Positions 1-64,000 of a DNA stretch of 64,000 bases are shown here, piece after piece. The translations under genes and the position numbers were made by a program. Position 1 is the stretch's first letter, and the number at the start of each line of letters is the position of its first letter. Origin of the DNA: Syntrophus gentianae (GTDB lineage Bacteria > Desulfobacterota > Syntrophia > Syntrophales > Syntrophaceae); contig NZ_FOBS01000019.1 of the NCBI RefSeq assembly GCF_900109885.1, positions 1 through 64,000 on the forward strand. Direction: 5' to 3'. The notes below the pieces were generated by a model that was not told the DNA's origin, did not search any database, and was given only the letters and a program-made list of their open reading frames with translations.

Positions 1-290
1 GTCAATCCGGGTACATAAGGATGGCCATTTCTCATGTGGAAGTGTGAAATGTCTCCCCAAGTTCAAAAGGGTACGCTGACGTACCTGTTTGCCGATACGC
101 TCCGAAGAAACCAGTCGGTAGGTAAAGTAAGATTCCCCTGGCGTAGTCGCACTTCCGGTTTTTGTTTGGCGGATAAACATGGAGGCGGTATACAGGAATC
201 GGGCCTCAATGTCAAGTAGCCAATATATTTTATGGCACTACATTGGCGGTTTTGACACCCCTCCATTGATTTTATTGGACTTTTCACCAT
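1..290. other. no supported gene in the first 290 bases
   Basis: Short open frames occur on both strands, but none shows a recognisable domain, a good ribosome-binding site or family-like composition. It may be the decayed 5' part of the HD-GYP gene or other remnant DNA. Confidence 0.4.
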
Positions 291-782
291 CGAAATGCCA
301 AATATCGACGAAAAATGGAGCATCGGTGTTAAAGATGGGTTAAGCCCGGGAAACTGAGCGCCGCAGAGTTCGAAGAGATCAGGAAGCATCCGGTCTATGG
401 CAAAAGAGTCATCGACGCCGCACAGGCCAAGCTTGGAGATATCTCCTTCTTGAAGTTTGCCGGAGAAATGGTTTTATATCATCATGAACAATGGGATGGA
501 AACGGATATCCCACTGGACTCAAAGGGGAAGAAATTCCTCTATCGGGAAGAATCATGGCGATCGCCGATGTCTATGATGCTCTCATATCGGACCGTCCCT
601 ATAAAAAAGGCTTTCCTCATGAAAAGGCTGTAGAAATCATTTTGGCAGGACGCGGTTCTCAATTCGATCCACAGCTCGTCGATGCTTTTGGGGAAATTCA
701 CGCAACATTCAAAGCCATTGCCGAGCAATTTGCTGATGCCGGCATTCATGAATCCCTTCGTTCGAAAATCTGGATAGGATGA
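291..782 (+). pseudogene. HD-GYP domain protein, 5'-truncated and frameshifted remnant
   Basis: The frame open from 333 to 782 encodes the second half of an HD-GYP domain, the cyclic-di-GMP phosphodiesterase fold. It has KPGKLSAAEFEEI, the signature HHEQWDGNGYP, and IMAIADVYDALISDRPYKKG. No start codon lies in that frame upstream. The preceding conserved stretch (IGVKDG) is read in another frame from an ATG at 291, and the two meet near 338-342, as expected after a small deletion or frameshift. The N-terminal metal-binding HD motif is absent from the visible sequence. I therefore call it a broken gene; a sequencing error at the shift would not restore the missing N-terminus. Confidence 0.6.
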
Positions 783-888
783 AATATACGGATTGGCTTC
801 AATCTGATTCGATAAAAGTCCGCACCGACGGGAAATAACTTCTTTATGACTTGAAAAGAAGCGTGAAATCCCGTAAGGGAAGGATGCC

Positions 889-1698
889 ATGAAGATTGAT
901 TTTCACACCCACATTTATCCCGACCGTGTGGCCGCCAAGACGGTTGCCGCGGTCCGTCAACGGGCGGGAGTCGAAGCTTATACGGATGGCACCCTGGAAG
1001 GGCTGAAAAGGTCGATGGCGGCTGCCGGGATCGACCTTTCCGTCGTGGCGGCGGTTGCCACAAGGCCGGAACAGGTCTCATCCATTCAAAAGTGGATGAC
1101 TTCCATCCGGCAACCGGGAATTGAAACGCTGGCCACTCTGCACCCCGCCGCTCCCCAGAATTCCGATCAGATCGAAATGCTGAAACGCGCAGGGTTCCGG
1201 GGGTTTAAACTTCATCCGGATTATCAGGATTTCTTTGTGGATGAATCCCGCATGTATCCTATTTACGAGACGGTCGCGGCAGAAGGGATGTTTATCCTCT
1301 TTCATGCCGGGGTGGATCGGGGACTTCCCCATCCGGTTCACGCAACGCCGAAGCGACTGGCCGCAGTCCATGAGGATATTCCGGAACTCTGCATGATTGT
1401 TGCCCACCTGGGAGGTGAAGAGGCTTACGAAGAAGCAGCGGAACATCTGCTGGGGCGTGATCTCTATATGGATACGTCCTTTGTACTGCGCAAGATGCCT
1501 CGGAAGTTCCTGGAGCGTTTTCTCAAGGAGCATCCGTCAGACCGGTTGCTTTTCGCATCGGACAGTCCCTGGACGGATCAGGGGGAAGAACTTCAATTTC
1601 TTCTGCAGCTGCCCTTTCTGACGGAGAGCGACAAGGGAAAAATCAGCTGTTCCAATGCAGCGCGGTTGCTGGGTTTGGAAACAAGCTCAAGTTGCTGA
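889..1698 (+). CDS. amidohydrolase family protein (TIM-barrel metal-dependent hydrolase)
   Basis: The 269-residue protein begins MKIDFHTHIYPD, the metal-binding H-x-H of amidohydrolase-2 type enzymes. Further family landmarks are GFKLHPDYQ, LFHAGVD, IVAHLGG and FASDSPWTD near residues 105, 140, 175 and 230. These supply the remaining metal ligands and the catalytic Asp of a TIM barrel. The family covers hydrolysis or decarboxylation of small cyclic or acidic substrates, and the substrate cannot be told from sequence. A purine-rich GGGAAGG lies 5-10 bases before the ATG. It stands alone, with an unknown gene converging on it from the opposite strand. Confidence 0.75.
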   Translation: MKIDFHTHIYPDRVAAKTVAAVRQRAGVEAYTDGTLEGLKRSMAAAGIDLSVVAAVATRPEQVSSIQKWMTSIRQPGIETLATLHPAAPQNSDQIEMLKRAGFRGFKLHPDYQDFFVDESRMYPIYETVAAEGMFILFHAGVDRGLPHPVHATPKRLAAVHEDIPELCMIVAHLGGEEAYEEAAEHLLGRDLYMDTSFVLRKMPRKFLERFLKEHPSDRLLFASDSPWTDQGEELQFLLQLPFLTESDKGKISCSNAARLLGLETSSSC

Positions 1699-1730
1699 AG
1701 AAAAGTTCGGATTACAACTCTTTGCAGGAC

Positions 1731-2273
1731 TTACTCAGGAATCCAGCGCCCTTCACTGAAAAAACGAATGTTCCAGGCGCCACCCGAAATCCATTGTGCG
1801 CCACAGACAAGACAGCGGATTTCATTAATGCGGTCACTTTCCGAAATGATTCTCTGAGGTGGCCGGAAATGGGCAAACAGGTCGGGATTGACATCCTGGT
1901 CTTCAAAATAATCCCGGGATAGTTCACATACTTCGTGACCATTCGTACAGGTGACAATCTGCCCCTTGTTTGCCAGTTTCCTGATATTCGGGACGGACTC
2001 TTCCTCTTCATCCGCAGAAAGAGTGGGATACTCGGGAATAACATCTGCGGCAAGGTTCCAAGGCGACGGTTCGGCAACGACACTTTCTTCCTCCACAGAT
2101 TCATAGGGAAGAAATGTTGTTTCTACCAGCGGCGGCGTATCCAGTCGGACCTCGAGCTGACCATTGATAAATCCCACCTTGATCCGCAGATCATACCAGA
2201 CATCCTCTTCGCACTGCCCTTCCAGGAACCGGCTGAAGGATTGCGTGAAAATCCCCAATTCATTAATAAACAT
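1731..2273 (-). CDS. hypothetical protein with C-terminal zinc-ribbon-like cysteines
   Basis: This 180-residue protein is of unknown function. I chose the ATG at 2273, preceded by AGGAT, over an upstream in-frame ATG at 2378, whose extra 35 residues look non-coding. The middle (about residues 75-105) is acidic and proline-rich. The C-terminal third holds VTCTNGHEVC and RCLVCGAQW, two C-x2-4-C/H pairs that could bind a metal. No enzyme family is recognised. It converges with the amidohydrolase gene. Confidence 0.55.
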   Translation of the reverse strand: MFINELGIFTQSFSRFLEGQCEEDVWYDLRIKVGFINGQLEVRLDTPPLVETTFLPYESVEEESVVAEPSPWNLAADVIPEYPTLSADEEEESVPNIRKLANKGQIVTCTNGHEVCELSRDYFEDQDVNPDLFAHFRPPQRIISESDRINEIRCLVCGAQWISGGAWNIRFFSEGRWIPE

Positions 2274-2655
2274 AACGTATCCTAGAATTTTAATATCCCT
2301 GCAGCGACAAAAGGCCGTCAAGTTGAACCGTTGAATATCAGTTCCAGAGACAAAATGCAATCTATCTTCAAACCTCAAACCAACAACGACTTTCAGGAAT
2401 TCTTAATCCCATCAAGGACCGAAAAACAACAGGAAACAGTTTAAAAGCGGATTATTTCGGTTCTCTCCATTTTCAAACTATCCTTTCAATGACTTTTACA
2501 ATTTCTTCAGGTATAATACCACAAAAGCTCCCGGTGATCGCGGTTATGTTACATTTCTACCAGCAGAATTCAGGATCTTTAGAGTGTGAGCTGCTCAGCA
2601 GAGAATCCGTGTAATGTCAACTTAAAAGCAAAATGTTTGAGAAGGGAGAAGCCGT
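2274..2655. other. intergenic region without a gene; holds a probable promoter
   Basis: I see no coding signal here. The region is AT-rich near 2440-2520 and contains a good -10 hexamer, described separately, facing the downstream baeRF-like gene. Confidence 0.4.
2489..2517 (+). promoter_or_regulatory. possible sigma-70 promoter for the baeRF-like gene
   Basis: A perfect TATAAT lies at 2512-2517. A weak -35 (ATGACT, four of six matches) lies 17 bases upstream. It sits about 140 bases before the start codon at 2656. Confidence 0.4.
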
Positions 2656-3798
2656 ATGAATGCATTGTCTAAAGAAGAATTGACAACATTAATGCAGAGG
2701 CGGAATGATTGGTGTGTATCCATGTTTATGCCGACTTTCCGGACCGGTGTGGAAAGCCAGCAGAACTCGATTCGTTTGCGCAACATCGTTCGTCAGGCGG
2801 AAGATGGATTGGCGAATTCGGGTTTGCGCACACAGGAGGTCAAGGAACTTCTCGAACCGGTCCAGGAACTGGTAAACAACATCCTGTTCTGGCGCAACCA
2901 GAGCGATGGGTTGGCCCTCTTTGTGTCCAAGGACGAATTCCATTATTTCTGTCTGCCTTTTTCTTTTGACGAACTTCTTGTCATCACAGACCGATTTCAT
3001 ATGAAGCCGCTTCTTCCACTTTTGCATGGGGACGAACGATTTTATGTCCTTGCGTTAAGCCAGAACAAGACCATCCTTTATGAAGGCACCTCCCAGGCCA
3101 TCAAAGAAATGAGCGTGGATACTCTGCCGAACAGCCTTGCCGAAGCCCTGCAGACGGATAATCCGGAGCGGCAGGTTAAATTCCGGTCGGGAAAGGGCGT
3201 CGGACAAGGCGGAATGATGTCCGGTCACGGCGCCGACATCGAAGATGTCAAGGGGAATCTTCTGCAGTACTTCCAGCGCATTGACAAGGGGCTGCACGAT
3301 CTCCTCAAAGAGGGCAACATACCCCTGATTCTCGCGGGTGTGGAATATCAGTTTCCGATTTACCGGGAAGCGAACAGCTATCCCTTTCTTATGGAAGAGG
3401 GCATTGCCGGCAATCCCAAGGGGGCAAGTCCGGAACAGCTCCACCGTGATGCCTGGGCCATCGTGAAGCCTTATTTGCAGAAGGCTGAAAACGAGGCGCT
3501 CTCACAGTATAACCAATCCCTGGGAACAGGGCTTACATCGGATGTTGTCCAGGAGATCATTCCTGCCGCTTATCATGGGCGGGTGGGGATACTCTTTGTT
3601 GCTCCGGGATATCAGTACTGGGGAATTTATAATCCGGGAGATGATACGGTCCTGCTGGATGAGAAGCAGGAACCGGGGAATGAGGATCTTGCGGACTTTG
3701 CTGCCATTCAAACGTTTATGAATGGGGGAACCGTCTTCGTTGTGGCGCCGGACCTCCTGCCCGGCGGGGCGCGCATGGCGGCCTTGTTCCGCTATTAG
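2656..3798 (+). CDS. baeRF family 3-like protein (bacterial release-factor-1-like fold)
   Basis: The 380-residue soluble protein resembles the bacterial archaeo-eukaryotic release factor-like (baeRF) proteins. The N-terminus has W-C-V-S-x-F-M-P-T-F-R followed by an NxIRLRN segment. A central domain has FYVLALSQNKTILYEG, and the C-terminal domain ends PDLLPGGARMAALFRY. Biochemical roles of this family are poorly defined; a ribosome-linked role is proposed from fold only. GAGAAGGGAGAAG precedes the ATG. The gene stands alone with its own promoter candidate and a strong terminator. Confidence 0.65.
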   Translation: MNALSKEELTTLMQRRNDWCVSMFMPTFRTGVESQQNSIRLRNIVRQAEDGLANSGLRTQEVKELLEPVQELVNNILFWRNQSDGLALFVSKDEFHYFCLPFSFDELLVITDRFHMKPLLPLLHGDERFYVLALSQNKTILYEGTSQAIKEMSVDTLPNSLAEALQTDNPERQVKFRSGKGVGQGGMMSGHGADIEDVKGNLLQYFQRIDKGLHDLLKEGNIPLILAGVEYQFPIYREANSYPFLMEEGIAGNPKGASPEQLHRDAWAIVKPYLQKAENEALSQYNQSLGTGLTSDVVQEIIPAAYHGRVGILFVAPGYQYWGIYNPGDDTVLLDEKQEPGNEDLADFAAIQTFMNGGTVFVVAPDLLPGGARMAALFRY

Positions 3799-3810
3799 AA
3801 ACACCGTGCA

Positions 3811-3844
3811 GAGACCCCGCAGAGATTTATTTCTGCGGGGTCTC
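3811..3844. terminator. 13-bp perfect hairpin terminator between convergent genes
   Basis: GAGACCCCGCAGA (3811-3823) pairs perfectly with TCTGCGGGGTCTC (3832-3844) around an 8-base loop. A weak T-rich tail (TTGTTC) follows on the plus strand. It lies between the stop of the baeRF-like gene and the stop of the convergent exoribonuclease gene, so it may serve both. Confidence 0.8.
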
Positions 3845-3880
3845 TTGTTCTAATTCGAAATCGCGGGCGTTTCCGAGAGG

Positions 3881-4924
3881 CTACAATTCTCCCGGTATCA
3901 GAGGCTCGTCCGCTGTTCCTTCCTGCAACCTTCCCCGATAGAGATACCGTTCCAGAAACCGGTGGAAAGTCGTCCATCCGGTTTCTTCATTCCGGAAATC
4001 ATTAAGATATTCCTGAAAGGCGTTGACTTTGGCATCCAGGTCGTCCACGTAATGGACCATCAGGGCTTCCAGGGTCTTCGGGCGCTTGGGGGAACCGTAT
4101 TCCAGGATGCCGTGGTGACTGAGAATCAGGTGACGGAGTTCCATGGCGAGAGATTCGGGAAAATCGGGAATGCCGGCAATTTTCTGATCAACCATTTCCA
4201 CGCCGATGATGATATGACCGATGAGTCGCCCCTCATCGCTGTACTCAACCAGGCGGTCATAGGAAAATTCCCTGATCTTGCCGATATCGTGGAGAATGCC
4301 ACCCGTCAGCAGCAGATCCCTGTTCACCCCCGGATAATGCGAGGCGATCTGGTCCAATAGCCGGGTGACGGAATGGGTATGCTCCAGCAGACCACCCAGA
4401 TAAATGTGATGGAATCCTTTGGCCGCCGGCGCCCGTTTGAAACGCTCCGCGGTTTCCCGGTCGTCAAAGAAGGCTTTCAGCAGCTTCTTCAGCGGCGGGG
4501 TTTCGATCCGGTCGATGAAGGATTGCAGGTCGCCGAACATGGCTTCGATGTTTCCCCGGGCGGTGGGCAGGTAATCATTGAGAAGAACGTCGGAATCATC
4601 AAGGACCGTCAGGGAGTGGATGGAGAGCTGAAGGGCGTTTTTGAAACTCACCGCCCGGGCGTTGACCTGAACGACATCCCCCTTCCGGAACTGCCGGTCC
4701 CATTCCTGGGCGTTGTCCCAGATCTTTCCATCGACCTGCCCCGTCCTGTCTTTCAGGCGTAAGTTGAGATAGGGGGAACCCTTCTGGGAAAAGGCCAGGT
4801 TCTTCTCCGTGACAAGAAAAGAGTCCGTAACCTTCTCTCCTGATTGAATATCCTTGATATAAACGTTTTTTACTTTCAAAAGGTCCCCCATTACGCTTTT
4901 AAGTGGAACTTTATAAGCCGGCAT
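3881..4924 (-). CDS. 3'-5' exoribonuclease, YhaM-like (OB-fold plus HD domain)
   Basis: The 347-residue protein has an N-terminal OB-fold nucleic-acid-binding domain (about residues 15-100, with FAFSQKGSPYLNLRLKDRTG-like strands). A C-terminal HD phosphohydrolase domain has metal-site histidines in FHHIYLGGLLEHTHSV and the HD pair in GGILHDIGK, with LILSHHG later. This order is that of YhaM/CBF1-type 3'-to-5' exonucleases acting on RNA or single-stranded DNA. I prefer the ATG at 4924 to a TTG two codons upstream. It lies 34 bases downstream of selB on the same strand and is probably co-transcribed with it. Confidence 0.8.
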   Translation of the reverse strand: MPAYKVPLKSVMGDLLKVKNVYIKDIQSGEKVTDSFLVTEKNLAFSQKGSPYLNLRLKDRTGQVDGKIWDNAQEWDRQFRKGDVVQVNARAVSFKNALQLSIHSLTVLDDSDVLLNDYLPTARGNIEAMFGDLQSFIDRIETPPLKKLLKAFFDDRETAERFKRAPAAKGFHHIYLGGLLEHTHSVTRLLDQIASHYPGVNRDLLLTGGILHDIGKIREFSYDRLVEYSDEGRLIGHIIIGVEMVDQKIAGIPDFPESLAMELRHLILSHHGILEYGSPKRPKTLEALMVHYVDDLDAKVNAFQEYLNDFRNEETGWTTFHRFLERYLYRGRLQEGTADEPLIPGEL

Positions 4925-4958
4925 GGTCAAATCGCTATATTTGTGATGTTGTAAAAGA

Positions 4959-6869
4959 TTATTTTTCCCGCAGGAGCCGCTGCTCCCCTGCCCGGATCGT
5001 GAGTTTCGTCAGATCGAAATATTCCATCAGCGGGATGATGAATTTCCGGGACAGTCCCGTCAATTCCCGAAAACTGGCAGGCGTTGCCTTGCCTTCCTTA
5101 AGGAGAAGTTTTTTGTAATTCTCCCGGAGCTTCTGCAGACTCTCCGAATGGAAATAGAGCTCTTCACTGATTTTGACCAGGACGCCGTCCCGGAGCATGA
5201 CATCCATGACCTTGCGCGCCGAATCCTTTTTAGCGGCGTAGTGTTCCATCACTTCCCGCATCGTCGGCGGCGTCAGGCCCGCCTCCAGATAAAGACGATT
5301 CAAGGCCTCCCGCAGTTCCGCCAGGTCTTCCTGGAGCTGAACCGAGTGATCCGCAAGGCGGATGATCTCCCGGTCCAGAACGATTTTTCCCGTCCTTTCC
5401 AGCGCCTGGACGGCAGAGAGGTAAAGCCGCACCGGGACATGACGCCCCAGAACGGAACGCAGTTCTTCCTTGAGGGAGCCTTCCTTCAGTGGATATTTTT
5501 TATGGTATGCGCTTAATTCCTGAAGGATCTTCTGCTGGAGCTCCGAATGGAACGAGGCCGACACAACCGTGAGATTGTCCTTGTCCAGAAGGATGAGGGC
5601 ATGCCGCGAAAGAAGAGCATCCAGAATTTTTTTCAGCTTCGTTGAAGGGATCCCCGTGCGAACGACCAGCAGGGCAAGCGGAACGCCTGCCGGACCGGCC
5701 CGTTCAATGATGGCGATGGTTTTTTCCTCTTCGCTGCCGTGCTGAAGCTGCTCGAAGGACTCCAGGATGGCCGGGTCATTCCGTTTATGTTTCCGCGGCA
5801 GGGGATCCACGACGAGACCGCCGCCCAGCGTGGTGATGGGGGAATAGCTGCGGATGACGAAATGGTCGCCGGCCATGACGACCACCGGTTCCGACGTAAA
5901 GAACTGGGCGTAGGCCTTCTCGCCCGGCCGGAGTTCCTCCTGGTCCATCAGCAGGACTCTGGCCATGGTCTCACTTGTTCCGGTATGGAGCCGCACCAGG
6001 GAGCGGTGCACCAATTTTTTCTTATCGGGCGGGAGGTATTCCAGAAAGGTGTCGACCCGCAGCGTGGTCTTCATGGTATCCGGGTGAACCAGAACCTGCC
6101 CTCTCAAGATGTCCGTCTTCTCCAGTCCCTGCAGATTGATGGCTGTTCTCTGACCGGCTTCCGCCGTCGTCACCGCGGCATTATGGACCTGAAGCCCCCG
6201 CACTTTCGCGGTTACGGTTCCCGGAAGCATCTGTACGGTGTCCGCCACACTGACCTGGCCGGACCGCAACGTCCCGGTCACGACAGTCCCGAATCCACGG
6301 ATGGTGAAAACCCGATCCACAGGGAGCCGGAAAATCCCGGTATCCGGTTCCTCTTCAATTCCGGCGGCCACCCGTTCCAGGGCGGCCAGGAGATCCGGCA
6401 GGCCTTCGCCGGTCTGAGCGGATACGGGGATAACGGGAGCGCCTTCGAGAAACGAGCCTTTCAGAAAATCGGCCAGGTCTTCCTGGATAAGCTCCAGCCA
6501 GTCCCGATCGACGAGATCGATCTTGGTCAGCGCCACGAGTCCCTTGCGGATGTTGAGGAGGGAACAGATCTGCAGATGCTCCCGGGTTTGCGGCATAACG
6601 CCTTCATCGGCGGCAATGACCATCAGGACCATGTCGATGCCCGCAGCCCCGGCCACCATGTTTTTGACGAACCGTTCGTGGCCCGGAACATCAACGACGC
6701 CGCAGACACGGCCGCTGCTGAGGCGCAGAGAGGCAAACCCCAGTTCGATGGTGATGCCCCGCTCCTTCTCCTCCTTGAGTCGGTCGGTATCCACCCCGGT
6801 CAACGCCTTGATAAGCGCCGTCTTTCCGTGATCGACGTGACCGGCCGTGCCCAGAACAATGTGTTTCAT
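4959..6869 (-). CDS. selB: selenocysteine-specific elongation factor SelB
   Basis: This 636-residue GTPase delivers selenocysteyl-tRNA to the ribosome at UGA codons that carry a SECIS hairpin. The G motifs are [11 protein letters not shown] (G1, residues 8-18), [10 protein letters not shown] (switch I), DVPGHERF (G3) and TKIDLVD (G4). EF-Tu-like beta-barrel domains follow ([15 protein letters not shown]). The last 270 residues are SelB-type winged-helix repeats that bind SECIS RNA. Length is normal and the gene is intact. Its presence supports reading the three in-frame UGA codons of the bam genes as selenocysteine. selA, selC and selD are not in the window. Confidence 0.97.
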
Positions 6870-7174
6870 TGAATTTTCGTACCTTTACTGTTTCCCGACG
6901 AAGGAATCTCGCTGTTGAAAAAAATTATTCGGAAAGCGTCTCCAGGAAAAATCCTTCTTAACAAAGTCCCATCATTTTCACAACGGATAAAAGCATTCCC
7001 ATCCCTCTCCGGAATTTCAGGAGTATTCGTCCTTTCAATTTCCCCTATAAACCAAAGAAAGATTTTCCTGGTCTCCGGCAAGGCCCTGCTTTCCCTTTCT
7101 CTTCATCCTTGCTATAAAAGCCTTTCTTCGCTAAGATTAAAAAATATTGAAAATTGAAGGAGATTCCATACTCG
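6870..7174. other. intergenic region upstream of divergent selB and ttcA-like genes
   Basis: I looked for selA and for a long-armed tRNA-Sec gene here and found neither. The stretch must hold the two divergent promoters, but no hexamer pair stands out. Confidence 0.35.
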
Positions 7175-7984
7175 GTGCCGGAAGTAAAGAGAACAAAACT
7201 GTTTTATCACCTCAAAAAATGGCTTGAAAAGGCCGTGATGGATTACCGGATGATTGAGGAGGGAGACCGGGTCCTCGTCGGCGTATCCGGTGGGGCGGAC
7301 AGTCTGGCCCTGCTGGATCTGCTCAATACGCCCATGGTTTTTGTCCCGGAATTTTCCCTTGTCGCCGTCTATGTCGACCCGGGATTTGAACCGGATTCGG
7401 CGGGTTATGATCGACTGGAAAGATATTTAAAAACGGAGGGGTACGATTATGTCCTGGAGAAGACGGATATCGGTCCCCTCTCCCACAGCGATTACAACAA
7501 AAAGAATCCCTGTTTCCTCTGTTCACGACTGCGGAGGAAACGGCTTTTCGAGATTGCCGGGGAGAAAGGCTGCAACCGGGTCGCTCTGGCCCATCACCAG
7601 GATGATCTCATTGAAACACTGCTGATCAACATGTTTTATGGCCGGGAAATCAGCACCATGATGCCCGATCAGCCCATTTTCGGCGGATCAATGCACATTA
7701 TCCGCCCCCTTGCCTATCTCCGGGAGGAACTGATCAAGAAATACAGCCGGGAGCGGGAATTCCCGATCATCGAATCTTCCTGCCCCACCGGCCCCGTTTC
7801 CCGCAGACGCTACATCAAAGACCTGCTGAATCAACTGGAGCGGGACAACAAGGACATTCGTGCCAATCTTTTCAAGGCGATGAGTCACGTCAAGATGGAT
7901 TATCTGCCCGTTCTCCCTGCCTTACGGCAACCGGTTTCAGGAAAAAGGGAAATGGCGCTTACAGACTGCGGCATGGATCGATAA
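7175..7984 (+). CDS. TtcA-like tRNA 2-thiolation enzyme (PP-loop ATPase)
   Basis: The 269-residue protein has the PP-loop motif VGVSGGADSLALL (about residues 35-47). It also has NPCFLCSRLRRKRLFEIA with a C-x2-C pair, ALAHHQDDLIETLLIN, and a third cysteine in ESSCPTGPVSRR. Three cysteines in this order are typical of TtcA-type enzymes, which use a [4Fe-4S] cluster to thiolate tRNA cytidine 32. I chose GTG at 7175, about 12 bases after AAGGAG; an in-frame TTG at 7154 would place that ribosome-binding site inside the gene. It is divergent from selB and followed by smpB. Confidence 0.75.
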   Translation: MPEVKRTKLFYHLKKWLEKAVMDYRMIEEGDRVLVGVSGGADSLALLDLLNTPMVFVPEFSLVAVYVDPGFEPDSAGYDRLERYLKTEGYDYVLEKTDIGPLSHSDYNKKNPCFLCSRLRRKRLFEIAGEKGCNRVALAHHQDDLIETLLINMFYGREISTMMPDQPIFGGSMHIIRPLAYLREELIKKYSREREFPIIESSCPTGPVSRRRYIKDLLNQLERDNKDIRANLFKAMSHVKMDYLPVLPALRQPVSGKREMALTDCGMDR

Positions 7985-8069
7985 AGGAATTGACCTTATC
8001 CGGCTTCAGGAAAAACAAGCCGGCAAAAGAAATAAAAAGGGTTTATAAAAACCCGAAGGTGAAAGCGAA

Positions 8070-8543
8070 GTGGCAAAGAAGGACAAGTCAGAAAAAATCA
8101 TCTGCACGAACAAAACGGCCAGGATCAATTATTTTATTGAGGATACCTATGAAGCCGGGATTGTGCTGGTGGGAACGGAAGTGAAAGCCCTGCGGGACGG
8201 CAAGGGAAATCTGAAAGACAGCTATATCTCCGTAAAGAATGAGGAAATATTTCTTTACGGAATGCATATCGGCTTCTATTCCCATGGCAATCGGCTGAAT
8301 CACGAACCGGAACGGGTGCGCAAGCTGCTCATGCATAAACGGGAAATCAAGCGGCTTTACGGGAAATCGCGGGAAAAGGGATTTACCTTGATTCCCTTGA
8401 AAGTTTACTTCAAAGACAGCCGGATCAAGGTGGAAATCGGAGTCGGCCGGGGAAAGAAACTCTACGATAAAAGAGAGGACATCAAGTTGAAGGAGGATCA
8501 ACGGGCCATGGAGCGCGGCTTGCGGAGCCGCAGCAGGGAATAG
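8070..8543 (+). CDS. smpB: SsrA-binding protein SmpB
   Basis: The 157-residue protein binds tmRNA and brings it to stalled ribosomes. Family landmarks are [21 protein letters not shown]-type strands near the N-terminus and [15 protein letters not shown]. Then come [16 protein letters not shown] and the basic C-terminal tail [13 protein letters not shown]. The start is GTG at 8070, preceded by GAAGGTG. It lies directly upstream of ssrA, its functional partner. Confidence 0.97.
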
Positions 8544-8586
8544 TGAGGATGAGAATTGGTTAATCATATCCGCCAACAAAGAGTTC

Positions 8587-8618
8587 TTGACTTATGACAT
8601 CGACAGCATTATTATAAT
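8587..8618 (+). promoter_or_regulatory. sigma-70 promoter of ssrA
   Basis: TTGACT (8587-8592) and TATTAT (8610-8615, overlapping TATAAT at 8613-8618) are separated by 17 bases. They lie about 50 bases before the tmRNA 5' end. Confidence 0.6.
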
Positions 8619-8668
8619 AAAAAATTAAGATTCCTTACGAATAATCTGTTCTTTGAAAGAAAATATAT

Positions 8669-9025
8669 GGGGGCGTCACGGTTTCGACGGGGATAGTTGA
8701 AGCTGTAGAAGCGTATCGAGGTTCCTACAGGCCTCGTTAAACAGGTAGGAAAACAATACTCGCAAACGACTACGAGTACGCTTTAGCCGCTTAGGCGGCT
8801 AACGTTCTTTCTGGTTTCGACTGCCGGATCAGAGAGGGCGTCATTTCAGGCAGGATAGTCCTTACCTTCTCCTGTGGGGAAAAGGGCGAAATTTAACACG
8901 GGATAGCAAACTGTTAAGCCTGCCTTTGGGCGTTTCGGGTTGCGAAATACAAAACAAAGGATACATACGTAGAAACTGCAGTGGAATGTTTTCGGACGCG
9001 GGTTCGACTCCCGCCGCCTCCACCA
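8669..9025 (+). ncRNA. ssrA: transfer-messenger RNA (tmRNA)
   Basis: The 5' end GGGGGCGTCACGGTTTCGAC and the 3' end GGTTCGACTCCCGCCGCCTCCACCA form the tRNA-like domain. GGGGGCG (8669-8675) pairs with CGCCTCC (9015-9021), leaving A plus CCA. The resume codon GCA at 8762 opens the tag reading frame, encoding ANDYEYALAA, and a TAG stop follows at 8792. It is a one-piece tmRNA of about 357 bases. With SmpB it rescues stalled ribosomes and marks the product for proteolysis. Confidence 0.96.
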
Positions 9026-9051
9026 AATTTGTTTGTAATATTGACTACTAG

Positions 9052-9109
9052 GGCTTCTGTTTGTGACTTGCAAATGACTTGCAAGATCAACTACAGAAGC
9101 CTTTTTTTT
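9052..9109 (+). terminator. terminator downstream of ssrA
   Basis: GGCTTCTGT (9052-9060) pairs with ACAGAAGCC (9093-9101) and is followed at once by eight T residues. The 32-base loop contains two copies of ACTTGCAA, which can form an inner palindrome. Confidence 0.7.
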
Positions 9110-9120
9110 AAGAAGATTTG

Positions 9121-9258
9121 TCAATTTTGCCTGTGATCTTTAGCATACCGCATCGTTATCTCCGGTCGGATATGCCCAAACGGCTGCCTAACAATATCCA
9201 TGTCAACACCCGCATCCGGAAGTTGACATCCGAGCAAATGGCTGTGACTGCGGTTGAA
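9121..9258 (-). pseudogene. tyrosine recombinase (integrase) C-terminal remnant next to ssrA
   Basis: The minus strand encodes HSHLLGCQLPDAGVDMDIV followed by RQPFGHIRPEITMRYAKDH. This is clearly the C-terminal catalytic segment of a tyrosine recombinase, with the H-x-x-(R/G) region, GH and the Tyr nucleophile in MRYA. Residues upstream (to 9357) no longer resemble the family, so only about 45 residues survive. It ends about 95 bases from the 3' end of ssrA, a common attachment site, and points to a lost genomic island or prophage. Confidence 0.7.
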
Positions 9259-9660
9259 CGAGACGACGCCTTTTCGCTTAGACAAACTGACTGCTATGAA
9301 CGACAGATTGCGGACCGCCAGCAGTAATATTCCAATTCGGCCTGGCAGAGTGATCACTGATAAGCCTACCCCACAAGAAGTTAATAAGCTAACAGCGTCC
9401 CCTTTCTTTTTCCCTTGGGCTTTTAACCTCTCCTCTGTGTGACAAAAACGAAAGCAGGACAGAAATCAAATCTTGTCGGGCTTTTTTTGTTTTTCGGAAG
9501 GTGTGAAGAAATATTTTCAGGGGGGGCTCTTCAGGGTTGCAAAATCCCAGGTCAGCGTCACCAACTGCGAGTTTTGGACCTACTTTAAGCCCCCGGTGTT
9601 TGATTTATCGGCGGAGTGAATGGGAATCCAACCCATGATAAGTGGAAAGCTTCATCCTTG
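9259..9660. other. decayed intergenic DNA between integrase remnant and toxin gene
   Basis: I see no intact gene. An imperfect hairpin with a T7 run near 9454-9487 could be a weak terminator. The rest looks like island debris. Confidence 0.3.
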
Positions 9661-9921
9661 TCATTTGTAAATATCTTTGCGGTGTCCAGCTTCCAGTACT
9701 GTTATCACCTGCTTTTCAAGATCAACGGTATAAATAACCCGATAATCTCCAAAACGATAATGCCAGAATCCAGACAAATTATCCTTTAAGGGCTTCCCAA
9801 GGTTTGTAGGATCTTGAGCAACATAATCGTTGATCTTATCGAAGATTCGCTTCCGAACGGGCTTGTCAAGCTCCCTGAGGCTGTCAAGGGCTTTCGTATG
9901 CCAAAGAACCTTATAACTCAA
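9661..9921 (-). CDS. RelE/ParE-type toxin
   Basis: The 86-residue protein has the compact RelE fold signature: WHTKALDSLRELDKPVRKRI at the N-terminus, GKPLKDNLSGFWHYRFGDYR in the middle, then VIYTVDLEKQVITVLEAGHRKDIY. RelE-type toxins cleave mRNA on the ribosome. The YR and GHRK basic residues typical of the active surface are present. Its start overlaps the end of the antitoxin gene by 11 bases, as usual for translationally coupled toxin-antitoxin pairs. Confidence 0.9.
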   Translation of the reverse strand: MSYKVLWHTKALDSLRELDKPVRKRIFDKINDYVAQDPTNLGKPLKDNLSGFWHYRFGDYRVIYTVDLEKQVITVLEAGHRKDIYK

Positions 9922-10144
9922 GGTATTTAGCCGCCTCCTCTGAAGTCAGATATTCGGCGTTCCGGTCCGCTAGACGTTCCGCGGCCAAATAGTAATCTTC
10001 CATTTCTTCAAGGTGTTCTTTGATCGCCTCAACGATATAATAAGATTTTGGCCGGTGGGTAACTTCAGCCAGATGGTTGAGTCTGGCAAGCAATTCTTCC
10101 GGCAATCTGATGCTGAAATTGGATATATTCCCTTTTGTACGCAT
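9911..10144 (-). CDS. ribbon-helix-helix antitoxin (RelB-like)
   Basis: The 77-residue protein starts MRTKGNISNFSIRLPEELLA, a ribbon-helix-helix DNA-binding strand, followed by RLNHLAEVTHRPKSYYIVEAI. The acidic C-terminal tail (EDYYLAAERLADRNAEYL) would wrap the toxin. It precedes and overlaps the toxin gene, and its own promoter carries a palindrome suited to autorepression. Confidence 0.88.
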   Translation of the reverse strand: MRTKGNISNFSIRLPEELLARLNHLAEVTHRPKSYYIVEAIKEHLEEMEDYYLAAERLADRNAEYLTSEEAAKYLEL

Positions 10145-10184
10145 TGCTTTTTCCTTTGACTTAATGATTCAAATTCTCGCGATA

Positions 10185-10213
10185 TTAATAATACATGTAT
10201 TACGCATTGTCAA
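10185..10213 (-). promoter_or_regulatory. toxin-antitoxin promoter with palindromic operator
   Basis: On the minus strand TTGACA (10213-10208) and TATTAA (10190-10185) are 17 bases apart. The 14-bp perfect palindrome TAATACATGTATTA (10189-10202) fills the spacer, so a bound ribbon-helix-helix dimer would block RNA polymerase. Confidence 0.7.
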
Positions 10214-10238
10214 CGCATAACGGGAAACCAAGCAGGGC

Positions 10239-10257
10239 TGAGTCATTTATTGTGACA
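10239..10257. promoter_or_regulatory. possible upstream activator site (TGAGTCA plus degenerate half)
   Basis: TGAGTCA at 10239-10245 is followed about 12 bases later by the degenerate TGTGACA. It resembles the 11-bp-spaced heptamer pairs near the sigma-54 activator gene and lies about 155 bases upstream of a sigma-54 promoter. Confidence 0.4.
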
Positions 10258-10400
10258 ATCAACACACGCCTACCTGTCTGAGAAACAAAGAAAACAACGC
10301 CTATAACGATCATCTGCAAATGATAATACAATATTATTATTCATCCAATGAATATTCTTCTATATTCTTGATATTATTCATATATATTTAACAATATTAT

Positions 10401-10416
10401 TGGCACTACACTTGCA
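10401..10416 (+). promoter_or_regulatory. sigma-54 promoter of the acyl-CoA ligase gene
   Basis: TGGCAC-N5-TTGCA matches the -24/-12 consensus perfectly, with the GG and GC spaced by 10 bases. It lies 55 bases before the ATG at 10471. An enhancer-binding activator gene is encoded 5 kb downstream. Confidence 0.82.
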
Positions 10417-10470
10417 GAACCATATATAACTCAAAAAATTAAAGGGAACATAAAAAAAGGGAGGGTTATC

Positions 10471-12042
10471 ATGGGAACAGAAAGAAAGTTTAATGTCATT
10501 CCAACGTTGATCAAAAGAAATGCGATGCTGTATCCCGATCGTGCGGCGCTCATCGAGGCGGAAGGCGACCGGGTATTCAGCTACGCCGCCATCAAAGACC
10601 GGGCGAACCGGATGGGAAATGCCTTGTATGCCCTCGGGCTGAAAAAGGGAGACAGGGTTGCCATCCTGGGTCAAAACAGTATGGAGTACGCGGAATCCGC
10701 ATTCTACGTCCTCAATGCAGGCTTCATCTTCGTCGTCTGTAATTTCAGATTGGCGCCGCCGGAAATGGCGGCGATACTAACGGATTCAGAACCAACCGTT
10801 CTTATGGTCCAGGATCAGTATGTCGAATTGGCCCAGCAGATTAAAGAATCTATCCCCTCAATCAAACACACCATCTATTTCGGGGCGCCTGGTAAGAAAC
10901 CCGAAGGATGGCTTGAGTTTGAGGAAATGATTCAAAACGCTTCTCCGGCTGAACTGGAAGTAGAAGTCTTTGAAGATGATATCGCCTTTCTCATGTATAC
11001 GAGCGGGACGACGGGGCTTCCCAAGGGGGTCATGCAGACCCATGGGAATCTTGTCCATGCCGGCCGCGTCTGTTCCCGAGCCAACGATATCACCATGGAC
11101 GACCGTACGTTTATCGTCTGTCCCATGTACCACATTACGGCGTACTACAATATGTTCGGCGGTTTTTATGTCGCATGTCCTGCCTATATCTTCACGAAGT
11201 GGGATGTGGACCTCTTCCTGTCATCCACGGAAAAGTTCAAATTGACGTGCGGGATGCTGGCCACGCCGATGGTCATGATGATCCTCGATTACCCCGATTA
11301 CAAAAAATATGACATCTCAAGCTGGAAATCCCTGTGGTTTGCCGGTGCAGGCATCATCCCCGAAACTTTTAAGAAGTTCATCGATACCTTCGGCCTTATT
11401 CTGGGAGAACACCACGGAACGACTGAAAATACAGGCCTTACCTGCTATTTGTCCCGTCGAGACATCAAGGACGCCTTAGAAAGAGGGGATACCGCCATCT
11501 ATGAATCATGCGGAAGGTCGGGCTGGGACATGGAGGTTCTCATTGTCGACGAAAACGGCAAGCAGGTGCCCCCGGGCGTTCCGGGTGAAATGATTGTCAG
11601 GGGTCCCGGCAACAGTCTCGGCTACTGGAGAAAGGAGGCGGAAACAAAGAAGGCCTTCCGGGGAGAGTGGTTCCACACGGAAGACGTTTGTACGGTTGAT
11701 GCCCTTGGCTACATCCGCATGGTCGACCGACTGAAGGACATGATCATCACCGGCGGTGAAAATGTCTACCCGATAGAGGTAGAGAAGGTATTGAACTCAA
11801 ACCCGGCAATCAAGGAATCCTGCGTCATCGGCACACCGCACCCGACATGGGGTGAAGCTGTGACGGCCGTCGTCGTTCTCAACCAAGGGGCATCCATTGA
11901 GCCGGCCGAGGTAACAGAATATTGCAAGGGCAAAGTCGCAGGGTACAAGGTGCCGAAGATCGTCCATATCGTACCGGAACTGCCTCGCAATGCGGCAGGA
12001 AAGATCCTGAAGAGAGACTTGCGGGAGCAATTCGGAAAATGA
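10471..12042 (+). CDS. AMP-forming acyl-CoA synthetase (fatty or carboxylic acid-CoA ligase)
   Basis: This 523-residue ANL-superfamily enzyme activates a carboxylic acid to its CoA thioester through an acyl-adenylate. Motifs in order are YTSGTTGLPKGVMQTHGN (ATP/AMP loop, about residue 175), HHGTTENTG (A5) and WFHTEDVCTVDALGYIRMVDRLKD (A7-A8 hinge). RNAAGKILKRDLR carries the C-terminal catalytic lysine. The acid specificity cannot be read from sequence. A good ribosome-binding site (AGGGAGGG) and a sigma-54 promoter precede it. It heads a run of acyl-CoA metabolism genes and probably provides their entry reaction. Confidence 0.9.
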   Translation: MGTERKFNVIPTLIKRNAMLYPDRAALIEAEGDRVFSYAAIKDRANRMGNALYALGLKKGDRVAILGQNSMEYAESAFYVLNAGFIFVVCNFRLAPPEMAAILTDSEPTVLMVQDQYVELAQQIKESIPSIKHTIYFGAPGKKPEGWLEFEEMIQNASPAELEVEVFEDDIAFLMYTSGTTGLPKGVMQTHGNLVHAGRVCSRANDITMDDRTFIVCPMYHITAYYNMFGGFYVACPAYIFTKWDVDLFLSSTEKFKLTCGMLATPMVMMILDYPDYKKYDISSWKSLWFAGAGIIPETFKKFIDTFGLILGEHHGTTENTGLTCYLSRRDIKDALERGDTAIYESCGRSGWDMEVLIVDENGKQVPPGVPGEMIVRGPGNSLGYWRKEAETKKAFRGEWFHTEDVCTVDALGYIRMVDRLKDMIITGGENVYPIEVEKVLNSNPAIKESCVIGTPHPTWGEAVTAVVVLNQGASIEPAEVTEYCKGKVAGYKVPKIVHIVPELPRNAAGKILKRDLREQFGK

Positions 12043-12149
12043 GAGAGAAGAAGTAACTTCAGGGATTTCCGCCGGGATTCCATCCCGGTTGAAAAAGAGA
12101 TGTGCACCCAATAGTGCGTTGCAGACGCAAAAATTAAGGAGGGAGTATT

Positions 12150-12755
12150 ATGTCAGATCAGCATGGCGCAGGATGGGCGAATCCAATGCCCGCCGGATTA
12201 ACCGCTCTGGCGATTGCCGTTTTTATTTTCTATGCGGTGTTAACCGGAAAAGTAAATGCAGCAGAAGCCAGGGCCGTTGCGGGTATGTGGTTGATAGGCG
12301 GTTTCTTCGTACAAGTGATTGTCGGGGTTATAGAGTTGAGACTGGGCAGTTCTTCCGGTGGAAATACCTTCACCTGGTTCAGTGCCTACTTCATGTTGGT
12401 AACCGGTTCCGTCTGGATTTTTCAATATTTTGCCGGGATAAACGGCTGGCATTACGATCACCATATCGCCGGATGGGCCTGGTGTGCCATTACTTTGGTC
12501 TTGTTCGCGGAATTTCCCGCCTTCGCCAAGACCATGCCGTTAACCGTGTTTATTTTAATCTGTTTCATGAATTTCTCTCTGCCGTTAATTACCGGCATAT
12601 TCCTGGGCATTCTGGACCCCAAGGTATACGGACCGATCGCCGGCAATATGGCTGGAATAGCCGGGCTATTCGCCATTTACTCAGCAGCGGCGGTAATGAA
12701 TAACACGGTGTTTGGCAAACAGATATTTCCCTTTCCAGGTCCGATCATCAAGTAA
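12150..12755 (+). CDS. acetate/monocarboxylate transporter, AceTr (GPR1/FUN34/YaaH) family
   Basis: The 201-residue membrane protein has six predicted hydrophobic segments. It begins with the family signature ANPMPAGLTALAIAVF (N-P-x-P-x-G-L). A second conserved stretch is FTWFSAYFMLVTGSVW in the third helix. AceTr proteins move acetate, succinate or similar small acids, coupled to protons. In a syntroph the likely role is export of acetate or exchange of short acids, which is inference. It follows the CoA ligase by about 100 bases, with GGAGGGAG before the ATG. Confidence 0.8.
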   Translation: MSDQHGAGWANPMPAGLTALAIAVFIFYAVLTGKVNAAEARAVAGMWLIGGFFVQVIVGVIELRLGSSSGGNTFTWFSAYFMLVTGSVWIFQYFAGINGWHYDHHIAGWAWCAITLVLFAEFPAFAKTMPLTVFILICFMNFSLPLITGIFLGILDPKVYGPIAGNMAGIAGLFAIYSAAAVMNNTVFGKQIFPFPGPIIK

Positions 12756-12794
12756 GACAAGTTTGGAACTGCTAGAGAGGCCATGATAACCCTC

Positions 12795-12853
12795 GGATTT
12801 TCCTCCCCCTCAGCCACTCCTCCTCTATAATGACCGAGGAGGGGGGAAAATCC
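12795..12853. terminator. long G/C-rich inverted repeat after the transporter gene
   Basis: GGATTTTCC (12795-12803) pairs with GGAAAATCC (12845-12853), and inner C-rich and G-rich tracts can extend the stem. There is no clear T run, so it may be an mRNA 3'-end stabiliser or a weak terminator. Confidence 0.45.
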
Positions 12854-13022
12854 AGGATTATCCTTACCTACAGACTGCACACCATCAGCATGCAGTATCG
12901 TTAAAATCAGAAAATCTCAGGGAATTCACAAACGGGGCAAGGGAATATCCAGCAGACCGCAAAAGAGTCTGTTGGAAGAGTGTCCAACGACCGACAGAAG
13001 AATTTGAACAAGGTTGGGAAAG

Positions 13023-14306
13023 ATGGTCAAGAGCTTGGATGTCTGTGATTTTACACCCAGGGAAGAGCTGGAGAAGAGGCTGAATGCTTTAAGGAGTAGA
13101 ATGGCAAATCAGGGTATCAGCTTTGCCGTTATTCTCCAGAACGTGGACCTCTTTTACTTTACCGGCACTGTGCAGAAGGGCGTGCTCGTTGTTCCCGCGG
13201 ATGGGTCGCCTGTGTTCTTTGTTAAGAAGAGCATATCCCGGGCGCTCTATGAGTCACCCCTTGAGATCACACCGATTCGCAAGCCCAAAGACATCAGGGA
13301 TGTCCTCAGGGAGAAGAATATGCTCAAGGGAACCGGGGCCATGGAACTCGACGTTGTTCCTGTACTCCTCTTCGAACAATGGAAATCCATCCTGGGCTAT
13401 GAGCAGATGGCCGATATTTCCCCCCTTGTAAAGCAGGTGAGGGTGATCAAGAGCGAATTTGAGATCAAGCAGATTCTGAAATCAGGCGAAATCGTCTCCC
13501 ATGTTTTTCGAAAGGCAAAGGATCTTGTGAGAGAAGGGCGGCCCGAGGTCGAGATCGAGGCAGACCTCGTCGCGGAGGGAAGGCGGATAGGCCATCAGGG
13601 ATTAATACGCATGAGAGGATTCAATCAGGAGATGATATGCTGTTTGGTTACACAAGGCTATTCATCGACCGTTGCCTCCTGGGTTGATGTGCCGATTGCG
13701 GGGTTTGGCCTATCTCCGGCGATCGGGCAGGGGTCTTCCGCCAACACAGTGAAAAGGGGCATCCCTGTGATCATTGATTATGGCGGTGGATACAACGGCT
13801 ATGTGACCGATGAAACACGGGTCTATGTCGTCGGTGAGATGAAAGGGACCTTCCGGAATGCCTATGAGGTCGCGCGGGATGTTCTCCATGATATCAAGGA
13901 CTTCGCGAAAGAAGGCGTCGATGTGGTGGAGGTCTACGCCAGGATTTTCGACCGCGTGAAAAAGGCTGGACTGGAAGAGTATTTTATGGGGCATGGTGAA
14001 GGACAGGTGGCCTTTATTGGTCATGGATTCGGTCTCGAACTCAACGAACTTCCGGTCATCACGGCAAGCCACAAAACGGTGCTTAAAGAGGGAATGGTCA
14101 TGGCCATTGAGCCTAAATTCATCATCCCCAACGAAGGAGCCATTGGCATAGAGGCCGATTTCGTTGTGCGCAAAGACGGGCTGCAAAGGATTGTGGGCAC
14201 GCCTCTGGACCTCGTAACCATTCCGGATGCCATCCCCAGATCAAAAGGCCGCGTTTCAGCACCCGTGGATCTGAATCGTCGGACTTCATTGAAATACCAA
14301 AATTAA
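13023..14306 (+). CDS. M24 family Xaa-Pro peptidase (creatinase/prolidase fold)
   Basis: The 427-residue protein has an N-terminal creatinase-like domain (about 10-150) and a C-terminal pita-bread peptidase domain. The five metal ligands are visible as PVIIDYGGG, GYVTDETR, FIGHGFGLELNE, MAIEPKF and GIEADFVV. This makes it a plausible active dinuclear metallopeptidase of the Xaa-Pro class. Related proteins also include creatinase-like C-N hydrolases. Its place among acyl-CoA genes is unexplained. I chose ATG at 13023 rather than the TTG at 13014. Confidence 0.85.
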   Translation: MVKSLDVCDFTPREELEKRLNALRSRMANQGISFAVILQNVDLFYFTGTVQKGVLVVPADGSPVFFVKKSISRALYESPLEITPIRKPKDIRDVLREKNMLKGTGAMELDVVPVLLFEQWKSILGYEQMADISPLVKQVRVIKSEFEIKQILKSGEIVSHVFRKAKDLVREGRPEVEIEADLVAEGRRIGHQGLIRMRGFNQEMICCLVTQGYSSTVASWVDVPIAGFGLSPAIGQGSSANTVKRGIPVIIDYGGGYNGYVTDETRVYVVGEMKGTFRNAYEVARDVLHDIKDFAKEGVDVVEVYARIFDRVKKAGLEEYFMGHGEGQVAFIGHGFGLELNELPVITASHKTVLKEGMVMAIEPKFIIPNEGAIGIEADFVVRKDGLQRIVGTPLDLVTIPDAIPRSKGRVSAPVDLNRRTSLKYQN

Positions 14307-14336
14307 TTGCATACTTAAAGAAAGAAGGTGGACTAC

Positions 14337-15479
14337 ATGGAAAATCTGTTGACTGATGAAACGAAGATGTTCCAACAAATGATGCACAGATTCTGCGAAA
14401 AAGAAATCAAGCCGGTCGCTGGGGAGATTGATGAAAAAGAAGAATATCCTTCTGAAATATTAGCAAAGCTGGCCGAGATGGGGGTGGGGGGCATTCTTGC
14501 TCCGGAGCAGTATGGAGGCAGCGGACTTGGCTGGGTTGGCGCGTGCATTGCCATGGAGGAACTGGCCCGTGTTTCGGCTGCTGCCGCGTTGGCGGTTGGA
14601 GCTACAAGCTTCTATTTCGCCTATCCCATTCTGGTTGCGGGAAGTGAAGAGCAGAAAGAAAAGTACGTCACTGCCGCGGCATACGGAGAAAAGACGGGAA
14701 CCCTGGCTCTGACAGAGTCAGGCTCCGGACCGGATATCGCCAAGATAGAGACAACGGCCGAAACCAAAGGGGATTCCCTTGTATTAAAGGGAAGCAAAAT
14801 GTCGGTAATCAACGCAGACAATGCCGATGAGATGCTGGTCTTTGCCAGGATGACCAATAATGGTCAACCTGGGGATTTTGTTCTGGTTGCTGTCGATTCG
14901 AAATCACCGGGAATTGTGATCCGGAAAGTTCCCAAGATGGGGATGAGTGCCGTTGCAACCTGCGAGGTCGACTTCAATGAGGTTGAGGTAGCGAAAGAGG
15001 CCGTGATCGCTTCCGGAATGGAGAGCCTCAAATTGATCACCAATGCCCTTGACTGCTTCCGCCTCGTCTTTGGCGCGGTCAGCATCGGTATTCTGCAGGG
15101 CGCCTTTGAAGAAGCCCTGTCTTACTCCCAGAGCCGGATGGCCTTCGGTAAACCCATCTGTGCCTTCCAGGCCGTCGGATTTTATCTGGCCGATATGTAT
15201 AAAATGGGCAGGGTTGCCCGGAATATGATTTATCAGGCGGCCTTCAAGGCAGATCAGGGTCTGGACATTTCGCTGGATGCGCAGGTTGCCAAGCTTTATG
15301 CCTCGGAATCCTGCATGTGGGTTGCGGACAGGTCGCTGCAGATCCATGGAGGGTACGGCTTTTCCGTGGAATACCCGATCTCAAGATTTTTCCGGGAAGC
15401 TAGGTTGATGGAAGTCGGTGAAGGGACATCAGAAACTTTAAAAGAAACAATCCTTGTAAGGCTTGGATTGCAGACATAA
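14337..15479 (+). CDS. acyl-CoA dehydrogenase
   Basis: The 380-residue flavoprotein has the usual three-domain layout. Landmarks are GGILAPEQYGGSGLGW, the FAD-site strand LALTESGSGPDIA, and RMAFGKPICAFQAVGF. SLQIHGGYGFSVEYPISRFF precedes EVGEGTSETLKE, whose glutamate sits at the catalytic base position of MCAD-like enzymes. It would introduce the alpha-beta double bond into an acyl-CoA and pass electrons to ETF. TESGSGPD departs from the common TEPxAGSD. AGAAGGTG precedes the chosen ATG; a GTG lies three codons earlier. Confidence 0.9.
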   Translation: MENLLTDETKMFQQMMHRFCEKEIKPVAGEIDEKEEYPSEILAKLAEMGVGGILAPEQYGGSGLGWVGACIAMEELARVSAAAALAVGATSFYFAYPILVAGSEEQKEKYVTAAAYGEKTGTLALTESGSGPDIAKIETTAETKGDSLVLKGSKMSVINADNADEMLVFARMTNNGQPGDFVLVAVDSKSPGIVIRKVPKMGMSAVATCEVDFNEVEVAKEAVIASGMESLKLITNALDCFRLVFGAVSIGILQGAFEEALSYSQSRMAFGKPICAFQAVGFYLADMYKMGRVARNMIYQAAFKADQGLDISLDAQVAKLYASESCMWVADRSLQIHGGYGFSVEYPISRFFREARLMEVGEGTSETLKETILVRLGLQT

Positions 15480-15530
15480 TGAAACATTGAAAAATCTTAT
15501 CCATCAGGAGGCCGGAAAATTTCGACTGCG

Positions 15531-15590
15531 ACCACCTTTCTTAAGCTGAACACCCACTGAGTGGGATTTTGCTCTAGAAAGGTGGTTTTG
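15531..15590 (+). terminator. nested hairpin terminator after the acyl-CoA dehydrogenase
   Basis: ACCACCTTTC (15531-15540) pairs with GAAAGGTGGT (15577-15586), and a T4 run follows. Inside the loop CCCAC (15553-15557) pairs with GTGGG (15561-15565), giving a two-storey hairpin. Confidence 0.65.
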
Positions 15591-15858
15591 CATTCAGGAG
15601 GAATCGTTTTTCCCAGGATGTTCCTTTTATTTTGATTGATTCAGAAGAATGGTCTTGATATAGTCAAAACTGGGTCTGCTGAGTCAAATACAACTCAGCA
15701 TCGTTCCTTCATAGGTTCTATAGGATATGATGTATAAAATCTGCGGTTATTCTGATTCAATAATGAGTCACAAAAGTCCCAAAAAATTTTGCGGTTTTTC
15801 CTTCTTTTGTTGCGCTGTTGTTATTGCAGAAAATAAGGGCTGAAAAAAAGGGGTCACC
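15591..15858. promoter_or_regulatory. regulatory region of the sigma-54 activator with two heptamer pairs
   Basis: Two pairs of TGANTCA-like heptamers occur. TGAGTCA (15680) has a degenerate partner at 15691, inside the inverted repeat CTGAGT-N8-ACTCAG (15679-15698). TGATTCA (15753) pairs with TGAGTCA (15764). Both pairs have 11-bp start-to-start spacing, one helical turn, as expected of dimer-binding sites. Their position before the activator gene suggests autoregulation. I could not assign a clear -24/-12 element here. Confidence 0.55.
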
Positions 15859-17427
15859 ATGGGCAGTGATATGATTTATGAAATGGTTACGGAAGACATC
15901 ATCCGTACCATAACGGATGAGATCAATATCGGCAGCCTGGCCGTTGAAAGGTTATGCCAGATTTTAAGCGATAGCGAAGTAGCTGGAGAAGTTTTAAGTC
16001 GAGTCATAACTCGAGAAAAGTTTCACGGGCTCAATTTACTGGAAGTAATAAACATTGAATTTAAGGAGTTAAATTCAATTTTTCAAGATTCCTACGACGG
16101 CATCTGCATCGTTAATAAAAATGGAGTGGTTACCCGTGTAAACAAGGCTTTTGAAAGGTTGACCGGCATAAAATTGAAGCATGTCCTGGGGATTAACCTG
16201 CACAAGATCAAGCAGGAGGACCGCTATTTCGATACAATGGTATCGCTGAAGGTGCTGGAAACAGGAAAGCCGGTGTCCATTCTGCAAAAGTTAACCAGCG
16301 GAAAAGAAATCATGGCCATCGGCAACCCGGTTTTTGATGAAAGCGGAAAAATCATCTGGGCAGTCGTCAATCTCAGGGATGTGACAGAACTGAAGCAGCT
16401 TGAAGAAAAACTGAGGAAAACACAAGAACTGAATGCCCAGTATCTTCTTGAAATGGAAACTCTGCGGAAAAAGTATACCCGTGAACATTGCCTCGTTTCC
16501 AAAAGCAGAGAGATGGAGAACATCATAGAATTAGCCACGAGGGTAGCGCTGGTGGAGAGCCCCGTACTGATTCACGGGGAGTCCGGAGTCGGAAAGGAAA
16601 TCATTGCGAATATCCTGCACAGCATGAATACGAAAAGGAAAAAAGCTCCCTTGATCAAAGTGAACTGTGGCGCCATTCCCAAGGAGCTTATTGAAAGCGA
16701 ATTTTTCGGCTATGAGCCAGGGGCCTTTACCGGGGCAAGCCGATGCGGAAAGCCCGGCTTTTTCGAGCTGGCCAACAAGGGAACCATTTTTCTTGATGAA
16801 ATTGGAGAGCTTCCTTTGGGCTTGCAGGTCAAACTTCTCCGTGTCCTGCAGGAGCACGAGATTACCAGGCTTGGCGGCATTAAAACGGTCAAGATCGATG
16901 TCCGGGTGGTGGCGGCGACGAATAGAGACCTGGAAATGATGATCAAAGAAAAATCTTTCCGTGAGGACCTCTATTATCGGATCAATGTGATTCCCATCCG
17001 AATTCCTTCCCTCCGGGAGCGCAAGGACGATATCGCCCCCCTGCTTTTCCATTTTCTCGATCTTTATAATAAAAAATACGATTTGAAGAAGAGCCTGTCG
17101 GATGAGGTGGTTGAATGCCTGCTGAAATATGACTGGCCGGGAAATGTCAGGGAGCTGATTAATTTAATTGAAAGACTTGTAGTCACAAGCGACGCCCAGC
17201 AGATAACCCTGGAGAACCTTCCACCTCGGTACCGCACTCAAACAAACAACAGCTTTAATCCAACGAACCAGATGAACCTGGCGGAGGCCATGGAGGAATT
17301 CGAGCGGCATTTGGTAAATCAGGCTCTAAACACTCACAAGAGTACGCGTAAAGCGGCTAAAGCGCTGGGAATAAGCCAAAGTACCTGTGCACGCCTGGCC
17401 AAAAAATATAGAGTAAATTATGGCTGA
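15859..17427 (+). CDS. sigma-54-dependent transcriptional activator with PAS sensor, TyrR-like HTH
   Basis: The 522-residue protein has a PAS domain at about residues 70-185 (FQDSYDGICIVNKNGVVTRVN) and an AAA+ domain at about 210-440. The latter has Walker A GESGVGKE, the sigma-54 contact loop GAFTGA, Walker B GTIFLDEIGE, and FREDLYYRINV. The C-terminal helix-turn-helix (RKAAKALGISQSTCARLAKKY) is TyrR-like, a class that often responds to aromatic or carboxylic acids. Heptamer pairs flank the gene and sigma-54-like promoters precede the CoA ligase and the enoyl-CoA hydratase. I infer that it activates this acyl-CoA region. Confidence 0.9.
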   Translation: MGSDMIYEMVTEDIIRTITDEINIGSLAVERLCQILSDSEVAGEVLSRVITREKFHGLNLLEVINIEFKELNSIFQDSYDGICIVNKNGVVTRVNKAFERLTGIKLKHVLGINLHKIKQEDRYFDTMVSLKVLETGKPVSILQKLTSGKEIMAIGNPVFDESGKIIWAVVNLRDVTELKQLEEKLRKTQELNAQYLLEMETLRKKYTREHCLVSKSREMENIIELATRVALVESPVLIHGESGVGKEIIANILHSMNTKRKKAPLIKVNCGAIPKELIESEFFGYEPGAFTGASRCGKPGFFELANKGTIFLDEIGELPLGLQVKLLRVLQEHEITRLGGIKTVKIDVRVVAATNRDLEMMIKEKSFREDLYYRINVIPIRIPSLRERKDDIAPLLFHFLDLYNKKYDLKKSLSDEVVECLLKYDWPGNVRELINLIERLVVTSDAQQITLENLPPRYRTQTNNSFNPTNQMNLAEAMEEFERHLVNQALNTHKSTRKAAKALGISQSTCARLAKKYRVNYG

Positions 17428-17504
17428 TTCAAATTATCGAAGCATCCAATTTCAAGAAATATTCATTTAAAGAAGCAAGGCATCTCTTGTTCAAACAGCC
17501 GATC

Positions 17505-17598
17505 GACTCATTATCGGGTCAGTTGAGTCATGATTGAGTCAACCGGAAATCCCATAAAAGCCCCCACCCTATTAACATACTGATTCAATAGTGAGTCA
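17505..17598. promoter_or_regulatory. cluster of TGANTCA activator sites
   Basis: TGAGTCA at 17524 and 17535 are 11 bp apart. TGATTCA at 17581 and TGAGTCA at 17592 are also 11 bp apart. The 18-mer TGATTCAATARTGAGTCA at 17581-17598 also occurs at 15753-15770, before the activator gene. The cluster lies 75-150 bases upstream of a sigma-54-like promoter, the expected place for enhancer sites. Confidence 0.6.
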
Positions 17599-17669
17599 GT
17601 GACGCCCTCTTCATCAATCGAAACATAAGGTTTTTCGCCTTTCTACAAGCATTTCACGTCTCTTTTCAG

Positions 17670-17685
17670 CGGCATATATCTTGCC
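17670..17685 (+). promoter_or_regulatory. sigma-54-like promoter of the enoyl-CoA hydratase gene
   Basis: CGGCAT-N5-TTGCC keeps the essential GG (17671-17672) and GC (17683-17684) with a 10-base spacer. It lies about 60 bases upstream of the ATG at 17746. Confidence 0.55.
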
Positions 17686-17745
17686 AAATACCATGTCAAC
17701 GGCAACGTAACTAACTGAAAAGGAGGGGCAGAGGACGTAAAAGCT

Positions 17746-18516
17746 ATGTATGAAACCATCAATCTTATCGTTGAGGAAGGAATAGCGACGGTTACCTTAA
17801 ACCGGCCGCCGGTCAATCCGCTGAACAGCAAAATGTTTGCGGAGCTTGGTCAGGCTGTGGCCGAACTGGAGGCGGACCCCGCTGTCCGGGTAGTCATCAT
17901 CACCGGTTCCGGCGACAAGGCCTTTGTTGCAGGTGCAGATATCAATGAAATGAAGGACCTGACTCCGGTAGCGATGTATCAATTCTGCAAGGCATCGGGA
18001 AATACATTTCGAGCCCTTGAAACAATGAGTAAGCCGACCATTGCCGCGATCAATGGGTTGGCATTCGGCGGCGGCTGTGAGCTGACATTGACCTGTGATT
18101 TCCGGCTGGCAGCAGATACGGCCAAGTTTGCCCTTCCGGAAATTAACCTGGGCATCATCCCCGGTGGTGGCGGAACGCAGCGTCTGCCTCGCCTGCTGGG
18201 CGCGGCCAAGGCAAAGGAACTGCTCATGCTGGGCGATATCATCGATGCCAATGCCGCCTGTCAGTGTGGCCTGGTCAACAAGGTCATCCCCCTGGCCGAG
18301 CTGATGAATGAGGCAAAAGCCCTGGCGAAAAAGCTGGCGGGAAAATCATCCCTCGCAACAGCCATCATTAAAAATTCGGTGAATCAGGGACTGAACATGA
18401 ACCTGGGGGAAGCCTTGGATTTCGAGACGAAGAATTTCATCCTGGTATTTACCGGCGACGATCGCCGGGAAGGGTTCAGCGCCTTCGTGGAGAAGCGCAA
18501 ACCCAAATTCACATAG
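17746..18516 (+). CDS. enoyl-CoA hydratase (crotonase family)
   Basis: The 256-residue crotonase-fold protein hydrates a 2-enoyl-CoA to the 3-hydroxyacyl-CoA. The oxyanion-hole strand KAFVAGADINEM, GLAFGGGCELTLTCDFRLA and ALPEINLGIIPGGGGTQRL are all present. Both catalytic glutamates (GGGCE and LPE) are conserved, which supports hydratase rather than a divergent crotonase activity. Length is normal. AAGGAGGGG lies upstream of the ATG. The downstream thiolase, dehydrogenases and hydroxyacyl-CoA dehydrogenase make up the rest of a beta-oxidation set. Confidence 0.93.
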   Translation: MYETINLIVEEGIATVTLNRPPVNPLNSKMFAELGQAVAELEADPAVRVVIITGSGDKAFVAGADINEMKDLTPVAMYQFCKASGNTFRALETMSKPTIAAINGLAFGGGCELTLTCDFRLAADTAKFALPEINLGIIPGGGGTQRLPRLLGAAKAKELLMLGDIIDANAACQCGLVNKVIPLAELMNEAKALAKKLAGKSSLATAIIKNSVNQGLNMNLGEALDFETKNFILVFTGDDRREGFSAFVEKRKPKFT

Positions 18517-18625
18517 ACAGGGGTCATGGCACGATCGTGCTGTCATCCATAAGCGTGTCCCTTCGGGGACTGAATTAATTCAACATTGAAGCGAAGCAAA
18601 GCTCAATAAGATTGGAGGGGACTAG

Positions 18626-19804
18626 ATGAGAAATGTTTGTGTGATTGCTGGTGGCCAGAATTTGTGGGGAGTGCGTCAGGCCAATGAAAGAGAAATGATC
18701 CAGGAGGCCGGCAAGGCTTGTTTCGAGGATAACCCGGCCGTCAGCAATAAGGATATCGACGGGTTTATCGTGGGGGCATGCCATACGGAACGCTGTTCCT
18801 TTCAGACGCACCTGGCGCCGCTGGCTGCAGAGTATCTGGGCATCAAACCCGTTAACCTCTGTTGCCGGGTCGAACTGCTGTGCGCGACCGGCAGCACCGG
18901 CATTATCCTCGCGGATGCAATGATCCGGAGCGGCAAGGCGGACGTGGTCATGGTCACGGGCGTTGAGAAGCTTTATATGCCCCAGGCCTGGGAAATTTTT
19001 TACAGCGAGTTAGGAACTGGCGACCATGAATTTGATTGTACGAACGGGATGGGGCTGCCGCCACCGGCCTTTGCCACGGTCGCTCAACAGCATATGAAAC
19101 TCTATGGCACGACGGAAGAGCAAATGGCCATGGTGTCGGTGAAGAACCGCCGCAACGGCCTGAATAACAAAAAGGGTCAGATGCAGAAAGCGATTACGCT
19201 GGAAGAAGCGATGGGCGCCAGGGCGATCGTCCGGCCGCTGAAACTGACGGACTGCTGTCCCGTCACAGACGGTGCGGCGGCCATCATCCTGGCCTGTGAG
19301 GAAAGAGCCAAGGATCTCACCAACAAGCCTCTCGTTTATATCCGAGGGACCGCACAGGGGACCCAGCACAACATGTCGGCCAATTTCAACAACGGTAACT
19401 GGGCAACCTGGGACACATTGAGAATTGTAGGCCAGCAAGCCTATAAACACGCCAGGGTGACCCCTCAGGATATCGATGTAGCCCAGACGCATGACTGCTT
19501 CTCCATTTCCGAGATCGTTGAAGTGGAAGAGCTCGGTTTCTGTAAAAAAGGCGAAGGTGGACCCTTTACCCAGGCGGGACAATCCGACTTCGGCGGCCAG
19601 GTGCCCGTCAATACGGATGGAGGCTTGTTGTCCTGCGGGCATCCCTTCGGGGGAACCGGCATCCGCCAGGGAATTGAAATCATGCATCAGTTAAGGGGCG
19701 ATGCCGTCCGGCAGGTGGAAGGGGCCAGAATCGGTCTAACCCATAACTTGAGCGGCTTAATCGCTGCGCACACAGTCTTGGTTTACGGGAGGGATATGGA
19801 ATAA
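18626..19804 (+). CDS. thiolase, SCP-x type (acetyl-CoA acetyltransferase family)
   Basis: The 392-residue protein has the nucleophile segment LLCATGSTGI (about residue 90), AQTHDCFSISE and LLSCGHPFGGTGIRQ, the active-site blocks of non-specific lipid-transfer-like thiolases. It would cleave a 3-ketoacyl-CoA or condense acyl-CoAs. It overlaps the next gene by one base (TAATG), and that gene encodes a DUF35 OB-fold protein. Such thiolase/DUF35 pairs act as complexes in known cases, for example in benzylsuccinate degradation (BbsA/BbsB). TTGGAGGGG precedes the ATG. Confidence 0.88.
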   Translation: MRNVCVIAGGQNLWGVRQANEREMIQEAGKACFEDNPAVSNKDIDGFIVGACHTERCSFQTHLAPLAAEYLGIKPVNLCCRVELLCATGSTGIILADAMIRSGKADVVMVTGVEKLYMPQAWEIFYSELGTGDHEFDCTNGMGLPPPAFATVAQQHMKLYGTTEEQMAMVSVKNRRNGLNNKKGQMQKAITLEEAMGARAIVRPLKLTDCCPVTDGAAAIILACEERAKDLTNKPLVYIRGTAQGTQHNMSANFNNGNWATWDTLRIVGQQAYKHARVTPQDIDVAQTHDCFSISEIVEVEELGFCKKGEGGPFTQAGQSDFGGQVPVNTDGGLLSCGHPFGGTGIRQGIEIMHQLRGDAVRQVEGARIGLTHNLSGLIAAHTVLVYGRDME

Positions 19805-20274
19805 TGAGTATCACAGATGGCAAATATGCAGCTTCGATGGATATGTGGCCGTTGCAGGGCAAGAAGTTCACCCGCATTTACCCCTTTTATGATCAACTGA
19901 AGGAAGGGAGACTGACGACTACCAAGTGTAAAGATTGTGGCACCCTGTCGTTTCCCCCCCGGGTGATGTGTCCGGAATGTTTATCGGAAAACCTGGAATG
20001 GGTCGATCTCCCCAACAGGGGTAAGGCTCTGAGTGTGACTTATGAAGAAGTGGGTGTACCGATGGGCTTTGAAACACCGCTGGTTCACGCCATGGTCGAT
20101 CTTGGTGGCGTGCTGAAACTTTTCACCCGGATCAAGGACTGTCCCATGGGCGCGTTGAAGGAGGGGGATGAAGTGAAACTGTGCGTCTTCCCGGTAGATC
20201 CGCTGCCCTTTGACGGTAAAAAGGGTGAAGATAACGTGATTCAGAGAGTCTTTTTCTGCTTTGAGAAGGCCTGA
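19804..20274 (+). CDS. DUF35 OB-fold / zinc-ribbon partner of the thiolase
   Basis: The 156-residue protein has an N-terminal rubredoxin-like zinc ribbon (TKCKDCGTLSFPPRVMCPEC) and a C-terminal OB fold (ALSVTYEEVGVPMGF, GDEVKLCVFPVD). In characterised thiolase and HMG-CoA synthase systems the OB fold helps bind or pass on the CoA ester. Translational coupling to the thiolase gene (TAATG overlap) argues for a complex. Confidence 0.88.
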   Translation: MSITDGKYAASMDMWPLQGKKFTRIYPFYDQLKEGRLTTTKCKDCGTLSFPPRVMCPECLSENLEWVDLPNRGKALSVTYEEVGVPMGFETPLVHAMVDLGGVLKLFTRIKDCPMGALKEGDEVKLCVFPVDPLPFDGKKGEDNVIQRVFFCFEKA

Positions 20275-20282
20275 AATCAATG

Positions 20283-20325
20283 AACCTGTTTATCCTCGGA
20301 AAGACCCTCCGGGGATAAACAGGTT
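20283..20325 (+). terminator. 18-bp hairpin terminator
   Basis: The arm at 20283-20300 pairs with 20308-20325, with a single G-T wobble, around the loop AAGACCC. The downstream T-rich stretch (20337-20345) is slightly distant. It separates the thiolase/DUF35 genes from the next acyl-CoA dehydrogenase. Confidence 0.7.
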
Positions 20326-20374
20326 ATTCTCTGCTTTATTTTTTTGAGCAGTCAACCGTTAAGGGGGGGAGCAC

Positions 20375-21523
20375 TTGGACTTCGAGCTTGATAAAGATTT
20401 ATTAGCGCTTAAGGAATCCGTGCAAAAGGTGGTGCAGGAAACAGTGGCGGCAAGGGCTGGGGAACTCGATGAAATCGGTGGCTATCCCTGGGATATCAAG
20501 GAAGCCTTCGCCGAGAACAAAATCCTGGCCATACCTTTTCCTAAGGAATATGGCGGCACCGGGGGCACGGCCCTTCAAATGTGTATCGCTACAGAGGAAG
20601 TATCCAAAGCGAGTTGCAGTGTGGCCATGATCCTGACCGGCCAATGCCTGGGTTCAGCGGCCATAACCATTGCCGGAACAGAGGAACAGAAACAGCGTTT
20701 TCTTCCTGACCTGGCCAGCGGTAAGACCTTGGCTGCCTACGGGCTTACCGAGCCCGATGCCGGTTCGGATGTGGCAAGCCTGCAGACGACGGCCGTGCGG
20801 GATGGGGATGACTACGTGGTAACCGGCACCAAGCGGTTTATCACCTATGGCGATATCGCCGACGTGATGACCCTCTTCGTAAAGACCGTGGATCCAAATA
20901 CCAAGGAAAAGAAGGTGTCCTGTCTGGTGGCGGAGAAAGGGCCAGGCTGGATTGTCAGCAAGCTGGAGCACAAAATCGGGATTAAAGGTTCAACAACGAC
21001 GGAGTTGTTTTTAGATGGTTTGCGGGTTCCGGTAAAAAATCTCCTGGGTAAAGAAGGGGACGGGTTTAAAATCGCCATGCAGGTCCTTGATAAAACGAGA
21101 ACGACCATCGCGGCGCAGGCGCTTGGCATGGCGCAGAGCGCTCTCGACTGTGCGGTGCAGTTTGCCCGTGAGCATCTGGAAGGCGGCAAACCGATCGGCA
21201 GAAAACAGGGTATCCAGATGAAGCTGGCCGACATGGAAATGAAAACCCAGGCCGCCCGTTGCATATCGCTTTTCGCCGCAGACAGATACGACCATCATGA
21301 CCCTAACCAGAGCCGGTATTCATCCTGCGCCAAGGCCTTTGCCACCGATATGGCCATGGAGGTGATCGGTGCCGCGATCCAGGTGTTGGGGGAGTATGGC
21401 TACACGAAGCAGTACCCGGTGGAGCGAATGTTCCGGGATGCCAAGGTTCAGCAGATTTACGAAGGAACAAACGAGATCCAGCGGATTGTTATCGCCCGGA
21501 GTCTGTTGGGCAAAGGTTTCTAA
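20375..21523 (+). CDS. acyl-CoA dehydrogenase
   Basis: The 382-residue enzyme matches the short-chain acyl-CoA dehydrogenase pattern closely. It has FPKEYGGTGG, YGLTEPDAGSDVASLQTTA, FGRK-type helix residues in GGKPIGRKQGIQMKLADM, and QIYEGTNEIQRIVIARSLLG with the catalytic glutamate. It lacks the glutaryl-CoA dehydrogenase signature around YEGTHDI. The start is TTG at 20375, preceded by AAGGGGGGAG at 6-base spacing. It differs from the 14.3-kb paralog in its more standard motifs. Confidence 0.92.
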   Translation: MDFELDKDLLALKESVQKVVQETVAARAGELDEIGGYPWDIKEAFAENKILAIPFPKEYGGTGGTALQMCIATEEVSKASCSVAMILTGQCLGSAAITIAGTEEQKQRFLPDLASGKTLAAYGLTEPDAGSDVASLQTTAVRDGDDYVVTGTKRFITYGDIADVMTLFVKTVDPNTKEKKVSCLVAEKGPGWIVSKLEHKIGIKGSTTTELFLDGLRVPVKNLLGKEGDGFKIAMQVLDKTRTTIAAQALGMAQSALDCAVQFAREHLEGGKPIGRKQGIQMKLADMEMKTQAARCISLFAADRYDHHDPNQSRYSSCAKAFATDMAMEVIGAAIQVLGEYGYTKQYPVERMFRDAKVQQIYEGTNEIQRIVIARSLLGKGF

Positions 21524-21541
21524 ACACTAAATTTTTAGTGA

Positions 21542-21577
21542 ATTTCAGACAGCCCTTATGCAATGGCCGTCTGAAAT
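21542..21577 (+). repeat. hairpin in the leader of the hydroxyacyl-CoA dehydrogenase gene
   Basis: ATTTCAGAC (21542-21550) pairs with GTCTGAAAT (21569-21577), just upstream of the ribosome-binding site AAGGAGGA. A smaller hairpin CACTAAA/TTTAGTG (21525-21540) precedes it. These could attenuate or stabilise the transcript. Confidence 0.5.
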
Positions 21578-21594
21578 CGAGAAGGAGGAAGAGA

Positions 21595-22683
21595 ATGAAG
21601 GAAGTCAAGACAGTGGGCGTCATTGGTTTTGGCGTGATGGGAGCCGCAATCGGGCTCGGTTGTGCCACGAATGGATATAAAGTTGTCTTCAAGGAAGTGA
21701 ATGACGATCTGGTCAAGGCCATGTATGACAAGAATGTGGCCAAGCCCATGGCCAAGAGGGTTCAGCAGGGAAAGATGACTCAGGAGGAAGCGGACAAGGT
21801 CTGCGGGGCGATCACCGGAACTTCCAGTTTCAAGGATTTGGCTGCCTGCGATCTGATTATCGAGGCGGCCGTCGAAGATATAAATCTGAAGATCCAGATT
21901 TTCGAAGAAATTTCCAAGGTGGTCCCCAAGGAAACCATTATTGTAAGCAACACCTCGACCTTCCCGATCGAAACACTGATGCAGAAGGTTGACAATCCGA
22001 CAAGGACGGCCGGCCTGCACTATTTCTTCCCGGCCAATGTCAACAAATGTCTCGAGGTGATCCGCCAGAAAGCGACCAGCGATGAAACCTACGAGGCGCT
22101 TGTCGCCTTTGCGAAGGGTAATAAAAAGGTTCCAATTGCGGTTGTGTCCTTCCCGGGGTTTGCCGTCAATCCGATTTTTATTGCCGCCTACGACGTTCTT
22201 ACTTCCTTTGCGGGCAAGTACAATGTCGCGACGCTGGAGAGTATCTCTCAGGAGGCCCTGGGCATAAAATACGGGATCATGTGGGTGCTGGCCGGCGCCG
22301 GCCCTGGAACCCCCTATCATGCTGCGGTTTCCATGGTCGAGTATCTGGGCAGTACGGATATCGGTTGGCCGCCGGTTTCTGCAGCCCTGAAAGAAATTTA
22401 TGACCAGAACAAGGTATGGGATATAAACGACGGCCCAGTGCTTGAAGATCCAGCGGCGCGCGGTGAGGTGAGAGACCTCCTGCTCGGCTCTGTCTTCTGC
22501 ATCGCCAAGCACCTGATTGCGAAGAAGGTGGTGTCCGTAGAGGATCTTGACCTCGGCGTTCGCACTGCTCTTGCCTGGCCGAAAGGACCGTTCCAGATGA
22601 TGAATGAAATGGGACAGGAGAAAGCTCAGAAGCTGATGCAACTGGCCGTGGACGCCGGTTATTTCAAGATGCCGCCGATGTGA
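21595..22683 (+). CDS. 3-hydroxyacyl-CoA dehydrogenase
   Basis: The 362-residue NAD-dependent enzyme begins with a Rossmann motif (VGVIGFGVMGAAIGLGCA). It continues with IIEAAVEDINLK, SNTSTFPI and GLHYFFPANVNKCLEVI, the block that carries the catalytic histidine. The usual HFFNP is HYFFP here, a small departure. It is longer than the 280-residue norm because a second partial C-terminal 3HCDH repeat is present. I chose ATG at 21595 after AAGGAGGAAGAG. It completes the beta-oxidation set. Confidence 0.88.
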   Translation: MKEVKTVGVIGFGVMGAAIGLGCATNGYKVVFKEVNDDLVKAMYDKNVAKPMAKRVQQGKMTQEEADKVCGAITGTSSFKDLAACDLIIEAAVEDINLKIQIFEEISKVVPKETIIVSNTSTFPIETLMQKVDNPTRTAGLHYFFPANVNKCLEVIRQKATSDETYEALVAFAKGNKKVPIAVVSFPGFAVNPIFIAAYDVLTSFAGKYNVATLESISQEALGIKYGIMWVLAGAGPGTPYHAAVSMVEYLGSTDIGWPPVSAALKEIYDQNKVWDINDGPVLEDPAARGEVRDLLLGSVFCIAKHLIAKKVVSVEDLDLGVRTALAWPKGPFQMMNEMGQEKAQKLMQLAVDAGYFKMPPM

Positions 22684-22727
22684 TTTCCGGAGTTCTAAAT
22701 CTCCTCAGTGTTGTTCCTCCTCGCCTT

Positions 22728-22765
22728 TACGGCTTCCAGGCAGCAGGCGTGGCCTGGAAGCCGTA
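22728..22765 (+). terminator. 14-bp hairpin, probable operon terminator
   Basis: TACGGCTTCCAGGC (22728-22741) pairs perfectly with GCCTGGAAGCCGTA (22752-22765) around a 10-base loop. No T run follows, so termination strength is uncertain. Confidence 0.6.
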
Positions 22766-22844
22766 TATGGTAAATAGCCCCTCGCTATTTTCATCCTCCT
22801 TTTCTCCTCTTCTTATTCTCATTCTACCTCAAAGCGCTAGCTTC

Positions 22845-22918
22845 GTTGGCTGCGTTATCGGCTCCTCGACATATGTATTTGTGCGACGGCATCGCCTCTT
22901 CCTTGCCGCCTTGATATC
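22845..22918 (+). repeat. dispersed 74-nt repeat, copy 1
   Basis: This segment shares GTTGGCT, CTCCTCGAC, TCGCCTC and CCTTGCCGCCTTG, in order and spacing, with the reverse complement of 48434-48507. Both copies are intergenic and 74 bases long. It resembles an extragenic palindromic (REP-like) element; it encodes nothing obvious. Confidence 0.6.
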
Positions 22919-22988
22919 ATCATGGAACTTGAATTTGAGTTCGTTCTCGACCTTGTAAACAGAGTTAGAAAATTTTGAAAGAATTCAC

Positions 22989-23052
22989 TTGACATCCTTT
23001 GCTGATGCGGGTATCGTTTTTTATAAGAAACAGTTGTTCTACATATAGAACA
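22989..23052 (+). promoter_or_regulatory. promoter and IclR-type operator of iclR1
   Basis: TTGACA (22989-22994) has a weak -10 TATCGT 17 bases on. Downstream is an inverted repeat TGTTCT-N6-AGAACA (23035-23052), 17 bases before the ATG. Nearly the same element precedes the second iclR gene at 41810-41827, so it is a likely shared operator for these regulators. Confidence 0.6.
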
Positions 23053-23069
23053 TTTAGAAAGAGCTTCTT

Positions 23070-23828
23070 ATGCCCCTTACCTACAAGAGCGTACCAGCCA
23101 TTGAAAAATGCTTTGCCATTCTGGACCTGCTTTCCAAGACTGAAAAGCCCCTTGGCATCAGCGACATTTCAAGACAATTGTCTCTTAACAAAAGTACCGT
23201 CTTCAACATGGTTTACACCCTTGTTGACTTGGACGTGCTTGATGATCTGGGTGGGGGTAAATTCGGATTCGGACACCATCTTTACAAGCTGGGTAACACC
23301 GCAGGCAAACGCTCAGAGCTGATCCAGATTGTCCATCCTTATTTGGAAATAATAAATCAAGAGACAAAGCTTTCGGCATTTTTAGGGATACGGTCCGGAT
23401 TACACACTGTGCTGATCGACAAGGCGGATAAGGCCCACGGAATCAGGCTGTCTTCGGAAATCGGCATGCAGATGCCCCTTCTCGGAGGTGTTGGAATCAA
23501 GGCCATGCTGTCTCTTTTAAGCCAGCCCCTGGTGGAAGAGCTCATCGGAAATACCAAGTTAGTACGGTACGCCCCCAATTCAATCACCGATAAAAGCGCC
23601 TATCTAGAGGCGATCGATAAGGTCCGCAGGGAAGGAATTGCCTTTGACCGGGAGGAATATATGGAGGGGCTGATGGCTGTCGGCGTCCCCGTAAGAACGC
23701 ATAACCGGCGAATTCAAGCCGCCATCTGGGTCGTAGGGCTGATGCGGCAGTTATCAGAGGAGGCAGTTCTGAATTTAAGCAATCTACTGAAAGAAATAGC
23801 CAATAAAATCAATTTACAGATGGAGTGA
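23070..23828 (+). CDS. IclR family transcriptional regulator (iclR1)
   Basis: The 252-residue protein has an N-terminal winged helix (AIEKCFAILDLL, LGISDISRQLSLNKSTVFNM) and a C-terminal effector domain (GIRLSSEIGMQMPLLGGVG, VRREGIAFDREEYMEGLMAVGVPV). It is about 70% similar by eye to the second IclR protein of the window. Each of the two is followed by a bamB-type gene. I infer that it controls the bam operon in response to an aromatic acid or its CoA ester. Confidence 0.9.
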   Translation: MPLTYKSVPAIEKCFAILDLLSKTEKPLGISDISRQLSLNKSTVFNMVYTLVDLDVLDDLGGGKFGFGHHLYKLGNTAGKRSELIQIVHPYLEIINQETKLSAFLGIRSGLHTVLIDKADKAHGIRLSSEIGMQMPLLGGVGIKAMLSLLSQPLVEELIGNTKLVRYAPNSITDKSAYLEAIDKVRREGIAFDREEYMEGLMAVGVPVRTHNRRIQAAIWVVGLMRQLSEEAVLNLSNLLKEIANKINLQME

Positions 23829-23988
23829 TCATGACCGCGATTTCTTTGAGCAAACGAATGTGCTCCTGGAGGGATGAACTTTACAGCAAATTTTCTGCTT
23901 GATGGGCCATGAATACCCAAACCTGCATCAAACGGCGTCAAATCGTTTGCAGACAATGCGAACGGCCAAATACACAGAGGTAATAAAA

Positions 23989-25971
23989 ATGCGATACGGA
24001 GAAACAGGGTATAACCTAGAGATCGATTTAGCGACGGGGAATATTGAACGGGTGGAAACGTACCCGAAATCAGTCGAAACCCTTCTCGGAGGGCAGGGTA
24101 CGGCCTTGAAGATACTTTGGGACAGGGTTCCCCCTGATGTTGAACCCTTTTCTCCCGATAATCTGCTCATCTTCAGTGCGGGTCTTCTGCATGGCACGCC
24201 CGTTCCAGGCGCCAACCGTACCAGTGTCAGCACGATCAATCCCCAGTCAAACCTTTACGTTCATTCCGGATTCGGAGGCTTTTTCGGACCGGAACTGAAG
24301 CATGCGGGTTACGACCAGATCATCATTCGCGGCAAATCTCCCCGCCTTGTTTACCTGTGGATCCACAATGACAAGGTAGAAATACGGGATGCGAGTCAAC
24401 TCACCGGGAAAAGCGCTCGTGAAGTTGCCGTTCTTATTCAACAGGAGTTGAAGGACAGCAAAATCCAGGTGGCGGCCATCGGCCTGGCCGGAGAAAACCG
24501 GGTCTATCAGTCTACCATCGAACACTCCAACTCCAGCGCCTCTCAAGGGGCAGGCACAATCATGGGGGATAAGGGAATCAAAGCGATTGCCGTGCGGGGA
24601 AATAAGGAGATCAATATCGCCCGACCGGCTGACCTTTGGGAACTATGCCTTCGTCAATATCAGAGAATTTACGATAACCCCTATTGCGGCGATGTCTTCC
24701 TGCGTGAGGAGGACGATTCCTGGCACGCCAATCATTTCGCCTGTGGTGATGCGCAGGGGCGGGCAAGAGGTTATTGGAACAAAGAACTTCAGGACGAGTG
24801 GACGGTGCGTGTTGAAAGTGTGCGGACTTACCTCCAGTGGGAAAATTACAGCCAGGTCATGGAGGAGATGGAGGAAACGGTCGTTGAAACGAGCAAGATG
24901 CTGAGGGGAACCGCCTGTTACAACTGTCCGAAGGAATGCCATCAGGCGATTTCCCTGCCGAATTCGCGCAAATATTTTCTAAAATCCTACTGCAAACTTG
25001 CTTATGCGAAAGCGGCCTACGAGGATACGAAGCTTAATTACGATGTGCTTTGCGCCATCCAGGATTACGGCCTGGATGAATTCGCCATGCATCACGTCCT
25101 TTCTTTTGTCGTTGAACTATGTAACGCCGGCATTTTAACGGACGCAGACCTGCCGGAGTTTCCTGCCGAGGTCGAAGGCAGAATGATCTATCTGGCTGAA
25201 AAAATCGCCCAGCGGGAAGGGGTCGGCGATAAGCTGGCTAAGGGGATCTATGAGGCCGCTCGTCAGATCGGTAAGGGAGCGGAAGCCCATGTTCGCAATA
25301 TCACGAAAAAAATCGAGCAGGCGCCCCTCAGACAGGAAAAAGTCAATTACCCGTATTTTCTGATGTATGCCACCGGAGACAAGACCAATATCACCCAGGT
25401 CGAAGGCTCTTTTCCCCAGCAACCCATCCCCGATCCGGAGGAGCGGAAAAAATTCGTAGAATGCTGGGAGGCCGCTCCGGAGAAATTCAAAAAATGGTTC
25501 CTGGAATGGGAACCGGGTCAACAGCTTCCCATCGAAGCGGCAGTCAACATTGCCGCCTGGAACGAGGTGATGCATTACGTCGATGATGCCGTCGGCATGT
25601 GCACCTGGCTGTCATCGTTCCGAGGTCAATACGGCGGAAGCCCCCCTTATCACCTTTATAATCTGCCGAAGTACATCCACCTGGCTGCCGGCATCGAGCT
25701 CGATCCTGAAAAGCTTTGGGAAATCGGGAAAAGAAACCGCAATCTGGTCAGGGCCATCAATGTGAGAAGAGGCATGCGAAGAGCCGATGAACAGCCGCCG
25801 GAGGCCCATTGGAAAGAAAGGGATCCGGAGGCGGAGCAGCAACTCCTGGATGCCTATTATGAATTCAAAGGTTGGACACGAGATGGTATTCCGACCAGAG
25901 AGACGTTGGACAGTCTGGGCTTGGATTACGTGAGCGAAGATCTCGTAAAGCGGGAGATCCTGAAGGGCTAG
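23989..25971 (+). CDS. bamB: BamB-like tungsten oxidoreductase, divergent copy (BamB1)
   Basis: The 660-residue protein belongs to the aldehyde:ferredoxin oxidoreductase (AOR) family, BamB type, the catalytic subunit of class II benzoyl-CoA reductase. The cofactor domain has YLWIHNDKVEIRDA. The cluster ligands are CYNCPKEC and DDAVGMC. I chose ATG at 23989 because it matches the MRYxETGxNLE start of the paralogs. Three motifs conserved in the other two copies are altered: KCFxK is KSYCK, FAWGN is FACGD and FSTPQ is FAMHH. An extra stretch of about 25 residues precedes the first cysteine motif. It may have another substrate or a regulatory role. Confidence 0.85.
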   Translation: MRYGETGYNLEIDLATGNIERVETYPKSVETLLGGQGTALKILWDRVPPDVEPFSPDNLLIFSAGLLHGTPVPGANRTSVSTINPQSNLYVHSGFGGFFGPELKHAGYDQIIIRGKSPRLVYLWIHNDKVEIRDASQLTGKSAREVAVLIQQELKDSKIQVAAIGLAGENRVYQSTIEHSNSSASQGAGTIMGDKGIKAIAVRGNKEINIARPADLWELCLRQYQRIYDNPYCGDVFLREEDDSWHANHFACGDAQGRARGYWNKELQDEWTVRVESVRTYLQWENYSQVMEEMEETVVETSKMLRGTACYNCPKECHQAISLPNSRKYFLKSYCKLAYAKAAYEDTKLNYDVLCAIQDYGLDEFAMHHVLSFVVELCNAGILTDADLPEFPAEVEGRMIYLAEKIAQREGVGDKLAKGIYEAARQIGKGAEAHVRNITKKIEQAPLRQEKVNYPYFLMYATGDKTNITQVEGSFPQQPIPDPEERKKFVECWEAAPEKFKKWFLEWEPGQQLPIEAAVNIAAWNEVMHYVDDAVGMCTWLSSFRGQYGGSPPYHLYNLPKYIHLAAGIELDPEKLWEIGKRNRNLVRAINVRRGMRRADEQPPEAHWKERDPEAEQQLLDAYYEFKGWTRDGIPTRETLDSLGLDYVSEDLVKREILKG

Positions 25972-26047
25972 CGAGGTCATTCCTTCAAAGAGGTTCCAAA
26001 GGGTTTCAAGTCCATTTGGACGGGTAAAAAAATAGAAGAGGTAAAAA

Positions 26048-28024
26048 ATGAGGTACGCAGAAACTGGGTTTAATTTAGAAGTCGATCTATCCCAAGGAAG
26101 CGTTAAGCGGGTGCCGACAGACCCAAAATTAACCGAACTTCATCTGGGCGGGCAGGGTACTGCCCTGAGAATACTGTGGGATCGGGTTCCTCCTGAAGTC
26201 GATCCCCTGGCTCCCGAGAATGTGCTCATCTTCAGTGCCGCTCTTTTGCACGGTACGCCGGTGGTCGGTGCGAACCGCACCAGTGTGAGCACCATTTCTC
26301 CCCAGACAGGTTTATATGTGAATTCGCTGATGGGAGGGTACTTCGGACCGGAGTTGAAATTTGCCGGCTATGACAAGATTATTCTTACCGGAGAATCTCC
26401 CAAGCTGGTTTATCTGTGGATCCACAATGACAAAGTGGAACTGCGCGATGCGAGCCATCTCCAGGGAAAAGGGACGCGGGAAACCGCAGCCATCCTTGCC
26501 AAGGAGTTGAAAGACCCCAAGGTGCAAGTGGCGGCTATCGGCCTGGCCGGTGAAAACAGGGTCTATACGGCCAGCATTGAACACTACAACTCGAGCGCCG
26601 CTCGACATGGGGTGGGTGCGGTCATGGGATCCAAAAGGTTAAAGGCCATCGCGGTCCGGGGTACCAAGGACGTCAATATCGCCCATCCGGCTGAGCTCTG
26701 GACGATCAGCCAGGTCAAGTACAAGGAAATTCACGAGAACCCGAACGCCGGGGACCCCATGGCGCACGATCATAATGAAAGCTTCCATGTGGACAATTTC
26801 GCCTGGGGCAATGCACGAGAGCGAAGGAAGGGTTACTGGAACAAGGAGCGCGAAGAGAGATGGGTGGCGCTGTGGAAAAGAATCCGGCTGAGGGATACGA
26901 GTTGCTACAACTGTCCAAAGGACTGCCATTATCTGATCTCCTACCCGGGGCGGTCCACCTATCACCTGAAATGCTTCAACAAACTGACTTACACCATGGC
27001 GGCCTTCGAAGAGATCGACTTCAATTACGATATCCTCGGACTTACCACCGAATACGGATTGGACGGATTTTCAACGCCCCAGATTCTCGCCTTCGCCATG
27101 GAACTTTATCAAGCAGGGATTCTAACCAATGAAGACCTGCCTGGATTCCCCGAGGACAACAGGGGACGGTTCTTCTATCTCCTGGACATCATGGTTCATC
27201 GCAAAGGGATGATCGGCGATGCCCTGGCCCAGGGTGTTTACCGGGCAGCCCGGATCATCGGCCGAGGAGCCGAGGAATACGACCACAATACCACAAAGAA
27301 AGTGGAGCAGGTGCCGCTCAAACTGGGCATCGTCAATTTTCCCTTCTTCCTGATGTACTGCACCGGGGAGAAGATGAACATCACCCAGATTGAAGGTTCG
27401 TTCCCCCAGGCTCCTTTGAAGTTGGAGAAGAGAAAAAAGTTTGTCGAAAATTGGGCTGCAGCTCCGGAGAGGTTTAAAAAATGGTTTATGGAATGGGAAC
27501 CCCGGCAACACATGCCCATCGAGGCGTCTGTTGCGGCCTGTGACTGGAATGAAACCATGCATTTCGTCGATGACGCCATCGGGACATGCGCCTGGTTGTC
27601 GTCCTTCCGAGGCCAATTCGGCGGCTCGCCTCCTTATCATATTTTCAATCTTCCTGATTATATCTCCCTGGCCACCGGAATGGATATGGATTCCGACAAG
27701 CTTTGGGAAATCGCACAGAGGAACCGGAATCTCCTGCGGGCCATTAATGTCAGAAGAGGCTTGAGACGGGATGAGGAGAAACCGCCGGAAGACCATTGGG
27801 CAATTCGAGATCCCGAAATGGAGCAGAAGCACCTCGATGCGTATTATGAATTCAAGGGTTGGACAATGGACGGCATTCCTACCAAAGGGAGGCTTGAAGA
27901 ACTGGGATTGGGCGACGTGGCGGAAGACCTCATCAAGAGAGGAATCCTGACAGGTAACGAAGTTTATATCAAGCATGAGACTCCGTCGCTAACAGAAGAA
28001 TTGAAAGTGAATGTCAGGGGGTAA
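26048..28024 (+). CDS. bamB: benzoyl-CoA reductase catalytic subunit BamB (BamB2)
   Basis: This is the canonical copy, 658 residues, starting MRYAETGFNLEVDLSQG. Binding of the tungsten bis-pyranopterin and the [4Fe-4S] cluster is indicated by CYNCPKDC and the distal DDAIGTC. YHLKCFNKL carries the cysteine that, as I recall from the Geobacter BamBC structure, coordinates tungsten. HVDNFAWGN and GFSTPQ are intact. It would carry out the ATP-independent two-electron dearomatisation of benzoyl-CoA in the cytoplasm. AGAGGT precedes the ATG and bamC follows after 5 bases. Confidence 0.92.
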   Translation: MRYAETGFNLEVDLSQGSVKRVPTDPKLTELHLGGQGTALRILWDRVPPEVDPLAPENVLIFSAALLHGTPVVGANRTSVSTISPQTGLYVNSLMGGYFGPELKFAGYDKIILTGESPKLVYLWIHNDKVELRDASHLQGKGTRETAAILAKELKDPKVQVAAIGLAGENRVYTASIEHYNSSAARHGVGAVMGSKRLKAIAVRGTKDVNIAHPAELWTISQVKYKEIHENPNAGDPMAHDHNESFHVDNFAWGNARERRKGYWNKEREERWVALWKRIRLRDTSCYNCPKDCHYLISYPGRSTYHLKCFNKLTYTMAAFEEIDFNYDILGLTTEYGLDGFSTPQILAFAMELYQAGILTNEDLPGFPEDNRGRFFYLLDIMVHRKGMIGDALAQGVYRAARIIGRGAEEYDHNTTKKVEQVPLKLGIVNFPFFLMYCTGEKMNITQIEGSFPQAPLKLEKRKKFVENWAAAPERFKKWFMEWEPRQHMPIEASVAACDWNETMHFVDDAIGTCAWLSSFRGQFGGSPPYHIFNLPDYISLATGMDMDSDKLWEIAQRNRNLLRAINVRRGLRRDEEKPPEDHWAIRDPEMEQKHLDAYYEFKGWTMDGIPTKGRLEELGLGDVAEDLIKRGILTGNEVYIKHETPSLTEELKVNVRG

Positions 28025-28029
28025 AGACC

Positions 28030-28593
28030 GTGAGTGACGTAAAAAAGAGATTAATCAAAGAAATAAAAGCGGACCTTGATAAATGCATCGGTTGCCGTGC
28101 CTGTGAGCTGGCCTGCTCGGCATTTCATGCCAAGCCGAAATACAGCAGCATCAACCCGGACCGGGCGCGAATCCGTATGGTGATTGACGAGCAGAACGAT
28201 GTTTATGTCCCGGTGCGCGGTGGAGAGTATGCAAAGGCCGAATGCAGCGGCAGACAGACTTATAAGATTAATGGAATAGAGTATCCCCAGTGCAGCTTCT
28301 GCGGCGCTTCCTGTCCATCGAGAGATTGGTTCAAGGAACCCGATTCCGGCCTCCCGATCGCATGCGATATGTGTGAGGACATTCCGCCACAGAAGGAGCC
28401 GATGTGCGTCCAGGTATGCCGGACCGGCGCCCTGACTTATGTTGAATATGAAGAGGAATGTGAAGAAAAGGCGACACCGGATGAGATGGAACTCGGGTTG
28501 GAAAGTCTGGCGGATCGATATGGATTGGACAAGGTCATGAATGCGGTCGCCCGGATGGCGCAGCAGGGCACAGGCGTTGAGCCTCAAAAATAA
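28030..28593 (+). CDS. bamC: BamC, iron-sulfur subunit of benzoyl-CoA reductase
   Basis: The 187-residue ferredoxin-like protein has multiple four-cysteine motifs: CIGCRACELAC, CSFCGASC, CDMCED and CVQVC. These are enough for about three [4Fe-4S] clusters, as in DMSO reductase or AOR electron-transfer subunits. It pairs with BamB and would feed it low-potential electrons. The start is GTG at 28030, preceded by GGGGGTAAAG. It lies 5 bases after bamB2, and a second copy follows bamB3. Confidence 0.9.
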   Translation: MSDVKKRLIKEIKADLDKCIGCRACELACSAFHAKPKYSSINPDRARIRMVIDEQNDVYVPVRGGEYAKAECSGRQTYKINGIEYPQCSFCGASCPSRDWFKEPDSGLPIACDMCEDIPPQKEPMCVQVCRTGALTYVEYEEECEEKATPDEMELGLESLADRYGLDKVMNAVARMAQQGTGVEPQK

Positions 28594-28624
28594 AAAGCAG
28601 ACTAAGGGATAAGGAAGGAAACCG

Positions 28625-29776
28625 GTGGAAACGATAGCCCCCTTCAAAGAAATTATAGAAGAAGTAAAAGCGCACGGTGGAGACGCCTTCAAAAGATGCT
28701 TCCAATGCGGTTTGTGCGACAGTGTCTGTCCCTGGAACAGGGTGACGAGTTTCAGTATGCGCAAACTGGTCCGGGAGGCCACCTTCGGCCTGACGGACAT
28801 TGAAAGCGAAGACATGTGGCGCTGCACCACCTGTGGAAGATGCCCCCAGCAGTGTCCACGGGATGTAAAGCAGATCGAGTCCGGGGTGGCCCTGCGCCGG
28901 ATCGCCACGGAATACGGAGTGTTCCCCCATTCCGTCTTACCCATCAAGTCCATTCGAGGCAGCCTCGTCGGTTCGGGGAACCCCCTGAACGAAGAACGGA
29001 GCAAGCGGGCGGACTGGGCCAAGGGCCTGAACGTCCCGGAATTTACCGAGGATATGGAGATCCTCTATTTCCCCGACTGCTACGCCAGCTATGACCCGAG
29101 AATGAAGAAGGTGGCCGTGGCCACGGCGAAAATCCTGCAGGCAGCGGGAGTCAATTTCGGCATCCTGGGGGATAAGGAAGTCTGCTGCGGGGAGAGCATC
29201 CGCAAGGCGGGCGACGAGGAAGTGTTCAAACGCCTGGCAAAGGAAAACATCAAGGCCTTTGTCGATGCCGGGGTGAAGAGGATACTGGTCTCCTCCCCCC
29301 ACTGCTACCACACCTTCAAGAACGAGTACCCCGAGTTCAAGGTGAACTTCGAGGTGGTCCACATATCCCAGTTCCTGGCCGAACTGATTTCGCAAGGGAA
29401 ACTGACCCTGAAGGGCGAATACGCCAAGAAGGTCACCTGGCATGACCCCTGTTACCTGGGGCGGCACAACGGCGTCTATGACGAACCAAGAAATGTCCTG
29501 AACAGCGTCCCCGGCATCGAGTTCACAGAGCTGCCGGAGCACCACGTCGCCAGCCTCTGCTGCGGCGGCGGAGGAGGCCGGATCTGGATGGAAACGGTCA
29601 AGGGAGAGCGTTTCTGCGACCTGCGGCTCGATCAGGCCGTCGGCGTCGGGGCCGAGGTGCTGGTCACTGCCTGTCCTTACTGCATCACCAACTTCGAGGA
29701 CAGCCGGGTCACCATGGGTCTGGACGACAAGATTGAAGTAAAAGAGCTCTCGGAAGTAATTTCGGAAGTGCTTTAA
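28625..29776 (+). CDS. bamD: BamD, HdrD/GlpC-like iron-sulfur protein
   Basis: The 383-residue protein has two N-terminal ferredoxin motifs (CFQCGLCDSVCP, CTTCGRCPQQCP). Two CCG domains of the heterodisulfide reductase type follow (CCGESIRKAGD, and HDPCYLG...CCGGGGG). Such domains bind an unusual [4Fe-4S] cluster in HdrB/D and related proteins. Within the Bam complex it is thought to link the HdrA-like BamE to the reductase. Start is GTG at 28625 after AAGGAAGGAA. It is intact and of normal length. Confidence 0.9.
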   Translation: METIAPFKEIIEEVKAHGGDAFKRCFQCGLCDSVCPWNRVTSFSMRKLVREATFGLTDIESEDMWRCTTCGRCPQQCPRDVKQIESGVALRRIATEYGVFPHSVLPIKSIRGSLVGSGNPLNEERSKRADWAKGLNVPEFTEDMEILYFPDCYASYDPRMKKVAVATAKILQAAGVNFGILGDKEVCCGESIRKAGDEEVFKRLAKENIKAFVDAGVKRILVSSPHCYHTFKNEYPEFKVNFEVVHISQFLAELISQGKLTLKGEYAKKVTWHDPCYLGRHNGVYDEPRNVLNSVPGIEFTELPEHHVASLCCGGGGGRIWMETVKGERFCDLRLDQAVGVGAEVLVTACPYCITNFEDSRVTMGLDDKIEVKELSEVISEVL

Positions 29777-29807
29777 GAAATCATCAAATCTGATGAGGTT
29801 GATATCA

Positions 29808-32800
29808 ATGGAAAAAGAACAGATCGAACAGCTTTGCAAAAGCTTCGGAAATAACCGTTTTGGAGACGTCATGGTCGTCGGCGGCGGGATCAGCGGCATT
29901 CAGGCCTCTCTTGATCTGGCCACGGCGGGTTTCAAGGTATACCTGGTGGAGCAAGGGCCCAGCATCGGGGGTCATATGGCCCAGTTGGACAAGACCTTCC
30001 CCACCAACGACTGCTCCATGTGAATTCTCTCACCGAAACTGGCCGAGGTCGGCCGGCATCCAAACATCGAGATACTGACGTATACTGACGTTGACAGTGT
30101 CGTCGGAGAGGCGGGAGATTTCACGGTAACCGTCGTTAAAAAGCCCAGATATATTCTGGAGGACAAGTGTACGGGGTGCGCCGTCTGCACGGAGTACTGC
30201 CCGGTACAATACCCGGATTCATTCAACCAGGACATCTCCTATAACAAATCCGTCCACGTCTATTTTTCTCAGGCGTTCCCCCTGGTGGCCTATATCGACG
30301 AGAGCTGCCTCTACCTGAAGGATAAGAAGTGTACGCTCTGCCAGAGAGTCTGCAAGGCGGACGCCATCGATTTCAAGCAGAAGCCGCAGAAGGTGGAGAT
30401 CAATGTGGGAGCCGTCATCCTGGCGACCGGCATGGAACCTTTTGACCCCGGCGAAAATGCGGAATATCACTACGGCGAGTTTGCCAACGTGGTCACCAGC
30501 ATGGATTTCGAGCGGCTGCTGTCCGCCACGGGAGCTTACGGTGGTGAAATCCTGCGGTCTTCCGACAGGAAGCACCCCCATAAAATCGCCTGGATTTCCT
30601 GTGTCGGTTCCCGACGGGTCACTCCGGGGGAGAACAGCTATTGTTCCGGCGTCTGCTGCACCTATAACCAGAAACAGGTGATCCTGACCAAGGAGCACAA
30701 CGCCGAGGCGGAGTGTACGATCTTCCATAATGACATCCGTTCCTTCGGGAAGGACTTCGAGCGGTTCTACCAGAGAACCGCCGATCTTCCCGGCGTCCGG
30801 TTCCTTCGTAGCTACGTGTCCATCGTAACAGAGGACCCCATTACGAAGAATGTGACGATCCGCTATTCCACGCCCGATGAAGGGGTCAAGGAAGAAGAGT
30901 TCGAGATGGTGGTCTTGTCCGTCGGCCTGAATCCTCCGGACAAGGCAAAGGAAATGGCGGCCAGGTTCGGGATCGATCTCAATGCCCAGGGATTCTGCCT
31001 GACAAATCCAGCCAATCCCATGGAGACCAGCCAACCCGGCATCTTTGTCAGTGGCGGCTTCCAGGGACCGGCGGATATTCCCGATTCGGTTCTGACGGCC
31101 AGCGCTGCCGGCTCGCAGGTCGGTGAACTCCTTGACTACCGGCGCGGGAAGCTATCCACGGAAAGGGTCTATCCGGCGGAGAGGGATGTCTCCCAGGAGG
31201 AACCAAGGATCGGTGTCTTTGTGTGCCATTGCGGGGCGAACATCGGCCGGATCGTCAATGTGCCGGAAACGGTTGAATACGCCCTGACCCTGCCCAACGT
31301 GGTCTACGCCCAGGAGCAGCTTTTTGCCTGCGCTACGAATTCCGCAAGGGAAATCACCGACATGACCCGGGAAAAAGGTCTCAACCGCGTGGTCGTCGCG
31401 GCCTGCTCGCCACGAACCCTGGAACCCCTCTTCCGGGACACCGTCCGGGAAGCGGGAATCAATCAGTATTACTACGAAATGGCGAACATCCGGGAGCATA
31501 ATTCCTGGGTGCATGCAAAGGAAAAGGAAGACGCCACGCAGAAGGCCAAGGATCTCATCCGGATGTCGGTGGCGCGGGCCCGCAGTCTGGAGCCCCTGCC
31601 CGAGTATGATCTGCCGGTGGACAATGCAGCCCTGGTCGTGGGCGGCGGAGTTGCCGGAATGATCTGCGCCCTCTCCATTGCCGACCAGGGACACGAGGTT
31701 TACCTGGTGGAAAAGGAGGGAAAGCTGGGTGGAACGGCAAGAAGAGTCCATTACACCCTGGAAGGGATGGATGTTCAGGCTTACTTGGACGATCTGATCA
31801 GGAAAGTTTATCAAAACCCCCTGGTGCATGTCTACACGGGTGCAACCATCACGGAGGCCGGCGGCTACATCGGAAATTTCGTAACGAAGGTGAATTCCAG
31901 CAGAGGTCCTGCGGAGATCAAGCACGGGGCCACGGTCATCGCCATCGGGGCAGAGGAATACAAGCCCATGGAATACCTCTACGGCCAGGATGAGCGGGTC
32001 CTGACCCAGCTGGAGCTGGAAGGCCTGATCGCCGGAGAGGATGATAAGATCCTCAATGCCGAGAACCTCGTAATGATCCAGTGCGTGGGCTGCCGGAACG
32101 AGGACCGGAATTACTGCAGCAAGATCTGCTGCACCCATGCGATCAAGAATGCCCTGAAGCTGAAGGAGAAAAACCCCCGTGTGGACATCTTCATCCTCTT
32201 CAGGGATATGCGGACCTACGGGTACGCCGAGGATTATTACCGGGAGGCCTCGGAGAAGGATGTCCGGTTCATCCGGTTTGAGGCGGAAGAGGCCCCGACG
32301 GTGGAAGCGGTGCTAGAGGAAGGCAAGCAGGTCCTGCGGGTGACCGCGCCGGATTACATCCTCGGCCAGAAGCTGGCCCTGGACGCGGACCTCCTCGTTC
32401 TGTCCGCCGCCACGATTCCTTCGCAGACAACGCAGGACATCGCGAGCCTGTTCAAGGTCACGTTGAACCCGGATGGCTTCTTCAAGGAAGCCCATGTGAA
32501 ACTGCGGCCTGTCGAGTTCGCGACAGACGGCGTTTATCTCTGCGGCATGGCCCAATATCCCAAGCATATCGCGGAAACGATCAGCCAGGCCTATGGAGCC
32601 GCAGGCCGTGTCCTGACACTCCTATGCCGGGATATCGTGACGGCCTCGGGCGCGGTGGCCCAGGTGGATGAAAACCAGTGCGTTTCCTGCGGGGCCTGCA
32701 TCACGGTCTGTTCGTACGGCGCCATCGACTTTTACGAGTCGCCGCAGGGCAGAAGAGCCAGGGTGAATCCCGTCCTCTGCAAGGGAGACGGGGTCTGCAA

Positions 32801-32924
32801 CACCGTATGCCCCACCTCGGCGGTTTCCCTGAAGCACTTTACCGATGAAGAGATCGGGAACCAGATCGAGGCTGCCCTTCAGGAGGAAGAAACGGTACAG
32901 CTCCTCATGGATGAGGTGGTTTGA
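29808..32924 (+). CDS. bamE: BamE, HdrA-like flavoprotein with selenocysteine at codon 72
   Basis: The gene encodes 1038 residues if the in-frame UGA at 30021-30023 is read as selenocysteine; the frame continues unbroken for 967 further codons. Sec lies in FPTNDCSM-Sec-ILSPKL, the position of a cysteine in other HdrA proteins, so it is not a nonsense mutation. It has a Rossmann fold (VVGGGISGIQASLDLA) and ferredoxin motifs (CTGCAVCTEYC, CTLCQRVC). A second HdrA-like FAD half follows (VVGGGVAGMICALSIA), with two C-terminal [4Fe-4S] motifs (CVSCGACITVC, CKGDGVCNTVC). It is a candidate bifurcating module that would drive benzoyl-CoA reduction. Start is ATG 29808 after GAGG. Confidence 0.93.
30039..30056 (+). 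promoter_or_regulatory. SECIS hairpin of bamE
   Basis: Downstream of the UGA, CTGGCC (30039-30044) pairs with GGCCGG (30051-30056), one G-U pair, around the loop GAGGUC. That loop resembles the AGGUCU loop recalled for E. coli fdhF. It begins 15 bases after the UGA. Confidence 0.65.
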
Positions 32925-32984
32925 AATGGTTAAAAATATACGAAGAAATAAAATCAGGATTTCGAATGGAAGGGGTGAGAAAGA

Positions 32985-33764
32985 ATGACGACAGGACTGG
33001 AATTTAAGCCCAAGATACTCGGTTTTGTATGCCAGTGGTGAGGGTACGGCGCAGCTGACCTGGCTGGAGTTTCCAGACTGCAATATGCGACCGATATTCG
33101 GCTCATCCGTGTCATGTGTTCCGGCAGAGTCGATCTGACCCATGTATTCAAGGCTTTCTCGAAGGGGGCCGATGGGGTGTTCGTCATCGGGTGCCACCTG
33201 GGGGAATGCAACTATATCACCCATGGGAATTACCATGCGTTAAGCACCGTTCAGCTGGCGAAGAAGATTCTGGAACGGGTCGGGTTGGATCCCGGACGGC
33301 TGAGAATTGAATTCATCTCCGGCGCCGAAGGCGTCCGCTTTGCCGAAACCATGAATGATATTGAAAAGAAGGTGAAGGCGCTGGGACCGCTCGGCGAAGC
33401 CGAAGGAATCGCCAAAGATACACTGGCCGCCAAACTGGCCGCCGTGACGAGATTGCTCCCCTCCATTCGACTGGTGGAGAGGGAAAGGATGAGATTATCC
33501 CCGAACCTTAAAAAGAGGGAAGAAGTCGAAGCCTTTTTCAAAAGTAAGGAGGTGGATAAGATCTTCGATGACTTGGTCGGCGACAAGCTGGCGATCAGTG
33601 AGATCATGTCCCTCCTGCGGCAGCAGCCCCTTTCCACGGGAGAAATCGCTGAACGGTTGGGCCTCTCCCCTTCTGCCGTATCGAGACATATGAATACCTC
33701 ATCGAAACACGGACTGGTCCGGTACGATGTAGAACAGAAGCGCTACACCCTGGCCGCAGCCTGA
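32985..33764 (+). CDS. bamF: BamF, MvhD-like protein with selenocysteine at codon 19 and C-terminal HTH
   Basis: The 259-residue protein requires UGA at 33039-33041 to be read as selenocysteine. The motif is FVCQW-Sec-GYGAADLAG, where MvhD proteins have C-x-W-C-x-Y-x-x-A-D at the [2Fe-2S] site. The MvhD domain continues to about residue 140 (FVIGCHLGECNY). A further 120 residues end in a winged helix-turn-helix (STGEIAERLGLSPSAVSRHM). It probably passes electrons between BamE and partners. The start is ATG 32985 after GGGGTGAG; no in-frame start downstream of the UGA would retain the N-terminal cysteine motif. Confidence 0.92.
33064..33076 (+). promoter_or_regulatory. SECIS-like hairpin of bamF
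   Basis: CTGGA (33064-33068) pairs with TCCAG (33072-33076) around GUU, with the G-U about 27 bases after the UGA. The stem is short; flanking GCAG (33051) and CTGC (33078) can extend it with an asymmetric bulge. Confidence 0.5.
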
Positions 33765-33809
33765 AGCCCGGCAAGGGATTTCGGAAAAAAGAAGATTAGG
33801 ATAACGATT

Positions 33810-34262
33810 ATGGATAACGAGAAAATCGATTCGATTATCGAAAAGCATCATGGCGCGTCCAGTGCGCTCATTCAGATCCTGCTGGATATCCAGGAGGAAA
33901 ATCATTGGCTGCCCAAGGAAGCGCTGGAGCGGGTCAGTGAAAAACTCCAGATTCCGATCACCACGGTCCGGCATGCGGCAACCTTCTACAAGGTCTTCAG
34001 CACCGTTCCCAAAGGGCGTCATCAGGTTCACGTCTGTCTCGGCACGGCCTGTCACGTCCGCGGGGCAACGCGCGTCCTGGACACCGTGGAAGAAACGACG
34101 GGCATTAAACCCGGGGAAACGGACCTGGATTTGAAGTTCAGCCTGGAAACGGTGAACTGTCTCGGTTGCTGCGCACTGGGACCCGTGATGGAAATCGACG
34201 GGAAGGTCTACGGCAAGGCGACGCCGAGCAAGACAATCGACGTGTTAAAAAATTACGAGTAG
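33810..34262 (+). CDS. bamG: BamG, NuoE-like [2Fe-2S] subunit
   Basis: The 150-residue protein matches the 24-kDa NADH dehydrogenase subunit. It has HHGASSALIQILLDIQ, TVRHAATFYKVF, CLGTACHVRGA and VNCLGCCALGPVM, giving the four [2Fe-2S] cysteines. With BamH it would form an NADH-linked electron input or output module. It is intact, with 9 bases before bamH. Confidence 0.92.
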   Translation: MDNEKIDSIIEKHHGASSALIQILLDIQEENHWLPKEALERVSEKLQIPITTVRHAATFYKVFSTVPKGRHQVHVCLGTACHVRGATRVLDTVEETTGIKPGETDLDLKFSLETVNCLGCCALGPVMEIDGKVYGKATPSKTIDVLKNYE

Positions 34263-34271
34263 GGGAAAATT

Positions 34272-36203
34272 ATGGTGCGGTTAAATTCACCTGAAGAGTT
34301 AGAAGGCTTCAGGCAAGAGATACGATCCAGAAGAGATCCCGGCAAACCCTGTATCTCCATCTGCGCCGGTTCCGGTTGTGTGGCCTCCGGCGCCACCGAG
34401 GTCATTGCGGCCTTTAAAGAGGAGATTGAAAAACAGGGACTGACGGCAACTGTGGATACCAAGGGCACGGGGTGTCCGGGATTTTGTGAAAGAGGACCCA
34501 TCGTGGTGATCTATCCCGAGGAGATCTGTTATCTCCAGGTAACGCCTGAGGACGTTCCCGAGATTATCTCCCAGACCCTCAAGGAGAACAAGGTCATCGA
34601 TCGCCTGCTCTACGTGGACCCAGCCACCGGAGAAAAAGCGGTCCACGAATACGACATCTCCTTTTACCGGAACCAGGAACGGAATGTCATCTGTAATAAC
34701 ATCAAGATCGATTCCAAGAGCATCGATGACTATCTGGCGAACGGCGGGTATTCCGCTTTAGGCAAGGCCCTGGGTTCGATGACCCCGGTTGCGGTCCTGG
34801 AGGAAGTCAAAAAGGCCAATCTGCGCGGAAGGGGGGGCGCCGGCTTCCCTGCGGGCGTTAAATGGGAAGGCTCCCGCAATGCCCCCGATCCGGTCAAATA
34901 CGTCATTGTCAATGCCGACGAGGGGGACCCCGGGGCGTTCATGGATCGCGCGGTCCTCGAAGGCAATCCCCACTCCGTCCTCGAGGGGCTGATCATCGGC
35001 GGGTATGCCATCGGCGCCCAGGAGGGGTACATTTACGTCCGTCACGAATACCCCCTGGCGGTAGAAAATATCACCCTGGCGATTCAGCAGGCGGAAGCCT
35101 ATGGACTGCTGGGAGAAAATATCCTTGGTTCCGTTTATCGTTTCAAGGTGTTCGTGAACCAGGGGGCCGGTGCTTTTGTCTGCGGGGAATCGACGGCCCT
35201 GATGACGTCCATTGAAGGCCGGGCGGGCGAGCCCCGACCGAAGTATGTCCGCTCCAACGTCGTCGGCCTCTGGGGGCACCCCACCGTGCTGAACAACGTG
35301 GAGACCTGGGCGAATGTGCCGCTGATCATCAATAAAGGCGCCGACTGGTTTACTTCCATTGGAACGGAGAGCAGCAAGGGGACCAAGATCTTCTCCCTGG
35401 TGGGCAAGATCACCAATACGGGTCTTGTGGAAGTTCCCATGGGGATTTCGCTGCGGGATATCGTCTTCAGGATCGGCGGCGGCATCCCCAGCGGGAAGAA
35501 GTTCAAGGCGATCCAGACCGGAGGGCCGTCGGGAGGCTGTATCCCTGAGTCCCTGCTGGATCTGCCGGTCGGTTTTGATGAGCTGACCGCGGCGGGTTCC
35601 ATGATGGGCTCCGGGGGAATGATCGCCATGGATGAGGATACCTGCATGGTGGATACCGCCCGGTACTTCATCAAATTCCTGACCGATGAATCGTGCGGGA
35701 AATGCGTCCCCTGCCGGGAAGGACTGAGGCAGATGGATAACATCCTGACCCGGATCACCGAAGGGGACGGCAAAGAGGGCGACCTCGAGCTTTTGGAGGG
35801 GCTGGCGGAGACTGCTCAGGAGGCCGCCTTGTGCGCTTTGGGCAAGAGTGCCCCCAATCCCTTCCTGAGCACGTTGAAATACTTCCGGGATGAATATGAG
35901 GCGCACATCCGGGAGAAGCGCTGCCCGGCCCTTTCCTGCAAGGAGCTGATCGCCTACGTCATCGATCCGGAGAAGTGCCAGGCGTGCATGATGTGTGTGA
36001 AGAAGTGCCCTGCCGGGGCGATCGACGGCGGCAAGAACCTGATCAGCATCATCGATCAGGAGAAATGCACGAAATGCGGGACCTGCTTTGAAGTATGTCC
36101 CCCCCGCTTCCAAGCGGTGCGGAAGATCTCCGGCGAGCCGGTGCCGCCTCCCATTGCGGAAGAAGCGAGAACGATCGTCAGAGGGGGTAAGAAAGATGAG
36201 TGA
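34272..36203 (+). CDS. bamH: BamH, NuoF-like NADH/FMN subunit with extra ferredoxin domains
   Basis: The 643-residue protein begins with a thioredoxin-like [2Fe-2S] domain (CAGSGCVASGA, TGCPGFCERGP, residues 28-85). The NADH and FMN domain follows (GRGGAGFPAGVKW, GAFVCGESTALMTSIEG), then the N3-type cluster motif SCGKCVPCREGL. Two C-terminal ferredoxin clusters (CQACMMCVKKCP, CTKCGTCFEVCP) complete it. This is the arrangement of HydB/NuoF proteins in bifurcating hydrogenases. It overlaps bamI by 8 bases. Confidence 0.93.
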   Translation: MVRLNSPEELEGFRQEIRSRRDPGKPCISICAGSGCVASGATEVIAAFKEEIEKQGLTATVDTKGTGCPGFCERGPIVVIYPEEICYLQVTPEDVPEIISQTLKENKVIDRLLYVDPATGEKAVHEYDISFYRNQERNVICNNIKIDSKSIDDYLANGGYSALGKALGSMTPVAVLEEVKKANLRGRGGAGFPAGVKWEGSRNAPDPVKYVIVNADEGDPGAFMDRAVLEGNPHSVLEGLIIGGYAIGAQEGYIYVRHEYPLAVENITLAIQQAEAYGLLGENILGSVYRFKVFVNQGAGAFVCGESTALMTSIEGRAGEPRPKYVRSNVVGLWGHPTVLNNVETWANVPLIINKGADWFTSIGTESSKGTKIFSLVGKITNTGLVEVPMGISLRDIVFRIGGGIPSGKKFKAIQTGGPSGGCIPESLLDLPVGFDELTAAGSMMGSGGMIAMDEDTCMVDTARYFIKFLTDESCGKCVPCREGLRQMDNILTRITEGDGKEGDLELLEGLAETAQEAALCALGKSAPNPFLSTLKYFRDEYEAHIREKRCPALSCKELIAYVIDPEKCQACMMCVKKCPAGAIDGGKNLISIIDQEKCTKCGTCFEVCPPRFQAVRKISGEPVPPPIAEEARTIVRGGKKDE

Positions 36204-36780
36204 AATCCTTTTACAGATTGATGGGAAAGAGGTCAAGGCTCAGGAAGGGATGACCATTCTAGAGGCAGCCCGGAGTGCGGGGATTTTTATTCCGACCCTG
36301 TGCTACCACGAGGAACTGGAACCCTTTGGCGGCTGCCGGCTCTGCATCGTGGAACTGGAGAGCCGCGGTTCGACGAGGCTCGTTGTTTCCTGTGTTTACC
36401 TGGCGGAGAAAAACCTGGTCGTTCGGACGCGTTCCGAGAAGATCGATCGAATCCGCAAGATGATCCTGGAACTCCTGCTGGCTCACGCACCGGATTCCTT
36501 TGTTCTGGAGGATCTGGCGAAGGAGTATGGGGCGGATCGGAACCGCTTCGGCAAGGAGCCTTCCTTCTGCATCCATTGCGGTCTCTGTGTTCGGTACTGT
36601 GCCGAGGTCGCGAAAAAGAGCGCCATCGGCTTCGTGGACCGGGGGATCCACAAGGAGATCAGTTTCATCCCGGAAATTGCCGCCAGGGAATGCATGTCCT
36701 GCAGGAAGTGCTTCCCGCTCTGTCCCACCGAGGCCCTGCAGGCAGCGTATGTTTTGACCATGGGGCTGACGGCGCCCTGA
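36196..36780 (+). CDS. bamI: BamI, NuoG/HydA-like iron-sulfur subunit
   Basis: The 194-residue protein corresponds to the N-terminal ferredoxin part of NuoG. A plant-type [2Fe-2S] motif (FIPTLCYHEELEPFGGCRLC) is followed by SFCIHCGLCVRYC and CMSCRKCFPLCP for [4Fe-4S] clusters. It lacks a molybdopterin or hydrogenase domain. Start ATG 36196 overlaps the end of bamH. It closes the set of soluble electron-transfer proteins. Confidence 0.9.
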   Translation: MSEILLQIDGKEVKAQEGMTILEAARSAGIFIPTLCYHEELEPFGGCRLCIVELESRGSTRLVVSCVYLAEKNLVVRTRSEKIDRIRKMILELLLAHAPDSFVLEDLAKEYGADRNRFGKEPSFCIHCGLCVRYCAEVAKKSAIGFVDRGIHKEISFIPEIAARECMSCRKCFPLCPTEALQAAYVLTMGLTAP

Positions 36781-36857
36781 CCTTCTTTCGCCTGCCGGCG
36801 CAGAGAGGAATGACGTAACACTCTAATTCAGTAACAAATAGAGGAGGAGTAAACCGG

Positions 36858-38429
36858 ATGTTAAGAATGCAAGCAATCCCGGAGGAGTTTAACATCGTAA
36901 GCTACCTGCTGGACAGGCACCTTGAGGAGGGACGAGGCAACAATATCTGTATCTATTATGAGGACGAGAAGATCACCTACGCCCAGGTTGCGGAACAGTC
37001 CTGCCGGATCGGCAACGCACTGCTCTCTCTGGGCTTGGAGATGGAGAACCGGGTCGCCCTCAGCATGGCGGACCGGCCGGAATTTTTCTGCAGTATCCTG
37101 GGTACCATGAAGGCCGGCATCGTCCCGGTCTTGCTGAGCACCATGGCCATTCCCAAGGATTACCTCTATTACCTCAATGACAGCCGTGCCAAAGCCATGA
37201 TTGTCGACGAGACCGTGCTGTCGAAAGTTCTGGAAGTAAAAAATGAACTCAAGTATCTGAAACACCTCATTGTTGTGGGAACTCCGGCGGCAGCCGGCCA
37301 GTTGAGTTACGACGAGATCACGAAGGCAGCCTCTCCAAAGCTGGAGACGGTTCTGGTCAACAAAAACGATCAGGCATTCTGGCAATACAGCTCCGGGACG
37401 ACCGGGCAGCCCAAAGGCGTGATCCATCTCCATAAAGACCTGATGTATGCGACCGCTCATTGCGATGACGTGGTGAAAGCCGGTGTAGATGACATTTCCT
37501 TCGGCCTGTCCAAGCTGTATTTCTCCTATGGCCGCAACAACAACTTCGACACCGTCCTCCTGAGTGGTGGAGCAGTTGTTCTCTTCCCAGGGATGCCCAA
37601 ACCGGAGTCCCTGTTCGAGGTCATCAAAAAATACAAGCCCACGATCTATTACGGCGTGCCCAGCTCCTACATGGCCATGATTGCCCTGATCGACAAGGGA
37701 TACGAGTATGACCTCACCTCCCTCAAGGCCTGTGTATCCGCCGGTGAAGCCCTGCCCAGGGTGACCTTCGATCGTTGGCGGGAATTGACCGGCATATCCA
37801 TTCTGGATGGTCTGGGCTCCACCGACGTCGGCTTCATCTACCTGTCCTGCACCCCCGAAAACCTGAAGTTCGGGACCTTGGGCCATGTCCTGGCCAATGT
37901 GGAAGGCAAGCTCTGTGACGAGGACGGCAACGAAGTTCCCCAGGGCGAACAGGGAGAAATGTGGATCAAGAGCGGCTGCACGGCGGACCGTTACTGGAAC
38001 AAACCGGAGAAGAACAAGGCCGCCTTCATCGGCGAGTGGTTCAAAACGGGCGACAAGTTCTATATCGATGAGGAAGGATACGTTGTGGGGGCCGGCCGCG
38101 CCGATGACATGCTGAAGCCCGGTGGAATCTGGGTCTCCCCCGTCGAGGTGGAAAATGCGATTCTCGGCCATCCCGCTGTTGCGGAAGCCGGTGTGATCGG
38201 CGCCGCGGACAAGGATGAGCTGGAAAAACCCATGGCCTACGTCGTCCTCAAGGAAGGATATGAGGCATCTCCGGAGCTCACTAAAGAGATCCAGGATCTG
38301 GTCCGCGGCAAACTCGCCCACTACAAGGCCCCTCGCTGGATCCATTACGCCAAGGAACTGCCCCGGACGGCAACCGGCAAAGTCCAACGCTACAAACTTC
38401 GCCAACAGGTGAAAGAAACAGGATTGTAG
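36858..38429 (+). CDS. bamY: benzoate-CoA ligase (AMP-forming)
   Basis: The 523-residue ANL enzyme resembles benzoate-CoA ligases. It has QYSSGTTGQPKGVIHLHKD (adenylate loop), SAGEALPRVTFDRW, GLGSTDVGFI, KTGDKFYIDEEGYVVGAGRA, and PRTATGKVQRYKLRQ with the catalytic lysine. It converts benzoate or a close analogue, ATP and CoA to the aryl-CoA, AMP and pyrophosphate, the entry step for the Bam complex. It follows bamI by 77 bases with GAGGAGGAG before the ATG. Benzoate specificity is inferred from context. Confidence 0.85.
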   Translation: MLRMQAIPEEFNIVSYLLDRHLEEGRGNNICIYYEDEKITYAQVAEQSCRIGNALLSLGLEMENRVALSMADRPEFFCSILGTMKAGIVPVLLSTMAIPKDYLYYLNDSRAKAMIVDETVLSKVLEVKNELKYLKHLIVVGTPAAAGQLSYDEITKAASPKLETVLVNKNDQAFWQYSSGTTGQPKGVIHLHKDLMYATAHCDDVVKAGVDDISFGLSKLYFSYGRNNNFDTVLLSGGAVVLFPGMPKPESLFEVIKKYKPTIYYGVPSSYMAMIALIDKGYEYDLTSLKACVSAGEALPRVTFDRWRELTGISILDGLGSTDVGFIYLSCTPENLKFGTLGHVLANVEGKLCDEDGNEVPQGEQGEMWIKSGCTADRYWNKPEKNKAAFIGEWFKTGDKFYIDEEGYVVGAGRADDMLKPGGIWVSPVEVENAILGHPAVAEAGVIGAADKDELEKPMAYVVLKEGYEASPELTKEIQDLVRGKLAHYKAPRWIHYAKELPRTATGKVQRYKLRQQVKETGL

Positions 38430-38459
38430 GATTATAGAAGATCAATAAACATGTTTAGA

Positions 38460-38519
38460 TAAAATGGAGTTTCGAGTTTTCCCTGTTGTTGCAGCGCATA
38501 AACTCTAAACTCCATTTTA
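38460..38519 (+). terminator. bam operon terminator
   Basis: TAAAATGGAGTTT (38460-38472) pairs with AAACTCCATTTTA (38507-38519). An inner GAGTTT/AAACTC stem extends it past one mismatch. It ends the long bamB1-to-bamY gene run. Confidence 0.75.
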
Positions 38520-38587
38520 TTGGTTCACCCGGACAAACCAATAAGATGCGGATTTCGGCTCAGTTTTCCTCTTAGAGGTGCTTCAAC

Positions 38588-39181
38588 ATGCTAAATAAAA
38601 AAGTTTTGCGAAAACAGCAGATTCTCCAGGCGGCTCTGGAAGTCTTTGGCAACAGCGGTTTTCAAACTGCCGGCATCTCGGATATCGCCCGGAAGGCAAA
38701 AATAGCCGAAGGGACGCTATATTTCTACTTCAAGAACAAGGAAGATCTTTTCTTCTCCATTCCAGCGCAAAGGATCGCAGAATTCTGCGAGGGGCTGGAG
38801 CTCCATTTACAGGGAATGAATGAAGCTCCAGGGAAACTGCGAAAAATAATCTGGTTCTATCTCTATTTTTTCAAAACAAATCCGGTCTATGCACGGATTC
38901 TGATGCTGGAGATGAGCGTTAGCAAGCGTTTTTCAAAGGCCATAACCTTTGACCGGGTCAAAGCGTTTACGGACCTCGTTCTGGGAATCATCAAGGAGGG
39001 TCAGGAGGAGGGCTTTATCAGAAAGGACAGGGATGCATGTCTCGTAAGGGATATATTGCTGGCCGTGCTGGAGTACAGAGTCGCCCGCTGGCTGCTCAAT
39101 GAGGAAAGTTGTGACCTTCTGGAAAATTACAGTGAGATATGTGACTTCATTTTCGACGGGATAAAATCAAAACTGACCTGA
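38588..39181 (+). CDS. TetR family regulator (copy 1)
   Basis: The 197-residue protein has the N-terminal TetR helix-turn-helix (ILQAALEVFGNSGF, ISDIARKAKIAEGTLYFYFKNKEDLF). The C-terminal ligand domain is largely alpha-helical and of the AcrR/FadR-like length. The copy at 40991 is closely related, and the two flank a transporter gene. Their similarity suggests a tandem duplication with a possible shared or divided regulon. Ligand unknown. Confidence 0.9.
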   Translation: MLNKKVLRKQQILQAALEVFGNSGFQTAGISDIARKAKIAEGTLYFYFKNKEDLFFSIPAQRIAEFCEGLELHLQGMNEAPGKLRKIIWFYLYFFKTNPVYARILMLEMSVSKRFSKAITFDRVKAFTDLVLGIIKEGQEEGFIRKDRDACLVRDILLAVLEYRVARWLLNEESCDLLENYSEICDFIFDGIKSKLT

Positions 39182-39220
39182 TGAGATTACTGTTGTTTCT
39201 TCAAAGAAGGAGGGTCGTGC

Positions 39221-40771
39221 ATGTTGCAAGATCGTAGGATGTTAGGACTTATATTAATTGCAGTTCTTGGCATTTTGATCGCGATGGCGCAGCCATTTGC
39301 ACCTGGGTTATCGCCCCTGGGACATTATGTCATGGGTACTGTTCTGTTTGGCTTGGGGATGTGGATCTTCCGTCCCGGCATGTTGCCTTTTATGTCGGGG
39401 GTTTCCTTCATCCTTGGCGTTACTCTGGCACTCTTTTTTGCTTTTAAAGCCGGGCTGGTCTTTCCGGGTAAAGTACCCTTTAAGTCACCGCAGCAAATTT
39501 ATGGGGTCGTCATGGGCGGGTTTACGTCGTCTGCCGTCTGGACCTTGATCCCCGCACTGTTTTTCGGTTTTGTTCTCCAGAAAACGGGGTTGGGCAAACG
39601 CATCGCCTATCTGGTATTGAAAACCTTCCCGGCGAGTTGGCTGGGTTTGGCAATCAGCTGGCTTGTAATCGGCGTTGCCCTTTCCGCCTTGTCGCCTTCC
39701 AGCACCGTCCGGGTGGCCATCGTCGTTCCCATTGCCATCGGGATTGTGGAAGCCTGTAAACTGGAGTTCCGCTCCAGGGGGTCGGCCTATGTCTGTCTTT
39801 TGGCCTGGGGGATGGCCGTCATTCCCGGAACGGGATGGTTGACCGGTTCTCTGTCGGGACCGATCATGCAGGGATTCTTTCCTCCGGAAATCAAAGCCAT
39901 GTGCAATTTCGACGACTGGTTCCGTATCCTGGCCCTGCCCTGGTTTGTGATTACGATTGTGTATGTTGCTTTGTCCTATCTCATTGCCAAGCCGAAAGAA
40001 GCCATCGGCTTTTCGTCCGACCTGTTCCAGGAGGAATACAAAAAACTGGGACCGATGTCGAAGGATGAGCTCATTACGATGATTGTCATCATTCTCTCGC
40101 TGGTTATGTTTTCCACGGAAAAGATGCATGGGATTCCCATCCCGGCAACAGCCCTGGGTGCCCTGTTCCTTCTTATCCTGTTCCGTATCATTACCGCCCC
40201 GGAGATCCCCCCCGGGATAAACTGGGACGTGGTCTGCTTCTTCGGTATTGCAGTCGCATTACCCTCCATCTTCGCGGTTTCCGGTATCTCCGAATGGTTA
40301 GGTCCCCTGATCAAGGGACCGATCATGTCCGTAGCGGGCGCGCCCCTGCTGTTCATGCTGATCATCACTGCGGGGCTTTTGCTTATTCGGTTCGTGGACG
40401 TCCCCTGGGGCTTCACGACCTGTGCATTGACCATCATGCTGCTGATCCCGCTCCTCAAGGATTTCGGCTATCATCCCCTGGTTGTGACCATGGCGTACCT
40501 GATCGCCATCAACTTCTTCCTGCTGAGTTACCAGCAACCCTGGATTCCCATGGCTGAAGGGATGATTCAAGGACGAGGATGGGCGCCGGCTCATGTGGCC
40601 GAGTTTGGTCTGATCTACGTTGCTTCGGCCTTCATTTCCTTACTGGTGTCTGTGCCCTATTGGAAGATGATCGGCGTTATCCGTTACTTAATAAATCATA
40701 AAAGCAAAATCATCGGCCCCGGATATGGACAGAATCTTGTTTATGTCCGGTGCTTATTTCTTCTTGATTGA
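39221..40771 (+). CDS. DASS/SLC13-type anion:cation symporter
   Basis: The 516-residue integral membrane protein has about twelve hydrophobic segments. The SSxxNTP-like family signature appears degenerate (LSALSPSSTVRVAIVVPIAIG). Further segments are WDVVCFFGIAVALPSIFAVSG and YLIAINFFLLSYQQPW. DASS carriers import dicarboxylates, sulfate or related anions with sodium or protons. Its position after the benzoate-CoA ligase suggests uptake of aromatic or other organic acids, which is inference. AAGGAGGGT precedes the ATG; the last 20 residues look non-helical. Confidence 0.75.
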   Translation: MLQDRRMLGLILIAVLGILIAMAQPFAPGLSPLGHYVMGTVLFGLGMWIFRPGMLPFMSGVSFILGVTLALFFAFKAGLVFPGKVPFKSPQQIYGVVMGGFTSSAVWTLIPALFFGFVLQKTGLGKRIAYLVLKTFPASWLGLAISWLVIGVALSALSPSSTVRVAIVVPIAIGIVEACKLEFRSRGSAYVCLLAWGMAVIPGTGWLTGSLSGPIMQGFFPPEIKAMCNFDDWFRILALPWFVITIVYVALSYLIAKPKEAIGFSSDLFQEEYKKLGPMSKDELITMIVIILSLVMFSTEKMHGIPIPATALGALFLLILFRIITAPEIPPGINWDVVCFFGIAVALPSIFAVSGISEWLGPLIKGPIMSVAGAPLLFMLIITAGLLLIRFVDVPWGFTTCALTIMLLIPLLKDFGYHPLVVTMAYLIAINFFLLSYQQPWIPMAEGMIQGRGWAPAHVAEFGLIYVASAFISLLVSVPYWKMIGVIRYLINHKSKIIGPGYGQNLVYVRCLFLLD

Positions 40772-40990
40772 GTTTGGAGATTGAGTACCAAAGAATTCCA
40801 CAACACGGGCAATTCTCACTTTCAATAAATAATCCGTGATCTCGGGATGTAATCGACGGTGCGGACCAGACTTCCAATTCAAGCGCTCGGAGCGGGAAGG
40901 GACATTTTCGAATATTACGGAGGGAAAATCGTTCTTCAACGAGACATATTAAACCATTAATAGACCATAACGTATCAGAGGCGCTTTAAA

Positions 40991-41593
40991 TTGGCAAAGA
41001 TTAACAGGAAAGATTTACGAAGAAAACAAATCATTGAAGCAGCGATTGACGTCTTCGGCAATGGCAATTTCCATGAAGCCAGTATTACTGAGATCGCCCG
41101 GAAGGCAAACATATCCGAAGGGACGATATATTTCTACTTCAAGAACAAGGAAGACCTTTTCTTTGCAATTCCGGCACAAAAGATAGAAGAATTCTGTGAG
41201 GAGCTTGAGTTCCAACTTGAAGGCATTCAAGATGCTTTCAATAAACTCAAAAAATATACCTGGTTCTATCTCTTTCATTTCAAAACAAATCCGGCTTACG
41301 CCCGAAGCTTGATGCTTGAGATGCATGTAAACAAGAATTTCTACAACTCAAAAACCTCTGTCCAATCGAAAAGAGCCACCGACAAAGCTCTCGAAATCAT
41401 TCGGCAGGGTCAGGAGGAAGGCCTCTTTAGAAAAGACATAGATGAAGAAGTCATCCAGGCACTGTTGCTGGGCATGCTGGAATATAGGGTCACCAAATGG
41501 GTGCTCAAGGACCAAGCGTATGATCTCCTGGAAAATTATGGTGACATATGTGAAGTGATCTTTAATGGAATCAAGTCATCTGAGAATATATAA
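40991..41593 (+). CDS. TetR family regulator (copy 2)
   Basis: The 200-residue protein is paralogous to copy 1: FGNGNFHEASITEIARKANI corresponds to FGNSGFQTAGISDIARKAKI, and YFYFKNKEDLFFAIPAQKIEEFCEELE is nearly shared. The start is TTG at 40991 with GAGG at 8-base spacing, which is unusual, and no ATG is available nearby. It likely binds an acyl- or aryl-CoA and may control the transporter or the second bam cassette. Confidence 0.87.
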   Translation: MAKINRKDLRRKQIIEAAIDVFGNGNFHEASITEIARKANISEGTIYFYFKNKEDLFFAIPAQKIEEFCEELEFQLEGIQDAFNKLKKYTWFYLFHFKTNPAYARSLMLEMHVNKNFYNSKTSVQSKRATDKALEIIRQGQEEGLFRKDIDEEVIQALLLGMLEYRVTKWVLKDQAYDLLENYGDICEVIFNGIKSSENI

Positions 41594-41609
41594 TTATTTG
41601 CCTTGAAAA

Positions 41610-41645
41610 GATCACACAATGGGTGGGAGTTAATGATGGCTAAAC
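41610..41645 (+). repeat. direct repeat, left copy flanking the second bam cassette
   Basis: The segment beginning GATCACACAATGGGTGGGAG is repeated with about eight mismatches at 45668-45703. The two copies bracket the iclR2-bamB3-bamC2 cassette. No reading frame is evident. Confidence 0.5.
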
Positions 41646-41754
41646 ATAACTTATATATCCCATCCAGCTTTTCCCGCCGACTGGCACCCTCCTCTCATCC
41701 AAGATTTTTCCTATTCCAGTAAACCATCCTTAATTGATTCTTTTAAGATACTGC

Positions 41755-41827
41755 TTGACAGCTTATGTCTTTATTGATACAAGTCATTCTGTTCCATAAA
41801 GAAAACGCTTGTTCTGCATATAAAACA
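41755..41827 (+). promoter_or_regulatory. promoter and operator of iclR2
   Basis: TTGACA (41755-41760) is followed 16-17 bases later by ATACAA/TACAAG. The inverted repeat TGTTCT-N6-AAAACA (41810-41827) lies 14 bases before the ATG, with GAGGAG between. It matches the iclR1 operator at 15 of 18 positions or better. Confidence 0.6.
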
Positions 41828-41841
41828 ATAGAGGAGTTCTT

Positions 41842-42603
41842 ATGCCCCCCGCCTATAAAAGCGTACCGGCTATAGAAAAATGCTTCACCATTCTGAATCT
41901 TTTTTCAAAAACCGATAAATACCTTGGAATCAGTGAGATTTCCAAACAACTGACGCTGAACAAAAGTACCGTATTCAATATCATCTATACCCTTGTCGAC
42001 CTGAAGGTACTCGATGACCTGGGTGATGGCAAATTCGGCTTCGGGCCCCACTTCTTCATTCTGGGCAGTACATCCGGCAAACGCTCCAGGTTGCTCCAGG
42101 TCGTCCATCCTTACCTGGAAAGAATCAATAAAGAGACAAGACTTCCGGCATTCCTTGGAATACGGTCCCATTTACAAACGGTGCTGATCGACAAGGCGGA
42201 TTGGGCCCACGGGATTACCCTGTCTTCAGCAATTGGCATGCAGATGCCTGTTCTCGGAGGGGTGGGAATCAAGGCCATGCTGTCTCTGCTTCACCAGGAC
42301 GAAGTGGAGAAACTCATTGGAAGCACCACTCTGGAGAGATTCACCGACCATTCAATCACGGATAAAGGCAAATACATCGAGGTGATCGACAAGGTCCGTA
42401 GAGAAGGGATCGCCTTCGACAGGGAGGAGTATGTAGAGGGGATGTTGGCTGCGGGAGTGCCCATCAAACCACATAACCGTCAAATCCAGGCTGCCGTCTG
42501 GATCGTGGGACTGCAGCATCAGTTACCAGAAGAATCGTTGTTGAAGGAAGGGGAACTGCTCAAGGGGATAGCCCAGGAAATCAATCAAAGGTTGGGATGG
42601 TAG
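41842..42603 (+). CDS. IclR family transcriptional regulator (iclR2)
   Basis: The 253-residue protein is a close paralog of iclR1. The helix-turn-helix (LGISEISKQLTLNKSTVFNI) and the effector domain (GITLSSAIGMQMPVLGGVG, AFDREEYVEGMLAAGVPI) match throughout. It precedes bamB3 and bamC2 as iclR1 precedes bamB1-bamC1. I infer control of that cassette and possible cross-regulation through the shared operator. Confidence 0.9.
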   Translation: MPPAYKSVPAIEKCFTILNLFSKTDKYLGISEISKQLTLNKSTVFNIIYTLVDLKVLDDLGDGKFGFGPHFFILGSTSGKRSRLLQVVHPYLERINKETRLPAFLGIRSHLQTVLIDKADWAHGITLSSAIGMQMPVLGGVGIKAMLSLLHQDEVEKLIGSTTLERFTDHSITDKGKYIEVIDKVRREGIAFDREEYVEGMLAAGVPIKPHNRQIQAAVWIVGLQHQLPEESLLKEGELLKGIAQEINQRLGW

Positions 42604-42762
42604 GGCCGGTGCATTTCCGGCAAGCTCTTGAGTTCCTGAGGAAAGAGTGAAATTCACCGGAATTTCGCTGCCTCGGTGGGGCATCAATTTTTTTGACCAC
42701 CTCAACTTGCAATAATTTGTTTACAACCCATGTGAACAACCAATACGTGGAGGAAAGAAGAT

Positions 42763-44823
42763 ATGCGATACGGAGAGGCAGGGTATAACTTAGAAATTGA
42801 CTTGGCAACCGGGAACATTGAACGGGTGGGAACAGACCCAAAGACGGCCGAAACCTGGCTCGGGGGCCTAGGGACCTGCATCAAGATTCTTTGGGACAGG
42901 ACAACCGCTGAAACCAAAGCATTTGATCCGGAAAATCCCCTGATATTCAGCAATGGTCTGCTGGCCGGCACACCGGCTCTCAGTTCGAATCGCACCCTGG
43001 TGTGCTGCATTTCCCCGCTGACGAACCTGTTGAGCTATCCCATGGGGGGAGGATTCTTCGGTCCGGAACTGAAGTATGCCGGCTATGACAAGTTGATCTT
43101 AACCAACAAGTCGGACAAGTGGGTGTATATCTACATCAACAATGACAAGGTGGAAATACGGGATGCCGAGCATCTGCTGGGCAAGGGCGCCCTGGAGGTT
43201 CAGCAGATTCTCAAGGATGAGGTGAACGATCAGAGGGCCCAGGTCGCCGCCATCGGTCCCGCCGGGGAACACAAATCGCTCCTTGCTACCGTCGAGATGG
43301 ACAAGGGAAGTGCCAGCCGGCTCGGATCGGGCGCCGTCATGGGCGACAAGAAGGTAAAAGCCGTCTTGGTTCGGGGCACCAAGGATGTCAATATTGCCGA
43401 CGGACCCGCCTTTATCGAGGCATTGCGGGACTTGCGGGCCTTTGTCGAGCACCGTAACGCCAATCCCCTCTCGACAAAATTTTTCATGGATATTCACACC
43501 GGTGTCGGCTCGCCTCAGGCGATGAAACACGTCAATGAAAAGTGGCATACCGAAGGCTTCGCCTGGGGAAATGCCCGCTTCCGAAGAAAGAATTTCTGGA
43601 GCGATGCGCTCGAGGCCGAGTGGACAAAGATCCAGTACGGCGCGATCAAGCGGTTCATCAGCTGTTTCAACTGCCCACAGCAATGCGGGGCATTGATCTG
43701 GCACGAGGATGATCCCCCTTACATGGCAAAATGTTTCTCAAAACTGTCCTATCTCTTTGCCGCCGTCGTAGACGACCAGAATTTCAGCTGGCAAATCTGT
43801 TCCCGTGCCTTTCAGTACGGTGTGGACTCCTTCTCCACCCCACAGTGTCTTGCCTTCGCCGTGGAACTGCGCAGGGACGGAATTTTGACCGAGGAGGATT
43901 TTGCGGGAACGGACGCCTATCCTCCCTGTCCGCCGGAAGAGGACCACGCCGGGGTCTTCCTCTGGATCCTCGACCGGATTGGCCGGTGGGAGGGAATCGG
44001 TCAGATCATCGGTTTGGGAACCAAGCAGGCAGCCGAAAAGATCGGCAAGGGCGCCATGGAATATGCGCACAACCTCATCAAGGGCGAGGAGCAGATGTGC
44101 GTCAAGCTGGGCATGCTGGATCCCCTGTACTTCCTCATGTTCTCCACCAACGAAAAGCAGAGCATCACCCAGATCGAGGGCAACTGGCCGCAGGAGGCCT
44201 TCCATGATTATCAGGATCGACTGGACTGGATTGCGGACTGGCCCCATGTTCCCGATGAACGGTTCAAGCAGTATCTGCTCGATTGGGACCCCAAGGGAGG
44301 AAAGAATGCGGCCCCCTATTACCCGACCCCGCCGATTGCCTCGGACATCGTGGACTGGATGGAGGAGACGCACAACTACGACGATTCACTGGGCCTCTGA
44401 TGTGGAATGGGAGGCTTCTGTATGAAGCCTGCATACCATGTGAAAAATTACTACAAGTTTGTGAATGCGGCAACAGGACTGGATCTGGATCAATATTCCC
44501 TCCGGAAGATCATTCACCGGAGTCGTAATCTGCACCGGGCCTTCAACCTTCGAAGAGGCATGACCCGGGCCGACGACAAACCACCGGAAGATCATTGGAA
44601 GTATCGCTTCCCCGAGATCGAGGAAGAACTCCTGACGACCTATTACGATTTCAAGGGGTGGAATTATGACGGAGTTCCCACCCGCGTTCGCCTGGAAGAA
44701 CTGGATCTGGGGTATGTTACGGACGAACTGGAAGGGCTGGGGATCTTGAAGAAAGTGGCTCCCCCGACCGCGAAGGAGCTTGAAGCGTATCAGAAAGATC
44801 GCAAGTGGAAATGGGGATATTAA
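42763..44823 (+). CDS. bamB: BamB-type tungsten oxidoreductase with selenocysteine at codon 546 (BamB3)
   Basis: Read through the UGA at 44398-44400 this gene encodes 686 residues, the normal length for BamB. The UGA aligns exactly with the fourth cluster cysteine: DDSLGL-Sec here, DDAVGMC and DDAIGTC in the paralogs. The 141 codons after it are clearly conserved (RNLHRAFNLRRGMTRADDKPPEDHW). CFNCPQQC, MAKCFSKL, EGFAWGN and DSFSTPQ are all present. Sec is followed by Cys, then FCM. It starts at ATG 42763 after GGAGGAAAG. It may be a class II aryl-CoA reductase with altered cluster chemistry; substrate unknown. Confidence 0.93.
44412..44430 (+). promoter_or_regulatory. SECIS hairpin of bamB3
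   Basis: AGGCTTC (44412-44418) pairs perfectly with GAAGCCT (44424-44430) around the loop UGUAU. The stem starts 11 bases after the UGA and the loop G-U lies 20-21 bases after it, the same geometry I recall for E. coli fdhF. Confidence 0.8.
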
Positions 44824-44900
44824 TAAGTTAGAGATCAGCTCACCTTCATTCAGGCTGAGATTTTGTTTCCGAATACATGGAAAAGAGAGGTTATTGGAAA

Positions 44901-45440
44901 ATGGCCAAAGTTAAGAAGATCGTAAAGAAAATTACCGTTGACGCGGATCTGTGCAACGGCTGCCGGTCATGCGAAGTCATGTGTTCCGCCGCTCATTCCA
45001 CACCGCTATGGAGCACCTATAATCCGGCGAGGGCCCGTGTTCAGGTCATTCGTATCCCACTGAAGGACATCTACATGCCGGTATTTGCCGGGGAGTATAC
45101 CCCGGCGGAATGCGCAGGCAGAGTCAGCTATAACATTGACGACAAGGAATACGAAGAATGCGCCTTCTGCCGGGCAGTCTGCCCGTCCCGGGGAAGGTTT
45201 GTTGAACCCGATTCCGGTCTCCCGCTGGGATGCGATTTCTGCGAAAGTGTTGAGAATCAGAACGAGCCGGTCTGTGTGGATTGGTGCATCCGTGACGTTC
45301 TTAAATACGAGGAGCGGGAGGAGGAAGTGGAGGAACAACTGAAGATTAATGAGGTAGAGACAGGGTTGTCTGCCATGGCAGACAAATTCGGTTGGGACAA
45401 GATCCTGCGGACAGCTGTCCGGCTGACGCAGAAGGCCTGA
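44901..45440 (+). CDS. bamC: BamC-like iron-sulfur subunit (BamC2)
   Basis: The 179-residue protein is a paralog of BamC: CNGCRSCEVMC, CAFCRAVCPS, CDFCESV and CVDWC mirror the BamC1 cysteine motifs, and EPDSGLPLGC matches EPDSGLPIAC. I chose ATG 44901, after AGAGAGG, over the ATG at 44877. It follows bamB3 and would be its electron-transfer partner. No BamD-I copies follow, so this pair must share the first set, use ferredoxin or have partners elsewhere. Confidence 0.9.
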   Translation: MAKVKKIVKKITVDADLCNGCRSCEVMCSAAHSTPLWSTYNPARARVQVIRIPLKDIYMPVFAGEYTPAECAGRVSYNIDDKEYEECAFCRAVCPSRGRFVEPDSGLPLGCDFCESVENQNEPVCVDWCIRDVLKYEEREEEVEEQLKINEVETGLSAMADKFGWDKILRTAVRLTQKA

Positions 45441-45507
45441 TAGAGAGATGGTCGGAATAAATTAGACAGGTAAAAGGGATTTAAAATTGTGAAGCTTCCC
45501 GACACAG

Positions 45508-45534
45508 AACCCGCTAGAAACAGCGGGTTTTTTA
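45508..45534 (+). terminator. strong rho-independent terminator after bamC2
   Basis: AACCCGCT (45508-45515) pairs with AGCGGGTT (45522-45529) around AGAAAC and runs into a T6 tract. Confidence 0.88.
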
Positions 45535-45667
45535 TTGCCGTTTGTCTTATGATGCGTTATGAAACATCGAAATCAAATTAGCTTCAGCATCAAACCCATG
45601 TCCTCGATTATGTCAGGATCACGTTTTTTTGATCTTCTTCATTTATCCAGAAAATTTACCCTTTGAT

Positions 45668-45703
45668 GATCAAACAATGGGCGGAAGCTAATGATAGCCG
45701 AAC
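45668..45703 (+). repeat. direct repeat, right copy flanking the second bam cassette
   Basis: The segment beginning GATCAAACAATGGGCGGAAG matches 41610-41645 at about 28 of 36 positions. It lies in the gene-free stretch 45441-45744, which otherwise holds only the terminator. Confidence 0.5.
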
Positions 45704-45744
45704 GTACGGGCAACAGTCTTTGATGACTCGGAGGATAAGCAGGC

Positions 45745-46161
45745 ATGAAAAATCCCGACAGGAAAAGTGAACTGGTAAATAAACCAGCTCTTGAAGAAGC
45801 AATTGCACACTTTGCCAAGGAAGGTAAAATAAGTTGTGCAGAGGCCATGCAAATTGCGGGAGAGCTTGGTGAATCGAGATTGACAGTGGGCCGAATGCTT
45901 GACCAGCTGGGAATCCATCTCGGCAAATGCCAATTGGGGATTTTGGGATGTATTCACCCGGAGAACAAGATCGTTCAAGCCGCACCGACGGTGCCCCCGG
46001 AAATGGCCGCAGAGATACGACAGGCTTTACAGAATGGATGCCTGTCCTGTGCGATGGCGTGGCATATCGCCGGAGAAAGAAATATCCCTCCGATGGATGT
46101 TTCCGCAGCCTGCGAATGCCTGGAGATACGGATCAAGCCTTGCCAGTTCGGCATCTTTTAA
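45745..46161 (+). CDS. unknown protein with two tandem cysteine-bearing HTH-like repeats
   Basis: The 138-residue protein is not recognised with confidence. It contains the same domain twice. Repeat 1 (about residues 15-70) has KISCAEAMQIAGELG and GIHLGKCQLGIL. Repeat 2 (about 84-138) has CLSCAMAWHIAGERN and EIRIKPCQFGIF. The pattern is S-C-A-x-A-x-x-I-A-G-E, then a helix ending in C-Q-x-G-I. Two cysteines per repeat could bind metal or act in redox. I have a weak memory of similar domains near molybdenum or tungsten enzyme genes, not usable as evidence. It precedes the acyl-CoA synthetase. Confidence 0.65.
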   Translation: MKNPDRKSELVNKPALEEAIAHFAKEGKISCAEAMQIAGELGESRLTVGRMLDQLGIHLGKCQLGILGCIHPENKIVQAAPTVPPEMAAEIRQALQNGCLSCAMAWHIAGERNIPPMDVSAACECLEIRIKPCQFGIF

Positions 46162-46234
46162 GACTTCCCTTGAATTTGACAAAGCACCCCCCTGGGTGGC
46201 GCCTGCTGGATTTCAAGGAGACAGGGAAAACGCT

Positions 46235-48403
46235 ATGGATGAACAGCTACAGACGAACGGCCACATTGCAGCCGCAAAATTGATAAAGGAGGCCTTGGCT
46301 TGTGGAAAATCGGCCCTGGATGAGTGGCAATCAAAGGCCCTGTTCGCGGCCTACGGCATCCCTGTCCCGGTTGGCGTTCTGGTGAACAGCCAAACCGAGG
46401 CTGTCGCCGCCGCCAAGCGGATCGGAGGCAGGCTGGTGATGAAGGGGGTCGGCACCGATATTCAGCACAAGACCGAAGCCGGACTCGTGGTGCTCGGCGT
46501 CGAGGGCTCGGAGGCCGTGGCCGATACATACCGCCTGCTGGAGCAGCGTTCTGCTGGCGCTCTGGAGGCAGTGCTGGTAGAGCAGATGGTCGATGGGAAC
46601 CGGGAATTCATGGTTGGAATGAAGCGCGACCCCGTGTTCGGGCCGGTGGTGGCCTTTGGACTGGGCGGCGTGCTGACGGAGGCCCTGGGCGACGTGGTTC
46701 TGGCCCTTGCACCTGTTGACGACCGGGACGCGGCGGAACTGCCGGACCTGATCAAGACCAGGCGCCTGCTCGGTTCCTTCCGTGGCTATCCCCCGGTGGA
46801 CCGGACGGCCCTCACGAAGATCATCCAGGCAATCGGCCAGATGGCCCTTGATCATCCCGAGATCGCCGAAATCGATGTGAATCCGGTCCTTGTTCAAGAC
46901 GATCAGCCCATTGCCGCCGATGCCCTGATCATCCTTTCCCCGGCCCCTGCACCGAAGCAGGAGAAACATGAATTCAAGAGCAATCTGCGGGCGCTCCTCG
47001 CCCCTCGTTCCATTGCCGTCGTGGGCGCCTCTGAGGATGTGGCGAAGTGGGGCGGTTCGGCCCTGCGCAATATCCTGGACGGTGGCTATTCGGGAAAAGT
47101 GTATCCCGTCAATTCCAGAGGAGGCGTCTTCTTCGGCCGCCAGGCCTTTGAGAACCTGGAGGCGTTGCCCGAGGCCCCCGACCTGGCACTGCTGGCCGTG
47201 GGAAGCCATCAGGCGGCTTCCATGCTTGAACAGTGCGGTCGCAAGGGGATACCGGCAGCCATCCTGATCGCCGCGGGATTTTCCGAAACAGGGGCATCCG
47301 GCGCCGAAGCCGAGCGGGAGATCGCCCGGATCGCCACCGAGGGTGGGGTCACACTCATGGGGCCGAACTGTATGGGCCTGATCTCCAATGAGGTCCAACT
47401 GCATGCCGTCGGGTTCGTCTCCCTCCATCCGCCCAAGGGATATTTGAGCTTTGTGTCGCAGTCTGGCAACCTCGGGGTCATGACCACGAACAACTGCCAG
47501 CGTCGCGGAATCGGCATCGATAAGTTCGCCAGCGTGGGAAATGAGGCCCAGATCGGGGCGGTGGACGTTCTTGAGTACCTGCGCGACGATCCGAACACGT
47601 CATGCGTCATGATGTATGTCGAAGGCATTGACGATGGGCAGCGCTTCCTGGAGATCGCCCGGCGCACCACGGCGGTCAAACCCGTTGTAGTGATTCGCGC
47701 CGGCCTGACCGAGTTCGGCAGCAAAGCGGCGGCATCGCACACCGGCGCGCTGGCTGGATCCGCTGCTGTATGGGAGGCAGCCGCACGGCGGGCGGGAGTC
47801 GTCACCTGCACCACGGTGCAGGACGTGGTTGACCTCGGGACCTGTCTGGCCTACTTGCCACTGCCCAGGGGACGGCGGATCGCGGTGGTAACCCAGGGAG
47901 GCGGAGCCGGCGTCAGGGCGGCGGATGAAATCGCCCGCCACGGTTTGAGGCTGGCTGAGCTGCCCGCTGAGCTCTATGCATCTCTCGATGCGATTCTCCC
48001 CCCGTTCTGGAGCCGGCGGAATCCGCTGGATCTCGTGGCCTCCGCCGGTGGAGATGTGGGGCCGCGGGTTCTCAAGGCCGTGACTGAGTGCGACGCGGTC
48101 GATGCGGTGATCGTGCTTTCCCTGCTGGGCGTTCCCACCAGCGCCACAGAGGACCGAGCCAAGACCGCCGACGGAGAGTTTGCCGGACTTATCCCCTGGG
48201 AAAATTCGCTTTTATTGCACGTGGCGGAACTCATGGAGTCCACGGGCAAACCGATTCTCAACGTGCCTGACTCGCCAATCCGCGGCTCAGTGTTCGATTT
48301 CGGCAAGCGTTACAGCCCGATCGTCCTGTCATCACCACAGGCTGCGGCATTGGCCCTTGATCGGATGGAATGGTATAACTCCCATCGGCGCGACCGCAAA
48401 TGA
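46235..48403 (+). CDS. NDP-forming acyl-CoA synthetase (fused alpha/beta subunits)
   Basis: The 722-residue protein has an N-terminal ATP-grasp domain (SKALFAAYGIPVPVGV, VLVEQMVDGNREFMVGM, EIDVNPVLV, residues 25-235). A CoA-binding Rossmann domain (RSIAVVGASEDVAKWGGSAL) and the succinyl-CoA ligase-like core follow. The phosphorylated histidine is in AASHTGALAG. Such enzymes interconvert acyl-CoA, ADP and phosphate with acid, CoA and ATP, conserving thioester energy. In a syntroph this suits ATP formation from acetyl-CoA or another acyl-CoA product. I chose ATG 46235, after AAGGAG. Confidence 0.88.
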   Translation: MDEQLQTNGHIAAAKLIKEALACGKSALDEWQSKALFAAYGIPVPVGVLVNSQTEAVAAAKRIGGRLVMKGVGTDIQHKTEAGLVVLGVEGSEAVADTYRLLEQRSAGALEAVLVEQMVDGNREFMVGMKRDPVFGPVVAFGLGGVLTEALGDVVLALAPVDDRDAAELPDLIKTRRLLGSFRGYPPVDRTALTKIIQAIGQMALDHPEIAEIDVNPVLVQDDQPIAADALIILSPAPAPKQEKHEFKSNLRALLAPRSIAVVGASEDVAKWGGSALRNILDGGYSGKVYPVNSRGGVFFGRQAFENLEALPEAPDLALLAVGSHQAASMLEQCGRKGIPAAILIAAGFSETGASGAEAEREIARIATEGGVTLMGPNCMGLISNEVQLHAVGFVSLHPPKGYLSFVSQSGNLGVMTTNNCQRRGIGIDKFASVGNEAQIGAVDVLEYLRDDPNTSCVMMYVEGIDDGQRFLEIARRTTAVKPVVVIRAGLTEFGSKAAASHTGALAGSAAVWEAAARRAGVVTCTTVQDVVDLGTCLAYLPLPRGRRIAVVTQGGGAGVRAADEIARHGLRLAELPAELYASLDAILPPFWSRRNPLDLVASAGGDVGPRVLKAVTECDAVDAVIVLSLLGVPTSATEDRAKTADGEFAGLIPWENSLLLHVAELMESTGKPILNVPDSPIRGSVFDFGKRYSPIVLSSPQAAALALDRMEWYNSHRRDRK

Positions 48404-48433
48404 TGTCTCTCCCATACCGAGTTGCATTCAAAA

Positions 48434-48507
48434 GGATAACAAGGCGGCAAGGAGGAGGCGACACAGTCGTATAAATAATACGTCGAGGAGTCGACGACGA
48501 AGCCAAC
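48434..48507 (-). repeat. dispersed 74-nt repeat, copy 2
   Basis: The reverse complement matches 22845-22918 in sequence order and length. The core CGTATAAATAATACG can form a small hairpin. It lies between the acyl-CoA synthetase gene and a convergent unknown gene. Confidence 0.6.
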
Positions 48508-48536
48508 GCAGTTAGCCGAATGAAGGCAACTTGGTA

Positions 48537-48884
48537 TCACCACCAGCCATCCAGTTCCTCGATGACCCGCCAGGCAACCTTTTCGCCCTCTTGATTGCTG
48601 CCCCAAAGGGAAAAGACCGTGCGGGGCGAACGATAGGTACGGATGACCTCCCGCAGGGAATTTTTCAGGCTATCCTCGGAATCGGTCTCGAGAGAAATCA
48701 CGGTCTGGCTTATTGTTTCAAGATCTTTATCCAGAGTTTTTTCACCCTTGGGGGTCATTTCGCCTTCAATGTTCTCCAGACCGACCGCCAGCGACTCCTT
48801 GGCCGCAAGCGCCTGGAGATCCTCTTTCCGGATCGCCTGAAGGGCGTCGCCGGGGTAGTATCTCAGCTTGACTAGATATTTCAT
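48537..48884 (-). CDS. hypothetical protein, 115 residues
   Basis: I do not recognise this protein. It begins MKYLVKLRYYPGDALQAIRKE and has an acidic helical middle rich in Glu and Lys. It ends with VAWRVIEELDGWW. There is no signal peptide, membrane segment or cysteine motif. GAGGAGG precedes the ATG at good spacing, so I accept it as a real gene. It lies downstream of the flavodoxin-like reductase on the same strand and may be co-transcribed. Confidence 0.6.
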   Translation of the reverse strand: MKYLVKLRYYPGDALQAIRKEDLQALAAKESLAVGLENIEGEMTPKGEKTLDKDLETISQTVISLETDSEDSLKNSLREVIRTYRSPRTVFSLWGSNQEGEKVAWRVIEELDGWW

Positions 48885-48906
48885 GAAACGCCTCCTCGAT
48901 CCCTCT

Positions 48907-49761
48907 CTAGGATTTTTTCAGATAATCCTTGTATTTCTGGGCCATTTCCTTCCGCTGCGTCTTCGTCTTGATGAAGAAATCCTTGGAGGGCTTCAGGTGA
49001 TAGGAAAAATGGCGCTGAAGATTTTCCACCGACCAGCGGTGCCGCGCAATGGCTTCCGGCGTAAAGACGACCCTGATCTTGCCGTCTTCGATTTTGAGAC
49101 TGCCCCTTACGGCGCAGACAGGGCACTCGACGGTTTCCATATCCTTCAGGATCCGGATATTCCGGTCGTGACAGATCGGACAGATCCCTTCTTCGCCCTG
49201 AAAGGAGGCATCTCCCGTTTGAATGGCCCGAACAACCTGCCTGCCCAGGTTCCGGGATTTCTCCAGGGCATCCTGGATAAGAGGCGCTTCACTGAGGCCC
49301 TGGACATGAATAAGCAATTGGTCGATGACCTGGATCCCCAGGGCAAGGAGCCAGGTATTGGTCATCTGAAAGACATTCTGGGTCCAGCCCCTGGTGGCAT
49401 AGGGGACGATCACGCCCCCGACCTTTCCCCGCATTATGTTCTGCTGCATGGGGGCAAATCCACGATCAATCAACTGTTTGATAATGGCCGTCGCCTCCAG
49501 GATATAGCAGGGCACCCCGACGATGATGCCGTCACTTTCGGCCATTTTGGCAAAAATGAAATTGGCATCGTCCTTGATCACACAGTCCCTTTCCTGAAGA
49601 AGACAAGCGGCACATCCCTTACAGGGTTCCACACGATAATCGGTCAGACGCAGGATTTCGACCTGGGCGCCCTCTTCTTCCGCACCCAGGAGCGCTTCCT
49701 TGGTCAGGATTTCCGAATTGCCAGACTGACGCACGCTCCCAACAAGCCCCAGTATCTTCAT
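48907..49761 (-). CDS. flavodoxin-like NAD(P)H-dependent FMN reductase with zinc ribbon
   Basis: The 284-residue protein begins with the flavodoxin fold (MKILGLVGSVRQSGNSEIL, with the phosphate-binding SxRxxGNSE loop). A cluster CKGCAACLLQERDC follows, as in iron-sulfur flavoproteins, then GVPCYILEATAIIKQLIDRG. The C-terminus adds a zinc ribbon (CPICHDRN...CPVC). Proteins of this kind act in electron transfer in strict anaerobes. The physiological partner is unknown. Confidence 0.8.
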   Translation of the reverse strand: MKILGLVGSVRQSGNSEILTKEALLGAEEEGAQVEILRLTDYRVEPCKGCAACLLQERDCVIKDDANFIFAKMAESDGIIVGVPCYILEATAIIKQLIDRGFAPMQQNIMRGKVGGVIVPYATRGWTQNVFQMTNTWLLALGIQVIDQLLIHVQGLSEAPLIQDALEKSRNLGRQVVRAIQTGDASFQGEEGICPICHDRNIRILKDMETVECPVCAVRGSLKIEDGKIRVVFTPEAIARHRWSVENLQRHFSYHLKPSKDFFIKTKTQRKEMAQKYKDYLKKS

Positions 49762-49881
49762 GCTTTTCCCCTCGTTTTTTTGAAAATTTCTATAGCATGA
49801 ACAAAATGTTGAGTCTATGTTTAACCTCTTTCCGGGATTTCCCGAAATGGCTCTGAGTATATCGAAGTGTTCTGCGATGGG

Positions 49882-51726
49882 TCACTTCGGGGCCTCGTCT
49901 TTTCCTTCGTGAAAGAAGGCAAAAATCTTTTCTCCCATCTCTTTTCCGATTCCCTTAACCGCCGCCAGCTCTTCCAGCGGAGCCTCTCTTATCTTTTGAA
50001 TATCCCCGAAATACCGAAGAAGGGTTTTTTTGCGGACGGCCCCTATCCCCGGGATGTTATCCAGCTGGGAGAGAAAGTCACTTTTTGTCTTCAAATGTCG
50101 ATGATAGGAAACGGCAAAGCGATGGGCTTCATCCCGGATGCGCTGAAGGAGGAAAAGCACGGAAGGCCAGCGGCTCAGATAAAGCGCCTCTTTCTTATGG
50201 GGCAGGTACACCCTGTCCTCGCTTTTGTTGACCCCTCCCCCGGACACGACGCTATCTGCCCTTTCCTTGGCCAGACCGATGACGTCCGGTCCCGAAATCG
50301 ACAGATCCTTCAGCAGGGACAAGGCGACAGCCAGTTGACCTTTCCCGCCGTCCACAACGATCAGGTCGGGCATATTTTCCCCTGTTGAATACCTTCTTTT
50401 CAGGGCCTCGTACATCATGGCGTAATCATCCGCCCCTTCGACCGTGCGGATGCGAAAACGGCGATATCCGGATTTCCAGGGTCGGCCTCCGCAGAAGGTC
50501 ACCATGGAGGCGACGGCAAGCCGGCCGCCGATGTTGGAGATATCAAAAGCCTCGATTTTTTCCGGAAAGCGGCGTAGATGCAGTTTTTCCATCAGCAGGG
50601 GCAGAGACGCCTCCGGATCTTCAAAGGATTTTCGTTCCATCTTCAGACGATGTTCAGCATTCTGTTGGGCAATCCGAAGAAGTTCCAGGCCCCGCCCCCT
50701 CCGGGGGACGAGGAGCGACAGGGCTTTCCCTCGCCTTTCCTCGAGATACTCGTTCATGATTTCCTGGTCTTCAAGAGAATACGGAATCAGAATTTCCTGG
50801 GGAATCTCCGCGGCGGAGTCATAATACTGCACAAGCAGGGAAGAGAGCATGTCTTTTGTTTCCCCTTCATATTTCAGCACGGGCAAGGGCTGGCTCCCCA
50901 GAATTTTCCCTGAACGGATCAGGAGAACGCAAACCTGAATGAGGGGGCCTTCCCGGTACAGACCGAAAATATCCTGATCCTTTGTCGTCCTTGAGACCAT
51001 GCGCTGTTTTTCCAGGGTCCGCTCAATAGCGCCGATCCGGTCACGCAGCTGGGCCGCCTCTTCAAAATTCATCTCCTCCGCTGCCTGCGTCATCCGCTTT
51101 TTCAGCTCGCCGAGAAGTTTTTTCTCCCGCCCCTCGAGAAACACGATGCCGTCCCGGACCATTCGGAGATAATCTTCAGAATCGATGCGGCCGACGCAGG
51201 GCGCAAGGCAACGCCTGATCTGATATTCCAGACAGGGCCGAGTGCGTCCGTTCAGCTCCGCATCCCGGCACGTCCGCAGAGGAAAAAGAGACTGCAGGAA
51301 CTGGAGGGTTTCGCGGGCCGAGGCGCTGGAAGGATAGGGTCCGAAGTATTTCGCCCTGTCTTTTCGAGGACGCCGGACCATTTGAAACCGGGGAAAGGGT
51401 TCGTTCAGATCCACCCGGACGTTGAAATAGGCCTTGTCGTCACGAAAATAGACGTTGTACCGGGGACGGTGTTCCTTGATCAGGTTGTTTTCAAGGATGA
51501 GGGCCTCTTTTTCCGTTTCCGTCACGATGAACTCGAGATCGGAAATTCGCGAAACGAGGAAAGGAATCATTGCCCGGGAATCGGTCCCGCCAAAGTAGGC
51601 GCGAATCCGGCTTTTGAGATCCTTGGCCTTTCCGACATAAAGGACTTTTCCGGAGGCATCCTTCATGAGATAGACGCCGGGAGTCCTTGGCGCGGAGGAA
51701 ATGCGGCTTTCCAGTTCCTTTTTCAT
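49882..51726 (-). CDS. uvrC: excinuclease ABC subunit C
   Basis: The 614-residue protein is the dual-incision nuclease of nucleotide excision repair. It has the N-terminal GIY-YIG domain (TPGVYLMKDASGKVLYVGKA), a UVR motif (EEMNFEEAAQLRDRI) and the C-terminal RNase H-like nuclease block (EAFDISNIGG, DLIVVDGGKGQL). Tandem HhH motifs follow (NIPGIGAVRKKTLL, VKGIGKEMGEKI). I chose ATG 51726; an in-frame TTG at 51750 is possible. It lies immediately downstream of the speD-speE fusion gene. Confidence 0.96.
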   Translation of the reverse strand: MKKELESRISSAPRTPGVYLMKDASGKVLYVGKAKDLKSRIRAYFGGTDSRAMIPFLVSRISDLEFIVTETEKEALILENNLIKEHRPRYNVYFRDDKAYFNVRVDLNEPFPRFQMVRRPRKDRAKYFGPYPSSASARETLQFLQSLFPLRTCRDAELNGRTRPCLEYQIRRCLAPCVGRIDSEDYLRMVRDGIVFLEGREKKLLGELKKRMTQAAEEMNFEEAAQLRDRIGAIERTLEKQRMVSRTTKDQDIFGLYREGPLIQVCVLLIRSGKILGSQPLPVLKYEGETKDMLSSLLVQYYDSAAEIPQEILIPYSLEDQEIMNEYLEERRGKALSLLVPRRGRGLELLRIAQQNAEHRLKMERKSFEDPEASLPLLMEKLHLRRFPEKIEAFDISNIGGRLAVASMVTFCGGRPWKSGYRRFRIRTVEGADDYAMMYEALKRRYSTGENMPDLIVVDGGKGQLAVALSLLKDLSISGPDVIGLAKERADSVVSGGGVNKSEDRVYLPHKKEALYLSRWPSVLFLLQRIRDEAHRFAVSYHRHLKTKSDFLSQLDNIPGIGAVRKKTLLRYFGDIQKIREAPLEELAAVKGIGKEMGEKIFAFFHEGKDEAPK

Positions 51727-51756
51727 TAAAGTGTTTGAGGCGATTTTCAAATCTTT

Positions 51757-52833
51757 TCAGATCTTGATGCAGGAGGCAAACATCCACATGCTGCCATAAG
51801 AGGGGATAAACTTCTTCGTCAGTTTCACGGAAGAAAAATGCCGCCTTAAAAGATTCTCCACCAGTTCGATCGTACGGTAATCATATTCGGAAGCGCACTG
51901 GAGAGAAAGGCATCCCTGGCTTTTCAGATCCGCCTTCATCTTCGCAAAGAGCTGGTCCAGGTAAGCCTCTCGATCCATGACGATAAAGGACTCCGGATGC
52001 ATGGTCAGATCATAGATCATCGCCTCGAAAGAGTGGCTTCCATCGAGGTATTCAAAAACATCGGCAATGACGACATTCGTTCTTTTGTCTTCAAAGGCGG
52101 AATAGCAGATACTTCGGAGGTAGGTTTTCGCTACTTCGATGACCTCTTCATCGATATCAATGACCGAAACGCTGCCGGGATTCAATTTCAAGACTTCATA
52201 AAGGACGCCGCCATCCCCGCCACCCAGAATCGCCACCGATGAAAGAGCGTTTTGCTTTTCCCGAAGAGGATTCACCATGGCCTCATTATAGAGATGGGCA
52301 TCCCGTTCGGCAATCTGCAGATCATTATCGAGAAAGAGCATCCGGCCGAAGTCCTGATTCTCGATGACCTTGATATCCTGATACCTCGAACTCCCGGAAT
52401 AAAGCTCCGCATCAATGCGGTACCGGACGTCGAAACCAGCCGAACTGTTGTCATCGGTAATCCAATTGGTCCTGGCTACTTCAAGCGGATTTCCCCGGGA
52501 TACCTCAACGATCCGCGTGGTTGCCGGCATCAGCTTCTCTTCGAGATAATGCAGCAGGTCCATGGATTTATGGCTGCCCCGGGAACAGGTAAAGACATCC
52601 ACGGAGGCGTGACGGGCTTCCGGATAGGTATGGATCGCTACGTGGGATTCACGAATGACGGCGATAGAGGTTACCCCGATGGGATCGTAACAGTGGCTGG
52701 TCATGCCAACCAGCCCGAGATGACAGGCATCGATCCCTTCCGCGAGGATTTTTTCCAGTGCTTCGGAATCATTCAATATATTGAAAGAACAATCAAAAAA
52801 TTCTGCAAGGATTTGGTTTCCCGTGGGTTTCAT
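51757..52833 (-). CDS. SpeD-SpeE fusion: S-adenosylmethionine decarboxylase + spermidine synthase-like
   Basis: The 358-residue protein joins two steps of polyamine synthesis. Residues about 1-120 are a SpeD domain; RESHVAIHTYPEARHASVD carries the serine that becomes the pyruvoyl group by self-cleavage. Residues about 130-358 are a spermidine-synthase-like domain with VAILGGGDGGVLYEVL and SVIDIDEEVIEVA. The usual DSTDP catalytic block reads DLTMHPE, keeping the first Asp but not the second. The start ATG 52833 has AAGGGG at 7 bases; the ATG/GTG region upstream belongs to the preceding gene. Confidence 0.9.
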   Translation of the reverse strand: MKPTGNQILAEFFDCSFNILNDSEALEKILAEGIDACHLGLVGMTSHCYDPIGVTSIAVIRESHVAIHTYPEARHASVDVFTCSRGSHKSMDLLHYLEEKLMPATTRIVEVSRGNPLEVARTNWITDDNSSAGFDVRYRIDAELYSGSSRYQDIKVIENQDFGRMLFLDNDLQIAERDAHLYNEAMVNPLREKQNALSSVAILGGGDGGVLYEVLKLNPGSVSVIDIDEEVIEVAKTYLRSICYSAFEDKRTNVVIADVFEYLDGSHSFEAMIYDLTMHPESFIVMDREAYLDQLFAKMKADLKSQGCLSLQCASEYDYRTIELVENLLRRHFSSVKLTKKFIPSYGSMWMFASCIKI

Positions 52834-52850
52834 GGCCAGCCCCTTTCGAT

Positions 52851-53564
52851 CTATAAAGATATGGGCTGCAACCATTTGTTCGTGTTTCCGTCGTAGAACC
52901 ATTTATCCGGAAAACCGCGACGTTTGACGAAGGTTGGATTTTTGGCCCAGAGGGTCAGAGACTCATAGGCGGTCTGTATCTTTCGAAACATGTCCGCATC
53001 TCCACCAAGATCGGGATGGTGAATTTTAACCTGCCGACGGTAGGCATTGCGAATGACCTGCTGTGGATCGCCACGATTGAGTTGTCCGGAATCCAGGTTG
53101 AGATGCTGAAGAGACTTTTTTTGAATGGACGGCGTCCGCACTTCATAGGGTTTGACACAAGACACCGAAGAGGTGTTTCGAACAGCCCGCTCCAGCAGAA
53201 ACTTTGAAGCCAGATATTTCTTGTTGGTCCGCCGCTGTTCCGCCCACCATATCTCGCCCAGATGATCGGCCATCCGGCTGAAATCATCGGCCGGCTTCTT
53301 ACCCCGGCTGCGGGGAAAGGAAAAACTGTAGATTTCGCGGGAGCTGAAGGGAATCATGTCCATTATAATCAGCAGTTCAGAAAAATAAAAGGTGGCATAC
53401 TGGGCGTTTAACGCCTGAACCAGACCTGTGCGCAGATCCAGCTTATTGCGCAACCGTTGCCGGCAATCCGTAGAGCAGTATTTCCTCCGGCCGCGCTGGA
53501 TTGTTTCCCCGCAGGCTAAACAGCGGTTCTTTCTTTTTTCTTTTATCGCTACAAGGTCATTCAC
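52851..53564 (-). CDS. J-domain protein with N-terminal zinc finger
   Basis: The 237-residue protein has a C-x2-C...C-x3-C finger near the N-terminus (CLACGE, YCSTDC). A middle region of unknown type follows. A C-terminal J domain (VIRNAYRRQVKIHHPDLGGDA, FRKIQTAYESLTLWA) retains the essential HPD, so it should stimulate a DnaK-type ATPase. It is not a standard DnaJ, lacking the G/F region and the CxxCxGxG repeats. The start is uncertain: GTG 53564 or TTG 53573. It precedes the speD-speE gene on the same strand. Confidence 0.75.
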   Translation of the reverse strand: MNDLVAIKEKRKNRCLACGETIQRGRRKYCSTDCRQRLRNKLDLRTGLVQALNAQYATFYFSELLIIMDMIPFSSREIYSFSFPRSRGKKPADDFSRMADHLGEIWWAEQRRTNKKYLASKFLLERAVRNTSSVSCVKPYEVRTPSIQKKSLQHLNLDSGQLNRGDPQQVIRNAYRRQVKIHHPDLGGDADMFRKIQTAYESLTLWAKNPTFVKRRGFPDKWFYDGNTNKWLQPISL

Positions 53565-53637
53565 TTCTCTCAACAGCCCGTTACAGTTTTACACTTCGTG
53601 ATTTCTATCACATCAGGGAAATTTTTTCCGTTTGTTT

Positions 53638-54195
53638 TTATCTCTGCCGCGAATATTTCCCCATGAGCTGCGTCTCAGCAAGGACATGCCCCTTCATTGC
53701 CTGCAGCAATTGATCCTTGGTCGCTCCCGGTTTCAGATTCAATTTCGCGTCCAGCGCATACAGTTTGAAACAATACCGGTGGGTCCCGCCAGGCGGGCAG
53801 GGCCCACCATAACCGATTCTCGACCAGTCATTCTTTCCCTGCCGGATGCCACTTTCGAGTTCCCGCTCCGGTCGGACATTCTCCTCAAGCTTCTTCATGT
53901 CTGACGGAATATCATAAATTACCCAGTGAACCCATATTCCACCGGGCGCGTCCGGGTCATCACAGATCAGGGAAAAACTTTCCGTTCTGTCCGGAACAGA
54001 TTCCCACTCCAGTGGCGGGGAAACGTCCTGTCCATCGCAGGTGTACTTCGACGGAATTTTCTGACCTTCTTTGAACGCGGAACAGAATATTTTCATCGTT
54101 ATTCCTCCTTTCGGCGCGGATAAGGCATGACCATAGAATCCAAGGCACAGCAACACCATTCCTCCAAGCACAATCCAGCTGGCTCGTCCTTTCAT
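53638..54195 (-). CDS. secreted PEBP family protein (YbhB/YbcL, Raf kinase inhibitor-like)
   Basis: The 185-residue protein starts with a signal peptide (ASWIVLGGMVLLCLGFYGHALSA, cleavage near residue 27). The PEBP anion-binding motifs follow: ICDDPDAPGGIWVHWVIYD and GYGGPCPPGGTHRYCFKLYA. The bacterial members have no settled function, and periplasmic location is inferred from the signal. It lies alone. Confidence 0.88.
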   Translation of the reverse strand: MKGRASWIVLGGMVLLCLGFYGHALSAPKGGITMKIFCSAFKEGQKIPSKYTCDGQDVSPPLEWESVPDRTESFSLICDDPDAPGGIWVHWVIYDIPSDMKKLEENVRPERELESGIRQGKNDWSRIGYGGPCPPGGTHRYCFKLYALDAKLNLKPGATKDQLLQAMKGHVLAETQLMGKYSRQR

Positions 54196-54488
54196 CCTTT
54201 ATCTCCTCTGACTAAGCAAATAAAGATAACCCATTGATGCGGAATTGGAATCATCCATTAAAATACGAAGACAGGGGTTGGTTGTCAAACATTTTCATCA
54301 GATCAAGACTACAAGACTCCCGAGAAACGTCAGGTCCTAGTTTCTATTTGACATCCCAGTGTATTTCCGCTAATTTAGAAGCAAATTAAGCTATGCAACA
54401 ATGCTGCTTTTTTGTTTCCGGAAAGTTTTATTTGCGACATTAGGGGGTCATCTCAAATCACTATCCAGCAAAAAGGAGATAAATAAAG

Positions 54489-54677
54489 ATGAAAATACAG
54501 GAGATAAGAAAGATAGCAAAATATTGGAGCATCGATACGAGAGTAGGACGCTCAAAGCAGGAACTGATCCGGGATATCCAGATCCGGGAAGGGAATCAGC
54601 CCTGTTTTCAAACCAAAGAGGAATGTGGAAACGATTGTCTTTGGAAGGATGATTGCCTTAAAAAAGTAAAACGATAG
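54489..54677 (+). CDS. small SAP-like protein with cysteine-rich tail
   Basis: The 62-residue protein has a SAP/Rho-N-like helix-turn-helix (MKIQEIRKIAKYWSIDTRVG, SKQELIRDIQIREGN). The tail CFQTKEECGNDCLWKDDCLKK carries four cysteines. Small proteins of this pattern are widespread in anaerobic proteobacteria. A role in nucleic-acid binding is inferred only. AAAAGGAG precedes the ATG. Confidence 0.7.
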   Translation: MKIQEIRKIAKYWSIDTRVGRSKQELIRDIQIREGNQPCFQTKEECGNDCLWKDDCLKKVKR

Positions 54678-54712
54678 CGCCTTCTCCTAACCACCAGCTT
54701 ATAAAGACGCCT

Positions 54713-55498
54713 ATGCCGAATTACGAGGAATTTGACAGAGATCCCGAGTTACTGACCTTTATTTTTTATCCCCGCAGGGGTGTTGATCCCTGCCCGTCTT
54801 ACGCATCCGACGTCATCATCCAGGCGGCTGACGAAATTTTCATCTCCTGCCGCTTTTATTCCGTGGATGCCGGAAATCCATGGATTCTCTATTTTCATGG
54901 CAATGGGGAGATTGCCAGCGACTATGATCAGATTGCGCCGTTCTATTTGCAGAAGAAAATCAACCTGGTCGTAGCGGATTATCGAGGTTACGGGTTGAGT
55001 TCCGGGATGCCCTCCCTCGGGAATATGCTGGAGGATTGTCACCCGATCTTTACCGCGGTCCGCAAGGAACTTTCCCGGCAAGGATATGCCGGAAAGCTCT
55101 GGATCATGGGAAGATCGCTGGGCAGCCTCTCCGCTCTTGAACTTGCCGCCTCCCACCCGGACGAAATCAACGGCATCATTCTGGAAAGCGGGTTCACCAG
55201 CATTCTTCCCATCTTGCGCCATCTCTTCCTTCCCCCTCTTGCAGATCAAAGCCTCCTCGAACAGATCAGGAAAGAGGCGTCGGAGTTGGTTGGAAAAATT
55301 TTCCTGCCTGCGCTTGTGATCCACGGCGATCGGGACACTCTTGTCCCGCTTCAGGAAGGCCGGAACCTTTATGAAGGCCTGGGCTCCTCTCAAAAGCGTC
55401 TCCTCATCATTCCGAATTCAGATCACAACACGATCATTTTTACACACCCTGATCTGTACTTCGGCGCCATTTCAGAATTCATTGAAAAAACGGTTTGA
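54713..55498 (+). CDS. alpha/beta hydrolase
   Basis: The 261-residue cytosolic protein has the oxyanion stretch ILYFHGNGEIASDY, the nucleophile elbow IMGRSLGSLSALELA (G-x-S-x-G) and FTSILPI. The acid is in HGDRDTLVPLQ and the histidine in NSDHNTIIF. The complete catalytic triad indicates an active esterase or peptidase-like hydrolase; the substrate is unknown. It starts 35 bases after the small SAP-like gene. Confidence 0.88.
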   Translation: MPNYEEFDRDPELLTFIFYPRRGVDPCPSYASDVIIQAADEIFISCRFYSVDAGNPWILYFHGNGEIASDYDQIAPFYLQKKINLVVADYRGYGLSSGMPSLGNMLEDCHPIFTAVRKELSRQGYAGKLWIMGRSLGSLSALELAASHPDEINGIILESGFTSILPILRHLFLPPLADQSLLEQIRKEASELVGKIFLPALVIHGDRDTLVPLQEGRNLYEGLGSSQKRLLIIPNSDHNTIIFTHPDLYFGAISEFIEKTV

Positions 55499-55712
55499 TC
55501 AAATAAATTGTTGAACCATTTTTCGCTTTTTGCGGGCATTTTCGCCCCATTTCCCGAAATCAGACAACTTCCGCAAGACAGTATCCCCTTTATTCAGGCA
55601 ACTGAAATCGCTTCTTGACATGGGCGCGAAGTTGAAATAAGTGTTGCCTTTATAGTTTGCGGACTGAAAAAAGAAAGCTCCAGTGGCGATGCTTTTTCAA
55701 AGGAGAGACACC

Positions 55713-56351
55713 ATGAACGTTAAAAAGAAGCGCTCCAGATCATGGCAACATGCTTCCTTGCAGATCCGGTACCGCTTCCTCTTCGCTCTCCTTTTTCTTT
55801 CTCTGTTCTTTTTTTTGCCCGGCACCGGTTATTCGACAATCATCACTTTGACATGGGATTTGAATGAGAATTCAGAAGACATCGCAGGCTATAAGGTCTA
55901 TACCGGAACCTCCGCCGGAACTTATGGGGCGGAACCTGTCTGCTATACCGACAGTAACGAAAACAGTTGCGCAGTCTCCGTTTCCAATGATGGAAAAACT
56001 CACTACTACGCCGTTACGGCCTACAATAAGGCAGGATTGGAAAGCGATTATTCCAACGAGGTCAGCTACAAGGCTCCGGCCGCTCTGATAAAATATACCA
56101 TCACCTCCAGTTCTCTCTCCACTTACAGCACGGCTGCAGATCCTACCAGCGGAACCGGTGGGTCCATCTATCCTTCCGGATCAGTTACCGTTTCCGCCGG
56201 AGGGACCTGTACCTTTCAAATAAGGCCCTCGACCGGCTTTAAGATCAGCCGTGTTCTCGTCGATGGGATTAACAAGGGCACGCCAACCTCCTATACCTTC
56301 AGTAACGTCAAAGCAAACCACACGATCGTCGTTCTGTTCTCTCCCGAATAA
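55713..56351 (+). CDS. secreted fibronectin type III protein (copy A)
   Basis: The 212-residue protein has a signal sequence (FLFALLFLSLFFFLPGTGYS) and one FnIII domain (ITLTWDLNENSEDIAGYKVY, YYAVTAYNKAGLESDYSNEV). It ends with an InlB-type bacterial repeat (GGSIYPSGSVTVSAGGTCTF, VLVDGINKGTPTSYTFSNVK). It is a paralog of the next gene and lies just upstream of the type II secretion genes. I infer export by that system. AAGGAGAG precedes the chosen ATG. Confidence 0.85.
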   Translation: MNVKKKRSRSWQHASLQIRYRFLFALLFLSLFFFLPGTGYSTIITLTWDLNENSEDIAGYKVYTGTSAGTYGAEPVCYTDSNENSCAVSVSNDGKTHYYAVTAYNKAGLESDYSNEVSYKAPAALIKYTITSSSLSTYSTAADPTSGTGGSIYPSGSVTVSAGGTCTFQIRPSTGFKISRVLVDGINKGTPTSYTFSNVKANHTIVVLFSPE

Positions 56352-56426
56352 ATCCTCCCTGCATTTGCCACCATTCCAGAAATAATACGTGACAGGCTTC
56401 GGACCAGCTGAAGCCCTTCCTTGCGG

Positions 56427-56462
56427 ATCCCTGCCCCCCGGAAGAGCTATGGCAGGGATTTC
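56427..56462 (+). terminator. hairpin terminator after copy A
   Basis: ATCCCTGCC (56427-56435) pairs with GGCAGGGAT (56451-56459), followed by a short T run. Confidence 0.6.
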
Positions 56463-56531
56463 CTGACCCTGAAATCAGTCCCAAAGGGTTGTCAAATTCC
56501 AGTCATTTTTTTGGGCGGCCAGCTCATGACT

Positions 56532-56549
56532 CCGGTACTTTTTTTGCAG
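56532..56549 (+). promoter_or_regulatory. sigma-54-like promoter upstream of copy B
   Basis: CGGTAC-N5-TTGCA keeps GG (56534-56535) and GC (56546-56547) at 10-base spacing. It lies about 95 bases before the ATG at 56641. Part of the match is a T run, so chance is possible. Confidence 0.4.
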
Positions 56550-56640
56550 AGCGACCCTTGATTGAGTCGAATGCTCAGGGGAGACCTCTTTGATGACGAG
56601 GTCATTTTAAAAGCAAAAAAACTTTCCAAGGAGTCGTGTC

Positions 56641-57456
56641 ATGAAAGAAAAAAAGAATATTTTCAGATGGATGGATAAGCATAACATTTTTTCACAAACT
56701 ATGTTTCGCTGTATTTTTACCGTCCTGTTCCTTTGTCTACTCCTTATCGGTATCGGTCCCGGTCATGCGGCAAATGTCACCCTGACATGGGACAAGAATA
56801 CGGAGACTGATCTTGCGGGTTACGTGGTGTATTCCGGAACTTCCTCCGGAAGCTATACCGAGACCTTAGACGTAGGCAATCTCAACAGTGTCGACATTTC
56901 AGGCCTTCAGGAGGGAGCAACCTACTATTATGCGGCCAAAGCATACAACAGTGCAGGTTTGTACAGCGAGTATTCCAATGAAGTCAGCTACAATGCCCCG
57001 GTCACGACCTATACGATAACAGGCTCCTGTGGTTCGAACGGCTCCATTTCTCCTTCCGGAGCGGTTTCTGTTTCCTCCGGGGGCAGCCAAGCCTTCACCA
57101 TAACTCCCGATTCCGGATACGCCGTCTCCAGCGTACTGGTCGATGGCGCCAGTGCAGGAACACCGACCGCTTATACCTTCAGTAATGTGACAGCCAATCA
57201 CACCATCGCGGTCACCTTCGCGGCCGTGGCCAAATATACCATTACCGCCACTTACACATCCGGCGGTACCATTACTCCTTCCGGAACGGTTACCCTTTCT
57301 TCCGGCGGCAGTCAAACCTATACCCTGACACCCAAAACCGGCTACAAAATCTACAGTGTCCTTGTTGACGGCGTTAAAGTAGGTACACCGACTTCTTACG
57401 CGTTCAGCAACGTTACAGCGAATCACACCATCAAGGTCACCTTTCGAAAGAAGTAA
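56641..57456 (+). CDS. secreted fibronectin type III protein (copy B) with two InlB-type repeats
   Basis: The 271-residue protein has a signal sequence (CIFTVLFLCLLLIGIGPGHA) and an FnIII domain (VTLTWDKNTETDLAGYVVYS, YYYAAKAYNSAGLYSEYSNE). Two tandem repeats follow (GSISPSGAVSVSSGGSQAF, GGTITPSGTVTLSSGGSQTY), each ending TFSNVTANHTI or close to it. It shares the architecture of copy A plus one repeat. Serine and threonine-rich composition suits an extracellular surface protein. AAGGAGTC precedes the ATG. Confidence 0.86.
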   Translation: MKEKKNIFRWMDKHNIFSQTMFRCIFTVLFLCLLLIGIGPGHAANVTLTWDKNTETDLAGYVVYSGTSSGSYTETLDVGNLNSVDISGLQEGATYYYAAKAYNSAGLYSEYSNEVSYNAPVTTYTITGSCGSNGSISPSGAVSVSSGGSQAFTITPDSGYAVSSVLVDGASAGTPTAYTFSNVTANHTIAVTFAAVAKYTITATYTSGGTITPSGTVTLSSGGSQTYTLTPKTGYKIYSVLVDGVKVGTPTSYAFSNVTANHTIKVTFRKK

Positions 57457-57511
57457 GCCCTTCTGGATTGGAAGAGTTTAAAAAATACTGCCAGGTTCCG
57501 GATGAAATTTT

Positions 57512-59293
57512 ATGACTTATAAAAGGGAAAACCACAAGAGACCATTAAGAGATGTAGCCCGCTGTCTGGCCATCTCTCTGGTTCTCTTCCTGGCAGCTGC
57601 GGCAACCGGAGAACCCTTACCAAATTCTCCTCCTGCTGCAGCACCATCCGGAAATCATCAACCAGGGGCCACGACACCCCCCAATCCGGCCCCTAATTAT
57701 CAGGGCTCGATGAACCTGACCATCGACTTTGACAATGTGGAAATTCAGACCTTTATCAAGGCAATCGGGGAAATGACCGGCAAGAACTTTGTCATCGACA
57801 AACAGGTTCAGGGAAATGTCACGGTCTTTTCCCCAAAACAGATATCGGCCGATGAAGCGTACCGGGTCTTTCAGTCCGTTCTCGAAATCCACGGTTACAC
57901 GACGGTCCCCACAGGTCATATCATCAAGATCCTTCCCCTGAAAGATGCCCGGGAAAAGAGCATCGCCACCCTTACGCAGGAAGAGAGCGGCGGACCGGAG
58001 GATCGACTGGTCACCCGGATCGTCAAACTGAACTATGGAAACCCCGAAGAGGTCAAGAAGGTTCTCGATCCCCTGGTCTCGCGTCAAAGCATCGTACAGT
58101 CCTATCCGCCTTCAGGCATGCTGATCATTACCGATGTGCAGACCAACATTGCCAGGCTCATGAAGATTATTGACGCCCTCGATGGCGAACTGCAGAAAAA
58201 CACCGCGACCCTTCATGTTTATCCCCTGCAGAATGCCAATGCGGAAGACCTGGCAAAGTCGCTTCTCAATCTATACCCGAAAAGTGCCTCGCCGGGAACC
58301 GAAAAGGGGCGGTTAGCCCTTTCAAAGAACATTCAGATCCTGCCGGACAAGGCCACCAACGCCCTGATTATCACGGCCTCAGTGGAAGATTACAGACTGC
58401 TTCAAGAACTCATTCGTCACCTGGATGCCCCCCGTCCGATGGTTTACATCGAAGCCCTGATTATGGAGGTCGATGTTTCAAAGGACTTGAGTCTCGGCAC
58501 GGAGTGGCGCGCCATGAAGAAGGTCAACAGCAGCACCGGAACAGGTATGTGGCAAATCGGTTCCGGAGGCGCCGATACAAACGGTGGCTATCAGATCCTG
58601 CCGGACAAAATGACCGATTATGCGACAGGGTTTGCCTTTGGACTGCTTGGAGAGGGAATCACCATCGGCGGAACAACATTCGCGAATATCGGCGCCATGA
58701 TCCAGGCCATGAAGAACGATACGGATGTCCATATCCTCTCCAAACCGCAACTTCTGACCATGGACAACGAAGAGGCTCAGATCCAGGTCGGCAAGAACGT
58801 TCCCTATATGACCCGGCAGGAGACCTCCACAACGGACCGCGATTACAGCACCTATGAATACCGGGACGTCGGCGTCAACCTGAAGATCACACCGCATGTC
58901 AGCGGCGAGGGATTTGTCCGCCTGAAGATCGCCCAGGAGGTAAGCCAACTGACTTCGGAATCTACCAGTGGATTGCCCACAACCCTCAAACGGACCGTCA
59001 ACACAACCGTGACGGTGAAGGACGCCGAGACCATGGTCATCGGTGGGATGATCGGAGACAGCACACAAACCGGCACTTACAAGGTCCCTCTGTTGGGGGA
59101 TATCCCTCTGCTGGGTTGGCTCTTTAAATCCCGGTCTAACAGCCGTGAAAAAACGAACCTGTATGTTTTCATAACGCCCCGCGTGGTCCGCAATTCCTCC
59201 GATGCAGGCCGCCTCTACCAGGAAAAGAACGACCATATCGAAAAACTGAAGAACGACCTTCTCTCACCCGGTCAGCAGAAGGCAAATCCCTGA
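57512..59293 (+). CDS. gspD: type II secretion system secretin GspD
   Basis: The 593-residue outer-membrane secretin has an N-terminal signal (LAISLVLFLAAAATGEP) and N0/N1 domains (LTIDFDNVEIQTFIKAIGEM). Repeat domains follow (HVYPLQNANAEDLAKSLLNL). The C-terminal secretin core contains ILSKPQLLTMDNEEAQIQVG and VIGGMIGDSTQTGTYKVPLL. It is on the short side for GspD and lacks an obvious pilotin-binding S domain. It starts the gsp gene run; gspC is not seen upstream. Confidence 0.93.
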   Translation: MTYKRENHKRPLRDVARCLAISLVLFLAAAATGEPLPNSPPAAAPSGNHQPGATTPPNPAPNYQGSMNLTIDFDNVEIQTFIKAIGEMTGKNFVIDKQVQGNVTVFSPKQISADEAYRVFQSVLEIHGYTTVPTGHIIKILPLKDAREKSIATLTQEESGGPEDRLVTRIVKLNYGNPEEVKKVLDPLVSRQSIVQSYPPSGMLIITDVQTNIARLMKIIDALDGELQKNTATLHVYPLQNANAEDLAKSLLNLYPKSASPGTEKGRLALSKNIQILPDKATNALIITASVEDYRLLQELIRHLDAPRPMVYIEALIMEVDVSKDLSLGTEWRAMKKVNSSTGTGMWQIGSGGADTNGGYQILPDKMTDYATGFAFGLLGEGITIGGTTFANIGAMIQAMKNDTDVHILSKPQLLTMDNEEAQIQVGKNVPYMTRQETSTTDRDYSTYEYRDVGVNLKITPHVSGEGFVRLKIAQEVSQLTSESTSGLPTTLKRTVNTTVTVKDAETMVIGGMIGDSTQTGTYKVPLLGDIPLLGWLFKSRSNSREKTNLYVFITPRVVRNSSDAGRLYQEKNDHIEKLKNDLLSPGQQKANP

Positions 59294-59298
59294 CAGCG

Positions 59299-60972
59299 AT
59301 GATGACAGCCACGACAATCGACATATCTTCCGTCTCCTCTCAAGTCCCGGAAGTTCCCGCCAATCCGGAAGAGGAGAGGCTCCTGAGCCAGGCTGCCGCC
59401 CTGCATCTTCCCCTCTGGAAAGAAATGCCCGGGGAGATCGCCGCTGCTGGATTCGTTGGCCCGGTTCCCCTGCAATTCCTCAAGCGTCACAGGATCGTTC
59501 CCCTGGAAGTGCAGGACGCCACGTTCATTGTGGTCAACGACCCCATGCTCTTCGAATCTGTCGATGATCTGAAGCGACGGCTGCAGACATCCGAGATCTC
59601 CCTGGTTCTCGCGCCGGAATCCGCCATTCTGACCGCCATCGATTCGCTTTACGATCTCAGCCACGATCCCGTCGATGCCTTCGTCCAGACCTTCAACGAC
59701 GAGTCTTATGACAAGATCCTTTCGGAGATCGAGGAAACGGGGGATCTCCTGGATGACGCGCATGAAGCGCCCATGATCCAGCTGGTCAACCTGATCCTCT
59801 CCCGGGCGATCCGGGAACGGGCCAGCGATATCCATATCGAACCCTACCAGAGCTCCCTGAAGGTCCGGTACCGCATCGACGGGATGTTAAGCGGCGCCAT
59901 GGACCTGCCGCGCAGGATTCACGCCGCCCTCGTTTCCCGGATAAAAATCATGGCCAAGCTGAATATTGCCGAAAAACGGCTTCCCCAGGATGGACGAATC
60001 GATGCCCGAATCGGGGAGCGAAGCGTGGATGTGCGCGTCTCCGTTCTGCCTACGGCTTTCGGTGAACGTCTGGTTCTGCGGCTGCTGGATAAGAACCAGT
60101 CTCTGCTGCAATTTACCGATCTCGGATTCAACAAGCAAAGCATCGGCGCCTTCAACCGCCTGACCCAGATCCCCTACGGCATCATCCTGGTGACCGGCCC
60201 CACGGGAAGCGGAAAAACGACGACCCTTTACGCGATGCTCTCTCATCTGAACAATTCGGCAATCAATATCATCACCATCGAAGACCCCATCGAATATCAA
60301 ATCGACGGCATCGCCCAGATCCAGGTCAACCCGAAAATCGACCTGACCTTTGCCAACGGTCTGCGTTCCATCGTTCGACAGGACCCCGACGTCATTCTCG
60401 TGGGTGAGATCCGGGATAAGGAGACGGCGGAAATCGCCATCCAGTCCTCCCTTACGGGCCACCTGGTCCTCTCCACACTCCATACCAACGATGCCGCCAG
60501 TGCCGTAACCCGGTTGATCGACATGGGCATTGAACCCTTTCTTATCACCTCGTCGGTTTTCGCCGTTGTGGCTCAGCGGCTGGTCCGTGTTCTGTGCCCC
60601 GCCTGCAAACAGCCCTACCTGCCGGACAGGCAGTACCTGAGCAACAACGGTCTGCCCGAAGACATCGCGGAAGCGGAACGGCTTTTTAGAAAAGGGGGTT
60701 GTGCAGCCTGCAACAACACCGGTTACCACGGCAGGACGGCCATCACCGAGATCATGTACATGGACGAAAGCGTGAAGGAAACGATTCTTAAGACATCAGA
60801 CGCCAATTCGATCCGCCAGGCGGCCGTGGAAAACTGCGGCATGATCACCCTTCTGGAGGATGGAGCCGACAAGGTCAAATCGGGCGACACAACCCTTGAA
60901 GAGGTGCTGCGCGTCACACGCGTCCTGAAAACCCGCTCAAGAAAACGGACGGCTCCTGTTCCCGTCGCTTGA
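59299..60972 (+). CDS. gspE: type II secretion ATPase GspE
   Basis: The 557-residue cytoplasmic ATPase has Walker A GPTGSGKTTTLYAML and an Asp box (ITIEDPIEYQI). Walker B is DPDVILVGEIRDKETAEIA and the His box is VLSTLHTND. A C-x2-C...C-x2-C zinc site (CPACKQPY, CAACNNTGYHGR) is also present. It powers pseudopilus assembly. It starts 5 bases after gspD. Confidence 0.96.
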   Translation: MMTATTIDISSVSSQVPEVPANPEEERLLSQAAALHLPLWKEMPGEIAAAGFVGPVPLQFLKRHRIVPLEVQDATFIVVNDPMLFESVDDLKRRLQTSEISLVLAPESAILTAIDSLYDLSHDPVDAFVQTFNDESYDKILSEIEETGDLLDDAHEAPMIQLVNLILSRAIRERASDIHIEPYQSSLKVRYRIDGMLSGAMDLPRRIHAALVSRIKIMAKLNIAEKRLPQDGRIDARIGERSVDVRVSVLPTAFGERLVLRLLDKNQSLLQFTDLGFNKQSIGAFNRLTQIPYGIILVTGPTGSGKTTTLYAMLSHLNNSAINIITIEDPIEYQIDGIAQIQVNPKIDLTFANGLRSIVRQDPDVILVGEIRDKETAEIAIQSSLTGHLVLSTLHTNDAASAVTRLIDMGIEPFLITSSVFAVVAQRLVRVLCPACKQPYLPDRQYLSNNGLPEDIAEAERLFRKGGCAACNNTGYHGRTAITEIMYMDESVKETILKTSDANSIRQAAVENCGMITLLEDGADKVKSGDTTLEEVLRVTRVLKTRSRKRTAPVPVA

Positions 60973-61032
60973 GCAGATTTCCGTTTTTTCCGGAAAACAG
61001 AAATCACATTGAAATAAACCTTTGGAACGATC

Positions 61033-62256
61033 ATGCCTGTTTATGAATATATCGCCAGGGATAAGAACGGCACACGGATTGACGGAATCCTTGAAGCGGC
61101 AAGCGCCGCCGCCGCAAGGCAGCAACTGCGGGAGTCCTCCGCCTTTCCCATGGAATGCAGGGAAATCGCCGGCGGCCCTCAGGAAGCCCGGAACCGGAAA
61201 ACGCTGCCCTTTGGAAAGCCGGTTTCCGCCGGCGAACTTTCCGTAACCACCCGCCATCTGGCCACGCTCCTCGCCGCAGGCATGCCCCTTGTCCAGACTT
61301 TGAATGTCTTGGAATCGCAAACGGAGAATATGGCCTTGCAATCCGTTATCAACCAGATTCGCAGGGACGTGGTCGAGGGGAACAGCCTTTCCGGCAGTAT
61401 GTCCCAATTTCCCCGGATATTTTCTCCCTTTTACGTTAGCATGGTTCGAGCGGGAGAGGCTTCGGGGACGGTGCCCGTCGTTCTGGAACAGCTCGCCGAT
61501 TACGGTGAAAAACAGCAGGAGTTTGTCCGGAGAATCCGGGCGGCCCTCGCTTATCCGATTCTGATGTTCCTCTTCGGCACGTTGATTCTCTTTTTCCTCG
61601 TCACCTTTGTCATCCCGAGCATCACGAATGTTTTTGAGGAGATGCACCAGTCTCTGCCGGCTGTCACGGCCCTGCTGATTTCTTTCAGTGCATTCCTGCG
61701 CAAGGGCTGGTGGCTGATCCTGATTTTTGTCGCGGCTGCCGCCGTTTTCGGCCGTTTCGCCGTCAACCGGACGGAAAAAGGAAGACGGCTGTGGAATCAC
61801 GCCCTCCTCCAGATCCCCTTTTTCGGCAAGCTGAACCGTAAAATAGCCGTCGCCAGATTCGCTTCCACACTGGGCACCTTGATCCAGCACGGCGTACCGC
61901 TCCTCACGGCCCTGGAAATCTCCCGTCACATTACAAGGAACCTCCTCATCGCCGAGGCCATCGAAAGTGCGGGAAATGACATCAAGGAGGGTCAGGGTGT
62001 TGCTCCATCCCTGGCCAGAAGCGGATTGTTTCCCCGAATGGCCACGGAAATGATCGCCATTGGCGAACAGAGCGGCAAGCTCGAGGAGATGCTCTCCCGG
62101 ATCTCCGACAGTTATGAGAAGGAAACCGCCGCGGCCATCGCCTTTTTCATGTCCCTGCTGGAGCCCATCATGATTCTGGTCATGGGCCTCTTGGTGGGGT
62201 TCATCGTGATTTCCGTCCTGCTGCCCATTTTTGAAATGAATCAGCTTGTGAAATAA
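61033..62256 (+). CDS. gspF: type II secretion inner-membrane protein GspF
   Basis: The 407-residue protein has two repeated GspF/PilC domains (RHLATLLAAGMPLVQTLNVLE and RFASTLGTLIQHGVPLLTALE). Three transmembrane helices, near residues 175, 220 and 380, complete it. It forms the platform for GspE and the pseudopilins. Length is typical and the gene is intact. Confidence 0.94.
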   Translation: MPVYEYIARDKNGTRIDGILEAASAAAARQQLRESSAFPMECREIAGGPQEARNRKTLPFGKPVSAGELSVTTRHLATLLAAGMPLVQTLNVLESQTENMALQSVINQIRRDVVEGNSLSGSMSQFPRIFSPFYVSMVRAGEASGTVPVVLEQLADYGEKQQEFVRRIRAALAYPILMFLFGTLILFFLVTFVIPSITNVFEEMHQSLPAVTALLISFSAFLRKGWWLILIFVAAAAVFGRFAVNRTEKGRRLWNHALLQIPFFGKLNRKIAVARFASTLGTLIQHGVPLLTALEISRHITRNLLIAEAIESAGNDIKEGQGVAPSLARSGLFPRMATEMIAIGEQSGKLEEMLSRISDSYEKETAAAIAFFMSLLEPIMILVMGLLVGFIVISVLLPIFEMNQLVK

Positions 62257-62274
62257 ATTGAAGGAGTAAGAATC

Positions 62275-62718
62275 ATGCAGAAGAAACGAAAGAACAATTC
62301 GGGTTTCACCCTTATCGAGCTCATGGTGGTCCTGGTGATCCTCGGAATCCTCGCGGGATTGATCGTCCCGAGGATGATGGGGCGGACGGAGGAAGCCAAG
62401 CAGGTAAAAACCAAGCTGCAGATGGATGGTCTTGAAGCGGCGCTGAAGCTTTACAAGCTCGACAACGGCGTCTACCCCTCCACGGAGCAGGGGCTCCAGG
62501 CGCTCGTTGAAGCCCCGAAAACGGGAACCCTTCCGAAGGCATGGCGGGAGGGGGGCTATCTGGAAAAGAAAAAGGTCCCTGTGGACGGCTGGGGCAATGC
62601 CTATGTTTATATCCAGCCGGGAACCAATGGCGAATACGACATCAGCTCCAACGGCGCCGACGGCGAGCCGGGGGGGGAAGGGAAAAACAAGGATCTGAAC
62701 AATTGGGACAGTGAATAA
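62275..62718 (+). CDS. gspG: major pseudopilin GspG
   Basis: The 147-residue pseudopilin has the prepilin cleavage site SG/FTLIELMVVLVILGIL with Glu at +5. The conserved GspG body (YKLDNGVYPSTEQGLQALVEAP, calcium-site GADGEPGG) follows. AAGGAGTAAG precedes the ATG. It overlaps gspH by 8 bases. Confidence 0.95.
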   Translation: MQKKRKNNSGFTLIELMVVLVILGILAGLIVPRMMGRTEEAKQVKTKLQMDGLEAALKLYKLDNGVYPSTEQGLQALVEAPKTGTLPKAWREGGYLEKKKVPVDGWGNAYVYIQPGTNGEYDISSNGADGEPGGEGKNKDLNNWDSE

Positions 62719-63229
62719 CCGGGCCTATACCCTCATCGAGCTGATCGTCGTCCTGGCGCTCGTCAGCGCGATGCTCTTGATCGCCCTTCCGTCCCTGCAG
62801 GATACCCTGTCGGCCTACCCTGTCTGGACGGAAGCACGAAAACTTGCGGAGCGCATCGAGGAAAGCCGGAACAAGGCTTCGCGAGAGCAGATGGATTATA
62901 CCCTCCATGTGGATCTTGAAAAGGGCCTTCTCTGGACATGCCGCAGATCCGAACCGGCCGAGTCGCAGGATCGCTCCGGCAATTCCGTCTGGACGCTCCC
63001 CAAGGGTGTCCGCATCACCGGCATCCGATGCGGCAGCGGGGAGATACGGAAAACGGGAGAATCGCAGATCCTGTTCTCGGGACAGGGTTATGCCCAGTCC
63101 GCCGTTATCTATCTCCACCGGGACGATCTTTCGGTAAGCCTTACGGTTCTTCCCTTTATGAAGGCGGTTCAGATCCAGGAGGAGTCGATTGAAGATCCGC
63201 AGGAAAGCAGTGCAACCGATGAAGAATAA
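62711..63229 (+). CDS. gspH: minor pseudopilin GspH
   Basis: The 172-residue protein starts with GTG at 62711, overlapping gspG. The prepilin N-terminus is NRAYTLIELIVVLALVSAML. Alanine replaces the usual glycine before the cleavage point, and Glu +5 is kept. The rest matches GspH-type minor pseudopilins by length and position rather than by strong motifs. Confidence 0.82.
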   Translation: MNNRAYTLIELIVVLALVSAMLLIALPSLQDTLSAYPVWTEARKLAERIEESRNKASREQMDYTLHVDLEKGLLWTCRRSEPAESQDRSGNSVWTLPKGVRITGIRCGSGEIRKTGESQILFSGQGYAQSAVIYLHRDDLSVSLTVLPFMKAVQIQEESIEDPQESSATDEE

Positions 63230-63599
63230 CGAAAGAAACCAGGGGGGATTTACCCTCATCGAAATCATGATCGCCCTGACGGTCCTGGCTCTTGTCGTTG
63301 CGGCAGTCGCCCAGGCCCTGGCGCAAAGCCTGGCTCTGGCGCATCGGATCAAAGAGGAAACGACGCTTTCCCTGCTGGCGCAGAGTAAAATGGCGGAAAT
63401 CGAATCAGCGAAGGAAATGCCCCTTTCGGATCGCGGGAATTTCACTGGAGATTATTCTCAGTATGCCTGGCAGGTCACCGTCAGTGAAATTGACTTCGCT
63501 ACCTTGCAAAAGGTGGAGGTAACGGTGAGGAACACCCTTTCCGATAAATCGGCGGGCTATTGCCTCTCGAGTTTCCAGTACAGGGATGAAAAATCTTGA
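63219..63599 (+). CDS. gspI: minor pseudopilin GspI
   Basis: The 126-residue protein starts at ATG 63219, inside the end of gspH. It has QGGFTLIEIMIALTVLALV and ETTLSLLAQSKMAEIE, the typical GspI pattern. The WQVTVSEID stretch fits the GspI core. Confidence 0.87.
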   Translation: MKNNERNQGGFTLIEIMIALTVLALVVAAVAQALAQSLALAHRIKEETTLSLLAQSKMAEIESAKEMPLSDRGNFTGDYSQYAWQVTVSEIDFATLQKVEVTVRNTLSDKSAGYCLSSFQYRDEKS

Positions 63600-64000
63600 G
63601 ACTCTTATTTGAAAAGACAGGGACTGCAGAAATTGGAGAAGCAGGATTCACCCTTTTTGAGATCCTGGTGGCCCTTTTTATTCTCTCCATTGTATTTTCC
63701 AGCCTCTTTGCGTCCTATACGGGGACATTGAAGATGACACGGGAATGGGAAGGCACGGGACAGGCCTACAGCATGGCCCGGTGCGCCATCGACCGCATGC
63801 TTCGAGATCTTGATTCCACTTATCCGAATGGACAGTCAAGCCCCTTTGTCCTGGAGCCGGAAACCATCAAGGAAAAGACCTTTCCCCGTTTAAGCTTCTA
63901 TACGTGCAATCGGACAAATCCGGACGGGAGTGAAACGCCCTCAGCGGGAATCAGCCGGATCACCTATGCCGTCAGGGAGGATGCGGACACCGGAGGCTAC
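63596..64000 (+). CDS. gspJ: minor pseudopilin GspJ, cut by the window end
   Basis: From TTG 63596, overlapping the gspI stop (TTGA), 135 codons run open to the window end. The prepilin segment EAGFTLFEILVALFILSIVF has the Gly cleavage point and Glu +5. RCAIDRMLRDLDSTYP matches the GspJ body. The C-terminus lies outside the window. Confidence 0.85.
   Translation, partial: MRLLFEKTGTAEIGEAGFTLFEILVALFILSIVFSSLFASYTGTLKMTREWEGTGQAYSMARCAIDRMLRDLDSTYPNGQSSPFVLEPETIKEKTFPRLSFYTCNRTNPDGSETPSAGISRITYAVREDADTGGY

Follow-up and report, generated by a model that had tools for sequence, protein, structure and literature searches.

The C-terminal winged helix-turn-helix domain of BamF and its association with adjacent bamGH genes in class II benzoyl-CoA reductase-type clusters

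BamF, a putative electron-transfer subunit encoded in a 64,000-nucleotide stretch of Syntrophus gentianae DNA (hereafter the window), ends, as domain searches and structure models show, in a real winged helix-turn-helix (wHTH) domain, and the presence of this domain in BamF proteins tracks the presence of the genes bamG and bamH directly behind bamF. We infer from these gene arrangements that the tail domain of BamF follows the electron outlet of its complex, and we put the chances at about even that the wHTH serves to dock BamGHI, the NAD(H) module. That BamF carries a wHTH is not new in itself, as the Geobacter metallireducens bamF gene (Gmet_2083) is listed in a 2007 microarray table, in an entry whose text is cut, as 'hydrogenase, delta subunit; HTH mo' (PMC1924859). 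No discussion of a role for the BamF wHTH, or of a swap between wHTH and ferredoxin tails, was found in the open-licence literature, a body of text that leaves most subscription papers outside; in the part of PMC3087415 where MvhD and HTH wording occur, the HTH mention concerns another protein. The architectural rule around the tail type thus looks unreported.

By its domains and gene order, the window BamF appears to be a subunit of the class II benzoyl-CoA reductase type. Its gene lies between the HdrA-like bamE and bamG in a cluster of the bamBCDEFGHI type (Table 1), and it resembles the G. metallireducens BamF in operon order and in being an MvhD-like subunit, a comparison made by description only. 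A tandem pair of bamB-like genes occupies positions 23899-28024 of the window. In another genome of the same genus, which carries two clusters, the BamB proteins are 42-61% identical to the two BamBs of the window and BamD-G are 87-96% identical, as if the catalytic part had been exchanged and the electron part kept.

Table 1. Positions in the window of bamE to bamI and of the parts of bamF
Feature	Position	Strand	Basis
bamE (HdrA-like), start ATG 29793 or 29808	29808..32924	+	in-frame TGA/Sec 30021-30023
bamF, 259-aa selenoprotein, MvhD/FlpD + linker + wHTH	32985..33764	+	ATG start, TGA readthrough
FlpD/MvhD domain, residues 11-134	33015..33386	+	Pfam PF02662, E 3e-48
In-frame TGA, codon 19 (CQWUGY), taken as selenocysteine	33039..33041	+	frame readthrough, relatives, tRNA-Sec
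Helical linker, residues 144-186, common to ferredoxin form	33414..33542	+	predicted helices 144-168, 178-186
Winged helix-turn-helix, residues 188-259	33546..33761	+	Pfam HTH_5, AlphaFold2, CzrA/SmtB/IclR structural matches
Recognition-type helix, residues 229-241	33669..33707	+	AlphaFold2 model, conservation
bamG, NuoE-like, thioredoxin-like [2Fe-2S]	33810..34262	+	PF01257, E 1.5e-51
bamH, NuoF-like, FMN domain + C-terminal 2[4Fe-4S] domain (~35955-36203)	34272..36203	+	PF01512, PF10589, Fer4; likeness to ferredoxin-form BamF tails
bamI, NuoG-like, [2Fe-2S] + Fer4	36196..36780	+	Pfam (scanned as 36190-36777)

The full-length bamF frame requires readthrough of the TGA at codon 19, and in the mechanical list of open reading frames it begins only at 33114. 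This codon is TGA in 52 of the 56 distinct proteins of the wHTH form and in 57 of the 59 of the ferredoxin form, and the genome encodes a tRNA-Sec (77.4 bits against an Rfam cut-off of 47). No SECIS element was among the three Rfam matches in positions 24000-44000, all of them far under their cut-offs, and RNA folding 3' of the two TGA codons gave z values of -0.02, -1.24 and -1.42, which are neutral on SECIS. The bamE frame also requires a TGA to be read as selenocysteine (NDCSMUILSPK), which puts its true start near 29793 or 29808 instead of 30285. A second in-frame TGA site, near residue 70 (GADGIFVGU) and not at residue 19, was observed in the MvhDs of loci L087, L089, L090, L091, L093, L100 and L101, and also in the short MvhD copies of L094, L096 and L099.

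The first-pass annotation had read an ArsR/MarR-like wHTH at the end of BamF from the bare sequence, and this reading held up. Pfam HTH_5 (ArsR) matches residues 206-246 with an E-value of 2.8e-10 (40.3 bits against a cut-off of 22), or 4e-11 when positions 33540-33761 alone serve as the query; the stretch STGEIAERLGLSPSAVSRHM corresponds to residues 217-236. The AlphaFold2 model, built on a 63-row alignment that includes 50 of 54 wHTH and 12 of 17 other listed proteins, has a mean pLDDT of 91.7, and from residue 181 on the values are 86-94 per 10-residue block. Its C-terminal part consists of helices 188-213, 218-225 and 229-241 followed by strands 245-248 and 253-256, which is the arrangement of a winged helix and not the non-HTH fold that would have spoken against the annotation. 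A chance resemblance of the tail to an HTH was thereby ruled out by the HTH_5 E-values together with the models. As to its extent, the interval 33540-33764 given for the wHTH (residues 186-259) was right, whereas the '120-residue extension' described behind the MvhD domain (about residues 140-259) also takes in the helical linker at about 33414-33542.

Structural searches with Foldseek and VIA-align relate the N-terminal domain to the MvhD subunits of Hdr complexes (Z about 23) and the C-terminal domain to CzrA, SmtB, IclR, MarR-type and Z-alpha domains (Z about 8.5-9.7). In sequence, residues 6-139 match MvhD, FlpD and VhuD of methanogen Hdr complexes (PDB 5odc, 8rvu and 7bkb) with E-values of 3.7e-43 to 4.4e-33, but these methanogen proteins have 129-141 residues and neither the linker nor the wHTH. 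The tail aligns with CzrA over 63 residues (Z 9.7, rmsd 2.6) and with SmtB (1r23) over 59 (Z 9.5, rmsd 1.1). It thus shares the fold of ArsR/SmtB-type proteins such as SmtB, CzrA and HlyU, and also of IclR, but is fused behind an electron-transfer subunit. FeoC is a winged helix that binds a protein partner, FeoB; it is similarly close (PDB 4awx, Z 9.5, 62 aligned, for an odd model range of 95-258), but is a separate small protein of an unrelated pathway.

A scan of GTDB-type genomes for BamF returned 33 loci, of which nine encode a wHTH form, 20 a form with a C-terminal ferredoxin, three a short archaeal MvhD and one an HTH only. A phylum-wide search gave a BamF match, mostly to weaker kin, in 353 of 395 genomes. 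Relatives in these scans rule out that the extension is peculiar to this genome. In these sequences, bacterial BamFs fall into two forms that have the MvhD domain and linker in common, up to about residue 198, the wHTH being a standard trait of one of them. In the ferredoxin form, represented by a second copy in the own genome (C30), by the NaphS2 protein L019 and by Desulfonema magnum (L011), two [4Fe-4S] motifs stand in place of the wHTH, and the MvhD domain and linker of C30 are 46% identical to the window BamF over residues 3-194. The extension is likewise not universal in MvhD proteins, a possibility that the first-pass annotation had named as counting against its reading: all six MvhD-type PDB sequences have 129-141 residues and no wHTH, and 10 of the 185 classified copies in the sampled loci are short MvhDs. 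Many FlpD frames of less than 210 residues also occur among the matches listed, which are ordered by their fit to Pfam. In two BamF relatives, L104 and L185, the 203-aa frame closes directly behind the linker and includes no wHTH or ferredoxin, and at L103 (G223:C78) a ferredoxin-form MvhD lies inside a listed open frame of 1186 aa.

The association between tail type and bamGH was counted in a sample made up of the genome-scan loci and hand-picked rows of the phylum search, taken from among the matches listed, and limited to complete proteins whose genes are followed by 2.5 kb or more of sequence, de-duplicated by their last 90 residues. bamG and bamH come next on the same strand behind 40 of 41 distinct proteins with a clear wHTH, but behind none of 52 distinct ferredoxin-form proteins (median 6.2 kb examined) and none of eight short MvhDs. 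The 41 leave out the window BamF, whose loci are too short, and L102, a diverged wHTH-like BamF with bamGHI that missed the wHTH profile. At the wHTH loci the BLAST match to BamG begins 20-299 bases past the bamF stop (median 52.5). A count made without window-protein queries gave the same picture, with a NuoE-like cluster at 38 of 39 wHTH loci and nothing NuoE- or NuoF-like among the nine largest clusters behind 51 ferredoxin-form loci; representatives of these ORF clusters were assigned from their sequences, two of them being Pfam-tested. Behind ferredoxin-form bamF we found ETF-type genes at 12 of the 51 loci and a CCG/Fer4 oxidoreductase with a hydrophobic N-terminus at 11 of 51, each type identified by Pfam on one representative, and the rest are assorted.

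The contrast extends to whole genomes. In 10 of 10 wHTH genomes, the protein most similar to BamH residues 1-545 reaches 72-83% identity and is always encoded next to bamF; the best match reaches 49-64% in 20 of 20 ferredoxin-form genomes, one of which (G331) also has a 216-aa BamH piece at 69%; NuoF-type relatives at 50-67% are present in both sets. No wHTH BamF was found in the 20 ferredoxin-form genomes among the matches listed. The exception among the 41 is a clear wHTH BamF (L055/L123) encoded in an isolated bamE-bamF pair with no bamGH within 6.5 kb. In strain NaphS2, homologues of BamG-I have been reported in a separate cluster (PMC2988823), and its BamF (L018/L019) is of the ferredoxin form; in this strain the module might therefore work in trans.

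Given this tie between the wHTH and bamGH, a protein is the likelier partner of the domain. In the mechanism that we propose, the MvhD domain, bearing a Sec/Cys-ligated cluster, would sit on BamE as MvhD does on HdrA, and the helical linker would carry the wHTH out to BamGHI. The wHTH would touch BamG or BamH, presumably without binding DNA, and the docking would open a path for electrons between BamE/F and BamH; at loci that lack bamGH, BamF instead ends in a two-cluster ferredoxin of its own. The electron outlet of class II benzoyl-CoA reductase is debated in the literature, with NAD or menaquinone under consideration (PMC12096430), and the text of another report speaks of an 'unknown high-potential acceptor' of the complex (PMC11971306). 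If the BamF tail does mark the outlet, the presence of the NAD(H) module in a complex could be read from genome sequence alone, and the wHTH would plainly exemplify a DNA-binding fold put to use as a docking adaptor within machinery for electron transfer.

The tail is, on the other hand, not confined to proteins with bamGH nearby. A further set of MvhDs about 40% identical to BamF (group C), from lower rows of the phylum search, adjoin an HdrA-like gene and at several loci also HdrC-, MetV- and MetF-like genes, named from their sequences. The AlphaFold2 model of one member (L086) shows a wHTH-like tail with a pLDDT of 87-96 per block, Foldseek gave weak wHTH matches for a group C tail, and Pfam returned sub-cut-off hits only, HemN_C in L086 and Rrf2 with HTH_24 in L094. 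Three proteins scoring 13-15 bits on the wHTH profile were counted in group C. bamGH follows in only one of 14 scorable members. Within BamF the wHTH tracks adjacent bamGH, yet 13 group C members without bamGH carry it; the wHTH would therefore be older than, or not confined to, docking of BamGHI. It could be that wHTH tails dock different partners in different complexes. Another assembly role, in which the wHTH pairs with its twin in a dimeric complex or contacts BamE/HdrA, unrelated to BamGHI, would explain why group C carries a wHTH always beside an HdrA-like gene here and mostly without bamGH, and ArsR/MarR folds are common dimerisers. We nevertheless consider such a role rather improbable, since the split between 40 of 41 and 0 of 52 does not follow from it alone. 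Ferredoxin-form and short MvhDs, moreover, adjoin the same HdrA-like gene without a wHTH, which is thus not needed for contact with BamE. As for pairing with a twin, ArsR proteins have a C-terminal dimerisation helix after the wing; the BamF model stops three residues past strand 253-256 and has no helix there.

The wHTH could alternatively belong to a redox-responsive DNA-binding regulator, in which the MvhD cluster would sense redox state and the wHTH bind a bam operator. The ArsR-like sequence match and the DNA-bound regulators among the close structural matches speak for this reading, as does a conserved, weakly basic recognition-helix face. In conservation counts over 51 wHTH BamFs (with L102 and 11 group C members in a column of their own), Ser230 is kept in 47, Ser/Ala233 in 50, Arg/Lys234 in 48, Arg/Lys241 in 45 and Asp248 in 50, and the domain has a mean net charge of +2.2. 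Such a face is compatible with DNA binding; it would mark an interface and not its partner. The ArsR/SmtB-specific NCBIfam model HTH_metalloreg, by contrast, is missed (33.9 bits against a cut-off of 55). Residue 231 is acidic (Glu/Asp) in 44 of 51, although Ala in the window, and residue 239, as a rule a buried core Leu in HTHs of the ArsR/MarR type, has become Ser in 49 of 51, while group C keeps Leu; together with the missing helix after the wing, these features argue against a DNA-binding regulator. So does the tail's tracking of bamGH and not of regulatory context. The homologous complex, Bam[(BC)2DEFGHI]2, is described as a stoichiometric enzyme (PMC11971306), and the cluster has regulators of its own, with an IclR gene (an ORF assigned by likeness to its neighbour's Pfam-tested copy) directly upstream of bamB and two TetR genes and one IclR gene (Pfam) downstream. 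Upstream of bamB, no shared non-coding block was found beyond gene-start matches of 44-47 bases, in a weak test on three clusters of one genus, the window's and two in another genome, and an equally weak operator search of 23400-24000 gave only three short palindromes. DNA binding by the BamF wHTH is thus unsupported, and we judge the regulator reading unlikely. Still more doubtful is a variant in which BamF, a subunit of a megadalton ring-reducing enzyme, would when free of the complex be a redox-gated DNA-binding protein, its Sec/Cys MvhD cluster sensing the electron outlet and its wHTH acting on bam promoters. Of the two roles for which the first-pass annotation had allowed, complex assembly consequently fits better, given the association with bamGH, the composition of the complex and the separate IclR and TetR genes, and redox-responsive regulation fits less well.

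We find it hardly credible that a gene fusion left the wHTH behind as a passive domain of little function. The two related short forms that stop after the linker would agree with a dispensable tail, but the wHTH has persisted in 57 wHTH rows of a tree with 33 starred branches overall, and many of its positions are near-invariant.

The ferredoxin tail of BamF, for its part, was apparently derived from the C-terminus of BamH. Two CX2CX2xX3C motifs are present in all 67 ferredoxin tails of the sampled loci, and all 67 match the last 110 residues of the window BamH at 44-76% identity. Given the order bamF-bamG-bamH and the ferredoxin at the end of BamH, one deletion joining the bamF linker to the bamH tail would yield the ferredoxin form, which may thus have been made in a single step. 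A quick tree built on residues 1-198 nests the ferredoxin form inside the wHTH form and calls for two tail changes, one for a clade of 62 rows (SH-aLRT 94) and one for the C30 copy of the own genome, so the wHTH would be the older state in BamF; a single origin of the ferredoxin form is not rejected (AU p 0.534). The split in bamGH is therefore a strong association that rests on few independent origins (one or two events), and with only two independent pairs, independent contrasts for the link between tail and bamGH are unable to reach significance. Within the own genome, the C30 tail and BamH match with 106.5 bits, and the next annotated-independent match scores 52.6 bits. Two fragments at contig starts (G000:C34:1-201 and G000:C41:1-201) carry ferredoxin-type tails scoring 107.9 bits, and are probably, to judge from this likeness, further ferredoxin-form bam copies broken by the assembly.

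Follow-up and report, generated by a model that had tools for sequence, protein, structure and literature searches.

Predicted selenocysteine at the fourth cluster-ligand position of a BamB-type tungsten subunit from Syntrophus gentianae

Results

An in-frame UGA in a gene for a BamB-type tungsten subunit

The window, a stretch of 64,000 nucleotides from Syntrophus gentianae, contains bamB3 (42763–44823, forward strand), a gene predicted to encode the catalytic subunit of an AOR-family (BamB-type) tungsten aryl-CoA reductase. Its codon 546 is a UGA (44398–44400, forward strand) at the invariant cysteine of the DDxxGxC motif, and this UGA is very likely recoded as selenocysteine (Sec). We consider it probable that bamB3 is a selenoprotein gene and that Sec546 replaces cysteine as the fourth [4Fe-4S] ligand of the tungsten subunit. 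Sec at the fourth cluster-ligand position is the reading best supported by the evidence presented here.

The reading frame of bamB3 starts with ATG at 42763 and consists of 545 codons, the UGA and another 140 codons before the TAA at 44821–44823, giving 686 residues when the UGA is read through. The UGA is the sole in-frame stop before the TAA; the gene is otherwise intact, with no other lesion in 686 codons. The preliminary description of this DNA had noted a UGA interrupting bamB3 with homology on both sides. This is borne out, and the two halves form one AOR-family protein. The read-through product contains the domains AFOR_N and AFOR_C (219 and 178.7 bits, respectively, both above the cut-offs) and aligns almost end to end with BamB of Geobacter metallireducens (PDB entry 4z3w; E = 8e-229, sequence identity ~52%). 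The predicted structure of BamB3 (pLDDT 87, pTM 0.91) superposes on 4z3w with TM-scores of 0.93/0.97 and on the AOR of Pyrococcus furiosus with 0.76/0.85. As judged from its sequence, this product is best explained as the catalytic subunit of a class II aryl-CoA reductase. Among low-potential reductions in biology, the one catalyzed by enzymes of this class is among the most demanding. The substrate of BamB3 may differ from that of Geobacter BamB, since the two belong to separate clades in the tree.

A gene for an IclR-family regulator (41842–42603, forward strand) is located upstream of bamB3, as it is upstream of the closest ortholog, and a gene for a bamC-like Fe-S electron-transfer subunit (44877–45440, forward strand) follows. 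The latter gene order is kept in L083 and L084. The closest ortholog, L042, lies in the order IclR-bamB-bamC-bamD-bamE-bamF. The homolog L022, from the same genus as the host, adjoins genes for a CoA ligase and a DASS-type transporter, and the window has both as well (36858–38429 and 39221–40771). Taken together, these neighbors point to an aromatic-acid degradation locus, and the host bacterium appears to live by syntrophic aromatic-acid breakdown. The two paralogs BamB1 and BamB2 (23899–28024) are encoded in the main bam cluster of the window. They form a divergent clade with an SSFRGQ motif, far from Geobacter BamB, and their substrate may not be benzoyl-CoA.

Codon 546 and the cluster ligands

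Homologs were collected from the same genome, from 155 genomes of the same order/class and from a phylum sample of 395 genomes, and further from the family (17 genomes) and order/class (85 genomes) of the closest ortholog; among the matches in these order/class, phylum and family sets no other Sec-BamB was found. In the preliminary description, DDSLGL-U was aligned with DDAVGMC and DDAIGTC, the corresponding motifs of the paralogs BamB1 and BamB2, and a comparison of this column across homologs was suggested. The alignment holds, and every other homolog examined has cysteine at this position. Among 82 distinct homologs codon 546 is TGC in 60, TGT in 21 and TGA in bamB3 alone, i.e. 81 of the 82 carry a Cys codon. 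With the UGA read as Cys, column 546 is also invariant in an alignment of 34 sequences.

The cluster motif of the family consists of CxxCxxxC and a distal D-x-x-G-x-C. In BamB3 the first three cysteines are present, whereas the codon of the distal one is UGA; the motif would be complete with Sec counted as the ligand. The three other presumed [4Fe-4S] ligands, C301-x2-C304-x3-C308 (43663–43686, forward strand), are invariant in 81 of 81 scored homologs and are equivalent to C299, C302 and C306 of 4z3w. In 4z3w the counterpart of residue 546 is Cys534, as counted from the alignment and verified in a second check; in an AOR paralog encoded in the same genome it is the cysteine of DSTGLC. We take the residue in this column (Cys494 of P. 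furiosus AOR) to be the fourth cluster ligand throughout the AOR family and infer the ligand role of residue 546 from this equivalence. Cys494 is presumably also the cluster cysteine that contacts the pterin. In a review that quotes the AOR structure of 1995, one cluster cysteine is given as lying within hydrogen-bonding distance of pterin N-8 (PMC10221389).

A second segment of the phmmer alignment with 1aor placed Cys553, rather than residue 546, on the DSAGLC cysteine. This pairing was judged to be an alignment shift because 4z3w has a proline at the position equivalent to Cys553 and the alignment with AOR paralogs places residue 546 on that cysteine.

C324 of BamB3 (43732–43734, forward strand) is a cysteine in 79 of 81 homologs and is equivalent to the tungsten-ligating cysteine of G. 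metallireducens BamB, whose residue number we take to be Cys322. An equivalent of C324 is absent from the AOR paralogs of the same genome. Coordination of tungsten by a cysteine has been described for G. metallireducens BamB (PMC12727526).

Two cysteines follow Sec closely in the sequence. Cys547 (44401–44403, forward strand) comes immediately after it and is cysteine in only 6 of the 82 homologs. Cys553 (44419–44421, forward strand) is a feature of this BamB clade (GFC-x-KP or SFC-x-KP) and occurs in 22 of the 82. The adjacent cysteine had been pointed out correctly before; the further one had been placed six residues after Sec, whereas Cys553 is seven residues after Sec and six after Cys547. 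Among characterized selenoproteins the thioredoxin fold with a redox motif predominates (reviewed in PMC13188914), and with two cysteines nearby Sec might be inserted for thiol redox chemistry, as a selenenylsulfide with Cys547 or Cys553, or for protection against oxidation, instead of cluster ligation. However, few homologs have Cys547, and Cys553 is a long-standing feature of a whole Cys-only clade, so that no redox pair has evolved along with Sec. Furthermore, position 546 is the presumed fourth cluster ligand of the family and is invariant in all homologs. The selenenylsulfide put forward in the preliminary description thus has cysteines at hand but is less likely than ligation, and a role of Sec outside the cluster is improbable.

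Selenocysteine machinery and other UGA codons of the genome

A tRNA-Sec scoring above the cut-off was found in the genome. The Sec-specific elongation factor is encoded within the window by selB (4959–6869, reverse strand; TIGR00475, 382 bits with a cut-off of 242), and SelA and SelD are encoded outside the window. The formate dehydrogenase FdhA, also encoded elsewhere in the genome, has a UGA at the canonical Sec site. The SelD gene (L086, G000:C3) has an in-frame UGA of its own close to the N-terminus (GAG-U-ACKIGPGDL).

Two genes in the window, each with UGA at a classical Sec site, serve as internal positive controls. The HdrA-like BamE has a UGA-encoded Sec (30021–30023, forward strand) in the motif DCSM-U-ILSPK, and the MvhD-like BamF has one (33039–33041, forward strand) in the motif VCQW-U-GYGAADLAG. 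The UGA of BamF is in frame and the start of this gene is therefore located upstream of the listed open reading frame at 33114. Similarly, BamE, in which the UGA is in frame as well, would be mis-annotated with a start at GTG 30285. The 54 nucleotides from the UGA of BamE are nearly identical to those of a BamE copy in L084, from the same genus. Sec-containing BamE has been reported in Desulfococcus multivorans (PMC5109826).

A putative bSECIS hairpin

A putative bSECIS element (44398–44445, forward strand) is located at the UGA of bamB3. It consists of a 7-bp apical stem (44412–44418/44424–44430), a 5-nt loop (44419–44423, UGUAU) and a lower stem. With the U of the UGA as nucleotide 1, the apical stem comprises nucleotides 15–21 and 27–33 and the loop nucleotides 22–26. 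The spacing is identical in the SECIS element of FdhA, which has the loop GGUCU. The loop of the BamE hairpin is AGGU, and a G-U in the loop is common to bamB3, FdhA and BamE. Aligning the BamB3 and BamE hairpins with each other at the DNA level gave no useful information.

Against dinucleotide-shuffled sequences the bamB3 hairpin has a z of about −5, and none of the other candidate TGAs in the window, 114 in all, is as extreme. It is also the most extreme among the equivalent stretches of the compared homologs, of which the next has a z of −2.3. With random synonymous codons for the same peptide, on the other hand, 30% of the versions fold as stably as the bamB3 hairpin, and known SECIS elements of the same genome are likewise unremarkable under this null model. 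Hairpin stability was rejected as strong proof of Sec on account of this fraction (0.30). The folding energy is weak evidence because the peptide G-F-C-x-K-P by its nature writes GGCUUC...GAAGCC. The hairpin fits Sec through its geometry and not through its energy.

A similar apical hairpin is present in two Cys-bearing BamB paralogs, L010 (G000:C25) and L023, which have the motif CCICCGMSGFC and the hairpin loop UGCCU. The stretch in bamB3 may have been predisposed to turn into a SECIS element. As the coding sequence of bamB3 already favored a hairpin, this provides a hint at the origin of new Sec sites.

Constraint and descent

A TGA at codon 546 is found in one genome only. Stops within the other fetched matches are located at or past the natural C-terminus, and when 84,980 species genomes were scanned with a peptide pattern, a single relative was confirmed, which bears Cys. 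The closest ortholog, L042, is 78% identical to bamB3 and has Cys at position 546. Amino-acid identity to L042 amounts to 77% before the UGA and 81% after it; for L022, which also has Cys, the corresponding values are 70% and 74%. Downstream of the UGA, dN and dS between bamB3 and L022 are 0.16 and 0.78, respectively. The dN of bamB3 is lower in this part than in the upstream part, and substitutions are mostly at third positions. In the tree bamB3 is the sister of L042 (support 99/94), with L022 and L021 next. The branch of bamB3 (0.16) is not accelerated compared to that of its sister (0.14). L042, L022, L021 and all other homologs examined carry Cys and therefore Sec is the derived state in the bamB3 lineage. 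The preliminary description had named several observations that would speak against Sec, and none of them came up; in place of one of these, a stop with decayed downstream sequence in related genomes, the relatives show Cys.

The occurrence in one genome would also fit a recent nonsense mutation that leaves bamB3 truncated or dying, and the energy of the hairpin can be explained by the peptide. However, in the closest Cys ortholog 206 codons are one substitution away from any stop (55 from TGA) and only 4 are codons of presumed cluster cysteines, whereas the lesion in bamB3 would have fallen on the codon of an invariant Cys. Moreover, no other lesion and neither decay nor relaxed constraint downstream are observed, and other genes of the genome carry UGA at canonical Sec sites. 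A dying gene is thus a very unlikely explanation. The codon is read from one assembly, and a sequencing or assembly error could have converted TGC or TGT into TGA. Such an error must strike exactly codon 546 of a gene without any other defect, in an assembly with an estimated completeness of 99.99% whose other Sec genes read normally. This explanation is most unlikely of all.

Discussion

The preliminary description proposed Sec at the cluster cysteine of an AOR-family enzyme. The complete Sec machinery, the conservation of the coding sequence beyond the UGA, the FdhA-like geometry of the hairpin and the invariant Cys column agree in supporting this proposal. According to the mechanism suggested here, SelB and Sec-tRNA would decode UGA 546, aided by the hairpin just downstream, and would yield a BamB-type subunit of 686 residues with Sec as the fourth [4Fe-4S] ligand. 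Sec546 would be the cluster residue that touches the pterin and would have arisen from Cys within this lineage. Since one cluster cysteine of AOR is close enough to the pterin for a hydrogen bond and is taken to be the equivalent of residue 546, selenium would be located on the route of the electrons, with the BamC-side Fe-S relay to one side and the tungstopterin to the other. Selenium might alter the potential of the cluster, its coupling to the pterin or the resistance to damage, but any redox effect is speculation.

We regard it as fairly likely that BamB3 represents the first Sec in the AOR/tungsten oxidoreductase family, with a native Sec-ligated [4Fe-4S] cluster and selenium at the contact of cluster and pterin, gained from Cys in one lineage in a stretch already prone to a SECIS-like hairpin. 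A search of the open-licence literature found neither a Sec member of the AOR/WOR family nor a description of a Sec-BamB; an earlier account may exist elsewhere. A review from 2026 that covers 119 families and subfamilies of prokaryotic selenoproteins has no match for the AFOR Pfam accessions or for the terms 'aldehyde' and 'benzoyl' (PMC13188914), and a classification of WOR enzymes from 2026 makes no mention of selenium (PMC13328260). A survey from 2006 lists 19 selenoproteins of Syntrophus aciditrophicus, with neither AOR nor BamB among them (PMC1794560). This is in line with the Cys of L022.

If the assignment is correct, the natural exchange of Cys for Sec together with a 78% identical Cys sister is a ready-made test of the role of the cluster ligand. 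It would also provide an Fe-Se handle for spectroscopy and add one more family to the prokaryotic selenoproteome.

Among known systems, BamB of G. metallireducens (4z3w) shares with BamB3 the fold, a similar length, CxxCxxxC and the DDxxG part of DDxxGxC, a cysteine matching the tungsten ligand and a BamC-like partner gene. BamB3 differs in the UGA/Sec in place of Cys534, in its clade and in a short C-terminal extension. With the AOR/WOR family in general it has in common AFOR_N and AFOR_C and would also share the tungstopterin and a single [4Fe-4S] cluster. Natural variation of the cluster ligands is known from one tungsten enzyme of P. furiosus, which has three Cys and one Asp (PMC10221389). 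Sec-containing class II BCR complexes, with BamE of D. multivorans and MvhD/BamF-type subunits, have Sec in the same enzyme family, as do BamE and BamF of the window. In these complexes Sec resides in electron-transfer subunits that resemble HdrA and MvhD, whereas in BamB3 it would be in the catalytic subunit. Sec-containing formate and formylmethanofuran dehydrogenases, like BamB3, have Sec in a W/Mo pterin enzyme, and the geometry of the bamB3 hairpin resembles the SECIS element of the formate dehydrogenase FdhA from the same genome. In those dehydrogenases the binding partner of selenium is the metal held by the pterin cofactor (PMC13188914, PMC11656701), whereas in BamB3 it would be the Fe-S cluster.
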